NCBI GenBank assembly: GCA_945952415.1
Contig: CAMFIF010000010.1
Coordinates: 102,570-166,569, forward strand
Source of the DNA: an uncultured Rhizobium sp.
GTDB taxonomy: Bacteria; Pseudomonadota; Alphaproteobacteria; Rhizobiales; Rhizobiaceae
Length of the DNA stretch: 64,000 nt
Direction of reading: 5' to 3'
A model generated the notes under the pieces. That model was given only the letters and a program-made list of their open reading frames with translations. It did no database searches and had not been told where the DNA came from. The translations under genes were made by a program, and so were the position numbers. Shown here piece after piece: positions 1 through 64,000 of this stretch (positions are counted from its first letter, which is position 1; every line of letters begins with the position of its first letter).

Positions 1-594
1 GAGGGGGCGGTTGCGCCGCTTCAATAAATACAATCTATGATACAATCATCGGGCGCTGAAATTGCTGTATAACTGAAAAGCACTCACAATCCCAAAGGTT
101 TACAGTCGCTTAAGGTTCGAGGCAAAGCGCAGGCTAATGGCAAACGAATAAAGCTGAAAAGTTTACCTTCCGCTTTTGGGAAGTTGTCTTTCGTTGTTCT
201 CAGTGTCATTTTCTACAAAAAACCGGATACTGATATCTATTTCTTGTCCCGTAATGCGGAAATTTATCTGGAAGGTTGTCTATTCATATTTATTGCAGCG
301 CGCAATGCAGCCCCTGATCAGCCTCGCTATACTGAAGTCTGGTATGTTTTTTAGCTAAATCCTGTTGCCGCGAATCGTAAGCTGAATTATTCTGGCAAGA
401 CGGATTCGTGGGTGCCTCAGGCTTTGTGGCGGTTGAAATCGGCGTTCCCAGGGTGCATCACGATGGCAGCAGGTGTGAGTCGGCTTGCGGCCAAGGCGGT
501 TTCCAGGCCAAGGCTGGAGCGGCTTCCTGCAATCGGATTCGAGCCGGCCGGTACGGGATGGGGGCATTCCCGAGGACGGCGAGGGGGCAGTTGA

Positions 595-1341
595 ATGGAG
601 ATGGAGATCTTGCAGGCGGAACAGGCAGGGCGTGGCAGAACGCCGGCGCTGCGCAGTGCTGCTTCGAAGACGCCCACGCGCGCGCAGGTCATTGCGCGGC
701 TGGCGGCGATGACGAAGCCCTCGCAATTGCCGCAGGCCCTGTCGTTGCTCTGTGATTATGCCGGCGCCTCCCACTTTCTGCTGGTGCGCTGCGACCTCAT
801 ACAGGATCCCGGTCTCGATTTCGTCGTCTCCTCCAACTGGCCCTTCGATCTGGTGCGGGTGGTTGCGGGCCTGATCGCCGGGGACTATGCGCGCAGCACC
901 GAGCTGGAAAAATGCATGGCGCTGCTTCAGCCGGGTTTCGTCTCCTTCCCGGATGACATCGACCTGCCGCCGGAAACCAGCCGCCAGTATTGCAGCCTGA
1001 CCTTCAATGTCGGCCGCACCCGGCTGTCCCTCATGCTGATCTATGCGGATGGTTTCATCCTCTCGCCGGACCGTCTGCGCGATGTTGGCCTGATGGCCGG
1101 CTACATGCGCAGCTTCGCCGAAGCCTCGGTGCATAAGGGCGAGCGCGACTGTGACCTCACCGAACGCGAGATCGAGTGCCTCTACTGGATTGCCGAAGGC
1201 AAGACGAGCGATGAGATCGCGGTCATTCTGGGCATCTCGCGCAACACGATCAACAATTACATCACCAGCGTGATGCGCAAGACGGCGACGAAGACGCGGT
1301 CCGAGGCCATCGCCTACGCCGTCAGGAACAACCTTGTTTAA
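595..1341 (+). CDS. visN: LuxR-family motility master regulator VisN
   Basis: 248 aa; C-terminal LuxR HTH (LTEREIECLYWIAEGKTSDEIAVILGISRNTINNYITSVMRKTATKTRSEAIAYAV); immediately followed by a second LuxR gene, as in rhizobial visNR. Confidence 0.9.
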   Translation: MEMEILQAEQAGRGRTPALRSAASKTPTRAQVIARLAAMTKPSQLPQALSLLCDYAGASHFLLVRCDLIQDPGLDFVVSSNWPFDLVRVVAGLIAGDYARSTELEKCMALLQPGFVSFPDDIDLPPETSRQYCSLTFNVGRTRLSLMLIYADGFILSPDRLRDVGLMAGYMRSFAEASVHKGERDCDLTEREIECLYWIAEGKTSDEIAVILGISRNTINNYITSVMRKTATKTRSEAIAYAVRNNLV

Positions 1342-1351
1342 GGGGCCGAAC

Positions 1352-2098
1352 ATGGGATTTCCGCAGGATAACGGGGCGGATGGTTCAGCCGGCGTCACGA
1401 CATTGCGAGTTTCCCGTTTTTCCAGCCGGTCCGATCTCTTCCCCCGCCTCGTCCTCATGCAGAAATCCATCAATGCGCGCCATTTTGCGGTGCTGCGCGT
1501 CGGTGGTTCGGGCACGCCCAACAAGCGCAAGCTGATCTGCGAACTCGAGAATTTCGGTCCCAACAACACCGTCATCACCAAGCAGCTTTTCGATGCCTAT
1601 GGCGAGCAGATGCTGCAGCATATCGAAACCTCGCTGCTGCCGCTGATGTGGAATGGCCGCGACGATGCCAGCACCGCCGAGGCGCCGGAATTCGCGCCCC
1701 TTTCGGTGCGGCTCAAGGGCCGTGTCCTGCCCTTTTCGGGTATGGCCCTTCCGGTTCGCCTGGGGGCCGTCGGCAATGGCTTTGTCGTCTTCACCGCACC
1801 CTATCTGGATCTCGCCGGCGACACGATCCTCGAACTTCACGGCAAGGCCTGCCAGGTCATGACCGATCTTCTCTCGCTGGACGACCGGCGGCAGAACACG
1901 TCGGAGGCGCTCAGCGAGCGTGAGATTGCCTGCCTGCAGCTTGCCGGCGACGGCCGGATCAGCGAAGAAATCGCCGAGAATCTCGGTCTCTCGGTCCATA
2001 CGGTCAATGCCTATCTGGGCTCGGCCACTGACAAGCTCGATGCGGTGAACCGCATACAGGCCATCGCCAAGGCCATTCGTCTCGGTTTTATTAGCTGA
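1352..2098 (+). CDS. visR: LuxR-family motility master regulator VisR
   Basis: LuxR HTH (LSEREIACLQLAGDGRISEEIAENLGLSVHTVNAYLGSATDKL); ATG at 1352 preferred over the upstream TTG at 1334. Confidence 0.9.
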   Translation: MGFPQDNGADGSAGVTTLRVSRFSSRSDLFPRLVLMQKSINARHFAVLRVGGSGTPNKRKLICELENFGPNNTVITKQLFDAYGEQMLQHIETSLLPLMWNGRDDASTAEAPEFAPLSVRLKGRVLPFSGMALPVRLGAVGNGFVVFTAPYLDLAGDTILELHGKACQVMTDLLSLDDRRQNTSEALSEREIACLQLAGDGRISEEIAENLGLSVHTVNAYLGSATDKLDAVNRIQAIAKAIRLGFIS

Positions 2099-2394
2099 TC
2101 GGCACCAATCACGTATTTGTGAACAGAGCCGCCTGTGCGGAGGGTTAACCCATCCTTTCTGCCAGCCTGAAATCTTGTCGTTGGAATAATTGATATAATA
2201 CAGGCGCTTAGCCCATCCCTTTCCGCATGGTTCCCTGTGAGCCAGGCGATGGGCAAAGGCCCGCGCCGAAGCGAAGCCGGCCGCGGCAAGCATCCGTTCA
2301 TCCTATGATGGTTTATTCACATAGCTGTTCCGGAGAAATTCATTTTGTCCGTGATAGCAACGAGATGTGCCGTAACGGGACGATGGAGGGGTTC

Positions 2395-2877
2395 ATGAAA
2401 GTCGCGCTGTCTCTGTTTGTAGGATTGGTTTCGCTGGTTGCGCCGCTGGTGGCGCCGGCCCATGCGGAGGACGTTCTATTCCGGGTGCAATCCAAGGATG
2501 GCAGCCATGCCCTGGATGTAACCGCCGCCGAACTCGCCAAGTTCCAGATGCACCATTACAAGGCGGTGCTGCCCGGCGGCGCCGGCGCGGTGCAGGAGGT
2601 AGGCGGTCCGCTTTTGCGCGACGTGCTTTCGGCGGCCGGCGTTTCCGGCAGCAAGATCACCGCTCGGGCGCTGGATGGCTATGAGCTCGATATCCCGATC
2701 GAGGATGTGCAGAATTACGACGTGCTGGCCGCCACCGAAGTGGATGGCAAGACGCTGTCCGTGCGCGACCGCGGTCCGGCCTGGATCGTCTATCCCACCG
2801 TCGATCATCCCGAGCTGAAGGATGCCCTCTATGAGGCTCGCAGCGTCTGGCAGATCAAGGAGCTCATCGTCGAATGA
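2395..2877 (+). CDS. Periplasmic molybdopterin-binding-fold protein, PruR-like pterin sensor
   Basis: Signal peptide (MKVALSLFVGLVSLVAPLVAPAHA); sulfite-oxidase-like domain without any cysteine; stop overlaps the start of the downstream GGDEF/EAL gene (2874-2877). Confidence 0.65.
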   Translation: MKVALSLFVGLVSLVAPLVAPAHAEDVLFRVQSKDGSHALDVTAAELAKFQMHHYKAVLPGGAGAVQEVGGPLLRDVLSAAGVSGSKITARALDGYELDIPIEDVQNYDVLAATEVDGKTLSVRDRGPAWIVYPTVDHPELKDALYEARSVWQIKELIVE

Positions 2878-4841
2878 TGAGACCGGAACTGCGCCGACTT
2901 CTGCCTCTGCTCCGCTTTCCCGCCATCATCCTGCTGATCGGCGGGATGCTGGTATGGAGCGAGCTGGGCCTCGGCGCAGTCAGTGCCAATATCAGCCAGC
3001 GACTGTTCTTTTCGGGCCGTCTGGAAGAAAGCGCCCGTTTCGAAACGGAGATGAACCGCTTCTTCGAAGTGGCTGAACTCTACGCATCGGGCGATCCCAC
3101 CATCACGCTCGACAATGTCAACCTCGCGCTGAACCTCATGTGGTCGCGCGCCAATGTGATGAATTCGCCATCTTTCCGCCAGGCCATTCCCAGCGAACAG
3201 CAGGACAAGACCCTGATCAGCGAGATCGTGACCGATCTGCCCGCCTTCGATCGGGGCGTGCAGCAGCTGAAGCGGGGCGAGCCAGCCAGCTTCAAGCCGC
3301 TGGAATCGCTGCAGCGCCGCTATTCCGGACGGCTTGCGGCCTTCGGCGAGCTTGCCTGGAACGCGCGCCAGCGCCGCATGGCGCAAAGCGTGGAGACGGG
3401 CCTGCAAAGTGTCGATGCATTGCGCTGGATCCAGACCGGCTTCGGGGCCGTAAGCGCCCTTGCCATTGCCTATGTGCTGGCGGAGCTGGTGCTGTCTCGC
3501 CGCCTCAACGGCAAGCTCAACCGGCTGGTGGCCGAAAAGCAGCGTCTTCTGCGTACCGACCAGCTGACGGGCATCAGCAACCGCTTCCATTTCGAAGAGG
3601 TGCTGGACGAGAAGATCCGCGCTGCCGATCTCGAATTCTCCGTGATCTATTTCGATCTCGACGGCTTCAAGAAGGTCAATGACGAGCACGGCCATGCGGC
3701 GGGCGATGCGCTGCTGCGCCATGTCGCGACCGCTCTCGGCGGGCAGATCGGCCGCAACGATATTGCCGCGCGCTTTGGCGGCGATGAATTTGCCGTTCTT
3801 CTCACGGGCACGCTTGCGCGGGCTGAAGCCTATGCCACGCGTGCGCTCACCCTCATTTGCGAACAGAATTACAGCGACCTGCCGAAACTCACCATTTCCG
3901 CCAGCGCCGGTATCTGCCATGCGGCCGAGCAGGAGGGCCCGCCCAATCCCGACGTACTGAAGCGCCGCGCCGATATAGCGCTCTACAGCGCCAAGGCCGC
4001 AGGCCGCAATTGCGTGCGCACCTTCGTGCCCGACATGAACGGTGAATATGAGCGCCGCCGCATCCTCGATGCGGATATTGAAAAGGCGATCTATAATGGA
4101 GAGATCCATGTGGCCTATCAGCCCGTGGTGCGCCTGTCCGATCGCAAGACCCATTATGTCGAGGCGCTGGTGCGCTGGAACCATCCCGCACTCGGGGCGA
4201 TCGACGCCATGGAGATCGTCGAAAGCGCGGTGCGGCGCCAGACGATCCAGTCCCTGACCCTTGTTGTGGTGCGCCAGGCATTGGCGACCTACAGCCGCCT
4301 GCGCCAGGTCGGTCGCGCCGTGCCCATGTGCGTCAATGTCACGCCCGGCCTTCTCGCCATGCCCACCTTCGGCCCGGCCGTGGCAGCCCTTCTCTATGAA
4401 TATGAAATGCCGCTCGGCGCGCTCTATCTGGAAATCACCGAAGACGGCGAACTGCACGATACGGAGGTCATCGAGGACAATCTGCGTATTCTCCGGCTCG
4501 CCGGGGCGCTGATGGCGGTGGATGATTTCGGCCGGGCCTTCTCCAATGTCTCGCGGCTGACCTCCCTCGATTTCCGCATGCTGAAGCTGGACCGGGTTCT
4601 GACCGCACCGGTCGCCCATTCGGACCGGGCACGCCAGATCATCGAAAGCACGGATCGCATGGCGATTGCGCTGGGCGCCGAGACCGTCTGCGAGGGTGTA
4701 GAAACCGAGGAACAGGCAATCGCCCTGTCCGAAATCGGCATCGAATTTGGCCAGGGCTATCATCTGGGTGGCCCCATGCCTCCCGACCGGCTCCATGCCT
4801 TCCTGTCGGCAAGCGCGATGCCGGACGAAAAGAAGCACTGA
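2874..4841 (+). CDS. Membrane-bound dual GGDEF-EAL protein, DcpA-like
   Basis: 655 aa; two TM segments around a periplasmic domain; intact RFGGDEFAVLL and YVEALVRWNHP motifs. Confidence 0.85.
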   Translation: MMRPELRRLLPLLRFPAIILLIGGMLVWSELGLGAVSANISQRLFFSGRLEESARFETEMNRFFEVAELYASGDPTITLDNVNLALNLMWSRANVMNSPSFRQAIPSEQQDKTLISEIVTDLPAFDRGVQQLKRGEPASFKPLESLQRRYSGRLAAFGELAWNARQRRMAQSVETGLQSVDALRWIQTGFGAVSALAIAYVLAELVLSRRLNGKLNRLVAEKQRLLRTDQLTGISNRFHFEEVLDEKIRAADLEFSVIYFDLDGFKKVNDEHGHAAGDALLRHVATALGGQIGRNDIAARFGGDEFAVLLTGTLARAEAYATRALTLICEQNYSDLPKLTISASAGICHAAEQEGPPNPDVLKRRADIALYSAKAAGRNCVRTFVPDMNGEYERRRILDADIEKAIYNGEIHVAYQPVVRLSDRKTHYVEALVRWNHPALGAIDAMEIVESAVRRQTIQSLTLVVVRQALATYSRLRQVGRAVPMCVNVTPGLLAMPTFGPAVAALLYEYEMPLGALYLEITEDGELHDTEVIEDNLRILRLAGALMAVDDFGRAFSNVSRLTSLDFRMLKLDRVLTAPVAHSDRARQIIESTDRMAIALGAETVCEGVETEEQAIALSEIGIEFGQGYHLGGPMPPDRLHAFLSASAMPDEKKH

Positions 4842-4862
4842 AAGCCTCAAGACCCTGCAATG

Positions 4863-4889
4863 AAAAGGGCCGCACAAGGCGTGCGGCCC
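4863..4889 (-). terminator. Rho-independent terminator of the minus-strand motA-fliM-fliN-fliG-flhB operon
   Basis: GGGCCGCAC-AAGGC-GTGCGGCCC stem; T-run on the minus strand (AAAA at 4863-4866 on plus). Confidence 0.7.
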
Positions 4890-4916
4890 GGGGGTCGATG
4901 CTTGAATGTGTCAGCC

Positions 4917-5351
4917 TCAGGCGGCTTCGGCCAGGGGCTTGGTATAGCGGGCTTCCTCAAGGCTCTTGCGCAGGAAGGCCGTGTTCACGTTCGGATCGTC
5001 GGAAGGATCCTGGAAGGCGATGTGGTTGATCTCCACCCCGGCTTCCTTGTCCTTCAGCAACAGCCGGGCATAGACCGTGAGGCCCTTCGGCTTGATTTCG
5101 AGATCGAGAGTCACCTCGGGAGCGCCGTTCCACTCGAGCACATAATCGCCGCCGGCGCCGAAATTGATCGTGCCGGGATGGAAGAACATCTCGGACGCCG
5201 AGGCGACCAGATCCGCTAGGCTGCCATGGCACTCGAAGCGCAGCATGGAAATCAGATCGGCGGCGTCCACCAGGCGCAACTCGGTCGCGACGGGGCTAAT
5301 GGCTTCGGCAATGATTTGCTCACGGGCGGCGGAAAATGCGCAGGTCTTCAT
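4917..5351 (-). CDS. Conserved hypothetical protein, co-directional with and 5 bp downstream of flhB
   Basis: 144 aa ORF closing the minus-strand operon. Confidence 0.65.
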   Translation of the reverse strand: MKTCAFSAAREQIIAEAISPVATELRLVDAADLISMLRFECHGSLADLVASASEMFFHPGTINFGAGGDYVLEWNGAPEVTLDLEIKPKGLTVYARLLLKDKEAGVEINHIAFQDPSDDPNVNTAFLRKSLEEARYTKPLAEAA

Positions 5352-5356
5352 GTGAA

Positions 5357-6439
5357 TCAGTGGATCCGTCTCGTCTGTGGCGATGCGGCGTAGATACGAT
5401 GGATCAGTTCCGCAACGGCCTTGTAAAAAACCGATGGGATGACGCTATCTACCGAGACTTGCGCAAACATGGAGCGGGCAAGGGGCGGATCTTCGAATAC
5501 GGGAATTCCGTTCTGCTCCGCGATCTCGCGGATCTTGAGCGCGATGAGGTCCTGCCCCTTGGCAATCACCACCGGAGCGTCGTCTTCCTCGCGCACATAG
5601 CGCAGCGCGACGGCAAAATGGGTCGGATTGGCAATCACAAGCGTGGCGCGCGGCACATTGGCGATCATCCGGCGGCGCGCGCGGTCGCGGGCAATCGAGC
5701 GCTGGCGGGACTTGACGATCGGGTCGCCCTGGCTCTGCTTGAACTCTTCCTTCACTTCCTGCTTCGTCATGCGCAATTCGCTGAACCAGTGGTAGCGCGT
5801 CCAGAAGAAGTCCGCCGCCGCCACCACCGCCGTCGACAGCAGGATGACGATCATGACATGCTTCATCGCCCCGGACATCTTCACGAAAATGACCTGCGGA
5901 TCGGAGAACATCGCGTCGATCCAGCCGTAAAACTCGCTCTTCAGCGCGAAGAACATGATGATCGACACGATGACGATCTTGAAGAGCGCCTTGCCGAATT
6001 CCACGAGGCCCTGCACGCCGAAGATGCGCGAAAGGCCCCTCGCAGGCGAGATTCGGGAAAATTGCGGCCTGATTCGTTCGAGCACTGGGGTCGGCATATT
6101 CTGCAGCACCGACGAGCCGATGCCGAAAACCATCAGCAGAATGAGGATGGGGGCAAGAATGCCCGATGCAGCCCAGCCAAGATTGGTGAAGATGGACAAG
6201 GCGTCGATGCTTGATTCGAGCTGCCACTGATCGGGTTTTTCGAAGAAGTCGCGCAGTGATTCGGTCGTGGAGGCAAAGCGACTGGGCAGGAAAAATACCA
6301 TATAGACATAGATGGCGAGCGCGGAAGCAAACATGGTGACTTCACGCGAGAAGGGAACATTGCCTTTCTCTGCCGCGTCCCGCAGTTTTTTCTCTGTCGG
6401 GTCTTCTGTTTTGCTTTCCTTGTCCTGTTCGTCAGACAT
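5357..6439 (-). CDS. flhB: Flagellar export protein FlhB
   Basis: 360 aa; N-terminal [23 protein letters not shown] and autocleavage motif [12 protein letters not shown]. Confidence 0.97.
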
Positions 6440-6720
6440 CCGCTTCAGGCCTCAACAGCGTGGGGCGGAACGAAAAGTCGGCCCCTTTGCAGGAAGTCTA
6501 AAGGAAAGCGGCAGCCAGGGGAACGGCGCTGGCTGTGGAAAGCGAGAGCCTTGTGCCGCTAAACGCAAAAGCACCGGCAGAGGCGGAGCGCCTTCCGGGC
6601 AAAAACGGGGTGGAGGAGAGGCCCTGATGCCCGCAAGCGGGCTCGATTTCTTCGGGGCCAGGATGCTGGGCGCGCATTGCCTCCGCCAGCTTTGCCGCCA
6701 GCGGGGGAAGCGATCGGTCG

Positions 6721-7764
6721 TCAGGCGGCTTCCTGCGACTTTTCCGCTTCCTTTTCCTTGAGTTCGATCTGGCCTGCATTGGCAAGCCGGATCGCTTCCT
6801 GGGCGACCGCGCGGCGTGCGATCGCAATCTCGCGCGGGTTGATGCCCTGGGTGCCGGAGGCGAGGTCCGATTCGATCATGCGGCGTGCACGCGGGCTGAT
6901 GGCCGAGAGAACCGCTTCGCGGATCTCGTTCGGCGCGCCGCGGAGGGCCATGGTGACGATGTCGCCGGCAATGTCGTTGAACAGCATGACGCGGCTGCGC
7001 TGCGGCATGTAGAGCAGGTCGTCGAAGAGGAAGATCTTCGGGCGAACCTTGTTGACGGCTTCCTTGCTGATCGATTCGAGCGAGTTGAGGAGGGTATCCA
7101 CCTGCGGCTTGTCGAGTTCGTTCATCAGTTCGGCGACCTTGTTGGTGCCGATGGAGTTCTTTTCCGCCTCGATCTCGCCGATGAGTTCCATCACGCGGTT
7201 TTCGATGATCTGGGCGGCCTTCGGGCTCACTTCCTTCATGTTGACGGTGCGGTTCATGATGTCAGCACGGCGGCTGTCGGGCAGCTGCAGCAGCACCTTG
7301 GCACCGAAGGAGGAGGGAAGCATGGAGAGAATATAGGCAATGGTCTGCGGGTGTTCGCGCAGGAGGAACTTGCCGACGAAGGCCGGATCGGCCTCCTGCA
7401 TGCGGTCCCAGATGGAAGATTCGTAAGCCTGGAAGGCGGCGCGGCGGCCAAGCAGGCCATCCACTTCTTCCGGCGTCAACCCTTCCTCGAGGATGCTTTC
7501 GATGGCCTTTGCATTGTCCATCAGGCCGGCACCCTCGGTGAAGAGGTCTTCGAACTCGGCCACCAGCTGGGCCAGTTCGTCCGGGGGAACGGTACGGAGG
7601 GTCTGGGCGGAGGCAATGATTACCTGCAGCTCGGCCTGCGTGAAATATTTCAGGAGCCGGCCAGCGACGGTCTTGCCCATGGCCAGGAGAACCGCAGCGG
7701 CCTTGTCGGCCTGTGAGAGCGGTTTGTCTGGCAGGTTTCCGCCGAAATCGTCAAAGTCCATCAT
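6721..7764 (-). CDS. fliG: Flagellar motor switch protein FliG
   Basis: 347 aa; FliG features (LSQADKAAAVLLAMG; EHPQTIAYILSMLP; LLYMPQRSRVMLFNDI). Confidence 0.96.
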   Translation of the reverse strand: MMDFDDFGGNLPDKPLSQADKAAAVLLAMGKTVAGRLLKYFTQAELQVIIASAQTLRTVPPDELAQLVAEFEDLFTEGAGLMDNAKAIESILEEGLTPEEVDGLLGRRAAFQAYESSIWDRMQEADPAFVGKFLLREHPQTIAYILSMLPSSFGAKVLLQLPDSRRADIMNRTVNMKEVSPKAAQIIENRVMELIGEIEAEKNSIGTNKVAELMNELDKPQVDTLLNSLESISKEAVNKVRPKIFLFDDLLYMPQRSRVMLFNDIAGDIVTMALRGAPNEIREAVLSAISPRARRMIESDLASGTQGINPREIAIARRAVAQEAIRLANAGQIELKEKEAEKSQEAA

Positions 7765-7797
7765 GGTCTTTCACCCTCGCTGTCCCATACATCGGGA

Positions 7798-8334
7798 TCA
7801 GACTTTCCTTGTACTCATAACCTCGATCAGCCGGACGCCAAATCGCGTATCGTCATTCTCCAGAACCGTGATTTCGCCACGGGCGATCCGCCGCCCGTTG
7901 ACCATGATGTCGACGGGTTCACCGATCTTCTTGTCGAGGGCGATGGTGGCGCCCTCGTTGAGATTCATAAGCCCCGAAACCTGCATGCGGCTTGTGCCCA
8001 GCACGATCTGCACATCGATCGGGATGTCCATGATCAGGTCGAGGTTGGAATTCAGGGCGCTGCCGGGCGCCTGGCGCCGGGAGCCCTCGTTCATGCCGCT
8101 GGCCTGGGGCGAGGGTGCCGAACCGAAGTCCTGCCCGCCAAAGGCCGACAGATCGGTGCCGCCACCCGCCGCGGCGCCGAAATCGCCACCGAAGCTGTCG
8201 AGATCCGGCAGGGAACCATCCGCGTCGTTCTTCAGAACGCCGCGCAGATCGTCGATGGCATTTTCGAGGTCGGCATCGCTGCCGATCGAATCCATCGAGA
8301 AATCGGAATCCAGTGGGTTCTTTTGAGTAGCCAT
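7798..8334 (-). CDS. fliN: Flagellar motor switch protein FliN (extended N-terminus)
   Basis: C-terminal SpoA domain ([53 protein letters not shown]). Confidence 0.95.
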
Positions 8335-8391
8335 GAATATACTATTCCATTTGAAACTTGCGTCAAACTGCCTTCGCCGGCCGAACCGGCA

Positions 8392-9351
8392 TCAGCTCAT
8401 CAGATGACGGAGGATTTCGTCATCCGAACTGACATTGTCCTTCACCCGCACCATGTAATTGGCGCCGGATTTGCCGAATTCGCACACATACATCTCCTTG
8501 CCGTTGGCGCTGACATCCACATGGACGTCCTCGGCATCGAAGAAGGGAATGACATCGCCGGCAGCGAGCTTCGATATCGTGCGGAGCGTCAGCGTCTGGA
8601 GCTTGATTCGCGCTTCGAGCGTCACCTGCGAGCGGCGCACCTGTTCGCCGATCTGCTCGGCCCATTCCTTCTTGCCCTTGGCCTGCTGGCCCTTGGACTT
8701 CGGAAACACCACGGTGGTCTTCAGAAGCGCCTTCTGCGGCACGATCAGGCTGAACTCTGTGGTGACGGGACCCAGCGAAATGTTGAGGCGGATCACCGCG
8801 GCATACTGGTCGGGCTCGTCGGCGGCCGGCTTGGCCCGGTCCTCTGCATTCTGCGGCCGCTCGATCAGCGTTTCGAAGCCGCCCGGCGCATTGACACCGG
8901 ATTTCAGCACGCTGCCGATCTTTTCGAAGACCATGATGGCCATGTCGAGCTCGATCTTGGAAAGCGGCCGCATGACGGGCTCTTCGATCGTGTCGCTGGT
9001 CGCGCCGAGCATGTGCTCCATCAGCGTGATCACGAAGCCGTTGCCGCAGGTCATCAGGAAGCCCGGGCACCAGTTGCGCAGCGAGGCATCTGCCACCACG
9101 CATTCATCGCTGACTTCGGCGACGAGATCGCTCATCAGGCCTGTTTCGCAGCCCACATAGCCGACATTGACGTCGAGATGGGTCTCGCTGTGGAAAACGT
9201 CGGGAAGAAAATCGGAATAGAGCTGGCCGAAATCGGCGCAGATCTTGTCGATGGTCCGCCGGTCGCCCAGCCCGCCGGTCAGGCGGGCGAGGAGGGCAGG
9301 ATCCATGCGCGTCGCGGGGGATGCTGCAGTTGCTTCTGTCATAGTCGTCAC
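8392..9351 (-). CDS. fliM: Flagellar motor switch protein FliM
   Basis: 319 aa between fliN and motA; rhizobial synteny; C-terminal SpoA-like region. Confidence 0.9.
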
Positions 9352-10220
9352 GCTGCCTTGTTTTCACCGCCAGGATTCATCATTTCCTGTTCAACGGCGT
9401 CGATGGAAGGACGTTCGTAGGAAGAGATCGTCTTGCGGCCATATTCGAGCGCGACCTGCGGGACCGAGCCGTTCATGTAGGCGAGCAGGGTCTGCTTCAC
9501 GACGATATAGAGCCGATGCTGCTTGGTACGCACACCCTTGATCTGCGCCACGATGGGGTTGCAGACCGAGTAGGAAAGAAGAATGCCGAGGAAGGTGCCC
9601 ACCAGCGCCGAGCCGATGAGGTGACCGAGCACTTCCGGCGGATCGTTGATGTGTGCCATGGCCTTGATAACGCCGAGAACCGCCGCCACGATACCGATGG
9701 CCGGGAAGCTGTCGCCCATGGAGGTGATGGCATTATAGGGCTTCATCTTGTCGTAGAGCATGGTGTTCATCTCTTCGTCCATCAGCGCCTCGATCTCGTG
9801 GGAGCGGGCATTGCCGATGATGATGAGACGCACATAATCGCAGATGAAGGCGGTCAGGTCCTTGTTCTTCAGCACCGAGGGCGCCACCTGGAAGATCGAG
9901 GATTCGGCCGGATTGTCGATATGGGCTTCGATCTCGTTGCGCGACTTGGTGCGCAGGTCGCGCATCAGCGAATAGAGCACGCCGAGCACGTCGAGATAGT
10001 CCCGTTCCTTGGGCACCGACTGCTTGAAGGCTTCGCCAACGGCCTTGCCGGTATCCTTCACCACCTTCATGGGGTTGGCCATGATATAGCCACCCATGCC
10101 GGCGCCGGCGATGATCACGAATTCGAAGGGCTGCCAGAGCGCCCCGATATGGCCACCCATGGCCATGAAGCTGCCGATGATGCAGCCTGCTGTGATCACG
10201 AGTCCAATGATGATGTTCAT
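9348..10220 (-). CDS. motA: Flagellar stator protein MotA
   Basis: 290 aa; MotA/TolQ/ExbB features ([21 protein letters not shown]); overlaps fliM start. Confidence 0.96.
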
Positions 10221-10258
10221 GACTTGCCCATGCTCGGTGATTGAATGTCGTTGTCTGG

Positions 10259-10282
10259 ATTAGGATTCGAGGCTTGCGTGAG
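10259..10282 (-). promoter_or_regulatory. Bipartite CTCACGCAAG-N9-CTAAT motif upstream of motA operon
   Basis: Reverse complement reads CTCACGCAAGcctcgaatcCTAAT; matches the motif upstream of flgB, fliH-like and flhA. Confidence 0.5.
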
Positions 10283-10335
10283 GCTGTTTGTCATGAGCCT
10301 GAAGGGTTGTCCGGGCCGGGCTCGCAAGGGCCAGT

Positions 10336-10358
10336 TTCGCGCAAGCATTATTCCGCAC
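10336..10358 (+). promoter_or_regulatory. TTCGCGCAAG element upstream of flgF (weak downstream half)
   Basis: TTCGCGCAAGcattattccGCAC. Confidence 0.35.
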
Positions 10359-10522
10359 ATTCGGCGAAACAGGGCGATCATGCCCGGTTGCCATTATGGC
10401 GGTGCGTTATGAGGACCTCGTTAACGCATCGGGGAATTTCCGGTGCCGGAACGGCACAGGTTTCGCCCTGCCAGGCTGCCGGGCCCGCCGCCGATTTCTT
10501 GAATCCAGCGGAGTATGTGGCT

Positions 10523-11257
10523 GTGCAGTCCGGTCTTTATGTCTCGCTTTCCTCGCAGATCGCCCTCGAGCGGCGCCTCACGACCATCGCCGATAACATG
10601 GCAAACTCCAACACGGTGGGCTTCCGCTCCACCGATGTGAAGTTCGACCAGGTGATGAGCAACACCCAGAACGATCTGGGTGCCAAGGTCGCCTTCGTCT
10701 CCCAGGGCAACGACTATCTCTCGGAGCGCCAGGGGGAAATGGTGCAGACGGAGAACTCGCTCGATTTCGCCGTCCGCGGCGATGCCTGGTTTGCCATCAA
10801 CACGCCGGTGGGCAAGGTGCTCACCCGCGATGGACGTTTCTCCCTGTCCGATACGGGCCAGCTCCTCTCCACCCGCGGCTATCCGGTGCTGGATGCGGGC
10901 GGTGCGCCCATCCAGGTGCCGCGCGACGGCGGGCCGATCAAGGTCGGCCGCGACGGGAATATCTACCAGGCCGGCAAGCTGGTGGGCTCGCTCGGCCTCT
11001 TCACCGCCGATCTCAGCCAGGGCTTCATCCGCTTCGAAAACTCCGGCGTCATCTCCACCCAGGCGCCGCGCCCGGTGGTCGACCAGCCGGATGTCGGCGT
11101 CATGCAGGGCTATGTCGAACAGTCGAACGTGAACGGCATCGGCGAGATGACCCAGCTCATCCAGGTCAACCGCGCCTTCGAGCAGATCACCGCCCTGATG
11201 CGCGACAGCGAGAGCTCGCTCTCGGAGGCCCTGAAGACGCTCGGCGGCAGCCGCTGA
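10523..11257 (+). CDS. flgF: Flagellar rod protein FlgF
   Basis: In-frame GTG start: VQSGLYVSLSSQIALERRLTTIADNMANSNTVGFRS; C-terminal rod motif LIQVNRAFEQITALM. Confidence 0.93.
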   Translation: MQSGLYVSLSSQIALERRLTTIADNMANSNTVGFRSTDVKFDQVMSNTQNDLGAKVAFVSQGNDYLSERQGEMVQTENSLDFAVRGDAWFAINTPVGKVLTRDGRFSLSDTGQLLSTRGYPVLDAGGAPIQVPRDGGPIKVGRDGNIYQAGKLVGSLGLFTADLSQGFIRFENSGVISTQAPRPVVDQPDVGVMQGYVEQSNVNGIGEMTQLIQVNRAFEQITALMRDSESSLSEALKTLGGSR

Positions 11258-11395
11258 TTTGGGAAGATCGCCAAGACCGGCAGGCGCTTCCCATGAGGGG
11301 AGGCGGGGCGCTCAGGCAGGAGCGCCGGAAGAATGAACTCTTTTGAACGACGTCCGGCGGATCGGGCCGATTGATGGCAACGCCCGGCAGGGAGC

Positions 11396-12769
11396 ATGGA
11401 AATGACCGAGGCAGTGCTGAACGACCTTCCCGTCTCCCGCAAGCTCACCCAGCTTGCGGGCCTTGTCGACCGCTATGCGCGCCCCGCCCATGCGGTGACC
11501 CATGGCGGCCATGTGCAGACCATCGCCGCCGGCCACTACACGGTATCGGGCCTTTCCAAGCATGTCCGGCTGGGCGAATTCGTCGCCCATCGCAGCGCCT
11601 CGGGCATTCATCTCGGGGAAGTCATCCGTGTCGAGCCGGACGTGGTCTATGTCTGCCCAATCGAGCCCGGCGAGCCCATCGGCATTCATGACACGATCAT
11701 CCGCAAGGGTGCCTTCCGCATTGCCCCTGACGACAGCTGGTGCGGCCGGACCATCAATGCGCTCGGCGAACCGATCGACGGCATGGGCCCGCTCACGCCG
11801 GGCCATGTCCGCCGGCCGATCTCCAACACCGCTCCGCCCTCCATGACGCGCCAGCGCGTCGAGACCGGCTTCAAGACCGGCGTCCGGGCCATCGATATCT
11901 TCTCCCCGCTCTGCTACGGCCAGCGCCTCGGCGTCTTCGCCGGCTCCGGCGTCGGCAAGTCCACCCTGCTGTCCATGCTGGCGCGCGCCGATGCCTTCGA
12001 CAAGGTCGTGATCGCGCTGGTCGGCGAACGTGGCCGCGAAGTGCGTGAATTCATCGAGGATACGCTCGGCGTCCACATGGCGAAGTCGATCGCCGTGGTC
12101 GCGACCTCCGATGAAAGCCCGATGCTGCGCAAGATGGCGCCACTCTCGGCCGTCACCATCGCGGAACATTTTCGCGACCAGGGCGACAACGTGCTTCTCA
12201 TCGTCGACAGCGTCACCCGTTTTGCCCATGCGATCCGCGAAGTGGCGGTGGCGGCCGGCGAGCCGCCGATTGCCCGCGGCTATCCGGCCTCGGTCTTCAC
12301 CGAACTGCCGCGCCTTCTCGAGCGCGCCGGCCCCGGGGCCGAAGGGGCAGGAACGATCACCGCGATCATCTCCATCCTCGTCGATGGCGACAATCACAAC
12401 GATCCGATCGCGGACTCCACCCGCGGCATTCTGGACGGGCACATCGTGCTCGAGCGCACGCTTGCGGAAGAGGGGCGCTATCCGCCCGTCAATCCGCTGG
12501 CCTCGATATCGCGTCTTGCCCGCAAGGCATGGACACCCGACCAGGAAAAGCTGGTGCGCCGGCTGAAATCGCTCATCCACCGCTTCGAGGAAACGCGGGA
12601 CCTGCGCCTGATCGGCGGCTATCGCCCGGGCAGCGATCCCGATCTCGACATGGCCATCAAGCAGGTGCCGATCATCTACGAGGTGCTCAAGCAGTCGCCG
12701 GGCGACAAGCCGGCAAACGACGCTTTTGCCGATCTCGCCAATGGCCTGAAGAACGGCGCCGTGCGGTAG
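11396..12769 (+). CDS. fliI: Flagellum-specific ATPase FliI
   Basis: Walker A GSGVGKSTLL; 457 aa; FliI family. Confidence 0.97.
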   Translation: MEMTEAVLNDLPVSRKLTQLAGLVDRYARPAHAVTHGGHVQTIAAGHYTVSGLSKHVRLGEFVAHRSASGIHLGEVIRVEPDVVYVCPIEPGEPIGIHDTIIRKGAFRIAPDDSWCGRTINALGEPIDGMGPLTPGHVRRPISNTAPPSMTRQRVETGFKTGVRAIDIFSPLCYGQRLGVFAGSGVGKSTLLSMLARADAFDKVVIALVGERGREVREFIEDTLGVHMAKSIAVVATSDESPMLRKMAPLSAVTIAEHFRDQGDNVLLIVDSVTRFAHAIREVAVAAGEPPIARGYPASVFTELPRLLERAGPGAEGAGTITAIISILVDGDNHNDPIADSTRGILDGHIVLERTLAEEGRYPPVNPLASISRLARKAWTPDQEKLVRRLKSLIHRFEETRDLRLIGGYRPGSDPDLDMAIKQVPIIYEVLKQSPGDKPANDAFADLANGLKNGAVR

Positions 12770-12797
12770 GCGCCCTGATCATGAAGGAAGACGGAAC

Positions 12798-13361
12798 GTG
12801 ACCGAAATGGACTACGAGGACGACGACAAGCCCGTCCAGCCGCTGGCGCGGAGAGGGGGCAAGTCGATCTGGGCGGATCGGCTGCTCATCTCCGCCGGCA
12901 TCACCATGGCCGCGGCGGCGGCTTTCTTTCCCTGGTATGTCTTCTTCAACGAGGACAAGTTCGGCATTCGCGTGGCCGCGATCGACCGCAGCCGCGACCT
13001 GCCGCATACGGGCCCGCGCAATGTCTTCAGCGTGTCGCCCATGGCGATGGTCAACAAGAACAAGAACCCCAATCCCCAGGCCCCTTCGCTGGACCAGCTG
13101 ACCACGGCAACGGTCTCGAGCCTCGGCAAGAACCGGAACACGCCGGAGCCTCCCATGGAGGAGCAGCCCTTTCCGGGCCAGACCGGCTTCCGCCTGATGC
13201 ATGTCGCCAATGGCCGGGCCATGATCGAGGATCGCACGGGCATGTATCTCGTCCGCGTCGGCTCGATCCTGCCCGATCAGAGCCGTCTCGCCGCCATCGA
13301 ACAGCGCGAAGGCAAGTGGGTGATCGTCACCTCTCGGGGCGATGTCTTCGATACGCAATAA
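12798..13361 (+). CDS. Conserved hypothetical single-pass membrane protein between fliI and flgB
   Basis: 187 aa; one TM (LLISAGITMAAAAAFFPWYVFF); position in the flagellar operon. Confidence 0.7.
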   Translation: MTEMDYEDDDKPVQPLARRGGKSIWADRLLISAGITMAAAAAFFPWYVFFNEDKFGIRVAAIDRSRDLPHTGPRNVFSVSPMAMVNKNKNPNPQAPSLDQLTTATVSSLGKNRNTPEPPMEEQPFPGQTGFRLMHVANGRAMIEDRTGMYLVRVGSILPDQSRLAAIEQREGKWVIVTSRGDVFDTQ

Positions 13362-13389
13362 GGGTTTAGACAAGCGGTTTTCCGTAAGT

Positions 13390-13413
13390 CCCACGCAAGA
13401 TTAATTGCCTAGG
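13390..13413 (+). promoter_or_regulatory. Bipartite CCCACGCAAG-N9-CTAGG motif upstream of flgB operon
   Basis: CCCACGCAAGattaattgcCTAGG, shared with other flagellar units. Confidence 0.5.
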
Positions 13414-13441
13414 TTCGGGACAGGACAAGACGGAGAACAGC

Positions 13442-13840
13442 ATGACGCAGCCTATCCAACTTTTCAGCCTGGCGTCCCGGCAAGCCGAGTGGCTTTCGGT
13501 CCGCCAGGAGGTGGTGGCAGCCAATATCGCGAATGCCAGCACCCCGAAATATCGCGCTAAGGACGTAACCCCCTTCAACGCGGTCTTGGACAACAGCGGC
13601 AGCCTCCAGATGGCCCGGACCAATCCGGCCCACCTCTCCGGAAATCCTGAAGGCATCGGCGGAAACGTCGAGGTGCGAGAGGCCGAGCTGGTCAATGAAA
13701 TCGGCGTGCAGGAATCCGGCAACACGGTCGGCCTGGCCGAGGAAATGACCAAGAGCGGCGAAATCAAGCGCCAGTACGAGCTCAACGCAGCGCTCGTCAA
13801 ATCCTTCCATCGCATGATGTTGATGACGGTAAGGAAGTAA
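13442..13840 (+). CDS. flgB: Flagellar basal-body rod protein FlgB
   Basis: 132 aa; LASRQAEWLSVRQEVVAANIANASTPKYRAKD. Confidence 0.95.
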   Translation: MTQPIQLFSLASRQAEWLSVRQEVVAANIANASTPKYRAKDVTPFNAVLDNSGSLQMARTNPAHLSGNPEGIGGNVEVREAELVNEIGVQESGNTVGLAEEMTKSGEIKRQYELNAALVKSFHRMMLMTVRK

Positions 13841-13846
13841 CGGATC

Positions 13847-14266
13847 ATGGACCCCTTGGCAGCATCCCTCAAAATCGCCGGAACGGGCATGGAAGCCCAG
13901 GCGACCCGCCTGCGCATCGTTTCGGAAAACATTGCAAACGCCCGTTCCACGGGCGACACCCCGGGCGCCGATCCCTATCGGCGCAAGACGATCACCTTCG
14001 GTTCGGAACTGGACAAGGCCTCCGGCGCCTCGGTCGTCACCGTCGAAAAGCTCGGCAGCGACCGCTCGAAGTTCATCGAGGAATATGATCCGGGCAATCC
14101 GGCCGCCGATGCAAAGGGCATGGTGAAGATGCCCAATGTCAACATTCTCGTGGAAATGGCAGACATGCGGGAAGCAAACCGCAATTACGAAGCCAATCTC
14201 CAGACCGTAAAGCAGTCGCGCGATCTGATCTCGGCGACCCTCGACCTCCTGAAGGCATCGCAATGA
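13847..14266 (+). CDS. flgC: Flagellar basal-body rod protein FlgC
   Basis: 139 aa; rod-protein N- and C-termini ([31 protein letters not shown]). Confidence 0.95.
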
Positions 14267-14589
14267 TCGACGCACTGAACGCAATCAGCAGCATCAGCGG
14301 CCTCGGCGCCGTTGGCAAGACGCTCCTCGAAACCCGCCACACGGACGGTGCCACCCCGGCACTCGCCACCGGCCAGACCTTCGGCGAAGTGCTGACCAGC
14401 ATGGCCTCCGAAGCCATGAACAACATCAAGCAGGGCGAAGCCATGTCCTTCGCCGGCATTCAGGGCAAGGCCTCCACCCGTGAAGTGGTGGATGCCGTCA
14501 TGCAGGCGGAACAGTCCCTGCAGACCGCCATCACGCTGCGCGACAAGGTGGTCTCCGCCTTCCTCGACGTCACCAAAATGCAGATCTAG
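14263..14589 (+). CDS. fliE: Flagellar hook-basal body protein FliE
   Basis: 108 aa; [34 protein letters not shown]. Confidence 0.94.
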
Positions 14590-14610
14590 CGAAATTCGAG
14601 GCCCCAAAGC

Positions 14611-15399
14611 ATGAGAGCGCTTTCCATCGCCGCAACCGGCATGAATGCCCAGCAGACCAATCTGGAAGTGATCGCGAACAACATCGCGAACATCAACACG
14701 ACCGGCTTCAAGCGTGCCCGCGCCGAGTTTACCGACCTGCTCTACCAGGCCGACCGGCTCCAGGGCGTTCCAAACCGCGCCAATCAGGCCGTCGTGCCGG
14801 AAGGTGCCAATATCGGCCTCGGCGTGCAGACCGCCGCCGTGCGCAACATCCACAAGCAGGGCGAACTGCAGGAAACCGGCAACCAGTATGACGTCGCCAT
14901 CATCGGCCGCGGCTGGTTCCAGGTGCAGACGCCCGACGGCACCACCATGTACAGCCGCGCCGGCGCCTTCAACACCAATGCGCAGGGCCAGCTGGTGACC
15001 ATCGAGGGCTATGCCGTCGTGCCGAACATCACCGTTCCGCAGGATGCGAGCGAAGTGAAGATCAACGCCACCGGCCAGGTCTTCGCCCGCATCGGCAATT
15101 CCTCGGATTTCACCGAGCTCGGCCAGCTCACCATGGCGAACTTCGTCAACGAGGCCGGCCTGCAGCCGATGGGGGACAACCTCTTCCAGCAGACGGCGGC
15201 GTCCGGTGAGGCAATCGTGGCGCCCCCGGGTGACCCGGGTTTCGGCACGCTCAAGCAGGCCTATCTGGAGAGTTCCAACGTCGACGCGGTGAAGGAAATC
15301 TCCGAGATGATCTCCGCCCAGCGCGCCTACGAAATGAACTCCAAGGTCATCCAGACCGCGGATGAAATGGCTGCCGTTGTCAGCAAGAACCTGAAGTAA
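14611..15399 (+). CDS. flgG: Flagellar distal rod protein FlgG
   Basis: 262 aa; [40 protein letters not shown]. Confidence 0.97.
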
Positions 15400-15420
15400 G
15401 GAAAGAAAGGCAGGGCGAAC

Positions 15421-15903
15421 ATGACGTTTTCCCAGACAGCAATCAAACGCGCAGGCGCCGTCCTGCTCGCAGCGAAAGCCCTGTTCGGCCCTGCCATGGC
15501 GCTCGCCGCCGGCTCGCTCGGCACCGCCGTGGTGCCATCCGCCATCATCTATCCCGGGCAGGAAATCTCCGGCGACCGCATTCAGGTCGTAGAGGTCACC
15601 AATCCGAACCTCTCGGGGGATTACGCGCGAACCAGCAACGAAGTCATCGGCATGATCGCGAAGTCGACCCTGCTGCCCGGCCGGACGATCCCGGTCTCCG
15701 CGCTCAGGGTGCCCTTCGCCATGACCAGGGGGTCGACCGTGCGGCTCACCTTCACCCTTGGCAGCATGACCATTTCCGCCGCGGGATCGCCGCTCACCGA
15801 TGCCGCGGTGGGCGATGTCATCCGGGCCCGCAATCTTGATTCCGGCGTGATCGTCAGCGGCACGGTCATGGCCGATGGCACGATCCATGTGGTAGCGAAA
15901 TGA
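15421..15903 (+). CDS. flgA: P-ring assembly chaperone FlgA
   Basis: 160 aa; signal peptide; SAF-like region; overlaps flgI. Confidence 0.92.
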   Translation: MTFSQTAIKRAGAVLLAAKALFGPAMALAAGSLGTAVVPSAIIYPGQEISGDRIQVVEVTNPNLSGDYARTSNEVIGMIAKSTLLPGRTIPVSALRVPFAMTRGSTVRLTFTLGSMTISAAGSPLTDAAVGDVIRARNLDSGVIVSGTVMADGTIHVVAK

Positions 15904-17021
15904 AAAAACTGCGCTTTCTCCTCCACACCCTGCTGGCCGCGGCCCTCCTTGCCGTCGGCACTGCGCCATCTGCCGCTGCCGTCTCGCGCATCAAGGACAT
16001 CGCCTCGCTGCAGGCTGGCCGCGACAACCAGCTGATCGGCTACGGCCTGATCGTCGGCCTGCAGGGCACGGGCGACAGCCTGCGTGCCTCGCCCTTCACC
16101 GAGCAGTCCATGCGCGCCATGCTGCAGAACCTCGGCATCTCCACGCAGGGTGGCCAGTCGGGCGCCAAGAACACGGCCGCCGTGATGGTCACCGCCACGC
16201 TGCCGCCCTTTGCCAGCCCTGGCAGCCGCATCGACGTCAATGTAAGCTCGCTCGGCGATGCCTCGTCGCTGCGCGGCGGCACGCTGATCATGACCTCGCT
16301 GTCCGGCGCCGACGGGCAGATCTATGCGGTCGCGCAGGGCAGCGTCGTCGTCTCCGGCTTCACCGCGCAGGGGCAGGCCTCCAGCGTCACTGAAGGGGTC
16401 ACCACCTCCGGCCGCGTGCCGAACGGCGCGATCATCGAGCGCCAGCTTCCCTCCCGCTTCAAGGACGGCATCGATCTCGTCCTGCAGCTGCGCAATCCCG
16501 ATTTCACCACTGCCGTTGGCCTTGCCAATACGGTGAACCGCTATGCGACGAAGAAATACGGGGCGCCCATTGCCGAGGCGCGCGACAGCCAGGAAATCGC
16601 CGTCCAGAAGCCGAAGACCGCCGATCTCGCCGGCCTCATGGCGGAAATCGAAAATCTCGAGGTCGAGACCGACACGCCGGCCAAGGTCGTGGTGAACGAG
16701 AGGACGGGCACCATCGTCATCGGCGCCGATGTCCGGGTTTCCAAGGTCGCCGTCTCCTATGGCACGCTGACCGTCCAGATCACCGAGACGCCCCAGGTCA
16801 TCCAGCCCGAACCCTTCTCCAAGGGCCAGACGGCGCTCCAGCCCCAGACGGACATCACCGCCCAGAAAACCGGCGGCAAGGTGGCCGAGCTCGAAGGGCC
16901 GGATCTGAAGACGCTCGTCGCCGGCCTCAACAATATCGGCGTGAAGCCCGACGGCATCATCGCCATCCTCCAGGGCATCAAGTCCGCGGGGGCCCTCCAA
17001 GCGGAGCTCGTTCTGCAATGA
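15900..17021 (+). CDS. flgI: Flagellar P-ring protein FlgI
   Basis: 373 aa; RIKDIASLQAGRDNQLIGYGLIVGLQGTGDSL. Confidence 0.97.
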   Translation: MKKLRFLLHTLLAAALLAVGTAPSAAAVSRIKDIASLQAGRDNQLIGYGLIVGLQGTGDSLRASPFTEQSMRAMLQNLGISTQGGQSGAKNTAAVMVTATLPPFASPGSRIDVNVSSLGDASSLRGGTLIMTSLSGADGQIYAVAQGSVVVSGFTAQGQASSVTEGVTTSGRVPNGAIIERQLPSRFKDGIDLVLQLRNPDFTTAVGLANTVNRYATKKYGAPIAEARDSQEIAVQKPKTADLAGLMAEIENLEVETDTPAKVVVNERTGTIVIGADVRVSKVAVSYGTLTVQITETPQVIQPEPFSKGQTALQPQTDITAQKTGGKVAELEGPDLKTLVAGLNNIGVKPDGIIAILQGIKSAGALQAELVLQ

Positions 17022-17641
17022 TTGACAGATTGATCCATTCCCGTTCGCTCGCCGCCGGCACGGCTGCCGCAGCCCTTCTGGTGATCGGCCTTCTCTACCC
17101 CGTGCGGGCGGAAGAGGCCCAGGCCGAGCCGGCTTCCGCGGCCGAAGCGCCCGTGGAAGCCGCTGCAAAACCGCCGGCCGATGGCGCGGGGGCGCAGGCC
17201 TATCCCAAGCCGCGCCAGGTGGGTGACATGACCTCCGAGGAGGAGATCCAGAAGTTCTGCACCAACATCGCCGATGCCGCCAAGGACCGGCGCTACCTGT
17301 TGCAGAAGCAGGAACTGGAGAAGCTGCAGACCGACATCAATGCCCGCATCACCATTCTCGAGAAGCGCAAGGCGGAATACGAGGACTGGCTGAAGCGCCG
17401 CAATGATTTCCTCGCCCAGACGGAGGCGAACCTTGTCAGCGTCTACAAGACGATGAAGGCCGATGCGGCCGCCCCCCAGCTTCAGGAACTGAAGCCCGAG
17501 ATCGCCGCATCGATCATCATGAAACTTCCGGCCCGGCAATCGGGCCTGATCCTCAGTGAAATGGATCCGCGCAAGGCCGCCATGGTCGCGGCCGTGATGA
17601 CCAGCGCTGCCGATCCCAATACCTCCAAGGACCCGTCATGA
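17018..17641 (+). CDS. motE: MotE, MotC chaperone
   Basis: 207 aa; signal peptide, coiled coil, MgtE-N-like C-terminus; rhizobial position flgI-motE-flgH. Confidence 0.85.
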   Translation: MIDRLIHSRSLAAGTAAAALLVIGLLYPVRAEEAQAEPASAAEAPVEAAAKPPADGAGAQAYPKPRQVGDMTSEEEIQKFCTNIADAAKDRRYLLQKQELEKLQTDINARITILEKRKAEYEDWLKRRNDFLAQTEANLVSVYKTMKADAAAPQLQELKPEIAASIIMKLPARQSGLILSEMDPRKAAMVAAVMTSAADPNTSKDPS

Positions 17642-18348
17642 AGAAGTGTGTAACCGCGATCCTGACCGCCGCCCTGCTGGCCGGATGCCAGAGCCAGGCG
17701 GCCCGGGAAATTGGACGGGCCCCGGAAATGAGCCCCATCGGCAGCGGCCTGCAATATGGCCGTACCCAGCAGATGGCACTTTACCCGAAGGAGCCGGCGC
17801 GCACCGCCGTCGGCTATTCGCTGTGGAACGACAGCCGCGCCGCGCTCTTCAAGGATGCGCGCGCGCTGAACGTCGGCGACATCCTGACCGTCAACATCCA
17901 GATCAACGACAAGGCCTCCTTCGACAACAAGACCGACCGCAGCCGCCAGAACAAAAGCGGCGGCAACTGGTCTCTCAAGACGGACCTTCTGGGTTGGGAC
18001 CCTGCGACCAGCGGCGATGCGTCCTATGGATCCGACACATCCACCCAGGGCAAGGGCACCACGAGCCGGTCGGAGAAGCTGACCCTTCTCGTCGCCGCTG
18101 TCGTCACGGGCATTCTGGAAAACGGCAATCTCATCATTTCCGGCTCGCAGGAAGTGCGCGTCAACCACGAACTGCGCATCCTGAACGTCGCCGGTATCGT
18201 GCGGCCGCAGGATGTCGATGCCAACAACACCATTTCCTACGAGCGCATCGCCGAAGCCCGCATCTCCTATGGCGGCCGCGGCCGCCTGACGGAAGTGCAG
18301 CAGCCACCGGTCGGCCAGCAGGCGGTCGATCTCTACTCTCCGTTCTGA
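17638..18348 (+). CDS. flgH: Flagellar L-ring lipoprotein FlgH
   Basis: 236 aa; lipobox LLAGC; NLIISGSQEVRVNHELRILNVAGIVRPQDVDANNTI. Confidence 0.97.
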   Translation: MKKCVTAILTAALLAGCQSQAAREIGRAPEMSPIGSGLQYGRTQQMALYPKEPARTAVGYSLWNDSRAALFKDARALNVGDILTVNIQINDKASFDNKTDRSRQNKSGGNWSLKTDLLGWDPATSGDASYGSDTSTQGKGTTSRSEKLTLLVAAVVTGILENGNLIISGSQEVRVNHELRILNVAGIVRPQDVDANNTISYERIAEARISYGGRGRLTEVQQPPVGQQAVDLYSPF

Positions 18349-18360
18349 CGGCAGGACACC

Positions 18361-18897
18361 ATGGCGGAAGAAGCAGAAACCGAAGGCGGAGCGAAAAAGA
18401 AGGGCGGCGCCCTGCCGCTCATCGCTGCCCTCGCCGTGCTCACGCTGGTGGGCGGCGGCGGCGGCTGGGTGATCGGCGGCATGCTGTCGGACAAGCTCAT
18501 GCCGCAGATCAAGGCCGCCCGCGAGGAGGCCGCCAAGAAGGCGGCCGCCGAAGGCGATAAGAAAAAGGAAGAGAAGAAGGACGGGGAGGGGCTGCCGCGC
18601 ATCGCCACCGACGCCAACGGCATCGTGCAGCTGGAGCCCATCACCACCAATCTCGCCTATCCCTCGGAAAACTGGGTGAAACTGGATGTCGCCCTGATGT
18701 TCAACGGTCCGCCGGACGCAAAGATTGCCGAAGACATCCACCAGGACATCATGGCCTATCTCAGGACCGTTTCCCTGCAGCAGATCGAGGGGCCGCGCGG
18801 GTTCGAATATCTTCGGGATGACATTCAGGAGCGTGTTGACCTGCGCTCGGAAGGGCGCGTATCGAAGGTCATGTTCAGGACCTTTGTCGTCGAATGA
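18361..18897 (+). CDS. fliL: Flagellar protein FliL
   Basis: 178 aa; N-terminal TM; synteny with fliP. Confidence 0.93.
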   Translation: MAEEAETEGGAKKKGGALPLIAALAVLTLVGGGGGWVIGGMLSDKLMPQIKAAREEAAKKAAAEGDKKKEEKKDGEGLPRIATDANGIVQLEPITTNLAYPSENWVKLDVALMFNGPPDAKIAEDIHQDIMAYLRTVSLQQIEGPRGFEYLRDDIQERVDLRSEGRVSKVMFRTFVVE

Positions 18898-19631
18898 TTC
18901 GATTTTTCACGGTGCTCGCCACTCTGCTGATGGTTCCCACCGTCGCGGCTGCCCAGCAGCTTTCGACGAACATCCTGAATGTGCCCGTGGATGGCTCTGC
19001 CGCCGCCTGGATCATCCGTACCTTCGGCCTGCTCACCGTCCTCTCGATCGCCCCCGGCATCCTGATCATGGTGACGAGCTTTCCGCGCTTCATCATCGCC
19101 TTTTCGATCCTGCGTTCCGGCATGGGCCTCGCCTCCACGCCGTCGAACATGATCATTCTCAGCCTGTCGCTGTTCATGACCTTCTATGTCATGGCGCCGA
19201 CGCTGGACAAGGCCTGGCAGGACGGCGCCCAGCCGCTGCTCGACAACAAGATCACCGAGCAGGAAGCGGTCATCCGCATTGCCGAGCCCTTCCGCACCTT
19301 CATGAGCGCCAATACCCGCGACAAGGACCTGAAGCTCTTCGTGGATATCGCCCGCGAGCGGAACCAGTCGGTCGGCACCGGCGACAAGATCGATTACCGC
19401 GTGCTCGTGCCCGCCTTCATGATTTCGGAAATCCGTCGCGGCTTTGAAATCGGATTCCTCATCATCCTTCCCTTCCTGGTCATCGATCTGATCGTCGCCA
19501 CGATCACCATGGCGATGGGCATGATGATGCTGCCGCCCACCTCCATTTCTCTGCCCTTCAAGATCCTGTTCTTCGTCCTGATCGACGGCTGGAACCTGCT
19601 CGTCGGCAGCCTTGTGCGCTCATTTTCCTGA
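18894..19631 (+). CDS. fliP: Flagellar export protein FliP
   Basis: 245 aa; FPRFIIAFSILRSGMGLASTPSNMIILSLSLFMTFYVMAPT. Confidence 0.97.
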   Translation: MIRFFTVLATLLMVPTVAAAQQLSTNILNVPVDGSAAAWIIRTFGLLTVLSIAPGILIMVTSFPRFIIAFSILRSGMGLASTPSNMIILSLSLFMTFYVMAPTLDKAWQDGAQPLLDNKITEQEAVIRIAEPFRTFMSANTRDKDLKLFVDIARERNQSVGTGDKIDYRVLVPAFMISEIRRGFEIGFLIILPFLVIDLIVATITMAMGMMMLPPTSISLPFKILFFVLIDGWNLLVGSLVRSFS

Positions 19632-19849
19632 GGAAATCCGGGCTTTTTCCTTCCCGCGCGCCTTCGAAAATTAAAATCAAATCATCCCTGTTTCTTTACC
19701 CTTTGTTTACCATGGCATGCACCGTTCGAATGCTTCTGTCCAAATTAAGTTGTCTGAAATAATTTCCACGCATCATCATCATCACATGACGGGTTTGGTC
19801 TCCCCACGAGGAAAATGCGGAGCCGAGAGGCATGAAGCCATCTGTCATC

Positions 19850-19906
19850 ACCGGTGAAGTATCAAGTCCGGTATGTCCCTCCCATAGTTCTGCGTAAAAA
19901 GGGACA
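19850..19906 (+). promoter_or_regulatory. Flagellin 1 leader: hairpin I (ACCGG/CCGGT) and hairpin II (TGTCCCT/AGGGACA, contains SD)
   Basis: ACCGG 19850-19854 / CCGGT 19868-19872; TGTCCCT 19874-19880 / AGGGACA 19900-19906. Confidence 0.65.
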
Positions 19907-19912
19907 ATCACT

Positions 19913-20875
19913 ATGTCTAGCATCATGACCAATTCTTCGGCGCTTGCGGCACTGTCTACCCTGCGTTCGATCGACCAGAGCCTGGAATCCACCCAGGGCG
20001 CGATCTCCTCGGGCTACCGCGTCAACACCGCCAAGGACAATGCGGCTTACTGGTCGATCGCCACGACCATGCGTTCGGACAACAAGGCGCTCTCCACCGT
20101 TCAGGACGCGCTTGGCCTGGCTTCGGCCAAGACCGACACGGCCTATTCCGGCCTCGACACGGCGATCAACATCGTTTCCGAAATCAAGGCCAAGCTGGTT
20201 GCCGCCCGTGAGCCGGGCGTGGACCGCGACAAGGTCAACAAGGAACTGACCGAACTGAAGAACCAGCTGGTTTCGGTTTCCCAGTCGGCTTCCTTCTCCG
20301 GTGAAAACTGGCTCTACAACGACTCCTCGACCGCTGTCGGCACGAAGGAAATGGTTGGCTCCTTCACCCGCAACAGCTCCGGCTCCGTTTCGGTCCAGAC
20401 CGTTGACTTCGACGCCTCCAAGGCGGTTCTGGTCGACACCAAGGTCGGCAGCCGCGGCCTGCTCACCGTGGGCGTCACCGTCCAGCAGCCCTCGGGCACG
20501 ACGACCTCCACCCAGACCTACTATCTGGTGAACGTCTCCTCGGCGACCGCTGCGACCGGCACGGAAGTGAAGATCTCCTCGGCCACCACCGACGACCAGG
20601 TCGAAGGCATGATCATGGCCGTGGACGCCACGCTGAAGAGCATGACCGACACCGCCGCCACGCTGGGCGCCGTCAACAAGCGCATCGACACGCAGAACAA
20701 CTTCGTGAAGTCGCTCTCCGACGTGATCGACAAGGGCGTCTCGAAGCTGGTGGATGCCGACATGAACGAGGAATCGACCAAGCTGAAGGCGCTGCAGACG
20801 CAGCAGCAGCTGGGCATCCAGGCGCTGTCGATCGCCAACAGCAATTCCCAGAATATCCTCTCGCTGTTCCGTTAA
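19913..20875 (+). CDS. Flagellin (array copy 1)
   Basis: 320 aa; flagellin N-terminus MSSIMTNSSALAALSTLRSID and C-terminus SIANSNSQNILSLFR. Confidence 0.96.
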   Translation: MSSIMTNSSALAALSTLRSIDQSLESTQGAISSGYRVNTAKDNAAYWSIATTMRSDNKALSTVQDALGLASAKTDTAYSGLDTAINIVSEIKAKLVAAREPGVDRDKVNKELTELKNQLVSVSQSASFSGENWLYNDSSTAVGTKEMVGSFTRNSSGSVSVQTVDFDASKAVLVDTKVGSRGLLTVGVTVQQPSGTTTSTQTYYLVNVSSATAATGTEVKISSATTDDQVEGMIMAVDATLKSMTDTAATLGAVNKRIDTQNNFVKSLSDVIDKGVSKLVDADMNEESTKLKALQTQQQLGIQALSIANSNSQNILSLFR

Positions 20876-20905
20876 TCGGCAGCTTTCAGGATCTGAAACC
20901 CGAGG

Positions 20906-20932
20906 GGGCCGCGCCAAAAGCGCGGCCCTTTT
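20906..20932 (+). terminator. Rho-independent terminator after flagellin 1
   Basis: GGGCCGCGCCAAAAGCGCGGCCCTTTT. Confidence 0.8.
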
Positions 20933-21092
20933 CGCATGCGCGCCTTTTTCCGTTATAAATCAGTAGATTAAAAAATAAGAACAAAAAACATTAGAGATTT
21001 ACGTGTCATTAACCACGTTTGTTTAGAAAGTAGTCATACGGCAACGGACGGGCCAAACAGCAAGCGCCACAGCATGATGCACCCCGTTGCCC

Positions 21093-21145
21093 ACGGTATA
21101 GAGTCCGTAATGTCCCTGTTATTCATCATTTTAGCCAAAGGGGCA
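21093..21145 (+). promoter_or_regulatory. Flagellin 2 leader two-hairpin element
   Basis: ACGG 21093-21096 / CCGT 21105-21108 (compensatory variant); TGTCCCT 21111-21117 / AGGGGCA 21139-21145. Confidence 0.65.
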
Positions 21146-21151
21146 CTTATC

Positions 21152-22096
21152 ATGACGAGCATTTTGACCAACAACGCCGCCATCGCGGCGCTCGCTACTC
21201 TGCGCGGCATCAACTCCAACCTGGAAGACACCCAGAACCATGTCTCTTCCGGTCTGCGCATTGGTGAAGCGGCAGACAACGCCGCCTACTGGTCGATTGC
21301 GTCCACGATGAAGTCGGACAAGGGATCGCTGGATACCGTATCGGATGCACTGGGCCTCGCCACGGCCAAGGTCGATACGGCCTATAACGGCCTGAACCAG
21401 GTGAAAGACCTGCTGGCCGAAATCCGCAACAAGCTCACCCTCGCGCAGGAATCGGGCGTCGACCGCTCGAAGGTCTTCGATGAAATCACCCAGCTGAAGC
21501 AGCAGATCACCACGGTCGCCACCTCCTCCTCCTTCTCCGGGGAAAACTGGCTGAACAACACGGGCACCAACGCCATCGGCACGAAGGATATGGTCGGCTC
21601 CTTCACCCGTGACGGTTCGGGCAACGTCTCCCTGCAGATGATCTCCTTCGATGCCTCCGCATCCTGCCTTATCGACAAGAACACCGCCTCGCGTGGCATT
21701 CTCACCATGGCCAATACCGTCGGCACCAACAAATACCATCTTATCCTTGCAACCGGCGGCACCGCGCCGAACGGCTCCAATGAAATCACGCTCGCCAATG
21801 CCACATCCACCGCCATTATCGGTGAAATGATGCAGGCGGTCAGCACCATGTTCAACTCGGTGGTGAATGTGTCGGGCACGCTCGGTGCGTCCAAGGCGCG
21901 CATCGACAGCCAAGCGAACTTCGTCAAGACACTGTCGGAAACCATCGACAAAGGCGTGTCGAAGCTGGTCGATGCGGACATGAACGAGGAATCGACCCGG
22001 CTCAAGGCGCTGCAGACGCAGCAGCAGCTCGGCATCCAGTCCCTGTCCATCGCCAACAGCACGGCACAGAACCTCATGCAGCTCTTCCGGTCCTAA
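21152..22096 (+). CDS. Flagellin (array copy 2)
   Basis: MTSILTNNAAIAALATLRGINSN...SIANSTAQNLMQLFRS; start placed by alignment to the other copies. Confidence 0.95.
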   Translation: MTSILTNNAAIAALATLRGINSNLEDTQNHVSSGLRIGEAADNAAYWSIASTMKSDKGSLDTVSDALGLATAKVDTAYNGLNQVKDLLAEIRNKLTLAQESGVDRSKVFDEITQLKQQITTVATSSSFSGENWLNNTGTNAIGTKDMVGSFTRDGSGNVSLQMISFDASASCLIDKNTASRGILTMANTVGTNKYHLILATGGTAPNGSNEITLANATSTAIIGEMMQAVSTMFNSVVNVSGTLGASKARIDSQANFVKTLSETIDKGVSKLVDADMNEESTRLKALQTQQQLGIQSLSIANSTAQNLMQLFRS

Positions 22097-22140
22097 GGCT
22101 GGTTCCAAAGGTAGTGCGTTACAGCCAAGACTGAAGAAAC

Positions 22141-22172
22141 GGGGGCGGCAAAACCGCCCCCGAACTTTTTTA
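22141..22172 (+). terminator. Rho-independent terminator after flagellin 2
   Basis: GGGGGCGGCAAAACCGCCCCC followed by a T-run. Confidence 0.8.
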
Positions 22173-22292
22173 AAAAAGAAAATTAGAAAGCAAGAAACTG
22201 TTAAGATCCGAATGTTAGAAAATAATCACACAACGATGATTGGTGCCTACGGGGAAAACAAGCATCAACAGGCATGAAGCCGCCTTTCGTTG

Positions 22293-22345
22293 CCGGTATC
22301 AAATCCGGATGTCCCTTCCAATGTTTCGCGTATAGCCAAGGGGCA
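22293..22345 (+). promoter_or_regulatory. Flagellin 3 leader two-hairpin element
   Basis: CCGG 22293-22296 / CCGG 22305-22308; TGTCCCTT 22310-22317 / AAGGGGCA 22338-22345. Confidence 0.65.
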
Positions 22346-22351
22346 ATCATC

Positions 22352-23287
22352 ATGACCAGCATTATGACCAATTCTTCCGCACTGTCTGCACTCGCGACCC
22401 TGCGCACGATCGATACGAACATGGGCAACACCCAGAACCGTATCTCCACGGGTCTTCGCGTCGGCTCCGCTGCGGACAACGCGGCCTATTGGGCCATCGC
22501 CACCACCATGAAATCCGATGCCGCAGCACTCTCCACCGTCAACGACGCGCTGGGTCTCGGCCTGGCCAAGGTGGAAGCGGCCTATACCGGTCTCGATACC
22601 GTCAAGGACATTCTCACCCAGATCAAGAGCAAGCTGGTGACCGCCAACGAACCCGGCGCCGACCGCACCAAGATCAATGCGGAAATCACCCAGCTCAAGG
22701 AGCAGATCAAGACCACGGCGGCCTCCGCCGCCTTCTCCGGCGAAAACTGGCTTTACAACAACTCGACCACCGCCATGGCGACCTCGAAGGACATCGTCGG
22801 CTCCTTTACCCGCGACGCGTCCGGCAATGTAGCGATCCAGACGATTTCTTTTGCAACGGCTCAGTCGAATCTGATCGACGGTACCCAGGCGAACGGCATC
22901 CTGAGCCAGAAGCGCACCAACTCCGGCAACTTCTGGCTTGTCCAGTGCCCCGCCAACTCGAACGCTACCGGCAACGAAATCAAGGTGGATGCGAGCACCG
23001 CCGCAACCGACCTCGCCAACATGCAGACCTCGCTGGAAGCCATGCTCTCGGACGTGATCAAGGGTGCTTCGACGCTGGGTGCGATCAAGTCGCGCATCGA
23101 AAACCAGACGAACTTCTTGAAGGGTCTCAACGAAACCTTCCAGAAGGGTATCGGCAATCTGGTGGATGCCGACATGAACGAGGAATCGACCAAGCTGAAG
23201 GCGCTGCAAACGCAGCAGCAGCTGGGCATCCAGGCGCTCTCGATCGCCAACAGCAGCGCCCAGAACATCATGCAGCTCTTCCGCTAA
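22352..23287 (+). CDS. Flagellin (array copy 3)
   Basis: MTSIMTNSSALSALATLRTIDTNMGNTQNRIS...NIMQLFR. Confidence 0.95.
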   Translation: MTSIMTNSSALSALATLRTIDTNMGNTQNRISTGLRVGSAADNAAYWAIATTMKSDAAALSTVNDALGLGLAKVEAAYTGLDTVKDILTQIKSKLVTANEPGADRTKINAEITQLKEQIKTTAASAAFSGENWLYNNSTTAMATSKDIVGSFTRDASGNVAIQTISFATAQSNLIDGTQANGILSQKRTNSGNFWLVQCPANSNATGNEIKVDASTAATDLANMQTSLEAMLSDVIKGASTLGAIKSRIENQTNFLKGLNETFQKGIGNLVDADMNEESTKLKALQTQQQLGIQALSIANSSAQNIMQLFR

Positions 23288-23539
23288 GCGAAGCCGCTTT
23301 TTTTTGGATTTCGAAGGCCGCCGGGGCAACCCGGCGGCCTTCGTCGTTCTGTTTCCCCTTTCCGAGCGGGACAGCGCGCCTCTTCGCCCCGCCGCCGCCT
23401 TGCGCCAGGCTTGCCTTTGGTTAAAGAACAGTTAAATTATATCTTGAAGGATAAGTAAAACACGATAAAAGATTGGTCATGAAGCGGCAGCCGGACGACT
23501 GGATACCAGACCCGGCCGACATGATGTCATGAGCCGCCC

Positions 23540-23594
23540 CCGGTCCCTCCCGGAATGTCCCTATTTTACGAAAGCATAAGCCGAACAGGGGCGT
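23540..23594 (+). promoter_or_regulatory. Flagellin 4 leader two-hairpin element
   Basis: CCGG 23540-23543 / CCGG 23550-23553; ATGTCCCT 23555-23562 / AGGGGCGT 23587-23594. Confidence 0.6.
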
Positions 23595-23600
23595 ATTTTC

Positions 23601-24602
23601 ATGACCAGCATATTGACCAATGTGGCGGCACTCGGTGCATTGCAGACGCTCCGCACCATCGACCAGAACATGGAAGCCACCCAGGACCAGATTTCCTCGG
23701 GTTACCGCGTAAAGGATGCCTCGGAAAATGCGGCCTATTGGTCCATTTCATCCTCGATGAAATCCGACCAGAGTTCCATGGGCACCATCGTGGACGCGCT
23801 TGGCCTTGCCGCCGCCAAGACGGACACGACCTATGCCGGCCTCAACCAGACCATCGACCTTCTGAAGAAGATCAAGGACAAGATGGTGACGGCCAGCGAA
23901 CCGGGCGTGGACCGCGACAAGGTGGGCAATGAAATCGACCAGCTGAAGAAGCAGCTGGTCTCTGTCGGCATGTCCGCCTCCTTCTCCGGTGAGAACTGGC
24001 TCTACAACTCGACCACCGGCACGTTCCCGACGAAGAAGATGGTCGGAGCGCTCACCCGCAATGCCTCCGGCCAGATCGGCATCGAAACCATCGATTTCAA
24101 CGCCGCCAATTCCATTCTTCTCGACAAGGGCGATGCCCGCCGCGGCCTCCTGACCAACCGCAACACGATTGACGACACCGGGGATATCTTCAACTACTTC
24201 CTCGTGAACATCACCTCCCAGACGACAGCCAACCAGGGGGTAACGGCAGGCACGACCAACAACACCACCACCTATTCGGCGGCGGAAATCGTCGTCAGCA
24301 GCGCGGTGACCGACAAGCAGCTGTCCGCCATGCTGAAATCTGTCGACAATATCCTGAAGACGGTCACCAACGTGACCGCCGAACTCGGCGCCATCAAGGC
24401 CCGCGTCGATTCGCAGACCAACTTCGTGAAGGATCTCGTCTCGGTGATCGAGAAGGGGGTCGGCCAGCTGGTCGATGCCGACATGAACGAGGCCTCGACG
24501 AGGCTGAAGGCGCTCCAGACCCAGCAGCAGCTCGGTATCCAGTCGCTCTCGATCGCCAACACCAATGCATCGAACATCATGCAGCTCTTCCGCAACGGCT
24601 AA
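23601..24602 (+). CDS. Flagellin (array copy 4)
   Basis: 333 aa; MTSILTNVAALGALQTLRTIDQNM...NIMQLFRNG. Confidence 0.95.
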   Translation: MTSILTNVAALGALQTLRTIDQNMEATQDQISSGYRVKDASENAAYWSISSSMKSDQSSMGTIVDALGLAAAKTDTTYAGLNQTIDLLKKIKDKMVTASEPGVDRDKVGNEIDQLKKQLVSVGMSASFSGENWLYNSTTGTFPTKKMVGALTRNASGQIGIETIDFNAANSILLDKGDARRGLLTNRNTIDDTGDIFNYFLVNITSQTTANQGVTAGTTNNTTTYSAAEIVVSSAVTDKQLSAMLKSVDNILKTVTNVTAELGAIKARVDSQTNFVKDLVSVIEKGVGQLVDADMNEASTRLKALQTQQQLGIQSLSIANTNASNIMQLFRNG

Positions 24603-24684
24603 ACGCCGCCCCACCGCGCCAAGAGAATAGGCCGCCTCCACCGGGGCGGCCTTTGCGTTTCCTGCGCCGCTTCGGCTGTGTCAT

Positions 24685-24772
24685 CGTCATGATCGGGCTC
24701 GTCCCGAGCATCTGCCAAGCTATTGATCCTGTTCGACCTCGCAGAACCTCGGGACAAGCCCGAGGATGACGG
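24685..24772. repeat. Palindromic intergenic element (RIME/REP-like), copy A
   Basis: cgtcatgatCGGGCTCGTCCCGagcatctg ... cagaaCCTCGGGACAAGCCCGAGGatgacg: two hairpins in overall inverted arrangement. Confidence 0.65.
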
Positions 24773-24958
24773 AGTGTGGGATAAACGGGCGGCCTTCGGC
24801 GCGTGTGGCTCCATCCGCGAGCCTTGCCCAGAGCTTGCCTATGGTTAGTGGAACGTTAATTTATATCTTGATGGATAAGTAAACTTAGATACAAAGACAG
24901 GGAGCGGCAGCCGGAAGACGCACTATCCCCGGCGGACATGACGTTATATCGCCGCGCC

Positions 24959-25014
24959 CCGGTTCATCCGGAATGTCCCTTTTTCCAAAAAAAGAATGAG
25001 CCGAACAGGGGCGT
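24959..25014 (+). promoter_or_regulatory. Flagellin 5 leader two-hairpin element
   Basis: CCGG 24959-24962 / CCGG 24968-24971; ATGTCCCT 24973-24980 / AGGGGCGT 25007-25014. Confidence 0.6.
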
Positions 25015-25020
25015 ATTTTC

Positions 25021-26016
25021 ATGACCAGCATATTGACCAATGTAGCGGCGCTCGGCGCGCTGCAGACGCTTCGCACCATCGACCTGAACATGGAAAAGAC
25101 CCAGGACCAGATTTCCTCGGGCTATCGGGTCAAGGATGCCTCCGACAATGCAGCCTATTGGTCGATTGCGACGGGGATGAAGTCCGACCAGTCCTCCATG
25201 GGCACCGTGGTGGATGCGCTTGGCCTTGCCGCCGCCAAGACCGACACGGCCTATGCGGGTCTCAACCAGACCATCGACCTTCTGAAGAAGATCAAGGACA
25301 AGATGATCACCGCGAGCGAGCCCGGCGTCGACCGCGACAAGGTTGGCACCGAGATCGACCAGTTGAAGCAGCAGCTGATTTCCGTGAGCAAGTCGGCCGC
25401 TTTCTCCGGCGAAAACTGGATCTACAACACGGCGAGCGCCGCCATGCCGACCAAGAAGATGGTGGGCGCGCTCACCCGTTCTTCGTCGGGCCAGATCGGC
25501 ATCCAGACCATCGATTTCAATGCCGCCAATTCCGTACTCGTCGATCAGGATACGGCGGAACGGGGAATCCTCACCAAACGCTATGAATTCAACCCCACCG
25601 CGACCAGCACGGCCAGCTATTATCTGGTAGACGCCGGCTCCACCCACGCGGCAGGCAACGGCATCACCTTCAACAACAACACCTACACCGCGCCTGCGGA
25701 AATCACCGTCAATTCCACCGTCACCGACACGAAGCTCGCCCAGATGCTGACCACCGTGGACGGCATCCTGAAAAGCGTCGTGAACATCACGGCGGAGCTC
25801 GGCGCGATCAAGTCGCGCGTCGATTCGCAGACCAACTTCGTCAAGGACCTCGTCTCGGTGATCGAGAAGGGGGTCGGCCAGCTGGTCGATGCCGACATGA
25901 ACGAGGCCTCGACGAGGCTGAAGGCGCTCCAGACCCAGCAGCAGCTCGGTATCCAGTCGCTCTCGATCGCCAACACCAATGCATCGAACATCATGCAGCT
26001 CTTCCGCAACGGCTGA
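25021..26016 (+). CDS. Flagellin (array copy 5)
   Basis: 331 aa; near-identical N- and C-termini to copy 6. Confidence 0.95.
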   Translation: MTSILTNVAALGALQTLRTIDLNMEKTQDQISSGYRVKDASDNAAYWSIATGMKSDQSSMGTVVDALGLAAAKTDTAYAGLNQTIDLLKKIKDKMITASEPGVDRDKVGTEIDQLKQQLISVSKSAAFSGENWIYNTASAAMPTKKMVGALTRSSSGQIGIQTIDFNAANSVLVDQDTAERGILTKRYEFNPTATSTASYYLVDAGSTHAAGNGITFNNNTYTAPAEITVNSTVTDTKLAQMLTTVDGILKSVVNITAELGAIKSRVDSQTNFVKDLVSVIEKGVGQLVDADMNEASTRLKALQTQQQLGIQSLSIANTNASNIMQLFRNG

Positions 26017-26095
26017 TGCCGTCATGCTCCGCAGAGCAGAAAAGGCCGCCTCCACCGGGGCGGCCTTGCGTTTCCTGCGTCGCTTCGGCTGTTTC

Positions 26096-26184
26096 GTCGT
26101 CATGCTCGGGCTTGTCCCGAGCATCTGCCAAGCTGTTGATCCTTTTCAACGTAGCAGATCCTCGGGACAAGCCCGAGGATGACG
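26096..26184. repeat. Palindromic intergenic element (RIME/REP-like), copy B
   Basis: cgtcgtcatGCTCGGGCTTGTCCCGAGCatctgcc ... gcagatCCTCGGGACAAGCCCGAGGatgacg. Confidence 0.65.
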
Positions 26185-26404
26185 CGGAGTGAGGAGTCCC
26201 CCCGTGATGACGCGGGCACTGCCGCCACCGGGGCGGCCATTGTGGCTCCTGGCTCCCGTCGCGAGCCTTGCCCGAGGCTTATGTATGGTTAATGCATCGT
26301 TAATTTAATACTTGTTTGATAAGAGAAATAAGATAAAAGGAAAAGCATGAGGCGGCAGCCGGGGATGGAAGATGCCCGGCGGACATGAGGTCGCAAGCCG
26401 CGCC

Positions 26405-26460
26405 CCGGTTCATCCGGAATGTCCCTTTTTCCAAAAAAAGAATGAGCCGAACAGGGGCGT
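26405..26460 (+). promoter_or_regulatory. Flagellin 6 leader two-hairpin element (identical to flagellin 5 leader)
   Basis: Lies within the 298-bp block identical to 24951-25248 at +1446 offset. Confidence 0.6.
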
Positions 26461-26466
26461 ATTTTC

Positions 26467-27462
26467 ATGACCAGCATATTGACCAATGTAGCGGCGCTCG
26501 GCGCGCTGCAGACGCTTCGCACCATCGACCTGAACATGGAAAAGACCCAGGACCAGATTTCCTCGGGCTATCGGGTCAAGGATGCCTCCGACAATGCAGC
26601 CTATTGGTCGATTGCGACGGGGATGAAGTCCGACCAGTCCTCCATGGGCACCGTGGTGGATGCGCTTGGCCTTGCCGCCGCCAAGACCGACACGACCTAT
26701 GCCGGCCTCAACCAGACCATCGACCTTCTGAAGAAGATCAAGGACAAGCTGGTGACCGCGAGCGAGCCCGGCGTCGACCGCGCCAAGGTGGGCAATGAAA
26801 TCGAGCAGCTGAAGAAACAGCTGGTTTCCGTCAGCAAGTCGGCCGCTTTCTCCGGCGAAAACTGGATCTACAACACGGCGAGCACTGCCATGCCGACCAA
26901 GAAGATGGTGGGCGCGCTCACCCGTTCCTCGTCGGGCCAGATCGGCATCCAGACCATCGATTTCAACGCCGCCAATTCCGTGCTCATCGATCAGGATACG
27001 GCCGATCGGGGTCTGCTGACCCAATTCGTGCCCTTCAACCCCACCACGTCGACCACCGCGAACTGGTACCTGCTCAACGTCGGATCCACCAGTTCGGCCG
27101 GCAGCGGCACCACCTTCAGCAACAACAACAACACCGCCCCCACCGAGATCATCGTTGATGCCAGCGTGACGGATGTAAAGCTCGGCCAGATGCTGGCCGT
27201 GGTGGATACGATCCTGAAGAATGTCACCAACGTGACCGCCGAACTCGGCGCGATCAAGGCCCGTGTCGATTCGCAGACCAATTTCGTCAAGGACCTCGTC
27301 TCGGTGATCGAGAAGGGGGTCGGCCAGCTGGTCGATGCCGACATGAACGAGGCCTCGACGAGGCTGAAGGCGCTCCAGACCCAGCAGCAGCTCGGTATCC
27401 AGTCGCTCTCGATCGCCAACACCAATGCATCGAACATCATGCAGCTCTTCCGCAACGGCTGA
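26467..27462 (+). CDS. Flagellin (array copy 6)
   Basis: 331 aa flagellin. Confidence 0.95.
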   Translation: MTSILTNVAALGALQTLRTIDLNMEKTQDQISSGYRVKDASDNAAYWSIATGMKSDQSSMGTVVDALGLAAAKTDTTYAGLNQTIDLLKKIKDKLVTASEPGVDRAKVGNEIEQLKKQLVSVSKSAAFSGENWIYNTASTAMPTKKMVGALTRSSSGQIGIQTIDFNAANSVLIDQDTADRGLLTQFVPFNPTTSTTANWYLLNVGSTSSAGSGTTFSNNNNTAPTEIIVDASVTDVKLGQMLAVVDTILKNVTNVTAELGAIKARVDSQTNFVKDLVSVIEKGVGQLVDADMNEASTRLKALQTQQQLGIQSLSIANTNASNIMQLFRNG

Positions 27463-27490
27463 CGACGCATTTCAAAAACCCCGAATCTTG

Positions 27491-27527
27491 AAGGGCCGCT
27501 TCCCCGAAGCGGCCCTTAATTTTTTTT
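27491..27527 (+). terminator. Rho-independent terminator after flagellin 6
   Basis: AAGGGCCGCTTCCCCGAAGCGGCCCTTAATTTTTTTT. Confidence 0.8.
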
Positions 27528-27744
27528 CACTTTTAGATCTGCCCCGGGGAACATCCGTAAAATACATATATAAAACAAATGCTTCGTCAGATTTGCGCCC
27601 GGCAAGAAATTAACGAACATGGTTAAAAAGACGTTGGAGGGCTTAGACCTTTGTTAACCATAATCATGTCATCTACCAATCATTCGAACGGTGAATTAAT
27701 GAAAAAACCAAGCGAATTAATTGGCATGATGTCGCTCACCGTTG

Positions 27745-27795
27745 CCGGTACTTCAGTCCGGAATGTCCCTCGAAACTCCTATGCACCAAGGGGCA
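27745..27795 (+). promoter_or_regulatory. Flagellin 7 leader two-hairpin element
   Basis: CCGG 27745-27748 / CCGG 27758-27761; TGTCCCT 27764-27770 / AGGGGCA 27789-27795. Confidence 0.6.
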
Positions 27796-27801
27796 AATCC
27801 T

Positions 27802-28764
27802 ATGACAAGCATTCTCACCAACACCGCCGCAATGGCCGCTCTCCAGACCCTGCGTTCCATCGATCAGCAGATGGAAAACACCCAGAATCGAGTTTCTTCC
27901 GGGTATCGCGTCCAGACGGCGGCTGACAATGCGGCTTACTGGTCCATCGCGACCACCATGCGTTCGGACAACAAGGCGCTCTCCGCCGTCGAAGACGCGC
28001 TCGGCCTCGGTGCCGCCAAGACCGATACGGCCTACACGGCCATGAATTCCTCCATCAACGTCGTGATGGAAATCAAGGCAAAGCTGGTCGCCGCACGTGA
28101 ACCGGGCGTTGACAAGGACAAGATCAACAAGGAACTGACCGAGCTCAAGAACCAGCTGAACTCGATCGCCCAGTCCGCCTCCTTCTCCGGTGAAAACTGG
28201 ATGTACAACGACTCGACGGCCGCTGTCGGCACCAAGGAAATGGTCGGCTCCTTCGTCCGCAATGCCAATGGTACCGTTTCGATCCAGACCCTGGAATTCG
28301 ATGCCTCCAAGTCGATCCTGATCGACAGCAAGAACGCCAACCGCGGCCTGCTGACCGTCGGCGTCGTGGTCACGCAGCCCTCGGGCACCACCACCTCCAC
28401 CGCCACCTACTACCTGTTCAATGCTTCTTCGAGCACCGCCGCTTCCGGTACCGAAGTCCGCATCACCTCGACCACGACCGACGATAACCTCGAAGGCATG
28501 ATCATGGCCGTGGACACGATGCTGAAGAACATGACCGATGCCGCCGCAACGCTCGGTGCCGCCAACAGCCGCATCTCGCTGCAGAAGGACTTCGTCGTCA
28601 ACCTCACCGACGTGATCGACAAGGGCGTCGGCCGCCTCGTCGATGCGGACATGAACGAAGAATCGACCCGCCTGAAGGCCCTCCAGACGCAGCAGCAGCT
28701 GGGCATCCAGGCGCTCTCCATCGCAAACGGCAACGCCCAGAACCTGCTCACGCTCTTCCGTTAA
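27802..28764 (+). CDS. Flagellin (array copy 7)
   Basis: MTSILTNTAAMAALQTLRSIDQQMENTQNRVSSGYRV...NLLTLFR. Confidence 0.95.
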   Translation: MTSILTNTAAMAALQTLRSIDQQMENTQNRVSSGYRVQTAADNAAYWSIATTMRSDNKALSAVEDALGLGAAKTDTAYTAMNSSINVVMEIKAKLVAAREPGVDKDKINKELTELKNQLNSIAQSASFSGENWMYNDSTAAVGTKEMVGSFVRNANGTVSIQTLEFDASKSILIDSKNANRGLLTVGVVVTQPSGTTTSTATYYLFNASSSTAASGTEVRITSTTTDDNLEGMIMAVDTMLKNMTDAAATLGAANSRISLQKDFVVNLTDVIDKGVGRLVDADMNEESTRLKALQTQQQLGIQALSIANGNAQNLLTLFR

Positions 28765-28798
28765 TCGGCAGAGACCAGGCGCTGATCGCCATCTTCCG

Positions 28799-28828
28799 GG
28801 GCCCGCGTGGAAACACGCGGGCCCTTTT
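28799..28828 (+). terminator. Rho-independent terminator after flagellin 7
   Basis: GGGCCCGCGTGGAAACACGCGGGCCCTTTTG. Confidence 0.8.
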
Positions 28829-29063
28829 GCATGCGCGTGACGCCCGAAACGGCGGCAGGGTAGGGCGGGCGGCCCGCATCTCCGGGCCATCCGTCGTCCG
28901 CTCCGCTCCATTCGAAAGAAAGACGGCAATTTAAAACAATAATAAAAATTAACCATACTGTTTCAGTATTTTTTAACGTTAATAGTATTTACTGTAACTA
29001 TCAAACGGCGGATTAATCCAGTAGAGAGTTCAGGGTTAGTTTGCATGACGCTGGCTGCCGTTG

Positions 29064-29115
29064 CCGGTAAGTAAATCCGGTATGTCCCTTCCATTTATCT
29101 AGTCCAAAAGGGGCA
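29064..29115 (+). promoter_or_regulatory. Flagellin 8 leader two-hairpin element
   Basis: CCGG 29064-29067 / CCGG 29077-29080; TGTCCCTT 29083-29090 / AAGGGGCA 29108-29115. Confidence 0.65.
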
Positions 29116-29121
29116 GTACCA

Positions 29122-30084
29122 ATGACGAGTATCATGACCAATTCTGCAGCACTTGCAGCTCTTGCCACGCTGCGTTCGATCGACCAGAATCTGGAATCGA
29201 CCCAGAACCACGTTTCTTCCGGTTATCGCGTAGAAACGGCAAAGGACAATGCTGCTTACTGGTCGATCGCAACGACCATGCGTTCGGACAACAAGGCGCT
29301 TTCGGGCGTTGAAGACGCACTCGGCCTCGCAGCAGCGAAGACCGATACGGCCTATTCCGGTCTCGACACCTCCATCAGCGTCGTATCGCAGATCAAGGCC
29401 AAGCTGGTTGCCGCCCGCGAACCGGGCGTGGACCGCGACAAGATCAACAAGGAACTGACCGAACTGAAGAACCAGCTGGTATCCATTGCCCAGTCGGCCT
29501 CCTTCTCGGGTGAAAACTGGCTGTACAACGACAGCACCGCAGCTCCGACCACCAAGGAAATGGTTGGCTCCTTCACCCGCGGTTCGAACGGCAGCGTATC
29601 GATCCAGACGATCGATTACGATACGTCCAAGTCGGTTCTGATCGACACCAAGGTCGGCAGCCGTGGTCTTCTGACCGTCGGCGTCGTGGTTCAGCAGCCC
29701 TCGGGCACGACGACCTCCACCCAGACCTACTATCTGGTGAACGTCTCCTCGGCGACCGCTGCGACCGGCACGGAAGTGAAGATCTCCTCGGCCACCACCG
29801 ACGACCAGGTCGAAGGCATGATCATGGCCGTGGACGCCACGCTGAAGAGCATGACCGACACCGCCGCCACGCTGGGCGCCGTCAACAAGCGCATCGACAC
29901 GCAGAACAACTTCGTGAAGTCGCTCTCCGACGTGATCGACAAGGGCGTCTCGAAGCTGGTGGATGCCGACATGAACGAGGAATCGACCAAGCTGAAGGCG
30001 CTGCAGACGCAGCAGCAGCTGGGCATCCAGGCGCTGTCGATCGCCAACAGCAACGCTCAGAACATCCTCTCGCTGTTCCGTTAA
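29122..30084 (+). CDS. Flagellin (array copy 8)
   Basis: 320 aa; 3' part identical to copy 1 over 362 bp. Confidence 0.96.
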   Translation: MTSIMTNSAALAALATLRSIDQNLESTQNHVSSGYRVETAKDNAAYWSIATTMRSDNKALSGVEDALGLAAAKTDTAYSGLDTSISVVSQIKAKLVAAREPGVDRDKINKELTELKNQLVSIAQSASFSGENWLYNDSTAAPTTKEMVGSFTRGSNGSVSIQTIDYDTSKSVLIDTKVGSRGLLTVGVVVQQPSGTTTSTQTYYLVNVSSATAATGTEVKISSATTDDQVEGMIMAVDATLKSMTDTAATLGAVNKRIDTQNNFVKSLSDVIDKGVSKLVDADMNEESTKLKALQTQQQLGIQALSIANSNAQNILSLFR

Positions 30085-30113
30085 GACCAGCCGGATTACT
30101 GTCAGACAAGAGG

Positions 30114-30141
30114 AAAGGCCGCGCCAAAAGCGCGGCCTTTT
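30114..30141 (+). terminator. Rho-independent terminator after flagellin 8
   Basis: AAAGGCCGCGCCAAAAGCGCGGCCTTTTC; core shared with the flagellin 1 terminator. Confidence 0.8.
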
Positions 30142-30344
30142 CGCGTTTGGACTTTCCGCCACCCCCTTTCGCCGGGGAAGGCCAGATCTAGCCCTTTATT
30201 TTTTACGAATTTTTCAAACTGAATAATGATTTCTTAATTGCATTAACCTTTTGTTAACCATATAAATGATAACCATTCGTTAACAGAACGATGAGTTGGT
30301 CACCAGGGCAAAACGTGGCCACCTGCATGATGCTGATCATCGTT

Positions 30345-30392
30345 ACCGGTATCTCCTGACACTCCGGTATGTCCCGACATCACTATGGGGCA
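30345..30392 (+). promoter_or_regulatory. Flagellin 9 leader two-hairpin element
   Basis: ACCGG 30345-30349 / CCGGT 30364-30368; TGTCCC 30370-30375 / GGGGCA 30387-30392. Confidence 0.6.
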
Positions 30393-30398
30393 ATGACC

Positions 30399-31364
30399 AT
30401 GACAAGCATCCTGACCAATACCGCCGCCATGGCGGCTCTCCAGACCCTGCGCACCATCGACACCAACATGGAAACGGTTCAGAACCGCATTTCCTCGGGT
30501 TATCGTGTGGGCAGCGCCTCCGACAATGCCGCCTACTGGTCCATCGCGACGACCATGCGCTCTGACAATGAAGCGCTGTCCACCGTCAAGGATGCCCTCG
30601 GTCTCGGCGCGGCAAAGACCGATACCTATTATGCCGGTCTCGACTCCTCCGTGAAGGTCGTCACCGAAATCAAGGCGAAGCTCGTGGCTGCACGCGAGCC
30701 TGGCGTTGACAAGGACAAGATCAACAAGGAAATCACCGAGCTGAAGAACCAGCTCACCTCGATCGCCCAGTCCGCCTCCTTCTCCGGTGAAAACTGGCTC
30801 TTCAACGCCTCCACCACGGCGCTCGGCACGAAGCAGATCGTTGCCTCCTTCACCCGTTCGGCAAGCGGCACGGTGTCGGTGACCACGCTCGCCTTTGACA
30901 CGACCAAGTCGATCCTCATCGACACGTCCCAGGCGGCTCGCGGTCTGCTCACCAAGGGCAACACCATCACCCAGCCGAGCGGCACCACCACGGCCACCGC
31001 GACCTATTACCTCATCAATGCCAATGCCGCGACGGGCGTCACCGGCAGCGAGGTGAAGATCACCACCTCCACCAGCAACGACGATCTCGATGGCATGATC
31101 AGCGCCGTGGAAGTCGTGCTGCAGACGCTGACGGACTCCGCCGCCACGCTCGGCGCGATCAACAAGCGCATCGACATGCAGGATGAATTCGTTTCCACCC
31201 TGATGGACGTGATCGACAAGGGCGTGGGCCGCCTCGTCGATGCGGACATGAACGAGGAATCGACCCGGCTGAAGGCGCTCCAGACGCAGCAGCAGCTCGG
31301 CATCCAGTCGCTGTCCATCGCCAATACCAACGCGGCCAACATCATGCAGCTCTTCCGCCAGTAA
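30399..31364 (+). CDS. Flagellin (array copy 9)
   Basis: MTSILTNTAAMAALQTLRTIDTNM...NIMQLFRQ; ATG 30399 gives the SD spacing seen in the other copies (ATG 30393 also in frame). Confidence 0.95.
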   Translation: MTSILTNTAAMAALQTLRTIDTNMETVQNRISSGYRVGSASDNAAYWSIATTMRSDNEALSTVKDALGLGAAKTDTYYAGLDSSVKVVTEIKAKLVAAREPGVDKDKINKEITELKNQLTSIAQSASFSGENWLFNASTTALGTKQIVASFTRSASGTVSVTTLAFDTTKSILIDTSQAARGLLTKGNTITQPSGTTTATATYYLINANAATGVTGSEVKITTSTSNDDLDGMISAVEVVLQTLTDSAATLGAINKRIDMQDEFVSTLMDVIDKGVGRLVDADMNEESTRLKALQTQQQLGIQSLSIANTNAANIMQLFRQ

Positions 31365-31566
31365 GCGGAAGCCGCATTCGACCGCCAGTCCTGAATGACG
31401 CTGCCGCCGGCCTGACCGGGGCCGGCCGCGCAAGACCCTCGTTCCCCCGCTTCCCGCCAGAAGCCGGAGACCGGGATGTCAGCGGAGGGTGGGCACCGCC
31501 TGTGCCCCTCCGGCGATCAGTTTCCTTTCACCCGCGTGCCGCCGGTCATCGGCATCTGGTGGAACA

Positions 31567-31599
31567 GTTGGACCGCGCAAAGCCCTGGCGCGGTCCAAC
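31567..31599. other. Strong 12-bp perfect stem-loop in flagellin 9 / fliH-like intergenic region
   Basis: GTTGGACCGCGC-N9-GCGCGGTCCAAC, no T-run. Confidence 0.6.
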
Positions 31600-31610
31600 G
31601 CCATTTCATC

Positions 31611-31634
31611 CTCGCACAAGTTTGGCATCCTAGG
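31611..31634 (+). promoter_or_regulatory. Bipartite CTCGCACAAG-N9-CTAGG motif upstream of fliH-like-motBCD operon
   Basis: CTCGCACAAGtttggcatcCTAGG; first 10 nt identical to the flhA-upstream copy. Confidence 0.5.
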
Positions 31635-31807
31635 GTCCGGCAAGCTGTCTGACAGGCGGCCTCGCCGCGGGAATGCACCAGTCCCGCCGAAACAGTTCAG
31701 TTTTCGCCGGATACCATGATGACCAGGGTTCTGAAAAAACGTCACGCCGGGGGCAATGCCAGCAATCCCGGCACGGAAATGACTTCCGCAGGCAAGGGAG
31801 CAGCGGC

Positions 31808-32464
31808 ATGAACACGGCCCTTGCCCGTTACCTGAAGGATTTCGGCGAACCGGCGGCTCCCCAGCCCGCCCATGAGGCCCTGCCGGATTTCGGCAGCGCC
31901 TTCGAAGCACCGCTCGATGATTTTCCCTTCGCAGAAGAGCCGGGCGCCATAGGCCCCGATCTGGAGGCCGTGCGCCAGGAAGCCTATGCGGAAGGCTACG
32001 AGACCGCCTCTGTCGAGCTCTCCGCCCGCCATGCCGCCGAACTGGAAGAGCTTCGCGCCCACCACGCTGCCGAACTTGCCAGCCAGGCGCAAAAATTCCA
32101 GGAAGAGGCAGCCACGCTCATCGCCGAGACACTGCGCCACATGGCAGACCAGATGTCCCTGACGATCAGCGAGGAGCTGGCGCTCTGTCTCGCACCGGTG
32201 CTTCAGGAAGAAATTGCCCGCAAATCCGTAAAAGCCATGGCGTCCCTCGTGCGGGAGGCCATCGCCGAAGGGGAGGCCGGACAAATTATAGTTAAAGGAC
32301 CATTGTCGCTTTTCAATATTTTGGCAACCGAAATGGGGGAAGATGCGGCCATGCTTCGTCATGTCGAAGCGGCTGATCTTGACCTGACGGTGGAACAGGG
32401 CGGGTCGGTGTTGGTCACCCGATTGTCGGCCTTTGCCGCTAGTTTGAAGAAAGTTCTGGAATGA
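31808..32464 (+). CDS. FliH-like flagellar export ATPase regulator
   Basis: [13 protein letters not shown] followed by coiled coil and FliH-type C-terminus; overlaps motB start. Confidence 0.65.
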
Positions 32465-33744
32465 GTGAAGGCGAAAACCATCACCACGGAAAAAACGAGA
32501 TACTGATCATCAAACGGCATGGCGGCGGGCATGATGACGGACATCATGGCGGTGCCTGGAAGATCGCCTATGCGGACTTCATGACGGCAATGATGGCCTT
32601 CTTCCTCGTGATGTGGCTGGTCAATGCGGCCAACGAGGAAACCAAGGCCTCCGTGGCGAGCTATTTCAACCCGATCAAGCTGACCGACGAGACGCCGGCC
32701 CAAAAGGGCCTGAAGAAGCCGACCGAGCAGGCCGAGGGCGAGCAGAAAAAGGACAAGTCCCAGTCCAACCAGCAGGAGCCGAAGGAAGGTGCCGCCGCCG
32801 CCACCGGCGAGGATCAGTCCTCCTCCGCCGGCGACCAGAAGAATTACTCGGAAGCGGATTACTTCGAAAATCCCTATTCGGTCCTGGCCGAAATCGCGCA
32901 GGAAGTAGGCCAGCAGGCCAATGTCAGCGTGAAGGGCGAGGGCGGTGCCGCCAATTCCGGCCCCGCAACCGGCGCCAGCGGCGGCGAGGCCTATCGCGAT
33001 CCCTTCGATCCGGATTTCTGGACCCAGCAGGTGGACGTGACCGGCAAGGACCAGTCCCTTTCGGAGGCTACCCAGGATACAGCCAAGGACCAGCCCAAGG
33101 AGCAGCAGCAGGCCGCCCTCGAAACACCCGCCAATCCCGACGTGAGCGAGCCGCCGATCCCGACGCCGCGGCCCTCCGACGTGACCGAGAACAAGAAATC
33201 CGTCGCCGACAAGACCCAGGACAAGACGGAAGACAAGAAAGAGGACAAGAAGGAAGACAAGACTGCCGATCCCGTCGAGGTCAAGAAGGCCGAGGATCTC
33301 AAGCAGAAGCTCGAGACGGCGCTTGCCGGCGTTCCCGGCAAGCTCGAGGAAGGGCTGGTCGTTACGCCGGCAGAAGGCGGTGTCCTCGTCTCCATTTCCG
33401 ACCAGATGACCTCGCAGATGTTCAATGTCGGCTCCGCCGTGCCGAGCCGTGATCTCGTGCTCGCCATGGAGCGCATCGGCAAGGTGCTGGAACAGCAGTC
33501 CGGCGATATCTTCATTCGAGGTCATACGGATGCGCGCCAGTTCAAGGGCGGACGCAACGACAACTGGCAGCTTTCCACGGCCCGCGCCCAGAGCGCCTAT
33601 TTCATGCTGGTGCGCGGCGGCCTGGATGAAAAGCGGGTGCAGCAGATTTCGGGCTATGCGGACCGGCGGCTCAAGGACGCCGCCAATCCGCTCGACCAGT
33701 CCAACCGGCGCATCGAGATCCTGATCAAGGCAGACAAGGGGTAA
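32461..33744 (+). CDS. motB: Flagellar stator protein MotB
   Basis: 427 aa; plug/[22 protein letters not shown] and OmpA-like C-terminus ([33 protein letters not shown]). Confidence 0.96.
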
Positions 33745-33747
33745 GCC

Positions 33748-35058
33748 ATGATGGCTATCGGGACCAGAATCCTTTTCCTCACGGGCATGCTGATGGCATC
33801 CGTGGCACCGGCCCGTGCGGGCGAGGAAGAGGAATTGGCGCCCTACAAGATGCTGCGTTCCATGCAGTTCGTGCAGGATTCCGTCGTCCAGGGCGATCAT
33901 TCCGCCGGCGAAATGCAGCGCTATCTGCTCGGTGCTATCGACAAGCGGCTCCGCAGCGTCGATTCCTCCGTCTTCGACGACCCCCGCAATGTGGATGCGA
34001 CGCTGATCTATGCCATGAGCGGCGGCAATCCCGCGACGCTCGAATATCTCGTCGCCCGGGACGTGCAGGGCTATTTCGACAACCGCGTTGCCGAAGTCCT
34101 GCGCAAATATCTGAACGGCAAGGGCCAGATGGCCAGCAAGACGCTCGGCGAAATGGCCAAGGAATATGCCGACAAGCCGATCGGCCCCTATCTGGCGCTG
34201 ATTGCCGGCAACACGCTGATGAATTCTAAGCCGGAAGAGGCCCTGAAGATGTATAACTGGGCGCGGCTGATCGCGCCCGGCACCATCGTCGAGGAATCGG
34301 CCCTGCGCCGTTCGCTGTCCATTGCCGTCAATGCCGGCCTGGTGCCGGAGGGGCTCAAATATTCGAGCCTCTATGCCCGCCGCTTCCTGCATTCTCCCTA
34401 TGCCAGCCAGTTTGCCGATCTGTTTGTGGCGCTCGCGGTCGACAACTTCCATGTGATCGGCAATGACCGCATCCGCGACATCGCCGACAGCATGGAGCCG
34501 GACCGCCGGCAGGCGATCTATCTGCGCATTGCCCGCCAGGCGACCATTGCCGGCGAAACGGAACTCGCTCGCATGGCCGCCGACGAAGCTGCCAAGATCA
34601 AGAGCCCGGAAGCCAAGGGTCGCGATGTGCTTGCCGGTTTCTATGGCGGACTGGCAGGCGTGTCCTCCGAAGATATCCGCAAGGTGGCCGAGGGGCTGGA
34701 CATGGTGCCCGACTCCGCGCTGTCGCCCCGCGACCTTAAATTGCGCGAAGCGGCCCGCGCTGTCGCCCAGGAGGTGTTGCGCGCGCCCGATGCGGCAAGC
34801 CTCACGCAAGAGTCGCCGAATATATCAGTATCTGGCAATAACAGCATTGATGAAAATGCGGCCGGCCATGATGCGCCGACCCCTGGCCAGGAAGATCCGC
34901 TCGCTGCGCCCACCCAGGCCGCCGATGCGGCGGCCCCCTCTGCCGATACCGCTCAAACCGCTTCGCCGGACCCGGCCATCGATCCCATCGTGACATCGGC
35001 TCGCAGCAAACTCGGCGAAATCGACAAATTGCTGGAAAAGGACAGTTCGCCCCCATGA
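33748..35058 (+). CDS. motC: Periplasmic motility protein MotC
   Basis: 436 aa; signal peptide; rhizobial motBCD order. Confidence 0.9.
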   Translation: MMAIGTRILFLTGMLMASVAPARAGEEEELAPYKMLRSMQFVQDSVVQGDHSAGEMQRYLLGAIDKRLRSVDSSVFDDPRNVDATLIYAMSGGNPATLEYLVARDVQGYFDNRVAEVLRKYLNGKGQMASKTLGEMAKEYADKPIGPYLALIAGNTLMNSKPEEALKMYNWARLIAPGTIVEESALRRSLSIAVNAGLVPEGLKYSSLYARRFLHSPYASQFADLFVALAVDNFHVIGNDRIRDIADSMEPDRRQAIYLRIARQATIAGETELARMAADEAAKIKSPEAKGRDVLAGFYGGLAGVSSEDIRKVAEGLDMVPDSALSPRDLKLREAARAVAQEVLRAPDAASLTQESPNISVSGNNSIDENAAGHDAPTPGQEDPLAAPTQAADAAAPSADTAQTASPDPAIDPIVTSARSKLGEIDKLLEKDSSPP

Positions 35059-36485
35059 TGGACGCCAAGCTTGCCGCATCATCGCCCAGTCCCGATTTAA
35101 ACATCCAGATCAAGCAGGGCGGCAAGGCTGAAAAGGCGACGTCCGGAGGTGAGCGCGGGGCCTTCCGCAGCGCGCTCGACGAACGTCTCGCATCGCGCGG
35201 CAATGCCGCACCGCGTCTCGATCTGCGGCCCACCGGGGACCAGGAAGAGGACACGCCGCAGGGCACGGCAGCCCAGCCGGATCGCGCCGCACGCACCGTT
35301 GCCCGCATTCCGGGCATTACCAAACCTCTGGGACTTGCCTCGTCCATCGCGCGCACGGCAACGCCCACCCTGCCGCTTCGCCCCGGGGACCACCCCGCAG
35401 TCGACGCGAAGTCGGCGAAGGACCCGAAAACCCGGACCGAACAGGCGAGCGGTAAGGTGCGCGAAACCACTGCCCATCACCGCAGCCGCGGCGAGGCCGA
35501 GGTCGCCGGGGTGAGCGATGGGGACGATGTGGAGGAAACCGGTCCGCTCGACACGTTCGAAAAGGCCCATGCGGTGCTCTTTGGCGGGGAAAAGGCCGCC
35601 GAAGATCCGGCCCTTGCCCCCGATGCCGACCGCACGGCCAAGGATGCGCTGGTTCTGCTGAAAGAAGCGGGGCCCGACAGGGCCGAGGGCCAGATGCAGG
35701 CCGCCGCCGCCACCGTGACCGCGACGACCGATTCGGCCGATGCGAGTGCACAAGGCGCGGAAGCCGATGGCCGGAGCGCCATATACCGGATTGCCCGTGC
35801 GGATGGTCGCGGTCAGATGTTCGAGATCGAAGGGCCGATCGTGCCAGAAGCCGGCGAAAAGAACGTACAGTCCAAGGCCGATTTCGGCGGCACGGTGCTG
35901 GTGGTCGACCAGCGGCGCTACCTGGCGCCGACCGCCACCAACCCGCTCTCCATCGCAAGCGCCATTGCCGGTGATCCCGAATGGACCCGCGCCCTGCAGC
36001 CGGAGCAGACGCTCGCCAACGCCGCGCTGCAGGCTGGCAATGGGCGGGTGGTGAACACGCTGAAGATCCAGCTCCATCCGATCGAACTCGGTCTCGTGAC
36101 GGCGACCCTGAAACTCACGGGCGATGAACTGTCCGTCGAGCTGAAGGTGGACAACGGCCTTGCCCTGCGCAGCCTGAAGGATGATCAGGCCAAGATCATC
36201 GAGGCGCTGAAAGCCCATGGTTTTGCCGTAGATCAGGTGAATGTGTCGATCGGCGCTGACCGTCCCGATTCGCAGGCGTCCAATCAGCAGAATGGACAGG
36301 CCAATTTCGCGCAGCAACAGCAGCAGGCAAGGGACGGCGGCCAGAATGCACCCATGTCCCGCGAGCGGGGCAGGTCTTATCAGGAAAGGAACGGCGATGG
36401 CAAAGCTGCGGCGGACGAGCTTCGGGTGGAAACCGGCAGTGTTGGCGGCACTGGCGGCTCTCGCCCTGGGCACGTCTATCTCTGA
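35055..36485 (+). CDS. fliK: Hook-length regulator FliK (historically MotD)
   Basis: Flg_hook-type C-terminus NTLKIQLHPIELGLVTATLKLTGDELSVELKVDNGLALRSLKDD. Confidence 0.88.
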   Translation: MMDAKLAASSPSPDLNIQIKQGGKAEKATSGGERGAFRSALDERLASRGNAAPRLDLRPTGDQEEDTPQGTAAQPDRAARTVARIPGITKPLGLASSIARTATPTLPLRPGDHPAVDAKSAKDPKTRTEQASGKVRETTAHHRSRGEAEVAGVSDGDDVEETGPLDTFEKAHAVLFGGEKAAEDPALAPDADRTAKDALVLLKEAGPDRAEGQMQAAAATVTATTDSADASAQGAEADGRSAIYRIARADGRGQMFEIEGPIVPEAGEKNVQSKADFGGTVLVVDQRRYLAPTATNPLSIASAIAGDPEWTRALQPEQTLANAALQAGNGRVVNTLKIQLHPIELGLVTATLKLTGDELSVELKVDNGLALRSLKDDQAKIIEALKAHGFAVDQVNVSIGADRPDSQASNQQNGQANFAQQQQQARDGGQNAPMSRERGRSYQERNGDGKAAADELRVETGSVGGTGGSRPGHVYL

Positions 36486-36987
36486 AGCCCAGGCGTCCAA
36501 CGGCGCCTGCGAACAGGAAATCCAGGCCGCGGCTGCCAAATACGGCATTCCAGAGGGCATTCTCTATTCGGTCGGTCTGACGGAAACCGGCCGGAAAGGG
36601 TCGTTGCATCCATTTGCGCTGAACGTCGAGGGCAAGGTCCTCTATCCGAGCAGCGAGAGGGAAGCCCTGTACGCTTTCCGTAAGGCGGAGGAAAGCGGGG
36701 CAAGGCTGATCGATCTGGGGTGCATGCAGATCAATCATTACTATCACGGCGAGCATTTTGCATCGGCGGCGCAAATGCTCGAACCTCGCCTAAACGTGGA
36801 ATACGCCGCAAGGTTCCTTAAAAATTTGCACGACAAACACGAAACCTGGACCATGGCGGTCGCCCGGTATCATGCTGGACCCAATAATGACCCGGCCCAG
36901 AAGCAGTATGTGTGCCGCGTGATCGCGAATCTCGTCGCCACCGGTTACGGCAACTGGACAGCCAATGCGCGGCAATTTTGCCAGTAG
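36397..36987 (+). CDS. Lytic transglycosylase (SLT domain), out-of-frame overlap with fliK
   Basis: ATG 36397; signal peptide; AAAKYGIPEGILYSVGLTETGR and CMQINHYYHG motifs. Confidence 0.85.
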   Translation: MAKLRRTSFGWKPAVLAALAALALGTSISEAQASNGACEQEIQAAAAKYGIPEGILYSVGLTETGRKGSLHPFALNVEGKVLYPSSEREALYAFRKAEESGARLIDLGCMQINHYYHGEHFASAAQMLEPRLNVEYAARFLKNLHDKHETWTMAVARYHAGPNNDPAQKQYVCRVIANLVATGYGNWTANARQFCQ

Positions 36988-37029
36988 ACAACACCTGAAG
37001 TTGTAATCGAGGCTTGCGCGAAACATGCG

Positions 37030-37051
37030 CCACATTCTGGCCAGAATGTGG
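37030..37051. promoter_or_regulatory. Perfect 22-bp palindrome upstream of rem
   Basis: CCACATTCTGGCCAGAATGTGG. Confidence 0.65.
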
Positions 37052-37268
37052 AGGCAGTTTTTGCGCAAGATAATTGTTACCCAACGGTTAATTTTCCACT
37101 GGAATTTAGTGGGTCATGGTTAACAAGCCCACTACATATAGCCCAAATCGGCACCCAAATCTTAATCAACTATTAATTCCAGCCATTAACTTCCATCAGT
37201 TGCTCAAGATTCGTCCGATTCGTACCTCTATGCATATCGAGGCACCACACTGATTCGGAGGCGGACGA

Positions 37269-37940
37269 ATGATCGTAGTGGTTGATGAGCGTGAGCTCGT
37301 GAAAGACGGATACACTTCTTTATTTGGTCGGGAGGGAATTCCCTCCACGGGGTTTGATCCCCGTGAATTCGGCGAGTGGGTCAACACCGCTGCCGATGGC
37401 GATATTGCGGCGGTTGAGGCCTTCCTGATTGGACAGGGCGAACGCATGTTCGAACTGCCGCGGGCCATCCGCGACCGGTCGATGGCACCCGTCATCGCGG
37501 TTTCGGACCAGCATTCGCTGGAAACCACGCTGGCCCTCTTCGACAGCGGCGTCGATGATGTGGTCCGCAAGCCGGTACATCCCCGGGAAATCATGGCCCG
37601 TGCGGCGGCCATCCGGCGGCGCCTGAAGGCGATCAGCAACTTCACCGACATTGGTCCCATCCGTGTCTTCTCCGACGGTCGCGATCCCGAGATCAACGGC
37701 GACGTCTTCCCGCTGCCGCGCCGCGAGCGCCGCATCCTGGAATATTTGGTCGCAAACCGCGGTCGTCGCGTGTCGAAGACCCAGATCTTCAATGCCATCT
37801 ACGGCATCTTCGACGACGAGGTCGAAGAGAACGTGGTCGAAAGCCACATCAGCAAGCTGCGCAAGAAGCTGCGCAAGAAGCTCGGTTTCGACCCGGTCGA
37901 TTCCAAGCGCTTCCTGGGCTACTGCATCGACTGGAGCTGA
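37269..37940 (+). CDS. rem: Motility transcriptional activator Rem (OmpR-like)
   Basis: 223 aa; degenerate receiver plus winged-helix DNA-binding domain; rhizobial position between fliK/transglycosylase and flgE. Confidence 0.93.
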
Positions 37941-37968
37941 TCGCTCCCCAAGAATTCCGAAAGACCGG

Positions 37969-37997
37969 AAACGCCGCGCCGAAAGCGCGGCGTTTTT
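37969..37997 (+). terminator. Rho-independent terminator after rem
   Basis: AAACGCCGCGCCGAAAGCGCGGCGTTTTT. Confidence 0.8.
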
Positions 37998-38067
37998 CGT
38001 TTTGCCCGCCGCGCTGAGGCCGGCAACCTGTGATCGTCACCGAAAATAGGTGTCGGGACCCTACAGT

Positions 38068-38090
38068 TTCGCGCAAGCTCATAAATATAG
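38068..38090 (+). promoter_or_regulatory. TTCGCGCAAG-N9-ATAG motif upstream of flgE copy 1
   Basis: TTCGCGCAAGctcataaatATAG. Confidence 0.45.
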
Positions 38091-38121
38091 ATCTCTAAAT
38101 TATAAAAAAAGGAGATTATAA

Positions 38122-39411
38122 ATGAGCCTTACTGGAACCATGAATACTGCGGTGAGCGGCATGAATGCGCAATCCAGCCGCCTGAGCAGCATCAGCGACA
38201 ATATCGCCAATTCCGATACGATCGGCTACAAGCGTTCCAAGGTCAGCTTTTCCTCCTTCCTGCTGCCCAGCACCGGCGGTTCCTATGAATCGGGCAGTGT
38301 CGAATCGATCTTGGGCCGCGATGTCTCCGTGCAGGGCGAGCTCACCTCCAGCACCACTTCCTCCAACATCGCCATCAGCGGCGAAGGCTTCTTCGTGGTG
38401 CAGAGCATGCAGGGCCAGGAATTCCTAACCCGTGCGGGCGATTTCGAGATGGACAGCAATGGCGATCTCGTCAATTCCGCGGGCTTTGCGCTGCTCGGCT
38501 ATTCCTATGCCAAGGGCGTTCCGGCGAACCAGATCAACGGCCTCTCGGGCCTTGACCGCATCAACCTCAGGGACGAGCTCCCGCGCTCGGCGCCGACGAA
38601 GAATATCGGCTTCTCCTCGACGCTCGATGTGCGCAAGCCCCTGATCGACGCGACCGATCTGCCGCGCACCAACACGTCCACCGCCAAATATGATCACAAG
38701 ACCTCGGTGACTGCCTATGATTCCCTCGGCCGCGAGGTGCGCTACGATGTCTATTTCAGCAAGAAGAAGGAGGCCGCAGCCGGCCCTCCCGCCGTTGAAA
38801 TGGAATGGGACGTATCGATCTTTCGGGCGGACAAGGCCACCAATGGCGGTTTCCCTTATACGGGCGTGCCGACCAACAACAGCGCCACCTTCACCTTCGA
38901 CAGCCAGGGCAGTGTGACAAGCGCCGCGCCCAGCATCTCGATCACCGACAGCGTGACGGTACCGGCCCAGACCATCAAGTTCGATTTCTCCAAGCTCAAG
39001 GTCCAGGCAGCCGAGTTTACCCCCACGGAGAACAATGTGGATGGCCATGCCTCCTCCTGGGTTACCAAGGCCTCCATCGACAAGGACGGGATCGTCTATG
39101 CCGTCTATAGCGACGGCACCCGCGATCCACGCTTCCGCATCCCGCTTGCCAATGTCCAGAGCCCCGATCACCTGGAGGCGCTGAGCGGCAATGTCTTCCT
39201 GCCCACCCGCGAGTCCGGAACGACTTTTACCGGCTTTCCGGGGGAGGGGATCTTCGGCACCACCCTTTCCGGCAAGCTCGAGAAGTCCAATTCCGATCTC
39301 GCCTCCGAACTCACCGACATGATCCAGGCCCAGCGCAACTACACGGCCAATTCCAAGGCGTTCCAAACTGGTTCGGAGCTCATGGATGTGCTGATCAGCC
39401 TGAAACGATGA
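38122..39411 (+). CDS. flgE: Flagellar hook protein FlgE (copy 1)
   Basis: 429 aa; MSLTGTMNTAVSGMNAQSSRLSSISDNIANSDTIGYKRSKVSF...DMIQAQRNYTANSKAFQTGSELMDVLISLKR. Confidence 0.95.
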   Translation: MSLTGTMNTAVSGMNAQSSRLSSISDNIANSDTIGYKRSKVSFSSFLLPSTGGSYESGSVESILGRDVSVQGELTSSTTSSNIAISGEGFFVVQSMQGQEFLTRAGDFEMDSNGDLVNSAGFALLGYSYAKGVPANQINGLSGLDRINLRDELPRSAPTKNIGFSSTLDVRKPLIDATDLPRTNTSTAKYDHKTSVTAYDSLGREVRYDVYFSKKKEAAAGPPAVEMEWDVSIFRADKATNGGFPYTGVPTNNSATFTFDSQGSVTSAAPSISITDSVTVPAQTIKFDFSKLKVQAAEFTPTENNVDGHASSWVTKASIDKDGIVYAVYSDGTRDPRFRIPLANVQSPDHLEALSGNVFLPTRESGTTFTGFPGEGIFGTTLSGKLEKSNSDLASELTDMIQAQRNYTANSKAFQTGSELMDVLISLKR

Positions 39412-39671
39412 TTCACCATGAATGGAAACAGCAAGGCTGTTTCAACTGAATGATGTCCAACCGGGCCAATTTTCAACATGAGGTTTGAATAAATGCGCTC
39501 ATTTTTGACCACGCCGGAAACAGGGCGACAGGGACGGGGAAAAACCCGTTATCTACCTGAAATGCCTTGGCTTTCTGAAGGTGCCCTACGGTTTTCCGCA
39601 AGGGCTGTGGCGGGGTTGGATATATCAAATTTCATACATATTAGATCTAAATCACAGTTATATCATACAGC

Positions 39672-39694
39672 TTCACGCAAGGCCCGTCCCATAG
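39672..39694 (+). promoter_or_regulatory. TTCACGCAAG-N9-ATAG motif upstream of flgE copy 2
   Basis: TTCACGCAAGgcccgtcccATAG. Confidence 0.45.
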
Positions 39695-39726
39695 TCTCGC
39701 CTCCATTAGGAAAGCGAGGAATTGAG

Positions 39727-41022
39727 ATGAGCCTCTTTGGAACGATGAAGACAGCCGTTTCCGGCATGAATGCGCAGTCCAACCGGCTGGGCACCGTTGG
39801 CGACAATATCGCCAATGCGGACACGACGGCTTATAAGAAGGCATCGGTGCAGTTCTCTTCCCTGGTCCTGCCTTCGACTGCCGGCACCTATACCTCGGGC
39901 GGTATCAACTCGAATGTGCGCTACAGTGTATCCGAGCAGGGCAATCTGAAGTTTACCTCCTCCGCCTCCGATCTGGCGATCAACGGAAACGGCTTCTTCG
40001 TGGTGAACAACCCGGCGGGCACGCCCTTCCTGACTCGCGCCGGTTCCTTCGTGGTGGATGACAGCGGCAACCTGGTCAATGCGGCCGGTTACACGCTTCT
40101 GGGTTACTCCTTCGGTTCTGGCGCTCCGGCCGCGGTGGTGAACGGTTTTGACGGACTTGAGCCGATCAACCTCTCCTCCAACACGCTGACGGCAAAGGCC
40201 TCGAAGAACGGCACCTTTGCCGCGAACCTTGATGCCCGCAAGCCGGTCGTTCCGGCAGCAAATCTGCCGGGCGCCAATGCCGCCACAGCCACCTATTCGC
40301 ACAAGAGCTCACTGGTCGCCTATAATGCGGTCGGTAGCGAAGTGATCTATGACTTCTACTACACGAAAGTGTCGGATCCCGTGACCGGTCCCCCGGCCGT
40401 CGGCGCCAAGTGGCAGATCTCGGTCTACCGCAAGGACCAGGCCAGTGCCGGCACCGGCTTCCCCTATGCGGCTTCCCCCGTTGGCAACACGGTCACGCTT
40501 GAATTCGATGCCACCACCGGCAAGGTGACGGGTCCGACCAAGAGCATGTCCTTCACCGACAATGTCGGCGTGCCGCCGCAGACCATCAATATCGATTTCT
40601 CCGACATGACCCAGCTCGCCTACGACTTCACGTCGAACAAGGCGACGGTCGACGGCAACAAGGCGGCCGCGGTGAAGAGCGTTTCCATCGACAAGGACGG
40701 CACGGTTTACGCCGTCTATGACGACGGTTCCCGCGATCCCCGTTATCGCATCGCGCTCGCCACGGTGCAGAGCCCCGACAATCTCATCCTGCAGAACGGC
40801 AACGTCTACAGCCAGAGCGGTGACTCCGGCGTGGTTCGTACCGGTTTCCCGGGTGAGGGCAATTTTGGCCAGACCATCTCCGGCGCACTCGAGGACTCCA
40901 ATGTCGACATGGCATCGGAACTCACGGAAATGGTGCAGGCACAGCGCAGCTACACGGCCAACTCCAAGGTCTTCCAGACCGGGGCTGACCTGATGGACGT
41001 GCTGATCAACCTCAAGAGATAA
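39727..41022 (+). CDS. flgE: Flagellar hook protein FlgE (copy 2)
   Basis: 431 aa; MSLFGTMKTAVSGMNAQSNRLGTVGDNIANADTTAYKKASVQF...MVQAQRSYTANSKVFQTGADLMDVLINLKR. Confidence 0.95.
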   Translation: MSLFGTMKTAVSGMNAQSNRLGTVGDNIANADTTAYKKASVQFSSLVLPSTAGTYTSGGINSNVRYSVSEQGNLKFTSSASDLAINGNGFFVVNNPAGTPFLTRAGSFVVDDSGNLVNAAGYTLLGYSFGSGAPAAVVNGFDGLEPINLSSNTLTAKASKNGTFAANLDARKPVVPAANLPGANAATATYSHKSSLVAYNAVGSEVIYDFYYTKVSDPVTGPPAVGAKWQISVYRKDQASAGTGFPYAASPVGNTVTLEFDATTGKVTGPTKSMSFTDNVGVPPQTINIDFSDMTQLAYDFTSNKATVDGNKAAAVKSVSIDKDGTVYAVYDDGSRDPRYRIALATVQSPDNLILQNGNVYSQSGDSGVVRTGFPGEGNFGQTISGALEDSNVDMASELTEMVQAQRSYTANSKVFQTGADLMDVLINLKR

Positions 41023-41045
41023 CTGATCCAGTAAGGTAAGGTTCA

Positions 41046-42503
41046 ATGACACTTTCGGCGGCGTTCAATACCGTACAGTCCATGTTGGGTAATCACGGCA
41101 CCAAGACGGACGTGATCACCAACAACGTGGCGAACGAGCAAAACGCTGATTATTCGCGAAGGATTGCGACGACGCAGACCTCTCTTTACGGAGGGGCCTA
41201 TGTCACGATCGAGCGGGCGCAGGATTATGCCCTCCTGCGCCAGGCGCTGACGGCGACCAGCCAGGACAGCGCCCAGAGCGCCTTGACCTCGGGGCTGAAG
41301 AAGATCAGCGACATCTTCGGCGGCAACGATCAGCCCTTCGCGCCGAGCACCTACCTCAACAGTCTCTACAAGAGTCTGTCGGACTACGCGGCCAAGCCGT
41401 CCGACACCACCCTTGCCGCCGCGGCGGTTAGCAAGGCCCAGGACGTCGCCCGTTCGCTGAACGATGCCACGGCCGAAGTCCAGCGCATCCGCGGCGAAGC
41501 CGACCAGCAGATCGAACTCAGCGTCCAGAGCCTCAACGATCTCCTGAAGCAGTTCCAGGTCGCAAATGATGCGGTGAAGTCGGCAACCGCGTCCGGAACC
41601 GATGCCAACAACGCGATGGACGTGCGCGAAGGCCTGCTGAAGAAGATCTCGGAAATCGTCGGCGTCAACGTGCTTCGCCGCGAGCCCAACGATCTTGTTC
41701 TCTATACCAACGAGGGCACCACCCTTTTCGAAGCATCGCCCCGCGCCGTCACCTTCTCCCGCACGCTGGCCTACGGTCCGACGACGGTCGGCAGCGGCAT
41801 CAAGATCGATGGTGTGCCGGTGCAGGCCGGAACCGGATCGGATACCACCGCCCGTGGCAAGCTCGGCGCGCTGCTGCAGCTGCGCGACCAGGTGACCCCC
41901 ACCTTCCAGAAGCAGCTCGATGAAGTCGCCCGCGGCCTCATCCAGGTCTTTGCCGAAAACAATGGTGCCACCCCGGCGGTCTACAAGGCCGGCCTCTTCA
42001 CCGATGGCACGGCGACGGTGCCGACCGCTGGTACCGTGGTGCCCGGGCTTGCCTCGCTGATCATGGTGAACCCGGCCGTCATCCCGGCGCAGGGCGGCAC
42101 GCCGAGCAAGCTTCGCGATGGCTCCATCAATGGCGCGGCCTACAACAAGAACACCGCCAACAATGCGAGCTTCTCGACCGTGCTGCAGGGCTATGCGACC
42201 GGCATGAGCACGCCGATTGTCTTTGACGGCACCGCGCAGCTCGATGCCAGCGCCACGCTGCTCGCCTACTCCACCAAATCCGTCGGCTGGCTGGAAGCCC
42301 AGCGGAGCTCCGCCGATACGGCAGCCACCAACAAGAGCGCGCTGAAGACCCATGCGACCGAAGCCTATTCCAACGCCACGGGTGTGACGCTCGACGATGA
42401 AATGGCGCTCTCGCTGGACCTTCAGCAGTCCTACAAGGCCACGTCCCAGATCCTCAACGCAATCGATGAAATGCTCAAATCCCTCCTGAACGCAGTAGGT
42501 TAA
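41046..42503 (+). CDS. flgK: Flagellar hook-associated protein FlgK
   Basis: 485 aa; HAP1 N-terminus LGNHGTKTDVITNNVANEQNADYSRR; between flgE and flgL. Confidence 0.93.
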   Translation: MTLSAAFNTVQSMLGNHGTKTDVITNNVANEQNADYSRRIATTQTSLYGGAYVTIERAQDYALLRQALTATSQDSAQSALTSGLKKISDIFGGNDQPFAPSTYLNSLYKSLSDYAAKPSDTTLAAAAVSKAQDVARSLNDATAEVQRIRGEADQQIELSVQSLNDLLKQFQVANDAVKSATASGTDANNAMDVREGLLKKISEIVGVNVLRREPNDLVLYTNEGTTLFEASPRAVTFSRTLAYGPTTVGSGIKIDGVPVQAGTGSDTTARGKLGALLQLRDQVTPTFQKQLDEVARGLIQVFAENNGATPAVYKAGLFTDGTATVPTAGTVVPGLASLIMVNPAVIPAQGGTPSKLRDGSINGAAYNKNTANNASFSTVLQGYATGMSTPIVFDGTAQLDASATLLAYSTKSVGWLEAQRSSADTAATNKSALKTHATEAYSNATGVTLDDEMALSLDLQQSYKATSQILNAIDEMLKSLLNAVG

Positions 42504-42506
42504 GTC

Positions 42507-43562
42507 ATGACGACGATGAAGATTTCCAGCTTGTCCCTGCAGAATTCCCTGCGGTATATGGCGATGTCGACCCAGTCCGACCTCACCAAGGCGCGACGCG
42601 AAGTGACAACCGGCACATTCGACGATTACGGCCTTTCGCTCGGCGCCCACATGACGCGCAGCGTGGACCTGACCGGCGAACTGGCCCGGCTGGAAAATCT
42701 GAAAGACACCAACTCCATCGTCACCCAGCGCCTTGAGGCCTCCCAGTCATCGCTGGCCCAGGTCTCGAAGAATGCGCAGACCATCCTCAATTCGCTCGTC
42801 TCCCTGTCGGGCAATGTGGACGCGACCAGCATCAAGACCACGACCGATACCATCAAGAGCGCCTTTACCGCGGTGACGAGCGCCGCCAACATGTCGCTGA
42901 ACGGCGAATATCTTTTCTCCGGCATCAATTCCGACGTGAAGCCGCTGACCGACTATGCCGATCCGGCCTCTCCCGCCAAGACGGCCTATGATACGGCGCT
43001 CAATACGTTCCTCGGGGCGCAGGTCCCGGCACTGACGAGCGTGACGCAGATGAGCGCGGCCCAGATGACCGATTTCATCACCAACACGCTGACGCCCATG
43101 TTCACGGGCACGGACTGGACCACCAACTGGTCCAGCGCCACCGACCAGAACATGACCACCCGCGTCAACCGCAACGAAATCATCGAGACGTCTACAAACA
43201 CCAATTCGACCGGCATGCGGCAGATCGCCCTTGCCATGGTCATCTCGACCGAACTGCTGAGCAAGAACCTGCCGACCGACGCACGGCAGGTAGCCTCGAA
43301 GGCGGCCATCGACGCCGTCGGCCAGGGCATTGCCGGAATTGACCTCCAGCGGGGCCAGCTTGGCCTGTCGCAAGCGCGGGTCAAGGAAGCTGATGCAAAT
43401 CTGGATGCCCAGCGAACCATCATCGAAACCCACATTTCGGACCTGGTGAGCGTGGATCCCTATGAAGCCTCGACCCGCGTGAAGAACCTGGAGACCTTGC
43501 TCCAGACCGCCTACTCGCTGACCTCGAAACTTCATCAGTTGAGCCTCGTGAACTTCCTCTGA
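42507..43562 (+). CDS. flgL: Flagellar hook-associated protein FlgL
   Basis: 351 aa; flagellin-like termini; follows flgK. Confidence 0.92.
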   Translation: MTTMKISSLSLQNSLRYMAMSTQSDLTKARREVTTGTFDDYGLSLGAHMTRSVDLTGELARLENLKDTNSIVTQRLEASQSSLAQVSKNAQTILNSLVSLSGNVDATSIKTTTDTIKSAFTAVTSAANMSLNGEYLFSGINSDVKPLTDYADPASPAKTAYDTALNTFLGAQVPALTSVTQMSAAQMTDFITNTLTPMFTGTDWTTNWSSATDQNMTTRVNRNEIIETSTNTNSTGMRQIALAMVISTELLSKNLPTDARQVASKAAIDAVGQGIAGIDLQRGQLGLSQARVKEADANLDAQRTIIETHISDLVSVDPYEASTRVKNLETLLQTAYSLTSKLHQLSLVNFL

Positions 43563-43599
43563 TGATTTGAGGAACAACGTGAACATGAAGGATGCATGA

Positions 43600-43947
43600 A
43601 TGTATCAGTTTTCATATGCCGAAATCATGGAAGACGGCGTCGCCGACGCCAAGGATCGTGAGCGGCAGGTACTCACCCGATCCATAGAAATGCTCGAGGC
43701 AGCTCGCAATGCCGGCGGTTACCAGCGGGAAGCGATCGATGCACTCTTCTATACGCGGCGGATCTGGATCCGGTTCATCGAGGACTTGAAACAGCCGGAA
43801 AACCAGCTCGACGTGGAGTTGAGGGCCAACCTCATCTCAATCGCCATCTGGATATTGAAAGAATGCGACCGGATCAGACGCCGGGAGTCGGACAATTTCC
43901 AGGGAATCATCGACATTACAACCATCATCAGGGATGGACTTAAATGA
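43600..43947 (+). CDS. flaF: Flagellar biosynthesis regulator FlaF
   Basis: 115 aa; [35 protein letters not shown]; precedes flbT. Confidence 0.92.
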
Positions 43948-44393
43948 AAAGCACTCTGCGCATCTCTCTCAAATCCGGCGAACGCATCTTCATCAACGGT
44001 GCCGTGCTCCGCGTCGACCGCAAGGTGGCGCTGGAATTCCTGAATGACGTGACCTTCCTTCTCGAGAACCACGTTCTCCAGCCGGAAGACGCCAACACGC
44101 CTCTGCGTCAGCTCTACTTCATCGCCCAGATGATGCTGATCAACCCGGAAGGCGCCGAACAGTCCATGGCCATGTTCCGCAAGTCGGTGATCATGCTCCT
44201 GAACTGCTTCAAGAACGAGGAAGTTCTGGCTGAACTGAAGCGCATCGACGGTCTCGTGACCTCCGGTCGCGCCTTCGACGCCCTGAAGGCCATCCGAGGC
44301 CTCTACCCGATCGAGGACCAGATCCTGAACAATCAGGAAATGAGCCCGGCAACGATCGAGGAAATCCGCCGGGAGATCGCACCATGGCGGTAA
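43944..44393 (+). CDS. flbT: Flagellin post-transcriptional regulator FlbT
   Basis: 149 aa; [60 protein letters not shown]. Confidence 0.95.
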
Positions 44394-44797
44394 GCGGCGT
44401 CAACGGCGTCAACAACGCCGCCAGCGGCACGCAGACCAACAAGTCGGCGAAGGAGAGCGCGTCGCTCAACTACAACGCCTTCCTGAAGCTGCTGATTGCC
44501 CAGATCAAGTCCCAGGATCCCACCGATCCGATGAAGGCGTCCGACCAGATCGCCCAGCTTGCCACCTTCAGCCAGGTGGAGCAGTCGATCAAGATGAACA
44601 CGAATCTGGAAAGTCTCATCCAGGCGCAGGGCATCGGCCAGGCAAGCTCGCTCATCGGCAAGACCGTCACCAGTTCTGATGGCGGGACGAGCGGGATCGT
44701 CAAGGAAGTCCGCATTGCCTCCAACGGCGTGGTTGCCACCACCACCGATGGCAAGGACATCAAGATCGAATCAGGTATAAAGGTTAAGGGCTCGTGA
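44384..44797 (+). CDS. flgD: Flagellar hook capping protein FlgD
   Basis: 137 aa; [39 protein letters not shown]. Confidence 0.95.
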
Positions 44798-44845
44798 AGT
44801 CCTTGCAGGCCGCCCACCGGCGGCTCCCGGAGAAGGCATGATGCC

Positions 44846-45112
44846 ATGAATGAAGCCGATGCGCTCGATATCGTCCAGGCAGCCGTCTGGACCGTACTCG
44901 TCTCCGCGGGGCCCGCAGTGGGTGCAGCCATGGTCGTGGGGCTTGTCATCGCCCTCATCCAGGCGCTCACCCAGGTGCAGGAAGTAACCCTCACCTTCGT
45001 GCCGAAGATCGTTGCGGTGATGATCACCGTTGGCATATCGGCGCCCTTTGTCGGCGGACAGATCTCCCTGTTCACCAACATGGTCTTTTCCCGGGTCCAG
45101 TCCGGATTCTGA
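44846..45112 (+). CDS. fliQ: Flagellar export protein FliQ
   Basis: 88 aa; two TM; ALIQALTQVQEVTLTFVPKI. Confidence 0.95.
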   Translation: MNEADALDIVQAAVWTVLVSAGPAVGAAMVVGLVIALIQALTQVQEVTLTFVPKIVAVMITVGISAPFVGGQISLFTNMVFSRVQSGF

Positions 45113-45200
45113 CAGTTTTTGATCGGTGCGGATGCGGCAGGTTCGCCTCGCCGCCGTTCCGCCGTTTTCGTCTTTTCGGGCAGGTCCCGGCTCAGCCATC

Positions 45201-45224
45201 CTCGCACAAGCTTCGCAGGCTAGC
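45201..45224 (+). promoter_or_regulatory. Bipartite CTCGCACAAG-N9-CTAGC motif upstream of flhA-fliR
   Basis: CTCGCACAAGcttcgcaggCTAGC. Confidence 0.5.
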
Positions 45225-45298
45225 ACATCATCGAACGGGATGTGTGTGCCGGTCTTGCCGGTCGCGCATCTGCCTCTCATGAAGAGATGGAAACGGAC

Positions 45299-47383
45299 AT
45301 GGCGCAGCCACCTGCAATACCCCTGCTGAAATCCCCCAACAGCCGCGACATCGGCTTTGCCCTCGGCATCGTCTGCATCCTGTGCATTCTGTTCCTGCCG
45401 ATCCCTGCTTTCCTGATCGACCTCGGCCTTGCCTTCTCGATCGCGCTTTCCGTGCTGATCCTCATGGTTTCGCTCTGGATTCAGCGGCCGCTGGATTTCT
45501 CGTCCTTCCCGACCGTGCTGCTGATCGCGACCATGATCCGCCTGGCGCTCAACATCGCCACCACGCGCGTCATCCTGTCCCATGGCAACGAGGGCCACGG
45601 CGCGGCGGGTCGCGTGATCGCCGGCTTCTCCTCGCTCGTCATGTCCGGCGATTTCGTCATCGGTCTGATCGTTTTCATGATCCTCGTCACGGTGAACTTC
45701 ATCGTGATCACCAAGGGCGCCACCCGTATCGCGGAAGTGGGCGCCCGCTTCACCCTCGATGCCATTCCCGGCAAGCAGATGTCGATCGACGCCGACCTTT
45801 CGGCGGGCATCATCGACGAGAAGGAGGCCCAGCGCCGCCGCCGCGAGCTGGAAGAGGAAAGCTCCTTCTTCGGGGCCATGGACGGTGCATCCAAATTCGT
45901 CCGCGGCGATGCGGTTGCCGGCCTGCTCATCACCGCCATCAACGTCTTCGGCGGCATCATCATCGGCTATTTCCGCCACGGGATGGAAATCGGCCAGGCG
46001 GCCGATGTCTTCGTGAAGCTCTCCGTCGGCGATGGTATCGTCTCGCAGGTGCCCGCACTCATCGTGTCGCTCGCCGCCGGCCTTCTCGTGTCGCGCACCG
46101 GCACGCCGGGCTCAACCGACCAGGCGGTGGTCAGCCAGCTCTCGGGCTATCCCCGCGCCCTTTCGGTCTCGGCGGGTCTGATGATGCTCTTGTCTATCGT
46201 GCCGGGCCTTCCCACCATTCCCTTCGCCACGCTCGGCGCGCTGCTCGGCTTTGCCAGCTGGTACATTCCCCGGCAGATCGAGGCGGAGAACAAGCTGCGC
46301 CGCGAGCAGGAGGAAAAGAAAGTCATCCAGACCAAGGAGCAGGAGAAGGACTCGGTCAAGTCCGTGCTCAAGACCGCGGAAATCGAGCTCGCGCTCGGCA
46401 AGCAGGTCTCCACCCGTCTCCTCGGCGCGCACCAGGAACTCGCTTTCCGTGTCGGCAAGATGCGCAAGAAATTTGCCAGCCAGTACGGTTTCGTGGTGCC
46501 GGAAATCAAGGTCACCGACGATATTGCGATCCCGGAGAAATCCTACCAGATCCGCATCCACGGCACGACGATCGCCTCCAACATGCTGCGCGTCGGCGAA
46601 GTGCTGGTCGTCACCGGTTCCGGCCGCCGGCCCTCCATCCCGGGGGACGAAATCCGCGAACCCGCCTTCGGCATGCCGGCGGTCTCGATCCTCGAAGCCT
46701 TTGCCGAGGATCTGAAGCGCGAGGGCTTCCACCCGATCGACAATGTCTCGGTGGTGCTCACCCACGTTTCGGAAGTCATCCGCAACAACCTGCCGCAGCT
46801 TCTCTCCTACAAGGACGTGAAGATCCTCATCGATCGCCTCGATCCGGAATACAAGAAGCTGGCGGACGAAATCTGCTCGTCGCACATGTCCTACTCGGGC
46901 CTGCAGGCGGTGCTGAAGCTGCTCCTTGCCGAGCGCGTCTCGATCCGCAACCTGCATCTCATTCTCGAAGCGGTCGCCGAGCTTGCGCCCCATGTGCGCA
47001 AGACCGAACAGATCGTCGAGCATGTGCGCGTGCGCATGGCCCAGCAGCTCTGCGGCGACCTGGCCGACAATGGCGTGCTGCGCGTCCTGCGCCTCGGCTC
47101 CAAGTGGGACCTCGTCTTCCACCAGGCGCTGAAGCGCGATGCCAAGGGCGAAGTGGTGGAATTCGATATCGATCCCCGCAGCCTGGAAGAATTTTCCGAA
47201 CAGGCCACCAAGGTTATCCGTGAATTCATGGATCGCGGACTGCCTTTCGTGCTTGTCACATCGCCCGAAACACGGTCCTATGTGCGCATGATCATCGAAC
47301 GTCTGTTCGCCACCCTTCCGGTTCTCTCCCATGTGGAACTGGCCAAGGGCATCGAAATCAAGATTCTGGGTTCCATTTCATGA
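45299..47383 (+). CDS. flhA: Flagellar export gate protein FlhA
   Basis: 694 aa; [25 protein letters not shown]. Confidence 0.97.
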
Positions 47384-48135
47384 TAACCGACCCCCAGGGG
47401 ACCGTCCTTGCCCTGTTTCTCGCCTTTTGCCGGGTGGGTGGGTGCATGATGGTCCTGCCGGGGTTCTCTTCCGCCCGCGTGCCGCCCATGGTCCGGCTCT
47501 TTGCCGCGCTCGGCCTGTCCATGGCGGTCATGCCCATGGTCTGGGACATCATCTATCCCAAGGTCTCCGGCGGCACCCAGATCGCCTATATCAACCTCAT
47601 CCTCTCGGAAAGCGTGATCGGCGTCATGTATGGCATGCTCGCCCGTTTCTTCACGCTGGGGCTGCAGTTCACCGGCACGGTGCTGACCCAGATGATCGGC
47701 TTCAACGCCCCGCCCGCACCCGACATTCTCGAAGACGCGGCCGAAAACCAGCTGACGAACCTGATCAGCTTCGGCGGGCTCATGGTGCTGTTCGCCATGG
47801 ATTTTCACCACATGGTGTTCCGCGCGCTCCTCGAATCCTACATGCAGATGCCGGTCGGCGGTGCACTCCAGATCCAGAAGCTCCTGATTTCGCTGACGGA
47901 TACGGCGCGCGTCACCACGCTCATCATGCTGAGGCTCGCAAGCCCCTTCATCATTTACGGCCTGATCTTCAACATCTCGATCGGCATGATCAACAAGCTC
48001 GCCCAGCAGATCCCGATCTACTTCATCTCCACGCCCTATCTCATCGCGGGCGGCCTGTTCATGCTTTATTTGTCGATCGCGGCCATGCTGAAGCAGTTCG
48101 CGGATGCTTTCCCCTCGATCTTCCTCGGACTTTAG
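47380..48135 (+). CDS. fliR: Flagellar export protein FliR
   Basis: 251 aa; multi-TM FliR family; overlaps flhA. Confidence 0.95.
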
Positions 48136-48145
48136 GAGGCTTGCC

Positions 48146-48562
48146 ATGCCGCCGATCACCCGTTCGGAAAAACTGAAGCGCCTCGTCGCCGTGCAGCGGC
48201 ATCTCGAAAAGATCGCCGAAAGCGATCTTGCCGCCACCACGCGCCAGCGCCAGGAAGTCAACCAGACCATGGATGTGGTGATGGAAGCCATCGGCTCGCT
48301 GAGCGACGTGCACCGCATGTTCGCCCAGAATTATGCCGGCCGCTTCAGCCGCCTTTCGGTGCAGGATGCCCAGCTTGCCGGCATGCAGAACCTGCATGAG
48401 CGCCGCGTTCTGAAGGAGCGCACCAAGGCCGAGCGGCTCGAAGAACACATGGTCGATGCACGCGATGCCGAGCAGCGCGAAACCGACGACAATGCCATTT
48501 ACGACCTGATCGACATGAGCGTTGCGGCCACGACAGCCTCCAGCAAGGTTCAAAAGACATAG
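48146..48562 (+). CDS. Small coiled-coil flagellar protein, possible FliJ-like
   Basis: SD AGGAGGC; 138 aa alpha-helical charged protein following fliR. Confidence 0.55.
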   Translation: MPPITRSEKLKRLVAVQRHLEKIAESDLAATTRQRQEVNQTMDVVMEAIGSLSDVHRMFAQNYAGRFSRLSVQDAQLAGMQNLHERRVLKERTKAERLEEHMVDARDAEQRETDDNAIYDLIDMSVAATTASSKVQKT

Positions 48563-48593
48563 TCGCCTCAACAGGCATTGAGAGGACTATGCA

Positions 48594-49160
48594 TTGGCTA
48601 TTTCGCCTCCAAGTGATTTGGTGCTCGACGTCGTGCGCGCTGCAGATCCCCAGCAGGTGCAGGAAGCGCAGGCAAAACTGAAGGCAAATCGCGCGGCATT
48701 CCGCGCCACCAGCCTTGCGGATGCGGGTGCCGGTTTCGGCGCATCGCTCGATCAGGTCAGCAACGCATCCTTCGATGCGGGGCTGTCCAAGGTGCGCCAT
48801 ACGGGCGTGGACCCGAAGGCGGTGCCGAAGGCCTACCGCGAATACGAGGCCGTCTTCCTGCAGAATTTCACCAAGTCCATGATGCCTGACAGCGAAGATG
48901 TCTATGGCAAGGGCGTGGCCGGCGAAATGTGGAAGAGCATGGCAGCCGAGCAGATAGGCTCCGCGCTCGCCCAGGGCCGCGGCATGGGCATTGCCGAGCA
49001 GATGTTTGCCCAGGCGGTGGCCCGCCAGCAGGTGCACGGGACGCTGAACCCCGTGACCGACGAGCATGACCGCCAGGCGGCCCTGAGCGCGATCCGCGAT
49101 CTGGAACGCCGCACCTTCGGCCTGTCCGGTGCCGATTCCGATACATCCAGCAAAGCATGA
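48594..49160 (+). CDS. Rod-binding protein, FlgJ N-terminal-domain type
   Basis: 188 aa, TTG start; YREYEAVFLQNFTKSMMP...GVAGEMWKSMAAEQIGSALAQGRGMGIAEQMF. Confidence 0.8.
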   Translation: MAISPPSDLVLDVVRAADPQQVQEAQAKLKANRAAFRATSLADAGAGFGASLDQVSNASFDAGLSKVRHTGVDPKAVPKAYREYEAVFLQNFTKSMMPDSEDVYGKGVAGEMWKSMAAEQIGSALAQGRGMGIAEQMFAQAVARQQVHGTLNPVTDEHDRQAALSAIRDLERRTFGLSGADSDTSSKA

Positions 49161-49172
49161 ATGGAATAGACA

Positions 49173-49538
49173 ATGGAAGTTCTCAATAGCGACTACAGGA
49201 TCAAATCGGTGCTGGGCCGTCTTGAGCTCATCATCGACAACGAGAACGAACGGATCGGCACCGATCCGCAATTTGATCTCAAGGTCTCGAATGCTCACAA
49301 GAGCCGCTGCCTTTATGAACTGACCATGCTTTTCCGCGATACGGACCAGCATGAAATTGCCCGTTCCTACATGAAGCAGATGCATGACCTGCGCCAGAAG
49401 CTGGCCATGAACGCCACCCGCGTGCAGGCCCATCTGGAAGCCGTGCGTGCTGTCGCCGACATCCTGAAAGCCGCCATGCGTGACGAGGATGCGGATGGCA
49501 CCTATTCCCAGGAACAGTTCCGCTACGGGGATGCCTGA
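49173..49538 (+). CDS. Small helical flagellar protein, possible FlgN-like chaperone
   Basis: 121 aa; end of flagellar operon. Confidence 0.5.
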   Translation: MEVLNSDYRIKSVLGRLELIIDNENERIGTDPQFDLKVSNAHKSRCLYELTMLFRDTDQHEIARSYMKQMHDLRQKLAMNATRVQAHLEAVRAVADILKAAMRDEDADGTYSQEQFRYGDA

Positions 49539-50134
49539 TGCTGAAAGTCGTGGCCGCCGGCATCTGGGTCTGCATCGTGACGCTCGGAGCGGTCTATTTC
49601 TCCGTGCAGATGGGGACCGCGCCGCCGGTGGATGAGGCCGCCCAGAAGAAGGCAGCCCTCGAAGTGGTCAAGGGCGAATCCATCTCCGTTCCCGTTCTCA
49701 AGGACGGGGCGGTGAACGGCTATTTCATCAGCCGCATTTCCTTCATGATGGACAAGACCAAGCTGAAGGATGGCGCGCTGCCCATCACCGAATACATGAC
49801 CGACGAGCTCTTCTCGCTGCTGGTCGGCAACCAGATGATCGATCTCGCCGATCCCAAGGCCTTCAAGCTCGAAGAGTTCAAGAAGCTCGTCAAGGAAGAC
49901 CTGAACAAGCGGATGGGCGGCGACTATATTGCCGAAGTGCTGGTGGAACAGCTGGATTATCTCTCCAAGGACGATATCCGTGTCGGCCAGTCCGGCGGCA
50001 AGCCCAAACCGCCGCAGCCGATCGTCACGCCGGAAAAGCTGCCCGGAGCCGAAGGCGAGGGCGGAGCCAAGGCGGAAGGGGGCGCTGCCCCCGAAGGCGA
50101 GGCAAAGGCGGCCGAACCTGCAAAGACGGAATAA
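49538..50134 (+). CDS. Conserved membrane-anchored protein, possible FliL-like fold
   Basis: 198 aa; N-terminal TM; last gene before a terminator. Confidence 0.5.
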   Translation: MLKVVAAGIWVCIVTLGAVYFSVQMGTAPPVDEAAQKKAALEVVKGESISVPVLKDGAVNGYFISRISFMMDKTKLKDGALPITEYMTDELFSLLVGNQMIDLADPKAFKLEEFKKLVKEDLNKRMGGDYIAEVLVEQLDYLSKDDIRVGQSGGKPKPPQPIVTPEKLPGAEGEGGAKAEGGAAPEGEAKAAEPAKTE

Positions 50135-50161
50135 GCGACCCGCAAGGCGCTGAAAGACAGG

Positions 50162-50188
50162 AATGGCGGACCCGAAAGGTCCGCCATT
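50162..50188 (+). terminator. Stem-loop terminator of the fliR-distal operon
   Basis: AATGGCGGACCCGAAAGGTCCGCCATT. Confidence 0.6.
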
Positions 50189-50354
50189 CGCCGTTTCAGG
50201 GTTAACAGAAGCCTTCGACGATCCCTCGAATGCGAGCATGAGGGCTAAACGGACTTTCACTTATAACTGATAGTTATTCCCCAAACCAAAAAACACCTCC
50301 ACCGCACGGGCCTGACCCGGGGACGGATGGAGCAAGAAGAAACGGGGATATGAC

Positions 50355-51167
50355 ATGGCACATGCGCTCGACTTCCTTCCGGCCTCAATTACCCGAAAGG
50401 CCGCTCCCCGCGTCGCCAAGGCCAGTTTCAAGACCCTGTTCGGTCTTCCGGTTTGCGATTTCGGCTGGGAGCAGGCCCTCTATCACGTTCGTGCAGCGAT
50501 CGGGGGAGAAGGCCGCCAGACGGTGCTTTCCTTCCTGGATGCATCCGAGGTGAACCGGCTTTCCACCCGCCGCGGCCATCGCGAGGCGCTTGCCCGTCGC
50601 CTTCTTCTTGCCGATGGGGCCGCCATCGACCTTGCTGCCCGTCTCGTCACCGGCACGTCCTTTCCCGCAAGCTTCCGGGACAGCGATTTCATTCCGGCGC
50701 TGACGACCTATCTGTCGGAGCCGATGCGCATCGGCGTGCTCGCGGGCGATTCGACGCTGCTTGCCGAGGCGGTCGCGGGCTTCCGCCGCCATGCCCCCTG
50801 GCACCAGTTCCTTGCCCTGCCGGCGGATGCCGACGTGCTCGGCAATCCCGTACCGCTGCTGGAGCGGATCGCCGAGGCAGAGCTTGATATCCTGATCCTG
50901 GCGACGGATGGCGAGACCCGCGACACGCTGATCGAGCACCATCTCCGTCCGGCCCATGCCTCGCTTGTCATCACCGGCGGCGAGGTGCTTGCGGTCATGG
51001 CAGGCCGCAAGGCCCGGATTGACCGCCGCCGCCGCAAGCGCGGGCTCGAATGGCTTTTTCGCCTGAAGGCCGATCCGAAGGGCGTTCTCGTGAAAGCCAT
51101 CGGCACCCTGCCTGCCTTTGGCCTGCACCTTGCCCGCGAATGCCTGCGAAGCCTCGACAAACGTTGA
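50355..51167 (+). CDS. WecB/TagA/CpsF-family glycosyltransferase
   Basis: 270 aa; FSFLDASEVNRLS-type N-terminus, RKRGLEWLFRLKADPKG C-terminus. Confidence 0.75.
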   Translation: MAHALDFLPASITRKAAPRVAKASFKTLFGLPVCDFGWEQALYHVRAAIGGEGRQTVLSFLDASEVNRLSTRRGHREALARRLLLADGAAIDLAARLVTGTSFPASFRDSDFIPALTTYLSEPMRIGVLAGDSTLLAEAVAGFRRHAPWHQFLALPADADVLGNPVPLLERIAEAELDILILATDGETRDTLIEHHLRPAHASLVITGGEVLAVMAGRKARIDRRRRKRGLEWLFRLKADPKGVLVKAIGTLPAFGLHLARECLRSLDKR

Positions 51168-51255
51168 GGAATTTCGGCGCGCTCCGGTCGCTCGCCTTCT
51201 GGTGTTAAGTCTCGGTTAACCATCCGCCTTTAGCCTGCATTTACCAAGGGGACCC

Positions 51256-52914
51256 ATGGCTGGAGCCCTTGCGCAGGGATCTGGCGTCATGAATGCGAAG
51301 AACAACATTCCGGGTGGAAGCGGCCCCGCGGGACCGCCCGCGGCCGGCGGGGCGCAGCGCCTCGGCCGGGCGGCGCTGCTCGTGCTCGGCCTGACGGCAA
51401 CCGGCGCCTGCCTGCCGCTACTGCTTCAGCCCCGCGAAACCCAGCCCTGGCTTGCCTCCGTCACCCTCTCCGTGCGCGATCCCGTTGGCAATCCGCTGCC
51501 CGATACGCTCCAGCAATCGCTTTCCGATGCCCGCACCGACGAGGCGCTGGGCCGCGCCGTCGATCTTCTCGGGCTCGACCGGGACCCGGAATTTGCCGGC
51601 ACCGAGGTCAACTGGCTGACCGTTGCCCATGAGATCGTTTCCGGCGCCGAAGATGGCGCCACCGATCCCCGCCACCGCGCCATTCGCGCCCTGGCCTTGA
51701 AGACCGCTGTGCGCCACAAGCCGGGCGATGCGGAAGCCCGCCTGCTGGTCACCGCCTCCAGCCAGGATAAGGCGATCCGGATCGCCGAGGCCCTTGCAAC
51801 CGTCTATTCCGCCGCAACCGAAATCACCGGGGCCGTTCCCGAACAGGCGGCGATGGCCGAGGCTGAAAAGGCCGAGGCCGCGCTCGCCGAATTCCGCAAT
51901 GCGCCCGCCAATGCCGGCCTCACCGACGTGCTGCTGAAACGCAGCCGACTGAAGGGGCTCGATGCCCATCGGGCCGAAATGCTCTTAGCCATCCGGCCTG
52001 AGGCCGATCTCTCCGATGCGACCGTCAATGACGTGATCTCCGGCCGGCTCGGTGCCGCCATCGAGGATCCGCAGCTGACCGCACTCGGCAAGGCCTATAC
52101 CGAGGCTTCCATGCAGCGCTCGGCCCTTGCGGTTTCTCTGGGGCCGAAACATCCCCGTCTGCAGCAGGCCGACGCCGAGTTGCAGAAGGCGCGGGACGCG
52201 CTTCAGGCAAGATTGAAACTGCTGAAGGCCGAAAGCGGCGACCAGGCGCGCAACCGCGAGAAGATGCTCGCATCGCTCGATGAAAAACGCCAGCAGCTCA
52301 GCCAGGAGATCGCCGGGAGCGGCATCGATCTCGACCGCTACGATGCGCTGGTTGCCGCCCTGGACAAGGCCCGCGATGCGGCGCGCGCGCCGGCTGCAAC
52401 CGAAAGCGCAAAGCTGCCGATCTACGATGCCTCGGCCCCTGATGTGCTCCAGCCCGTAAAGGCCGCGCTGTCCACCTGGCAGATCCTCATGGGCGGCCTG
52501 TCCGGCCTGGGTGCCGGTCTCGCCTTCGTGCTCGCCCGGCGCAGCCATGGCCGCCGTGCCCCGGCGGCAAAACCGGAGCGCCCGCAGGCGCCGCCTCGCA
52601 GGGAGCCGCCACCTGCCGAAAGGCCGGCACCGCGCCGGGCGGACTCGCTTGAAAGCACGAAGCCGCTCCACCGGCACCATGCCGCCGCCAATGCCGAGAT
52701 CCTGCCGCAGCCGGTCCAGCCCCCCCCGCAGCCGAAGCCAAGGCTGAAGCACGCCTCGCCCGAACCGGCCCCCATTCCCACGGTGGAAAAGCTTCGGCGC
52801 GTCGCCCCCCATCTCTTCGAGGCGGACCGGTCCGAACGGGAAGTGGAGCGCCTCCGGGAGGAGCTGGCGGATCTCCGCCGCCGTGTCCTCGTTTCCGCCG
52901 GACACCGCATTTGA
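51256..52914 (+). CDS. Wzz/ExoP-like polysaccharide chain-length protein without kinase domain
   Basis: Two TM segments flanking coiled coil; LGPKHPRLQQADAELQKAR; proline-rich cytoplasmic tail. Confidence 0.6.
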   Translation: MAGALAQGSGVMNAKNNIPGGSGPAGPPAAGGAQRLGRAALLVLGLTATGACLPLLLQPRETQPWLASVTLSVRDPVGNPLPDTLQQSLSDARTDEALGRAVDLLGLDRDPEFAGTEVNWLTVAHEIVSGAEDGATDPRHRAIRALALKTAVRHKPGDAEARLLVTASSQDKAIRIAEALATVYSAATEITGAVPEQAAMAEAEKAEAALAEFRNAPANAGLTDVLLKRSRLKGLDAHRAEMLLAIRPEADLSDATVNDVISGRLGAAIEDPQLTALGKAYTEASMQRSALAVSLGPKHPRLQQADAELQKARDALQARLKLLKAESGDQARNREKMLASLDEKRQQLSQEIAGSGIDLDRYDALVAALDKARDAARAPAATESAKLPIYDASAPDVLQPVKAALSTWQILMGGLSGLGAGLAFVLARRSHGRRAPAAKPERPQAPPRREPPPAERPAPRRADSLESTKPLHRHHAAANAEILPQPVQPPPQPKPRLKHASPEPAPIPTVEKLRRVAPHLFEADRSEREVERLREELADLRRRVLVSAGHRI

Positions 52915-53140
52915 CTTTTCCCTTAAGACGGTCAATGAGCATATCGGAATAAGAACAAACAGACCCGGCTTGCCGCAAACGGACAGGTTTAGGCGCTCCA
53001 AGGCCAATCTGCCGTCGCGGCGGAACCTAGAGTGGCGCCGGAAGGCGAGGCGGGCATAGCCCTCGCCGGCCTGCCGCCGCTGCATCCCGTGGGCAGGACG
53101 GCCGGTCTGATGCGTTTTGACAAGGCAGGGAGATTTGCAC

Positions 53141-54040
53141 GTGACGACTGTAATTGATGGGAAGGAAGTTGCCGCTTCGGTAATCGACGCGGTGAAGGCG
53201 GCCAGCGCCAGCCTGGAACAGGAAACGGGCGTGAAGACCGGTCTCGCCGTCATCATCGTCGGCAATGATCCGGCCAGCCACGCCTATGTGAATTCCAAGA
53301 GCAAGATGGCGAAGGAATGCGGCTTCAAGTCGGTTCAGCACACGCTGCCGGAGGAAACCACGCAGGAAGAACTGGCAAGCCTCGTGGCAACGCTGAACAA
53401 GGATCCCTCCATCCACGGCATTCTCGTGCAGCTGCCCCTGCCGAAGCATCTCAATTCCGATCCCATCATCCAGTCCATCCTGCCGGAAAAGGATGTGGAC
53501 GGCCTGCATGTGGTGAATGCCGGCAAGCTGGCCACGGGCGATTCCGATACGGGTCTTGTGTCCTGCACGCCTGCCGGTTCCATGGTCTTCGTCCGCCGCA
53601 CCCATGGCGAGGACCTCTCGGGGCTTAACGCCGTGGTCATCGGCCGCTCCAACCTTTTCGGCAAGCCGATGGCCCAGCTGCTGCTGGCTGCCAATGCCAC
53701 CGTCACCGTCGCCCATTCCCGCACCAGGGACCTGCCCGGCATCTGCCGCACCGCCGATATCCTGGTGGCCGCCGTCGGCCGCCCGGAAATGGTCAAGGCC
53801 GACTGGGTGAAGCCCGGCGCCACGGTCATCGATGTCGGCATCAACCGCGTATCCGCTCCGGAAAAGGGCGAGGGCAAGTCGAAGCTCGTCGGCGACGTCG
53901 CCTTCGATGAATGCGCCCGTGTCGCCTCGGTGATCACCCCGGTTCCGGGTGGCGTCGGCCCGATGACGATTGCCATGCTGATGGCGAATACGGTGATTGC
54001 CGCCTGCCGCTCGGCCGGCAAGCCGGCGCCGAAGTTCTGA
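53141..54040 (+). CDS. folD: Bifunctional methylene-THF dehydrogenase/cyclohydrolase FolD
   Basis: GTG start; [63 protein letters not shown]. Confidence 0.97.
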
Positions 54041-54237
54041 CGATGGGATGAACGGGGCCGCTCTGGCGGCCCCGGCTCCTGCCTGTCCGTCTTTTGCGGT
54101 AACGGAATGGCGGGAACGGCCTGGCGGGCTATGTCCACAGCGCAGAGCCCATTCTCTCCCTATTTTTCCAACCCTCTGTTAAATTTCGGCTGCTAGTCTG
54201 CCACCTCAAGAACGAGTCTGGAGTGGTAGTAGTGCGT

Positions 54238-54642
54238 ATGATGGCTCCGCCGAAAGAGCACTTCCTGAACAGGGAAGAGTCTTTCATGTATGACCGGGAA
54301 AGCCGGTTCACGATGGAAGAAACGCTGAATGCGGCCCGCATCGAATATCAGGAGCGGGTGGTCACCCATCTTGCATCCCGGCGTTGCGATCTGGTGCGGA
54401 TTTCCCCGGCCGGCGCGGTGCTGTCGCTACTCACCCAGTTCCACGTGCCCAAGCAGTTCTATCTCGATATTCCCGATGCGCGGATCGCCAAGATCGGCTG
54501 CGTGCTGATGAAGACCTTTACAAACAACACCATCGAGGCCCGCTTCCTGAAGCTTTTGACGAAGCGGGAAATGGATCGCATCTTCGTCTTCAGCACCCAT
54601 CCGGCCCATCGCGACCGGGTACTCGACGTCCGCAACTGGTAA
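54238..54642 (+). CDS. PilZ-fold-like small protein
   Basis: Pattern RISPAGAVLSLLTQFHVPKQFYLDIPDARIAKIGCVLMKTFTNNTIEARFL. Confidence 0.45.
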   Translation: MMAPPKEHFLNREESFMYDRESRFTMEETLNAARIEYQERVVTHLASRRCDLVRISPAGAVLSLLTQFHVPKQFYLDIPDARIAKIGCVLMKTFTNNTIEARFLKLLTKREMDRIFVFSTHPAHRDRVLDVRNW

Positions 54643-54771
54643 GTACGGGAGAGGCGCCCAAAAGCCTCGGCGCGCATTTCCGCCCCCGCCGCTGTCGCAT
54701 CGAGAACATGGAGGCGAAAGGTCCGCGGCTACTATCCCGGGAACAGGACCGTTTCCGAAGGATAAGCCGCC

Positions 54772-55695
54772 GTGATCGTCCGGCCCCGACCCAATCTGCT
54801 GCAACTCCTCTATATCATGCGCGGCTCCGTCATTCCGCGGATCCTGCCGCAGATCGCGGGCGTAGCGGTCTTTTCCGCCCTTCTCGTTGCCCTGCACGAT
54901 ATCTATCCCCAGGCCATCCCGATCTATGCCGGCGCGCCCTTCGCGCTGATCGGCATTGCCCTGTCGATCTTCCTCAGCTTTCGCAATTCCGCCTGTTATG
55001 ACCGCTGGTGGGAGGCGCGCAAGATCTGGGGTGAGCTCGTTTTCACCACACGCCATCTGGCCCGCCAGAGCCTTGTGCTCGAAGCCGGCAATGCTTCCGA
55101 CCGGGAAAGCCGCAGGCGGCTGCTTTCGCTCGCCATGGCCTTTGCCCATGCAATGGTCATCCATCTGCGCGGTGCCGGTGACAATGAAAGGGTGCTGAAG
55201 CATCTCCCGGCCGACGTGGCTCCCGCCTATCTCGGCAGCCGCAATCCGCCCGATGCGCTGCTGCGGGCCATGGCCGTGGAATGTGCGCTGTTGCTCCGTC
55301 GGGGCAGCATCAGCGATGTGCTCTACCAGGCCTTTGATCGCAGCCTGGCGAGCCTCGGCGCGGTGCAGGCGGGCTCGGAGCGGATCCGCAATACGCCCGT
55401 ACCCTTCGCCTATACGCTGCTCCTGCATCGCACGGCCTATCTCTTCTGTTTTTCCATGCCGCTCGGTTTCATCACGGCGCTCGGCTGGGCAACGCCGCTG
55501 GCCGCGGCCATGATCGCCTATGCCTTCTTCGGGCTCGATGCGCTCGGCGACGAGCTCGAAGAGCCCTTCGGTCTTCTCCCGAACGATCTCCCCATCGCCG
55601 CGCTGGCGGAGATCATCGAGATCAACCTGCGCGAGGCGCTCGGAGAAACCGACCTCCCGCCGCTTCCGGCCCCGGTGAACTACGTGCTCACCTGA
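54772..55695 (+). CDS. Bestrophin-family (UPF0187) channel protein
   Basis: 307 aa; SFRNSACYDRWWEARKIWGELV; GLDALGDELEEPFG. Confidence 0.85.
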   Translation: MIVRPRPNLLQLLYIMRGSVIPRILPQIAGVAVFSALLVALHDIYPQAIPIYAGAPFALIGIALSIFLSFRNSACYDRWWEARKIWGELVFTTRHLARQSLVLEAGNASDRESRRRLLSLAMAFAHAMVIHLRGAGDNERVLKHLPADVAPAYLGSRNPPDALLRAMAVECALLLRRGSISDVLYQAFDRSLASLGAVQAGSERIRNTPVPFAYTLLLHRTAYLFCFSMPLGFITALGWATPLAAAMIAYAFFGLDALGDELEEPFGLLPNDLPIAALAEIIEINLREALGETDLPPLPAPVNYVLT

Positions 55696-55701
55696 TCGCG
55701 C

Positions 55702-56121
55702 TCAGTTTGGCGCCACGTAGCCGAACAGCGGGTGCTTTATGAGACCCAGGGTCGAGTTGGGATTGGTAACCCCGGCCAGGTGGTCGACGATCTTGGTTGG
55801 CTGTTCCTTGATGAACTCGCAGCGCAGGATGTCCTTTTCGCGGCCCACCACGATGCATCCCATGCCGAGCTGGTGCTTGCCGACGAACAGGTAGAAATGC
55901 TTCGGAATGTCCTTCGCCTGCTCGGTGAAAAGGCGAACCCCCACTTCCGATATATCCTGGGCGAGGACGATATATTGCGCGATGTTCCGGTTCCCCTTGG
56001 TGGTGAACAGAATGCGCGCCATGAAGGCACATTTGCGGCGCTCGAACCGACGCCGCTCGTATTTCGGCGCAATGCGGGAGAGATAGTTCCCGACAAGGCT
56101 GGTGTTGCTGGCATCCGGCAT
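55702..56121 (-). CDS. PilZ-domain protein
   Basis: RRFERRK (RxxxR) and DISEVG (DxSxxG) motifs. Confidence 0.75.
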   Translation of the reverse strand: MPDASNTSLVGNYLSRIAPKYERRRFERRKCAFMARILFTTKGNRNIAQYIVLAQDISEVGVRLFTEQAKDIPKHFYLFVGKHQLGMGCIVVGREKDILRCEFIKEQPTKIVDHLAGVTNPNSTLGLIKHPLFGYVAPN

Positions 56122-56264
56122 TGTATTCCTCCGTATCGTTGCGGTGGAAATAACAAAAGCAGATTTAGGCGCCTGTCTTATACATAGCACATTATTGGCG
56201 TAAGTCAAATATACGTCTAAAATCAAAGATTTATAGTTTTCGCCTTAACGGCTTATCTCACATT

Positions 56265-56702
56265 CTAACGATTGTATTCGGCAAATTTTCGCATCTGCCG
56301 GCTCCGGGGAAACAGCCAGTGGCCGATCTCGGAAAGGGTTGCTTCCGGCCGGGAAAGCGAGGAGAGAAAAGCGACCATGGCTTTGGATTCCCGCCGGATC
56401 AGCCGGCAATGCAGGCGGTCGGTGCCACGCCGATAGACGGTGCAGCCAAGCCCGATCTGTCCCGCCCCGAGTATCAGGGTAAAGCTGTTCGGCAGAAAGC
56501 CGCACAGTGCGCTGTCGATGACCAGCTCCTCGCGCGAGATCTCGCGGACATCGACGACGATTTCCTGGATGCGGCGGCAACCGGTGGTGCCATAGACCGC
56601 AACCGTCTGGAAATGGCAGGGCAGGCGTTCGAAGCCGTCGGGAAGGAAGGGTTCGGACCGATAGGCTGGCTGCCGGGAGCGGTGAGGGAAGGATGAGACC
56701 AT
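56265..56702 (-). CDS. PilZ-like protein (degenerate motifs)
   Basis: VDVREISREELVIDSA region aligned by eye with the neighbouring PilZ protein. Confidence 0.45.
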   Translation of the reverse strand: MVSSFPHRSRQPAYRSEPFLPDGFERLPCHFQTVAVYGTTGCRRIQEIVVDVREISREELVIDSALCGFLPNSFTLILGAGQIGLGCTVYRRGTDRLHCRLIRRESKAMVAFLSSLSRPEATLSEIGHWLFPRSRQMRKFAEYNR

Positions 56703-56796
56703 AAAACATCCGAAAAGAAGAATAAACGAAAACAAGAATAATAGAATGTTAAATGGTTAATTTTTGGTTAACGGGGAGTGTCTTGCCCCAAAAGAA

Positions 56797-56827
56797 ATGC
56801 CCTGCGCGCCGATGGCGGGCAGGGCAT
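56797..56827 (-). terminator. Terminator of zwf-pgl-edd operon
   Basis: ATGCCCTGC...GCAGGGCAT with T-rich minus-strand flank. Confidence 0.6.
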
Positions 56828-56850
56828 ATGAAGAACGATGAAAGTCAGGA

Positions 56851-58677
56851 TCAGGCGAAGATGCCGGCACCCTCGTCGGCCGCGCGGGCGAGCATGCGGA
56901 AGGGGGCGAAAAGTTCGCGTCCCATGCCGAATTCATTGCCGGATAGATCCGCGACCACGGGGCTGCGGCTGGCGAGTTCCGCAGGCTCGACCAGAAGCTC
57001 CAGCGTGCCCTGAACCGCATCGAGCCGGATCATGTCGCCGTCGCGCACCAGCGCGATCGGCCCGCCATCTTTGGCCTCGGGCGTCACATGGATGGCTGCG
57101 GGCACCTTGCCCGACGCACCGGACATGCGGCCATCGGTCACCAGCGCCACCCGGTAGCCGCGATCCTGAAGCACGCCGAGCGGCGGCGTCAGGCGATGGA
57201 GTTCCGGCATGCCATTCGCCTTCGGGCCCTGGAAGCGCACGACGGCGATGAAATCCCGGTCGAGCTTCCCAGCCTTGAAGGCCTCCTGAAGCTCCTGCTG
57301 GTCGTGGAAGACGATGGCCGGCGCCTCGATGATGTGCCGGTCGGGCTTCACCGCGGAGATCTTGATCACGCCCCGGCCGAGATTGCCGGTGAGAACCTTG
57401 AGGCCGCCATTGGCCTGGAAGGGCTTGTCGATGGTGGTGAGCACCTTTGGATCGGCGCTGACGGAAGGGATGGGCTCGCGCACCACCTGGCCCTTCTCGC
57501 CAAGCTTCACGTCGATGGCATAGGCTTCCAGCCCTTCGCCGGCGACCGTGCGGACATCCTCATGCAGCAGCCCGCCCTTCAGCAGTTCGGAAATCAGGAA
57601 GCCCATCCCGCCTGCCGCGTGGAAATGGTTCACGTCGGCAAGCCCGTTCGGATACACGCGGGCCAGCAGCGGCACCACGTCGGAAAGATCGGAAATATCC
57701 TGCCAGGTGAGCTTGATGCCCGCCGCTGCGGCCATCGCCACCAGATGCAGCGTGTGATTGGTGGAGCCGCCGGTGGCATGGAGCCCGACCACGCCGTTGA
57801 CGATCGAGCGCTCGTCGATCATCTCGCCCGCCGGGGTGAATTCATTGCCGGAAGCGGTGATTGCAAGCGCCCGCCGGGCCGCCTCGCGGGTCAGCGCTTC
57901 GCGCAGCGGCGTACCCGGATTGATGAAGGAGGCGCCGGGCAGATGGAAGCCCATGATTTCCATCAGCATCTGGTTGGAATTGGCCGTGCCGTAGAAGGTG
58001 CAGGTGCCGGGCCCGTGATAGGATTTCGATTCCGCCTCCAGAAGCTCGGCACGGCCCACCTTGCCCTCCGCATAGAGCTGGCGGATACGGGATTTCTCGT
58101 CATTCGGCAGGCCCGAGGTCATCGGACCGGCGGGCACGAAGATCGCCGGCAGATGGCCGAAGGTGAGGGCTGCAATGACCAGCCCCGGAACAATCTTGTC
58201 GCAGACACCGAGATAGAGGGCCGCATCGAACATGTTGTGGGAAAGGCCGATACCGGCCGCCATGGCAATCACGTCGCGGGAAAAGAGCGAGAGCTCCATG
58301 CCCGGCTGGCCCTGGGTCACGCCATCGCACATGGCCGGCACGCCGCCTGCCACCTGCGCCACGCCGCCCGCCTCGCGCGCCGCTTCCCGGATGATCGCCG
58401 GAAAGGTCTCGAAGGGCTGATGGGCGGAGAGCATGTCATTATAGGAGGTGATGATGCCGAGATTGAGCACCTGATCCCCCGCCAGCGCCTGCTTTTCCGC
58501 CGGCGAACAGACCGCAAAGCCGTGGGCGAGATTGCCGCAGGAGAGCACGGCGCGGTGCGGCCTCTTGGAAACCGCCGTTCGCACCCGCTCCAGATAGGCC
58601 TCGCGGCCTGGCCGGGAGCGCTCGACGATGCGGCGGGTGATGGCTTCGATGGTGGCATGCGGTGTCCGAGACGACAT
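56851..58677 (-). CDS. edd: 6-phosphogluconate dehydratase Edd
   Basis: IlvD/Edd features ([49 protein letters not shown]). Confidence 0.96.
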
Positions 58678-58786
58678 GGCTTTGCTTCCCTTCAATAGGC
58701 TCGCCGGGCAGCCCCCTGGGAGAGGGGCCGCGGAACGGAGCCAGGCTTGGTGATGCACGGCCTTGAGACGCGTGCGGAAGGCGCGC

Positions 58787-59482
58787 TCAGGGCGCCCAGT
58801 ATATGTCCGGTTCGGTGGCGGCGCGCGTGAGGACGGCGCGGATCGGCATTTCGCTCTCGTCTTCGCCTGCCTCGGCTTTCGCCAGCACCTCGCGCTTCGA
58901 CTGGCCTTCGATGTGAAGGATCAGAAGCCGCGCATCCTGCAGCCGGCGAAAGCTGAAGGTCAGCCGCGGTTCGCCCGCCCCTTCGGCTTCCATGGTGAGA
59001 ATGGGGGCTTCCGTCTCCAGATCAAGCGCCGCCGCAAGATGATTGCCGCCCGGGAAGAAGGAGGCCGTGTGGCCGTCACCGCCCATGCCGAGCACCACCA
59101 CATCGAGGGGCGCGGCAAGCGCCCCGGCTAAGCCCGAGGCGAGATGGGCTGCCTCCTCCGCCGATCCTGCGGGCTGGTAGAGCGGCAGGAAATGGGCCTC
59201 TGCCGCCGCATTCCGCAGCAGCCTTTCGGCCACCAGCTGGTGGTTTGAGCGGGGATTGTCGCGGGGAACGAAACGCTCGTCCACGAGGGTCACGTCCACC
59301 TTGTCCCAGTCGAGGCTTCGGGTCGAAAGCGCGTCGAAGAAACGCCCCGGCGTCGTGCCGCCGGAAACGGCAATCGAGGCCCGGCCGCGGGCTTCGATCC
59401 CTTCGGAAAGGGCCGATGCCACCCGGTCCGCCATGGCGGATGCCAGCGCTTCTCCCGTGTCGAATGCGTGGAAACGGCTCAT
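58787..59482 (-). CDS. pgl: 6-phosphogluconolactonase
   Basis: [43 protein letters not shown]. Confidence 0.94.
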
Positions 59483-59486
59483 CGGC

Positions 59487-60962
<1,476 letters not shown>

Positions 60963-61006
60963 GCTCGTTCTCCGTAAAGGCATGGAAGCGGTCATAATCT
61001 AATCGA

Positions 61007-61044
61007 TTTAAAAAAGCCAGACTTGCCGACGGCAAATCTGGCTT
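61007..61044 (-). terminator. Terminator after the FAD oxidoreductase gene
   Basis: Minus strand AAGCCAGATTTGCCGTCGGCAAGTCTGGCTTTTTT. Confidence 0.75.
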
Positions 61045-61059
61045 GGGCGTGAAAAAAGA

Positions 61060-62343
61060 TCACAGCCGGTCGAGAAGCGCGTACCAGGTGAGCGCCAGGA
61101 ACAGGAGCGGTGCCCTCAACGAAGGCCCGCCGGGGAAGGGCGGGATTTTCAGGTCTCGATAGAGGTCGAGCTCCGTCCGGTTTCCGGTCACGTCATCCGC
61201 ATAGAGCTTGCCGCAATAGTTCGACAGCATCACCCCATGGCCCGAATAGCCCCCGATGGAGGTGACGCCGGGCATCACCTCCCGCACGAAGGGCTTGCGC
61301 GGCAGGGTGATCCCCACCGATCCGCCCCAGGAATGGGTGATCTCGATATCGGCGAGCTCCGGATAGATCTCGGCGATCTGGCGGCGGATATGGATGGAGA
61401 TATCGGCGGGATTGGCGGCCGTATAGGCCTCGCGCCCGCCGAAGATCAGCCGCCCATCCCGCGACTTGCGGAAATAGCGCACCATGAAGCGGCTGTCGGC
61501 AATGGCTTCGCTGCCCGGCAGCACCCGCGGGAACCGGTCGAGCGGCATGGTGGTGCCGATGAAGGAGCGGATCGGCATGACATGGGCCGCCGTGACCGGC
61601 TCCAGGCCCTCGATATAGCCATTGACGGCAATCAGCACCCGGTCGGCGGTGATGGTGCCCTTCGGCGTATCGATCAGCGTCTTGCCGCCCGCCTGGCGAA
61701 GACCGGTTGCCCGGGTCATTTCATGGAGGGAAGCGCCCGCCGCGGCTGCCACGCGGGCAAGGCCGATCACCAGCTTCAGCGGGTGGATATGGCCGGTGCC
61801 CGCATCATAGACGCCGCAGGTGAAGCGTTTCGAGCCGACGCGCTCCTCTGTTTCGCGACGGTCCATGTAGCGGATCGAGCCATAGCCGTAGCGCCCGGCC
61901 ATGATCTCGGCGGTGCGCCGGTATTCGTCATCCTTGCCGGGCTTGTGGGCCACGCTCATGTAGCCGGGCATGTAGTCCATGTCGATGCCATGGGCGGCGG
62001 CGAAATCCAGGAGATGGCGCTTCGCCCTTTCGGCCATGTCGAACAGCGCCTTGGTGCGCTCGAAGCCGAATTCCGGCTCCATCTCGTCCGGCCAGGCCCG
62101 CTGGCCGGTGCCGATCTGGCCGCCATTGCGGCCCGAAGCGCCATCGCCGAAGCGGGCAGCGTCGATCAGCGTGACCGAAACTCCCGCCTTGGCGAGATGA
62201 TAGGCCGCCTGAAGGCCCGTGAAGCCGCCGCCGATGATGGCGACGTCCGTTTGCCGCGAACCGTCGAGGGCCGGATAATCCGGCCGCTCGCCAGCGCTCG
62301 CCTGATACCAGGAAATTCCCGGCGCGATGGGGCTTTGCCACAT
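61060..62343 (-). CDS. FAD-dependent oxidoreductase (DAO family; PuuB-like gamma-glutamylputrescine oxidase)
   Basis: DVAIIGGGFTGLQAAYHLAKAGVSVTLIDAARFGDGASGRNGGQIGTG; downstream of a GS-like gene. Confidence 0.85.
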   Translation of the reverse strand: MWQSPIAPGISWYQASAGERPDYPALDGSRQTDVAIIGGGFTGLQAAYHLAKAGVSVTLIDAARFGDGASGRNGGQIGTGQRAWPDEMEPEFGFERTKALFDMAERAKRHLLDFAAAHGIDMDYMPGYMSVAHKPGKDDEYRRTAEIMAGRYGYGSIRYMDRRETEERVGSKRFTCGVYDAGTGHIHPLKLVIGLARVAAAAGASLHEMTRATGLRQAGGKTLIDTPKGTITADRVLIAVNGYIEGLEPVTAAHVMPIRSFIGTTMPLDRFPRVLPGSEAIADSRFMVRYFRKSRDGRLIFGGREAYTAANPADISIHIRRQIAEIYPELADIEITHSWGGSVGITLPRKPFVREVMPGVTSIGGYSGHGVMLSNYCGKLYADDVTGNRTELDLYRDLKIPPFPGGPSLRAPLLFLALTWYALLDRL

Positions 62344-62356
62344 GGGGTTAAGGCCC

Positions 62357-63787
62357 TCAGACGTTGAGAAGCAGGAATTCCCGCTCCCAGGGGCTGATCA
62401 CCTGCATGAAGGTTTCGAATTCGCCCCGTTTCAGCCCCGCATACATGCCGACGAACTCGGCGCTCAGGCAGCCCGCAAGGCTGGGCTCCGCCTCAAGAAG
62501 CGCAACCGCTTCCAGAAGGCCGCGCGGCAGGTCGATGGCCCCCTCGTTCACCGTCCCCTCCGAATGCGGCGTCGGCTGGATTTCGTTGACCATGCCGAGA
62601 TAGCCGCAGGCAAGCGAGGCCGCGAGTGCGAGATATGGATTGGCATCCGATCCCGGCAGCCGGTTTTCCACCCGCCGGGCGGCAGGCCCGGATACGGGAA
62701 TGCGGAAGGCCGTGGTGCGGTTGTCATAGCCCCAGGCGGTATTGACCGGGCTGGACATGCCGGGCGTCAGGCGCCGGTAGGAGTTCACATAGGGCGCCAT
62801 CATGACAAGCGCATTCGGCACATAGCGCTGCATGCCGCCGATGAAGTGGCGGAAGAGATCCGATTCCGACCCGTCCGGATCGGAGAAGATGTTGCGGCCG
62901 GTCTTCGCATCCACCACCGACTGGTGGATATGCATGGCCGAGCCCGCCTGTCCCTGCAGCGGCTTCGCCATGAAGGTGGCGTAGATGCCGTGCTTCAGGG
63001 CCGCCTCGCGGATCGTGCGCTTGAACATCAGCACCTGGTCGGCCAGCTGCAGCGGATCGCCATGGCTGAGGTTGATTTCGAGCTGCGCCGGTCCTTCCTC
63101 ATGGATCAGCGTGTCGATTTCCAGCCCCTGCTTTTCGGAGAATGCATAGATATCGTCGATCAGCTCGTCGAACTCGTTGACGCCGGCAATGGAATAGCCC
63201 TGACCGCCCAGGATGGTGCGGCCGGAGCGGCCCTTCGGCGGCTGCAGCGGATAGTCGGGGTCCTCGTTCATGGCCACGAGGTAGAATTCGATTTCCGGCG
63301 CCACGACGGGCTTCCAGCCCTTGGATTCGTAAAGGCTCACCACCCGGCGAAGCACGTTGCGCGGCGTATAGGTGGTCATCTCCCCATCGATGTCGACCAC
63401 ATCGCAGATCACCTGCGCGGTGGGATCCTCTTCCCAGGGAACGATGGCAAGGGTGGAAAGATCGGGAACCAGCTTCAGGTCGCTGTCGCGGGCATCATAG
63501 CGGAAGCCGCCGGATTCGTCGGGATATTCCCCGGAAATGGTGTGCCGGAACACGGCGTTCGGCAGGGCAAGCGATGTGGATGCATTGAACTTCGAGGTCA
63601 GCATCATCTTGCCGCGGGCGACGCCCGCAAGGTCGGGCGTAATGCATTCTATGTCTTCGATCCCTCGGGCGCGAAGCCATTCTCCGGCTTCCTTCCAGTT
63701 CGAGACGCCTCGAAGCGATTGGGCGGCGGCGCTGTCCGCCTGTTTGGATTTGGATGATTTGTCTGCTTTGCTTTTTTTCAGGGGCAT
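62357..63787 (-). CDS. Glutamine-synthetase-family protein (PuuA-like)
   Basis: GS C-terminal features (ATFMAKPLQGQAGSAMHIHQS; NSYRRLTPG; ENRLPGSDANPYLALAASLACG). Confidence 0.85.
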   Translation of the reverse strand: MPLKKSKADKSSKSKQADSAAAQSLRGVSNWKEAGEWLRARGIEDIECITPDLAGVARGKMMLTSKFNASTSLALPNAVFRHTISGEYPDESGGFRYDARDSDLKLVPDLSTLAIVPWEEDPTAQVICDVVDIDGEMTTYTPRNVLRRVVSLYESKGWKPVVAPEIEFYLVAMNEDPDYPLQPPKGRSGRTILGGQGYSIAGVNEFDELIDDIYAFSEKQGLEIDTLIHEEGPAQLEINLSHGDPLQLADQVLMFKRTIREAALKHGIYATFMAKPLQGQAGSAMHIHQSVVDAKTGRNIFSDPDGSESDLFRHFIGGMQRYVPNALVMMAPYVNSYRRLTPGMSSPVNTAWGYDNRTTAFRIPVSGPAARRVENRLPGSDANPYLALAASLACGYLGMVNEIQPTPHSEGTVNEGAIDLPRGLLEAVALLEAEPSLAGCLSAEFVGMYAGLKRGEFETFMQVISPWEREFLLLNV

Positions 63788-63919
63788 GTCCCACCAGTTG
63801 GACGTTGATAATGAGAAACATCATATCCGCTCCAGAAAAATAAGCGAGGGGGGCCATATATTGACTTCGGCGCTTTTCCGGGGGAACAGGGTGCTTTTTT
63901 TGCGGGAAAAGAGGCTCAC

Positions 63920-64000
63920 TTGACGGTCAAGGTCGATGTTCTGGTGCTGGGCGCGGGCGCTGCGGGCCTCATGGCCGCCATTCGGGCGGGCCAGAGGGGA
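63920..64000 (+). CDS. N-terminal fragment of a flavoprotein (BaiN/HI0933-type), truncated by window end
   Basis: TTG start; VKVDVLVLGAGAAGLMAAIRAGQRG dinucleotide-binding motif. Confidence 0.6.
   Translation, partial: MTVKVDVLVLGAGAAGLMAAIRAGQRG

Follow-up and report, generated by a model that had tools for sequence, protein, structure and literature searches.

Comparative analysis indicates that a perfect palindrome upstream of rem, in the 64,000-nucleotide stretch of rhizobial DNA analysed here (the window), is the local form of an ancestral Rhizobiaceae element kept before rem in many rhizobia. The account that we favour, with roughly even confidence, is that the palindrome is an operator, common to rem and ntrY, through which a dimeric regulator adjusts rem. 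NtrX would be the leading candidate for its reader, and VisNR would act at a separate, promoter-proximal repeat.

The palindrome, CCACATTCTGGCCAGAATGTGG, spans 22 bp (37030-37051) and is flanked by CTTGCGC (37013-37019) and GCGCAAG (37063-37069). A re-reading of the sequence confirms the palindrome and both flanks at the coordinates given in the initial annotation. The palindrome begins 42 bp past the stop codon of an SLT transglycosylase gene, in a 281-bp gap that extends from this stop (36987) to the start of rem (37269). The features discussed below are as follows.

595-1341, plus strand: visN, with a GerE/LuxR domain and orthologues
1352-2098, plus strand: visR, with a GerE/LuxR domain and orthologues; start codon provisional
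36403-36987, plus strand: SLT transglycosylase gene (Pfam SLT, 32.6 bits, and direct reading); start codon provisional
37013-37024, minus strand: left flank CTTGCGCGAAAC, read on the minus strand as GTTTCGCGCAAG; a match, confined to this genus, to the Rem-class motif of flagellar promoters
37030-37051, no strand: perfect 22-bp palindrome, the form that the family-wide dyad CRCAWTGTGGCRRSAATGYG takes in Gellertiella (direct reading, dyad scan, covariation and spacing)
37065-37069, plus strand: GCAAG, within the right flank and kept family-wide at about -204 relative to the start of rem; not Rem-class
37096-37112, no strand: inverted repeat CCACT-N7-AGTGG (family form CCAC-N9-GTG), candidate VisNR operator (conserved dyad and spacing)
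37132-37137, plus strand: CTACAT, probable -10 of the rem core promoter, of the alphaproteobacterial CTATAT type (conserved box)
37162-37176, no strand: TTAA-N7-TTAA, CtrA-box-like, positioned about -106 to -109 in the majority of 82 loci
37269-37940, plus strand: rem, an OmpR-type response regulator (Pfam Trans_reg_C; orthologues)

No other perfect palindrome of at least 18 bp is present in the window. In a first-order Markov simulation, 6 of 100 windows carried a palindrome of at least 22 bp, and the chance of finding one inside a 281-bp intergenic stretch is therefore far lower. A genome-wide search recovered a single copy of CCACATTCTGGCCAGAATGTGG, which rules out a dispersed palindromic repeat. 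Together with its flanks the palindrome forms an imperfect inverted repeat of 57 nucleotides, with a predicted fold of -32.5 kcal/mol (z -6.1). Conservation is a stronger argument than these rarity statistics that the palindrome is real.

Searches for rem orthologues group the window with Gellertiella hungarica and related metagenome-assembled genomes. Sequences of the 300 bp preceding rem were aligned for 84 loci, and in 51 representatives with less than 88% identity we scanned all possible dyad centres in this last 300 bp. The best-conserved centre is 37040.5, which is the centre of the palindrome. Thus the palindrome, which the initial annotation had proposed to look for upstream of rem in close relatives, is present there in degenerate form and at a fixed position. 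Its consensus outside Gellertiella is CRCAWTGTGGCRRSAATGYG, as exemplified in Sinorhizobium by CCGCATTGTGGCGACAATGCGG. All 22 bp are perfect in the window only; the inner 20 bp, CACATTCTGGCCAGAATGTG, are kept in G. hungarica, and the other three congeners lack parts of the right half. The half-site type would be CGCATT, and it may be in this Gellertiella lineage that the ancestral dyad acquired perfect symmetry. Several genera, and one congener (G003), have only a degenerate dyad or none.

With Gellertiella left out, pairing across the dyad in 23 distinct sequences is 73.4%, compared with 67.9 +/- 1.5 after shuffling (0 of 500 shuffles as high). Two-sided changes number 13 where 6.5 are expected, and the covariation score is 0.218, compared with 0.134 for shuffles and at most 0.129 for slid controls. 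A less selected and milder test on 47 sequences gave 270 paired cells against 251 +/- 8, with 41 of 5000 shuffles as high; the shuffles in both the 23- and the 47-sequence tests ignore relatedness. Within Gellertiella the long stem gave neither an excess of pairing over shuffles nor a signal of compensation. Counted from TGGC of the dyad, the -10-like box is 94-98 bp away in each of the 64 loci measured, and 95 or 96 bp away in 57 of them. This fixed position and spacing across relatives upholds the earlier view of a cis-element linked with the promoter of rem.

The strongest conserved blocks before rem lie downstream of the palindrome: GTTAAYTTTTCCAC, next CTAnATnTAGnnCAAATC, and next TTAA-N7-TTAA. 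All 82 loci carry a CTAnATnTAG-type box at -136 to -139 from the gene, and we take its CTAnAT portion to resemble the CTATAT -10 of Sinorhizobium promoters. From the box at 37132-37137, transcription of rem is predicted to start near 37144, placing the palindrome centre near -104. The likely rem core promoter is about 90 bp downstream of the palindrome. Regarding the CtrA-box-like sequence, CtrA control of rem in S. meliloti is unsupported by ChIP or depletion (PMC4433202).

VisNR activates rem in rhizobia (PMC8429497). The repeat CCAC-N9-GTG is present in 58 of 82 loci, is among the higher centres in the scan of 51 representatives, and has its centre 28 bp before the -10-like box in 55 loci and 27 bp before it in three. 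Its centre in the window, 37104, corresponds to about -40, the position of a class II activator. Of 15 genomes with a VisN score above 150 bits, 14 have the -10-like box, as against none of 15 others; this comparison is confounded by phylogeny. We consider CCAC-N9-GTGG at 37096-37112 a better candidate than the palindrome for the VisNR operator, from which VisNR would activate rem near -40. At the corresponding promoter region of S. meliloti VisNR is the activator and MucR also binds, and the dyad is present in Sinorhizobium; MucR, however, binds AT-rich DNA without a consensus (PMC8429497, PMC10572780). The text of the S. meliloti start-site paper does not mention rem. A TGTTGCYGCGAATCG-like stretch is conserved upstream of visN in Gellertiella (L119-L123). 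A further visNR pair is found in congener G003 on another contig (G003:C27:31516-33016), with protein 100% identical to that of the window; it possibly reflects contamination of that assembly.

The flanks had been proposed as half-sites for Rem autoregulation. Flagellar promoters of the flgE type in relatives have GACAGCTTCACGCAAGGCC in common, which we label the Rem-class motif because Rem controls such genes; binding by Rem is putative. The left flank matches the flgE-promoter matrix on the minus strand (37007-37028) with 13.0 bits, against a 99% null of 7.6. It is kept in all five Gellertiella genomes, and CTTGCGCGA is invariant in four congeners. The match is confined to this genus and is reversed relative to the flgE-type motif, and neither the palindrome nor the right flank matches the flgE-type matrix. 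GCGCAAG is not kept in the genus as an inverted partner of CTTGCGC, and 72 of 82 rem loci have [GA]CAAG between -203 and -210. Other matches to GACAGCTTCACGCAAGGCC in the window are at 39666-39687, 38062-38083, 10330-10351 and 48532-48553 on the plus strand and 10267-10288 on the minus strand, and include a divergent pair between motA-like and flgF-like genes. Two tandem flgE-like hook genes downstream of rem (38122-39411 and 39727-41022) each have their own flgE-type promoter motif, and nine tandem flagellin-like genes occupy 19913-31364.

A second occurrence of the dyad is found between ntrC and ntrY. Pattern searches of two Sinorhizobium genomes, one Rhizobium genome and the window's genome returned rem-type sites, the ntrC-ntrY intergenic region and scattered coding matches. 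The other near matches examined genome-wide are in coding frames, with the exception of ntrY and one intergenic site (L139). The ntrC-ntrY gap contains a 28-bp element, CGTTGCATTTTCGCCACAATGCGTTGCTT, that does not vary among four genomes from three genera, although the flanks differ. Its copies, in Gellertiella, Sinorhizobium and Rhizobium, are at L134 1490-1520 (G000:C19:57993-58016), L142, L147 and L148. Of 41 relatives, 16 have related forms of the ntrY element, including some without a clear VisNR.

In S. medicae the rem form, CGCATTGTGGCGACAATGCG, and the ntrY form, CGCATTGTGGCGAAAATGCA, are identical at 18 of 20 core positions, and in Sinorhizobium genome-wide models of the two sites match reciprocally. 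The best match to a matrix derived from 13 ntrY elements is the rem dyad in 25 of 51 upstream sequences, where about three are expected. A 24-bp model built from these 13 elements only ranks the rem dyad second-best genome-wide in S. medicae (E 0.35) and S. terangae (E 0.38). Conversely, a model of rem dyads without Gellertiella recovers the ntrY element in five of six genomes, including the window's (E 0.54-0.85); its other matches that were opened lie inside open reading frames. With cross-match E-values of 0.35-0.85, the argument rests on the positions of the matches. The window's palindrome itself resembles the ntrY matrix weakly (2.3 bits, p 0.155) and is not among the listed matches of the 24-bp ntrY model in its own genome, so what ties it to ntrY is its positional homology to the Sinorhizobium dyad. 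The recurrence at ntrY and the reciprocal matches in Sinorhizobium make an operator common to rem and ntrY the most likely interpretation, and one regulator reading both sites would be the likeliest mechanism. Such a regulator, presumably a dimer binding DNA, would read the dyad of about 20 bp, whose centre lies roughly 104 bp before the predicted start of rem transcription, and would adjust rem, and hence flagella, from this upstream site.

NtrX is the leading candidate for this regulator. Phosphorylated NtrX of S. meliloti binds a probe from ntrY that contains CAACACCGTTG and CAATGCGTTG; NtrX also binds the promoter of visN, and motility is affected when ntrX is mutated (PMC9223101). The two probe sequences are the two ends of the ntrC-ntrY element in its S. 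medicae form. Whereas the ntrY form has TTG flanks and CAATGCGTTG, the rem form is without CAAN2-5TTG, the published NtrX motif, and is reversed in orientation; the Gellertiella rem form is in addition a diverged perfect palindrome. Direct reading of 37030-37051 likewise finds no CAAN2-5TTG, and we have therefore not filed the palindrome as an NtrX site. Nor is this motif what is conserved at ntrY in several genera. The ntrC-ntrY element of several relatives carries CACATTGCGTTG, which breaks the reported form CAAN3-5TTG. Taken alone, the reading of the palindrome by NtrX seems to us plausible but somewhat short of even probability, and the regulator of the Sinorhizobium dyad may also read the Gellertiella version. 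A broader proposal, that a single NtrX-read operator is common to rem and ntrY across the Rhizobiaceae, that the true NtrX recognition element in this family is the dyad YGCATTNNNGCCACAWT rather than CAAN2-5TTG, and that NtrYX feeds directly into rem besides acting, as is known, on visN, is more tentative still.

The initial annotation had instead assigned the palindrome to VisNR, with TTTGCGCAAG as the -35 region in a class I geometry. The dyad is of a size that suits a LuxR-type dimer, its presumed reader would be a known activator of rem, and the tested genomes that bear the dyad possess visNR. Among the genomes tested the rem dyad is found only in VisNR-positive ones, yet it has been lost in several of these (for example G003, G016 and G017), and phylogeny confounds this association. 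The same motif also stands at ntrY in genomes without a clear VisNR, such as G019, G020 and G023, and no comparable dyad was observed by eye upstream of visN in 14 genomes. A promoter at TTTGCGCAAG finds no support: nothing conserved, and no -10, follows 17 bp on, and some 65 bp more separate it from the conserved -10-like box. The palindrome would accordingly sit near -104, and the repeat at -40 is the better fit. VisNR is thus an unlikely reader of the palindrome, whether as its main operator or as a second, upstream site. The box core RCRTTNNGNCG (PMC5506826) suggests another regulator, of the redox-responsive ActR/RegR (PrrA) type, as direct reading shows that GCATTGTGGCG in the Sinorhizobium and ntrY forms fits it. 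The full RegR box is matched only in part, though, the Gellertiella and Shinella forms break the match, and the literature searched contained no link from ActR/RegR to rem. We regard this as a weaker alternative to NtrX, and as improbable.

An RNA hairpin that terminates the fliK-transglycosylase transcript or stabilises its 3' end would account for the strong fold of the 57-nucleotide repeat and its location shortly past a stop codon, with GCAGTTTTTG after the stem in both the window and G. hungarica, and conservation of pairing cannot by itself separate RNA from DNA. However, a terminator scan did not call the palindrome, and the T-run in the window starts about 7 nucleotides past the 22-bp stem rather than immediately after it, as expected of an intrinsic terminator. 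No T-run directly follows the dyad in Sinorhizobium or Rhizobium, so that termination of the transglycosylase gene, which had been named as the alternative to an operator, finds no support across the family. Further arguments against RNA are the fixed spacing from the dyad to the rem promoter, the absence of any Rfam family at the palindrome, and the long stem of the genus, with pairing no higher than in shuffles. In addition, relative to transcription the motif points in opposite directions at rem and at ntrY, an arrangement more easily reconciled with a dyad in DNA than with a hairpin in RNA. We judge the hairpin a little less probable than a VisNR site. Least probable is a palindrome without function, produced by chance or drift in unconstrained sequence. 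Its perfection is limited to one lineage, and palindromes of this length do arise in 6% of simulated windows, but the dyad is conserved family-wide at the same position with fixed spacing.

These results distinguish two candidate points of control at the head of the flagellar cascade in rhizobia: the promoter-proximal repeat, which tracks VisNR, and the dyad further upstream, whose motif recurs at ntrY. If NtrX reads the common dyad, the motility defect of ntrX mutants would gain a direct route through rem.
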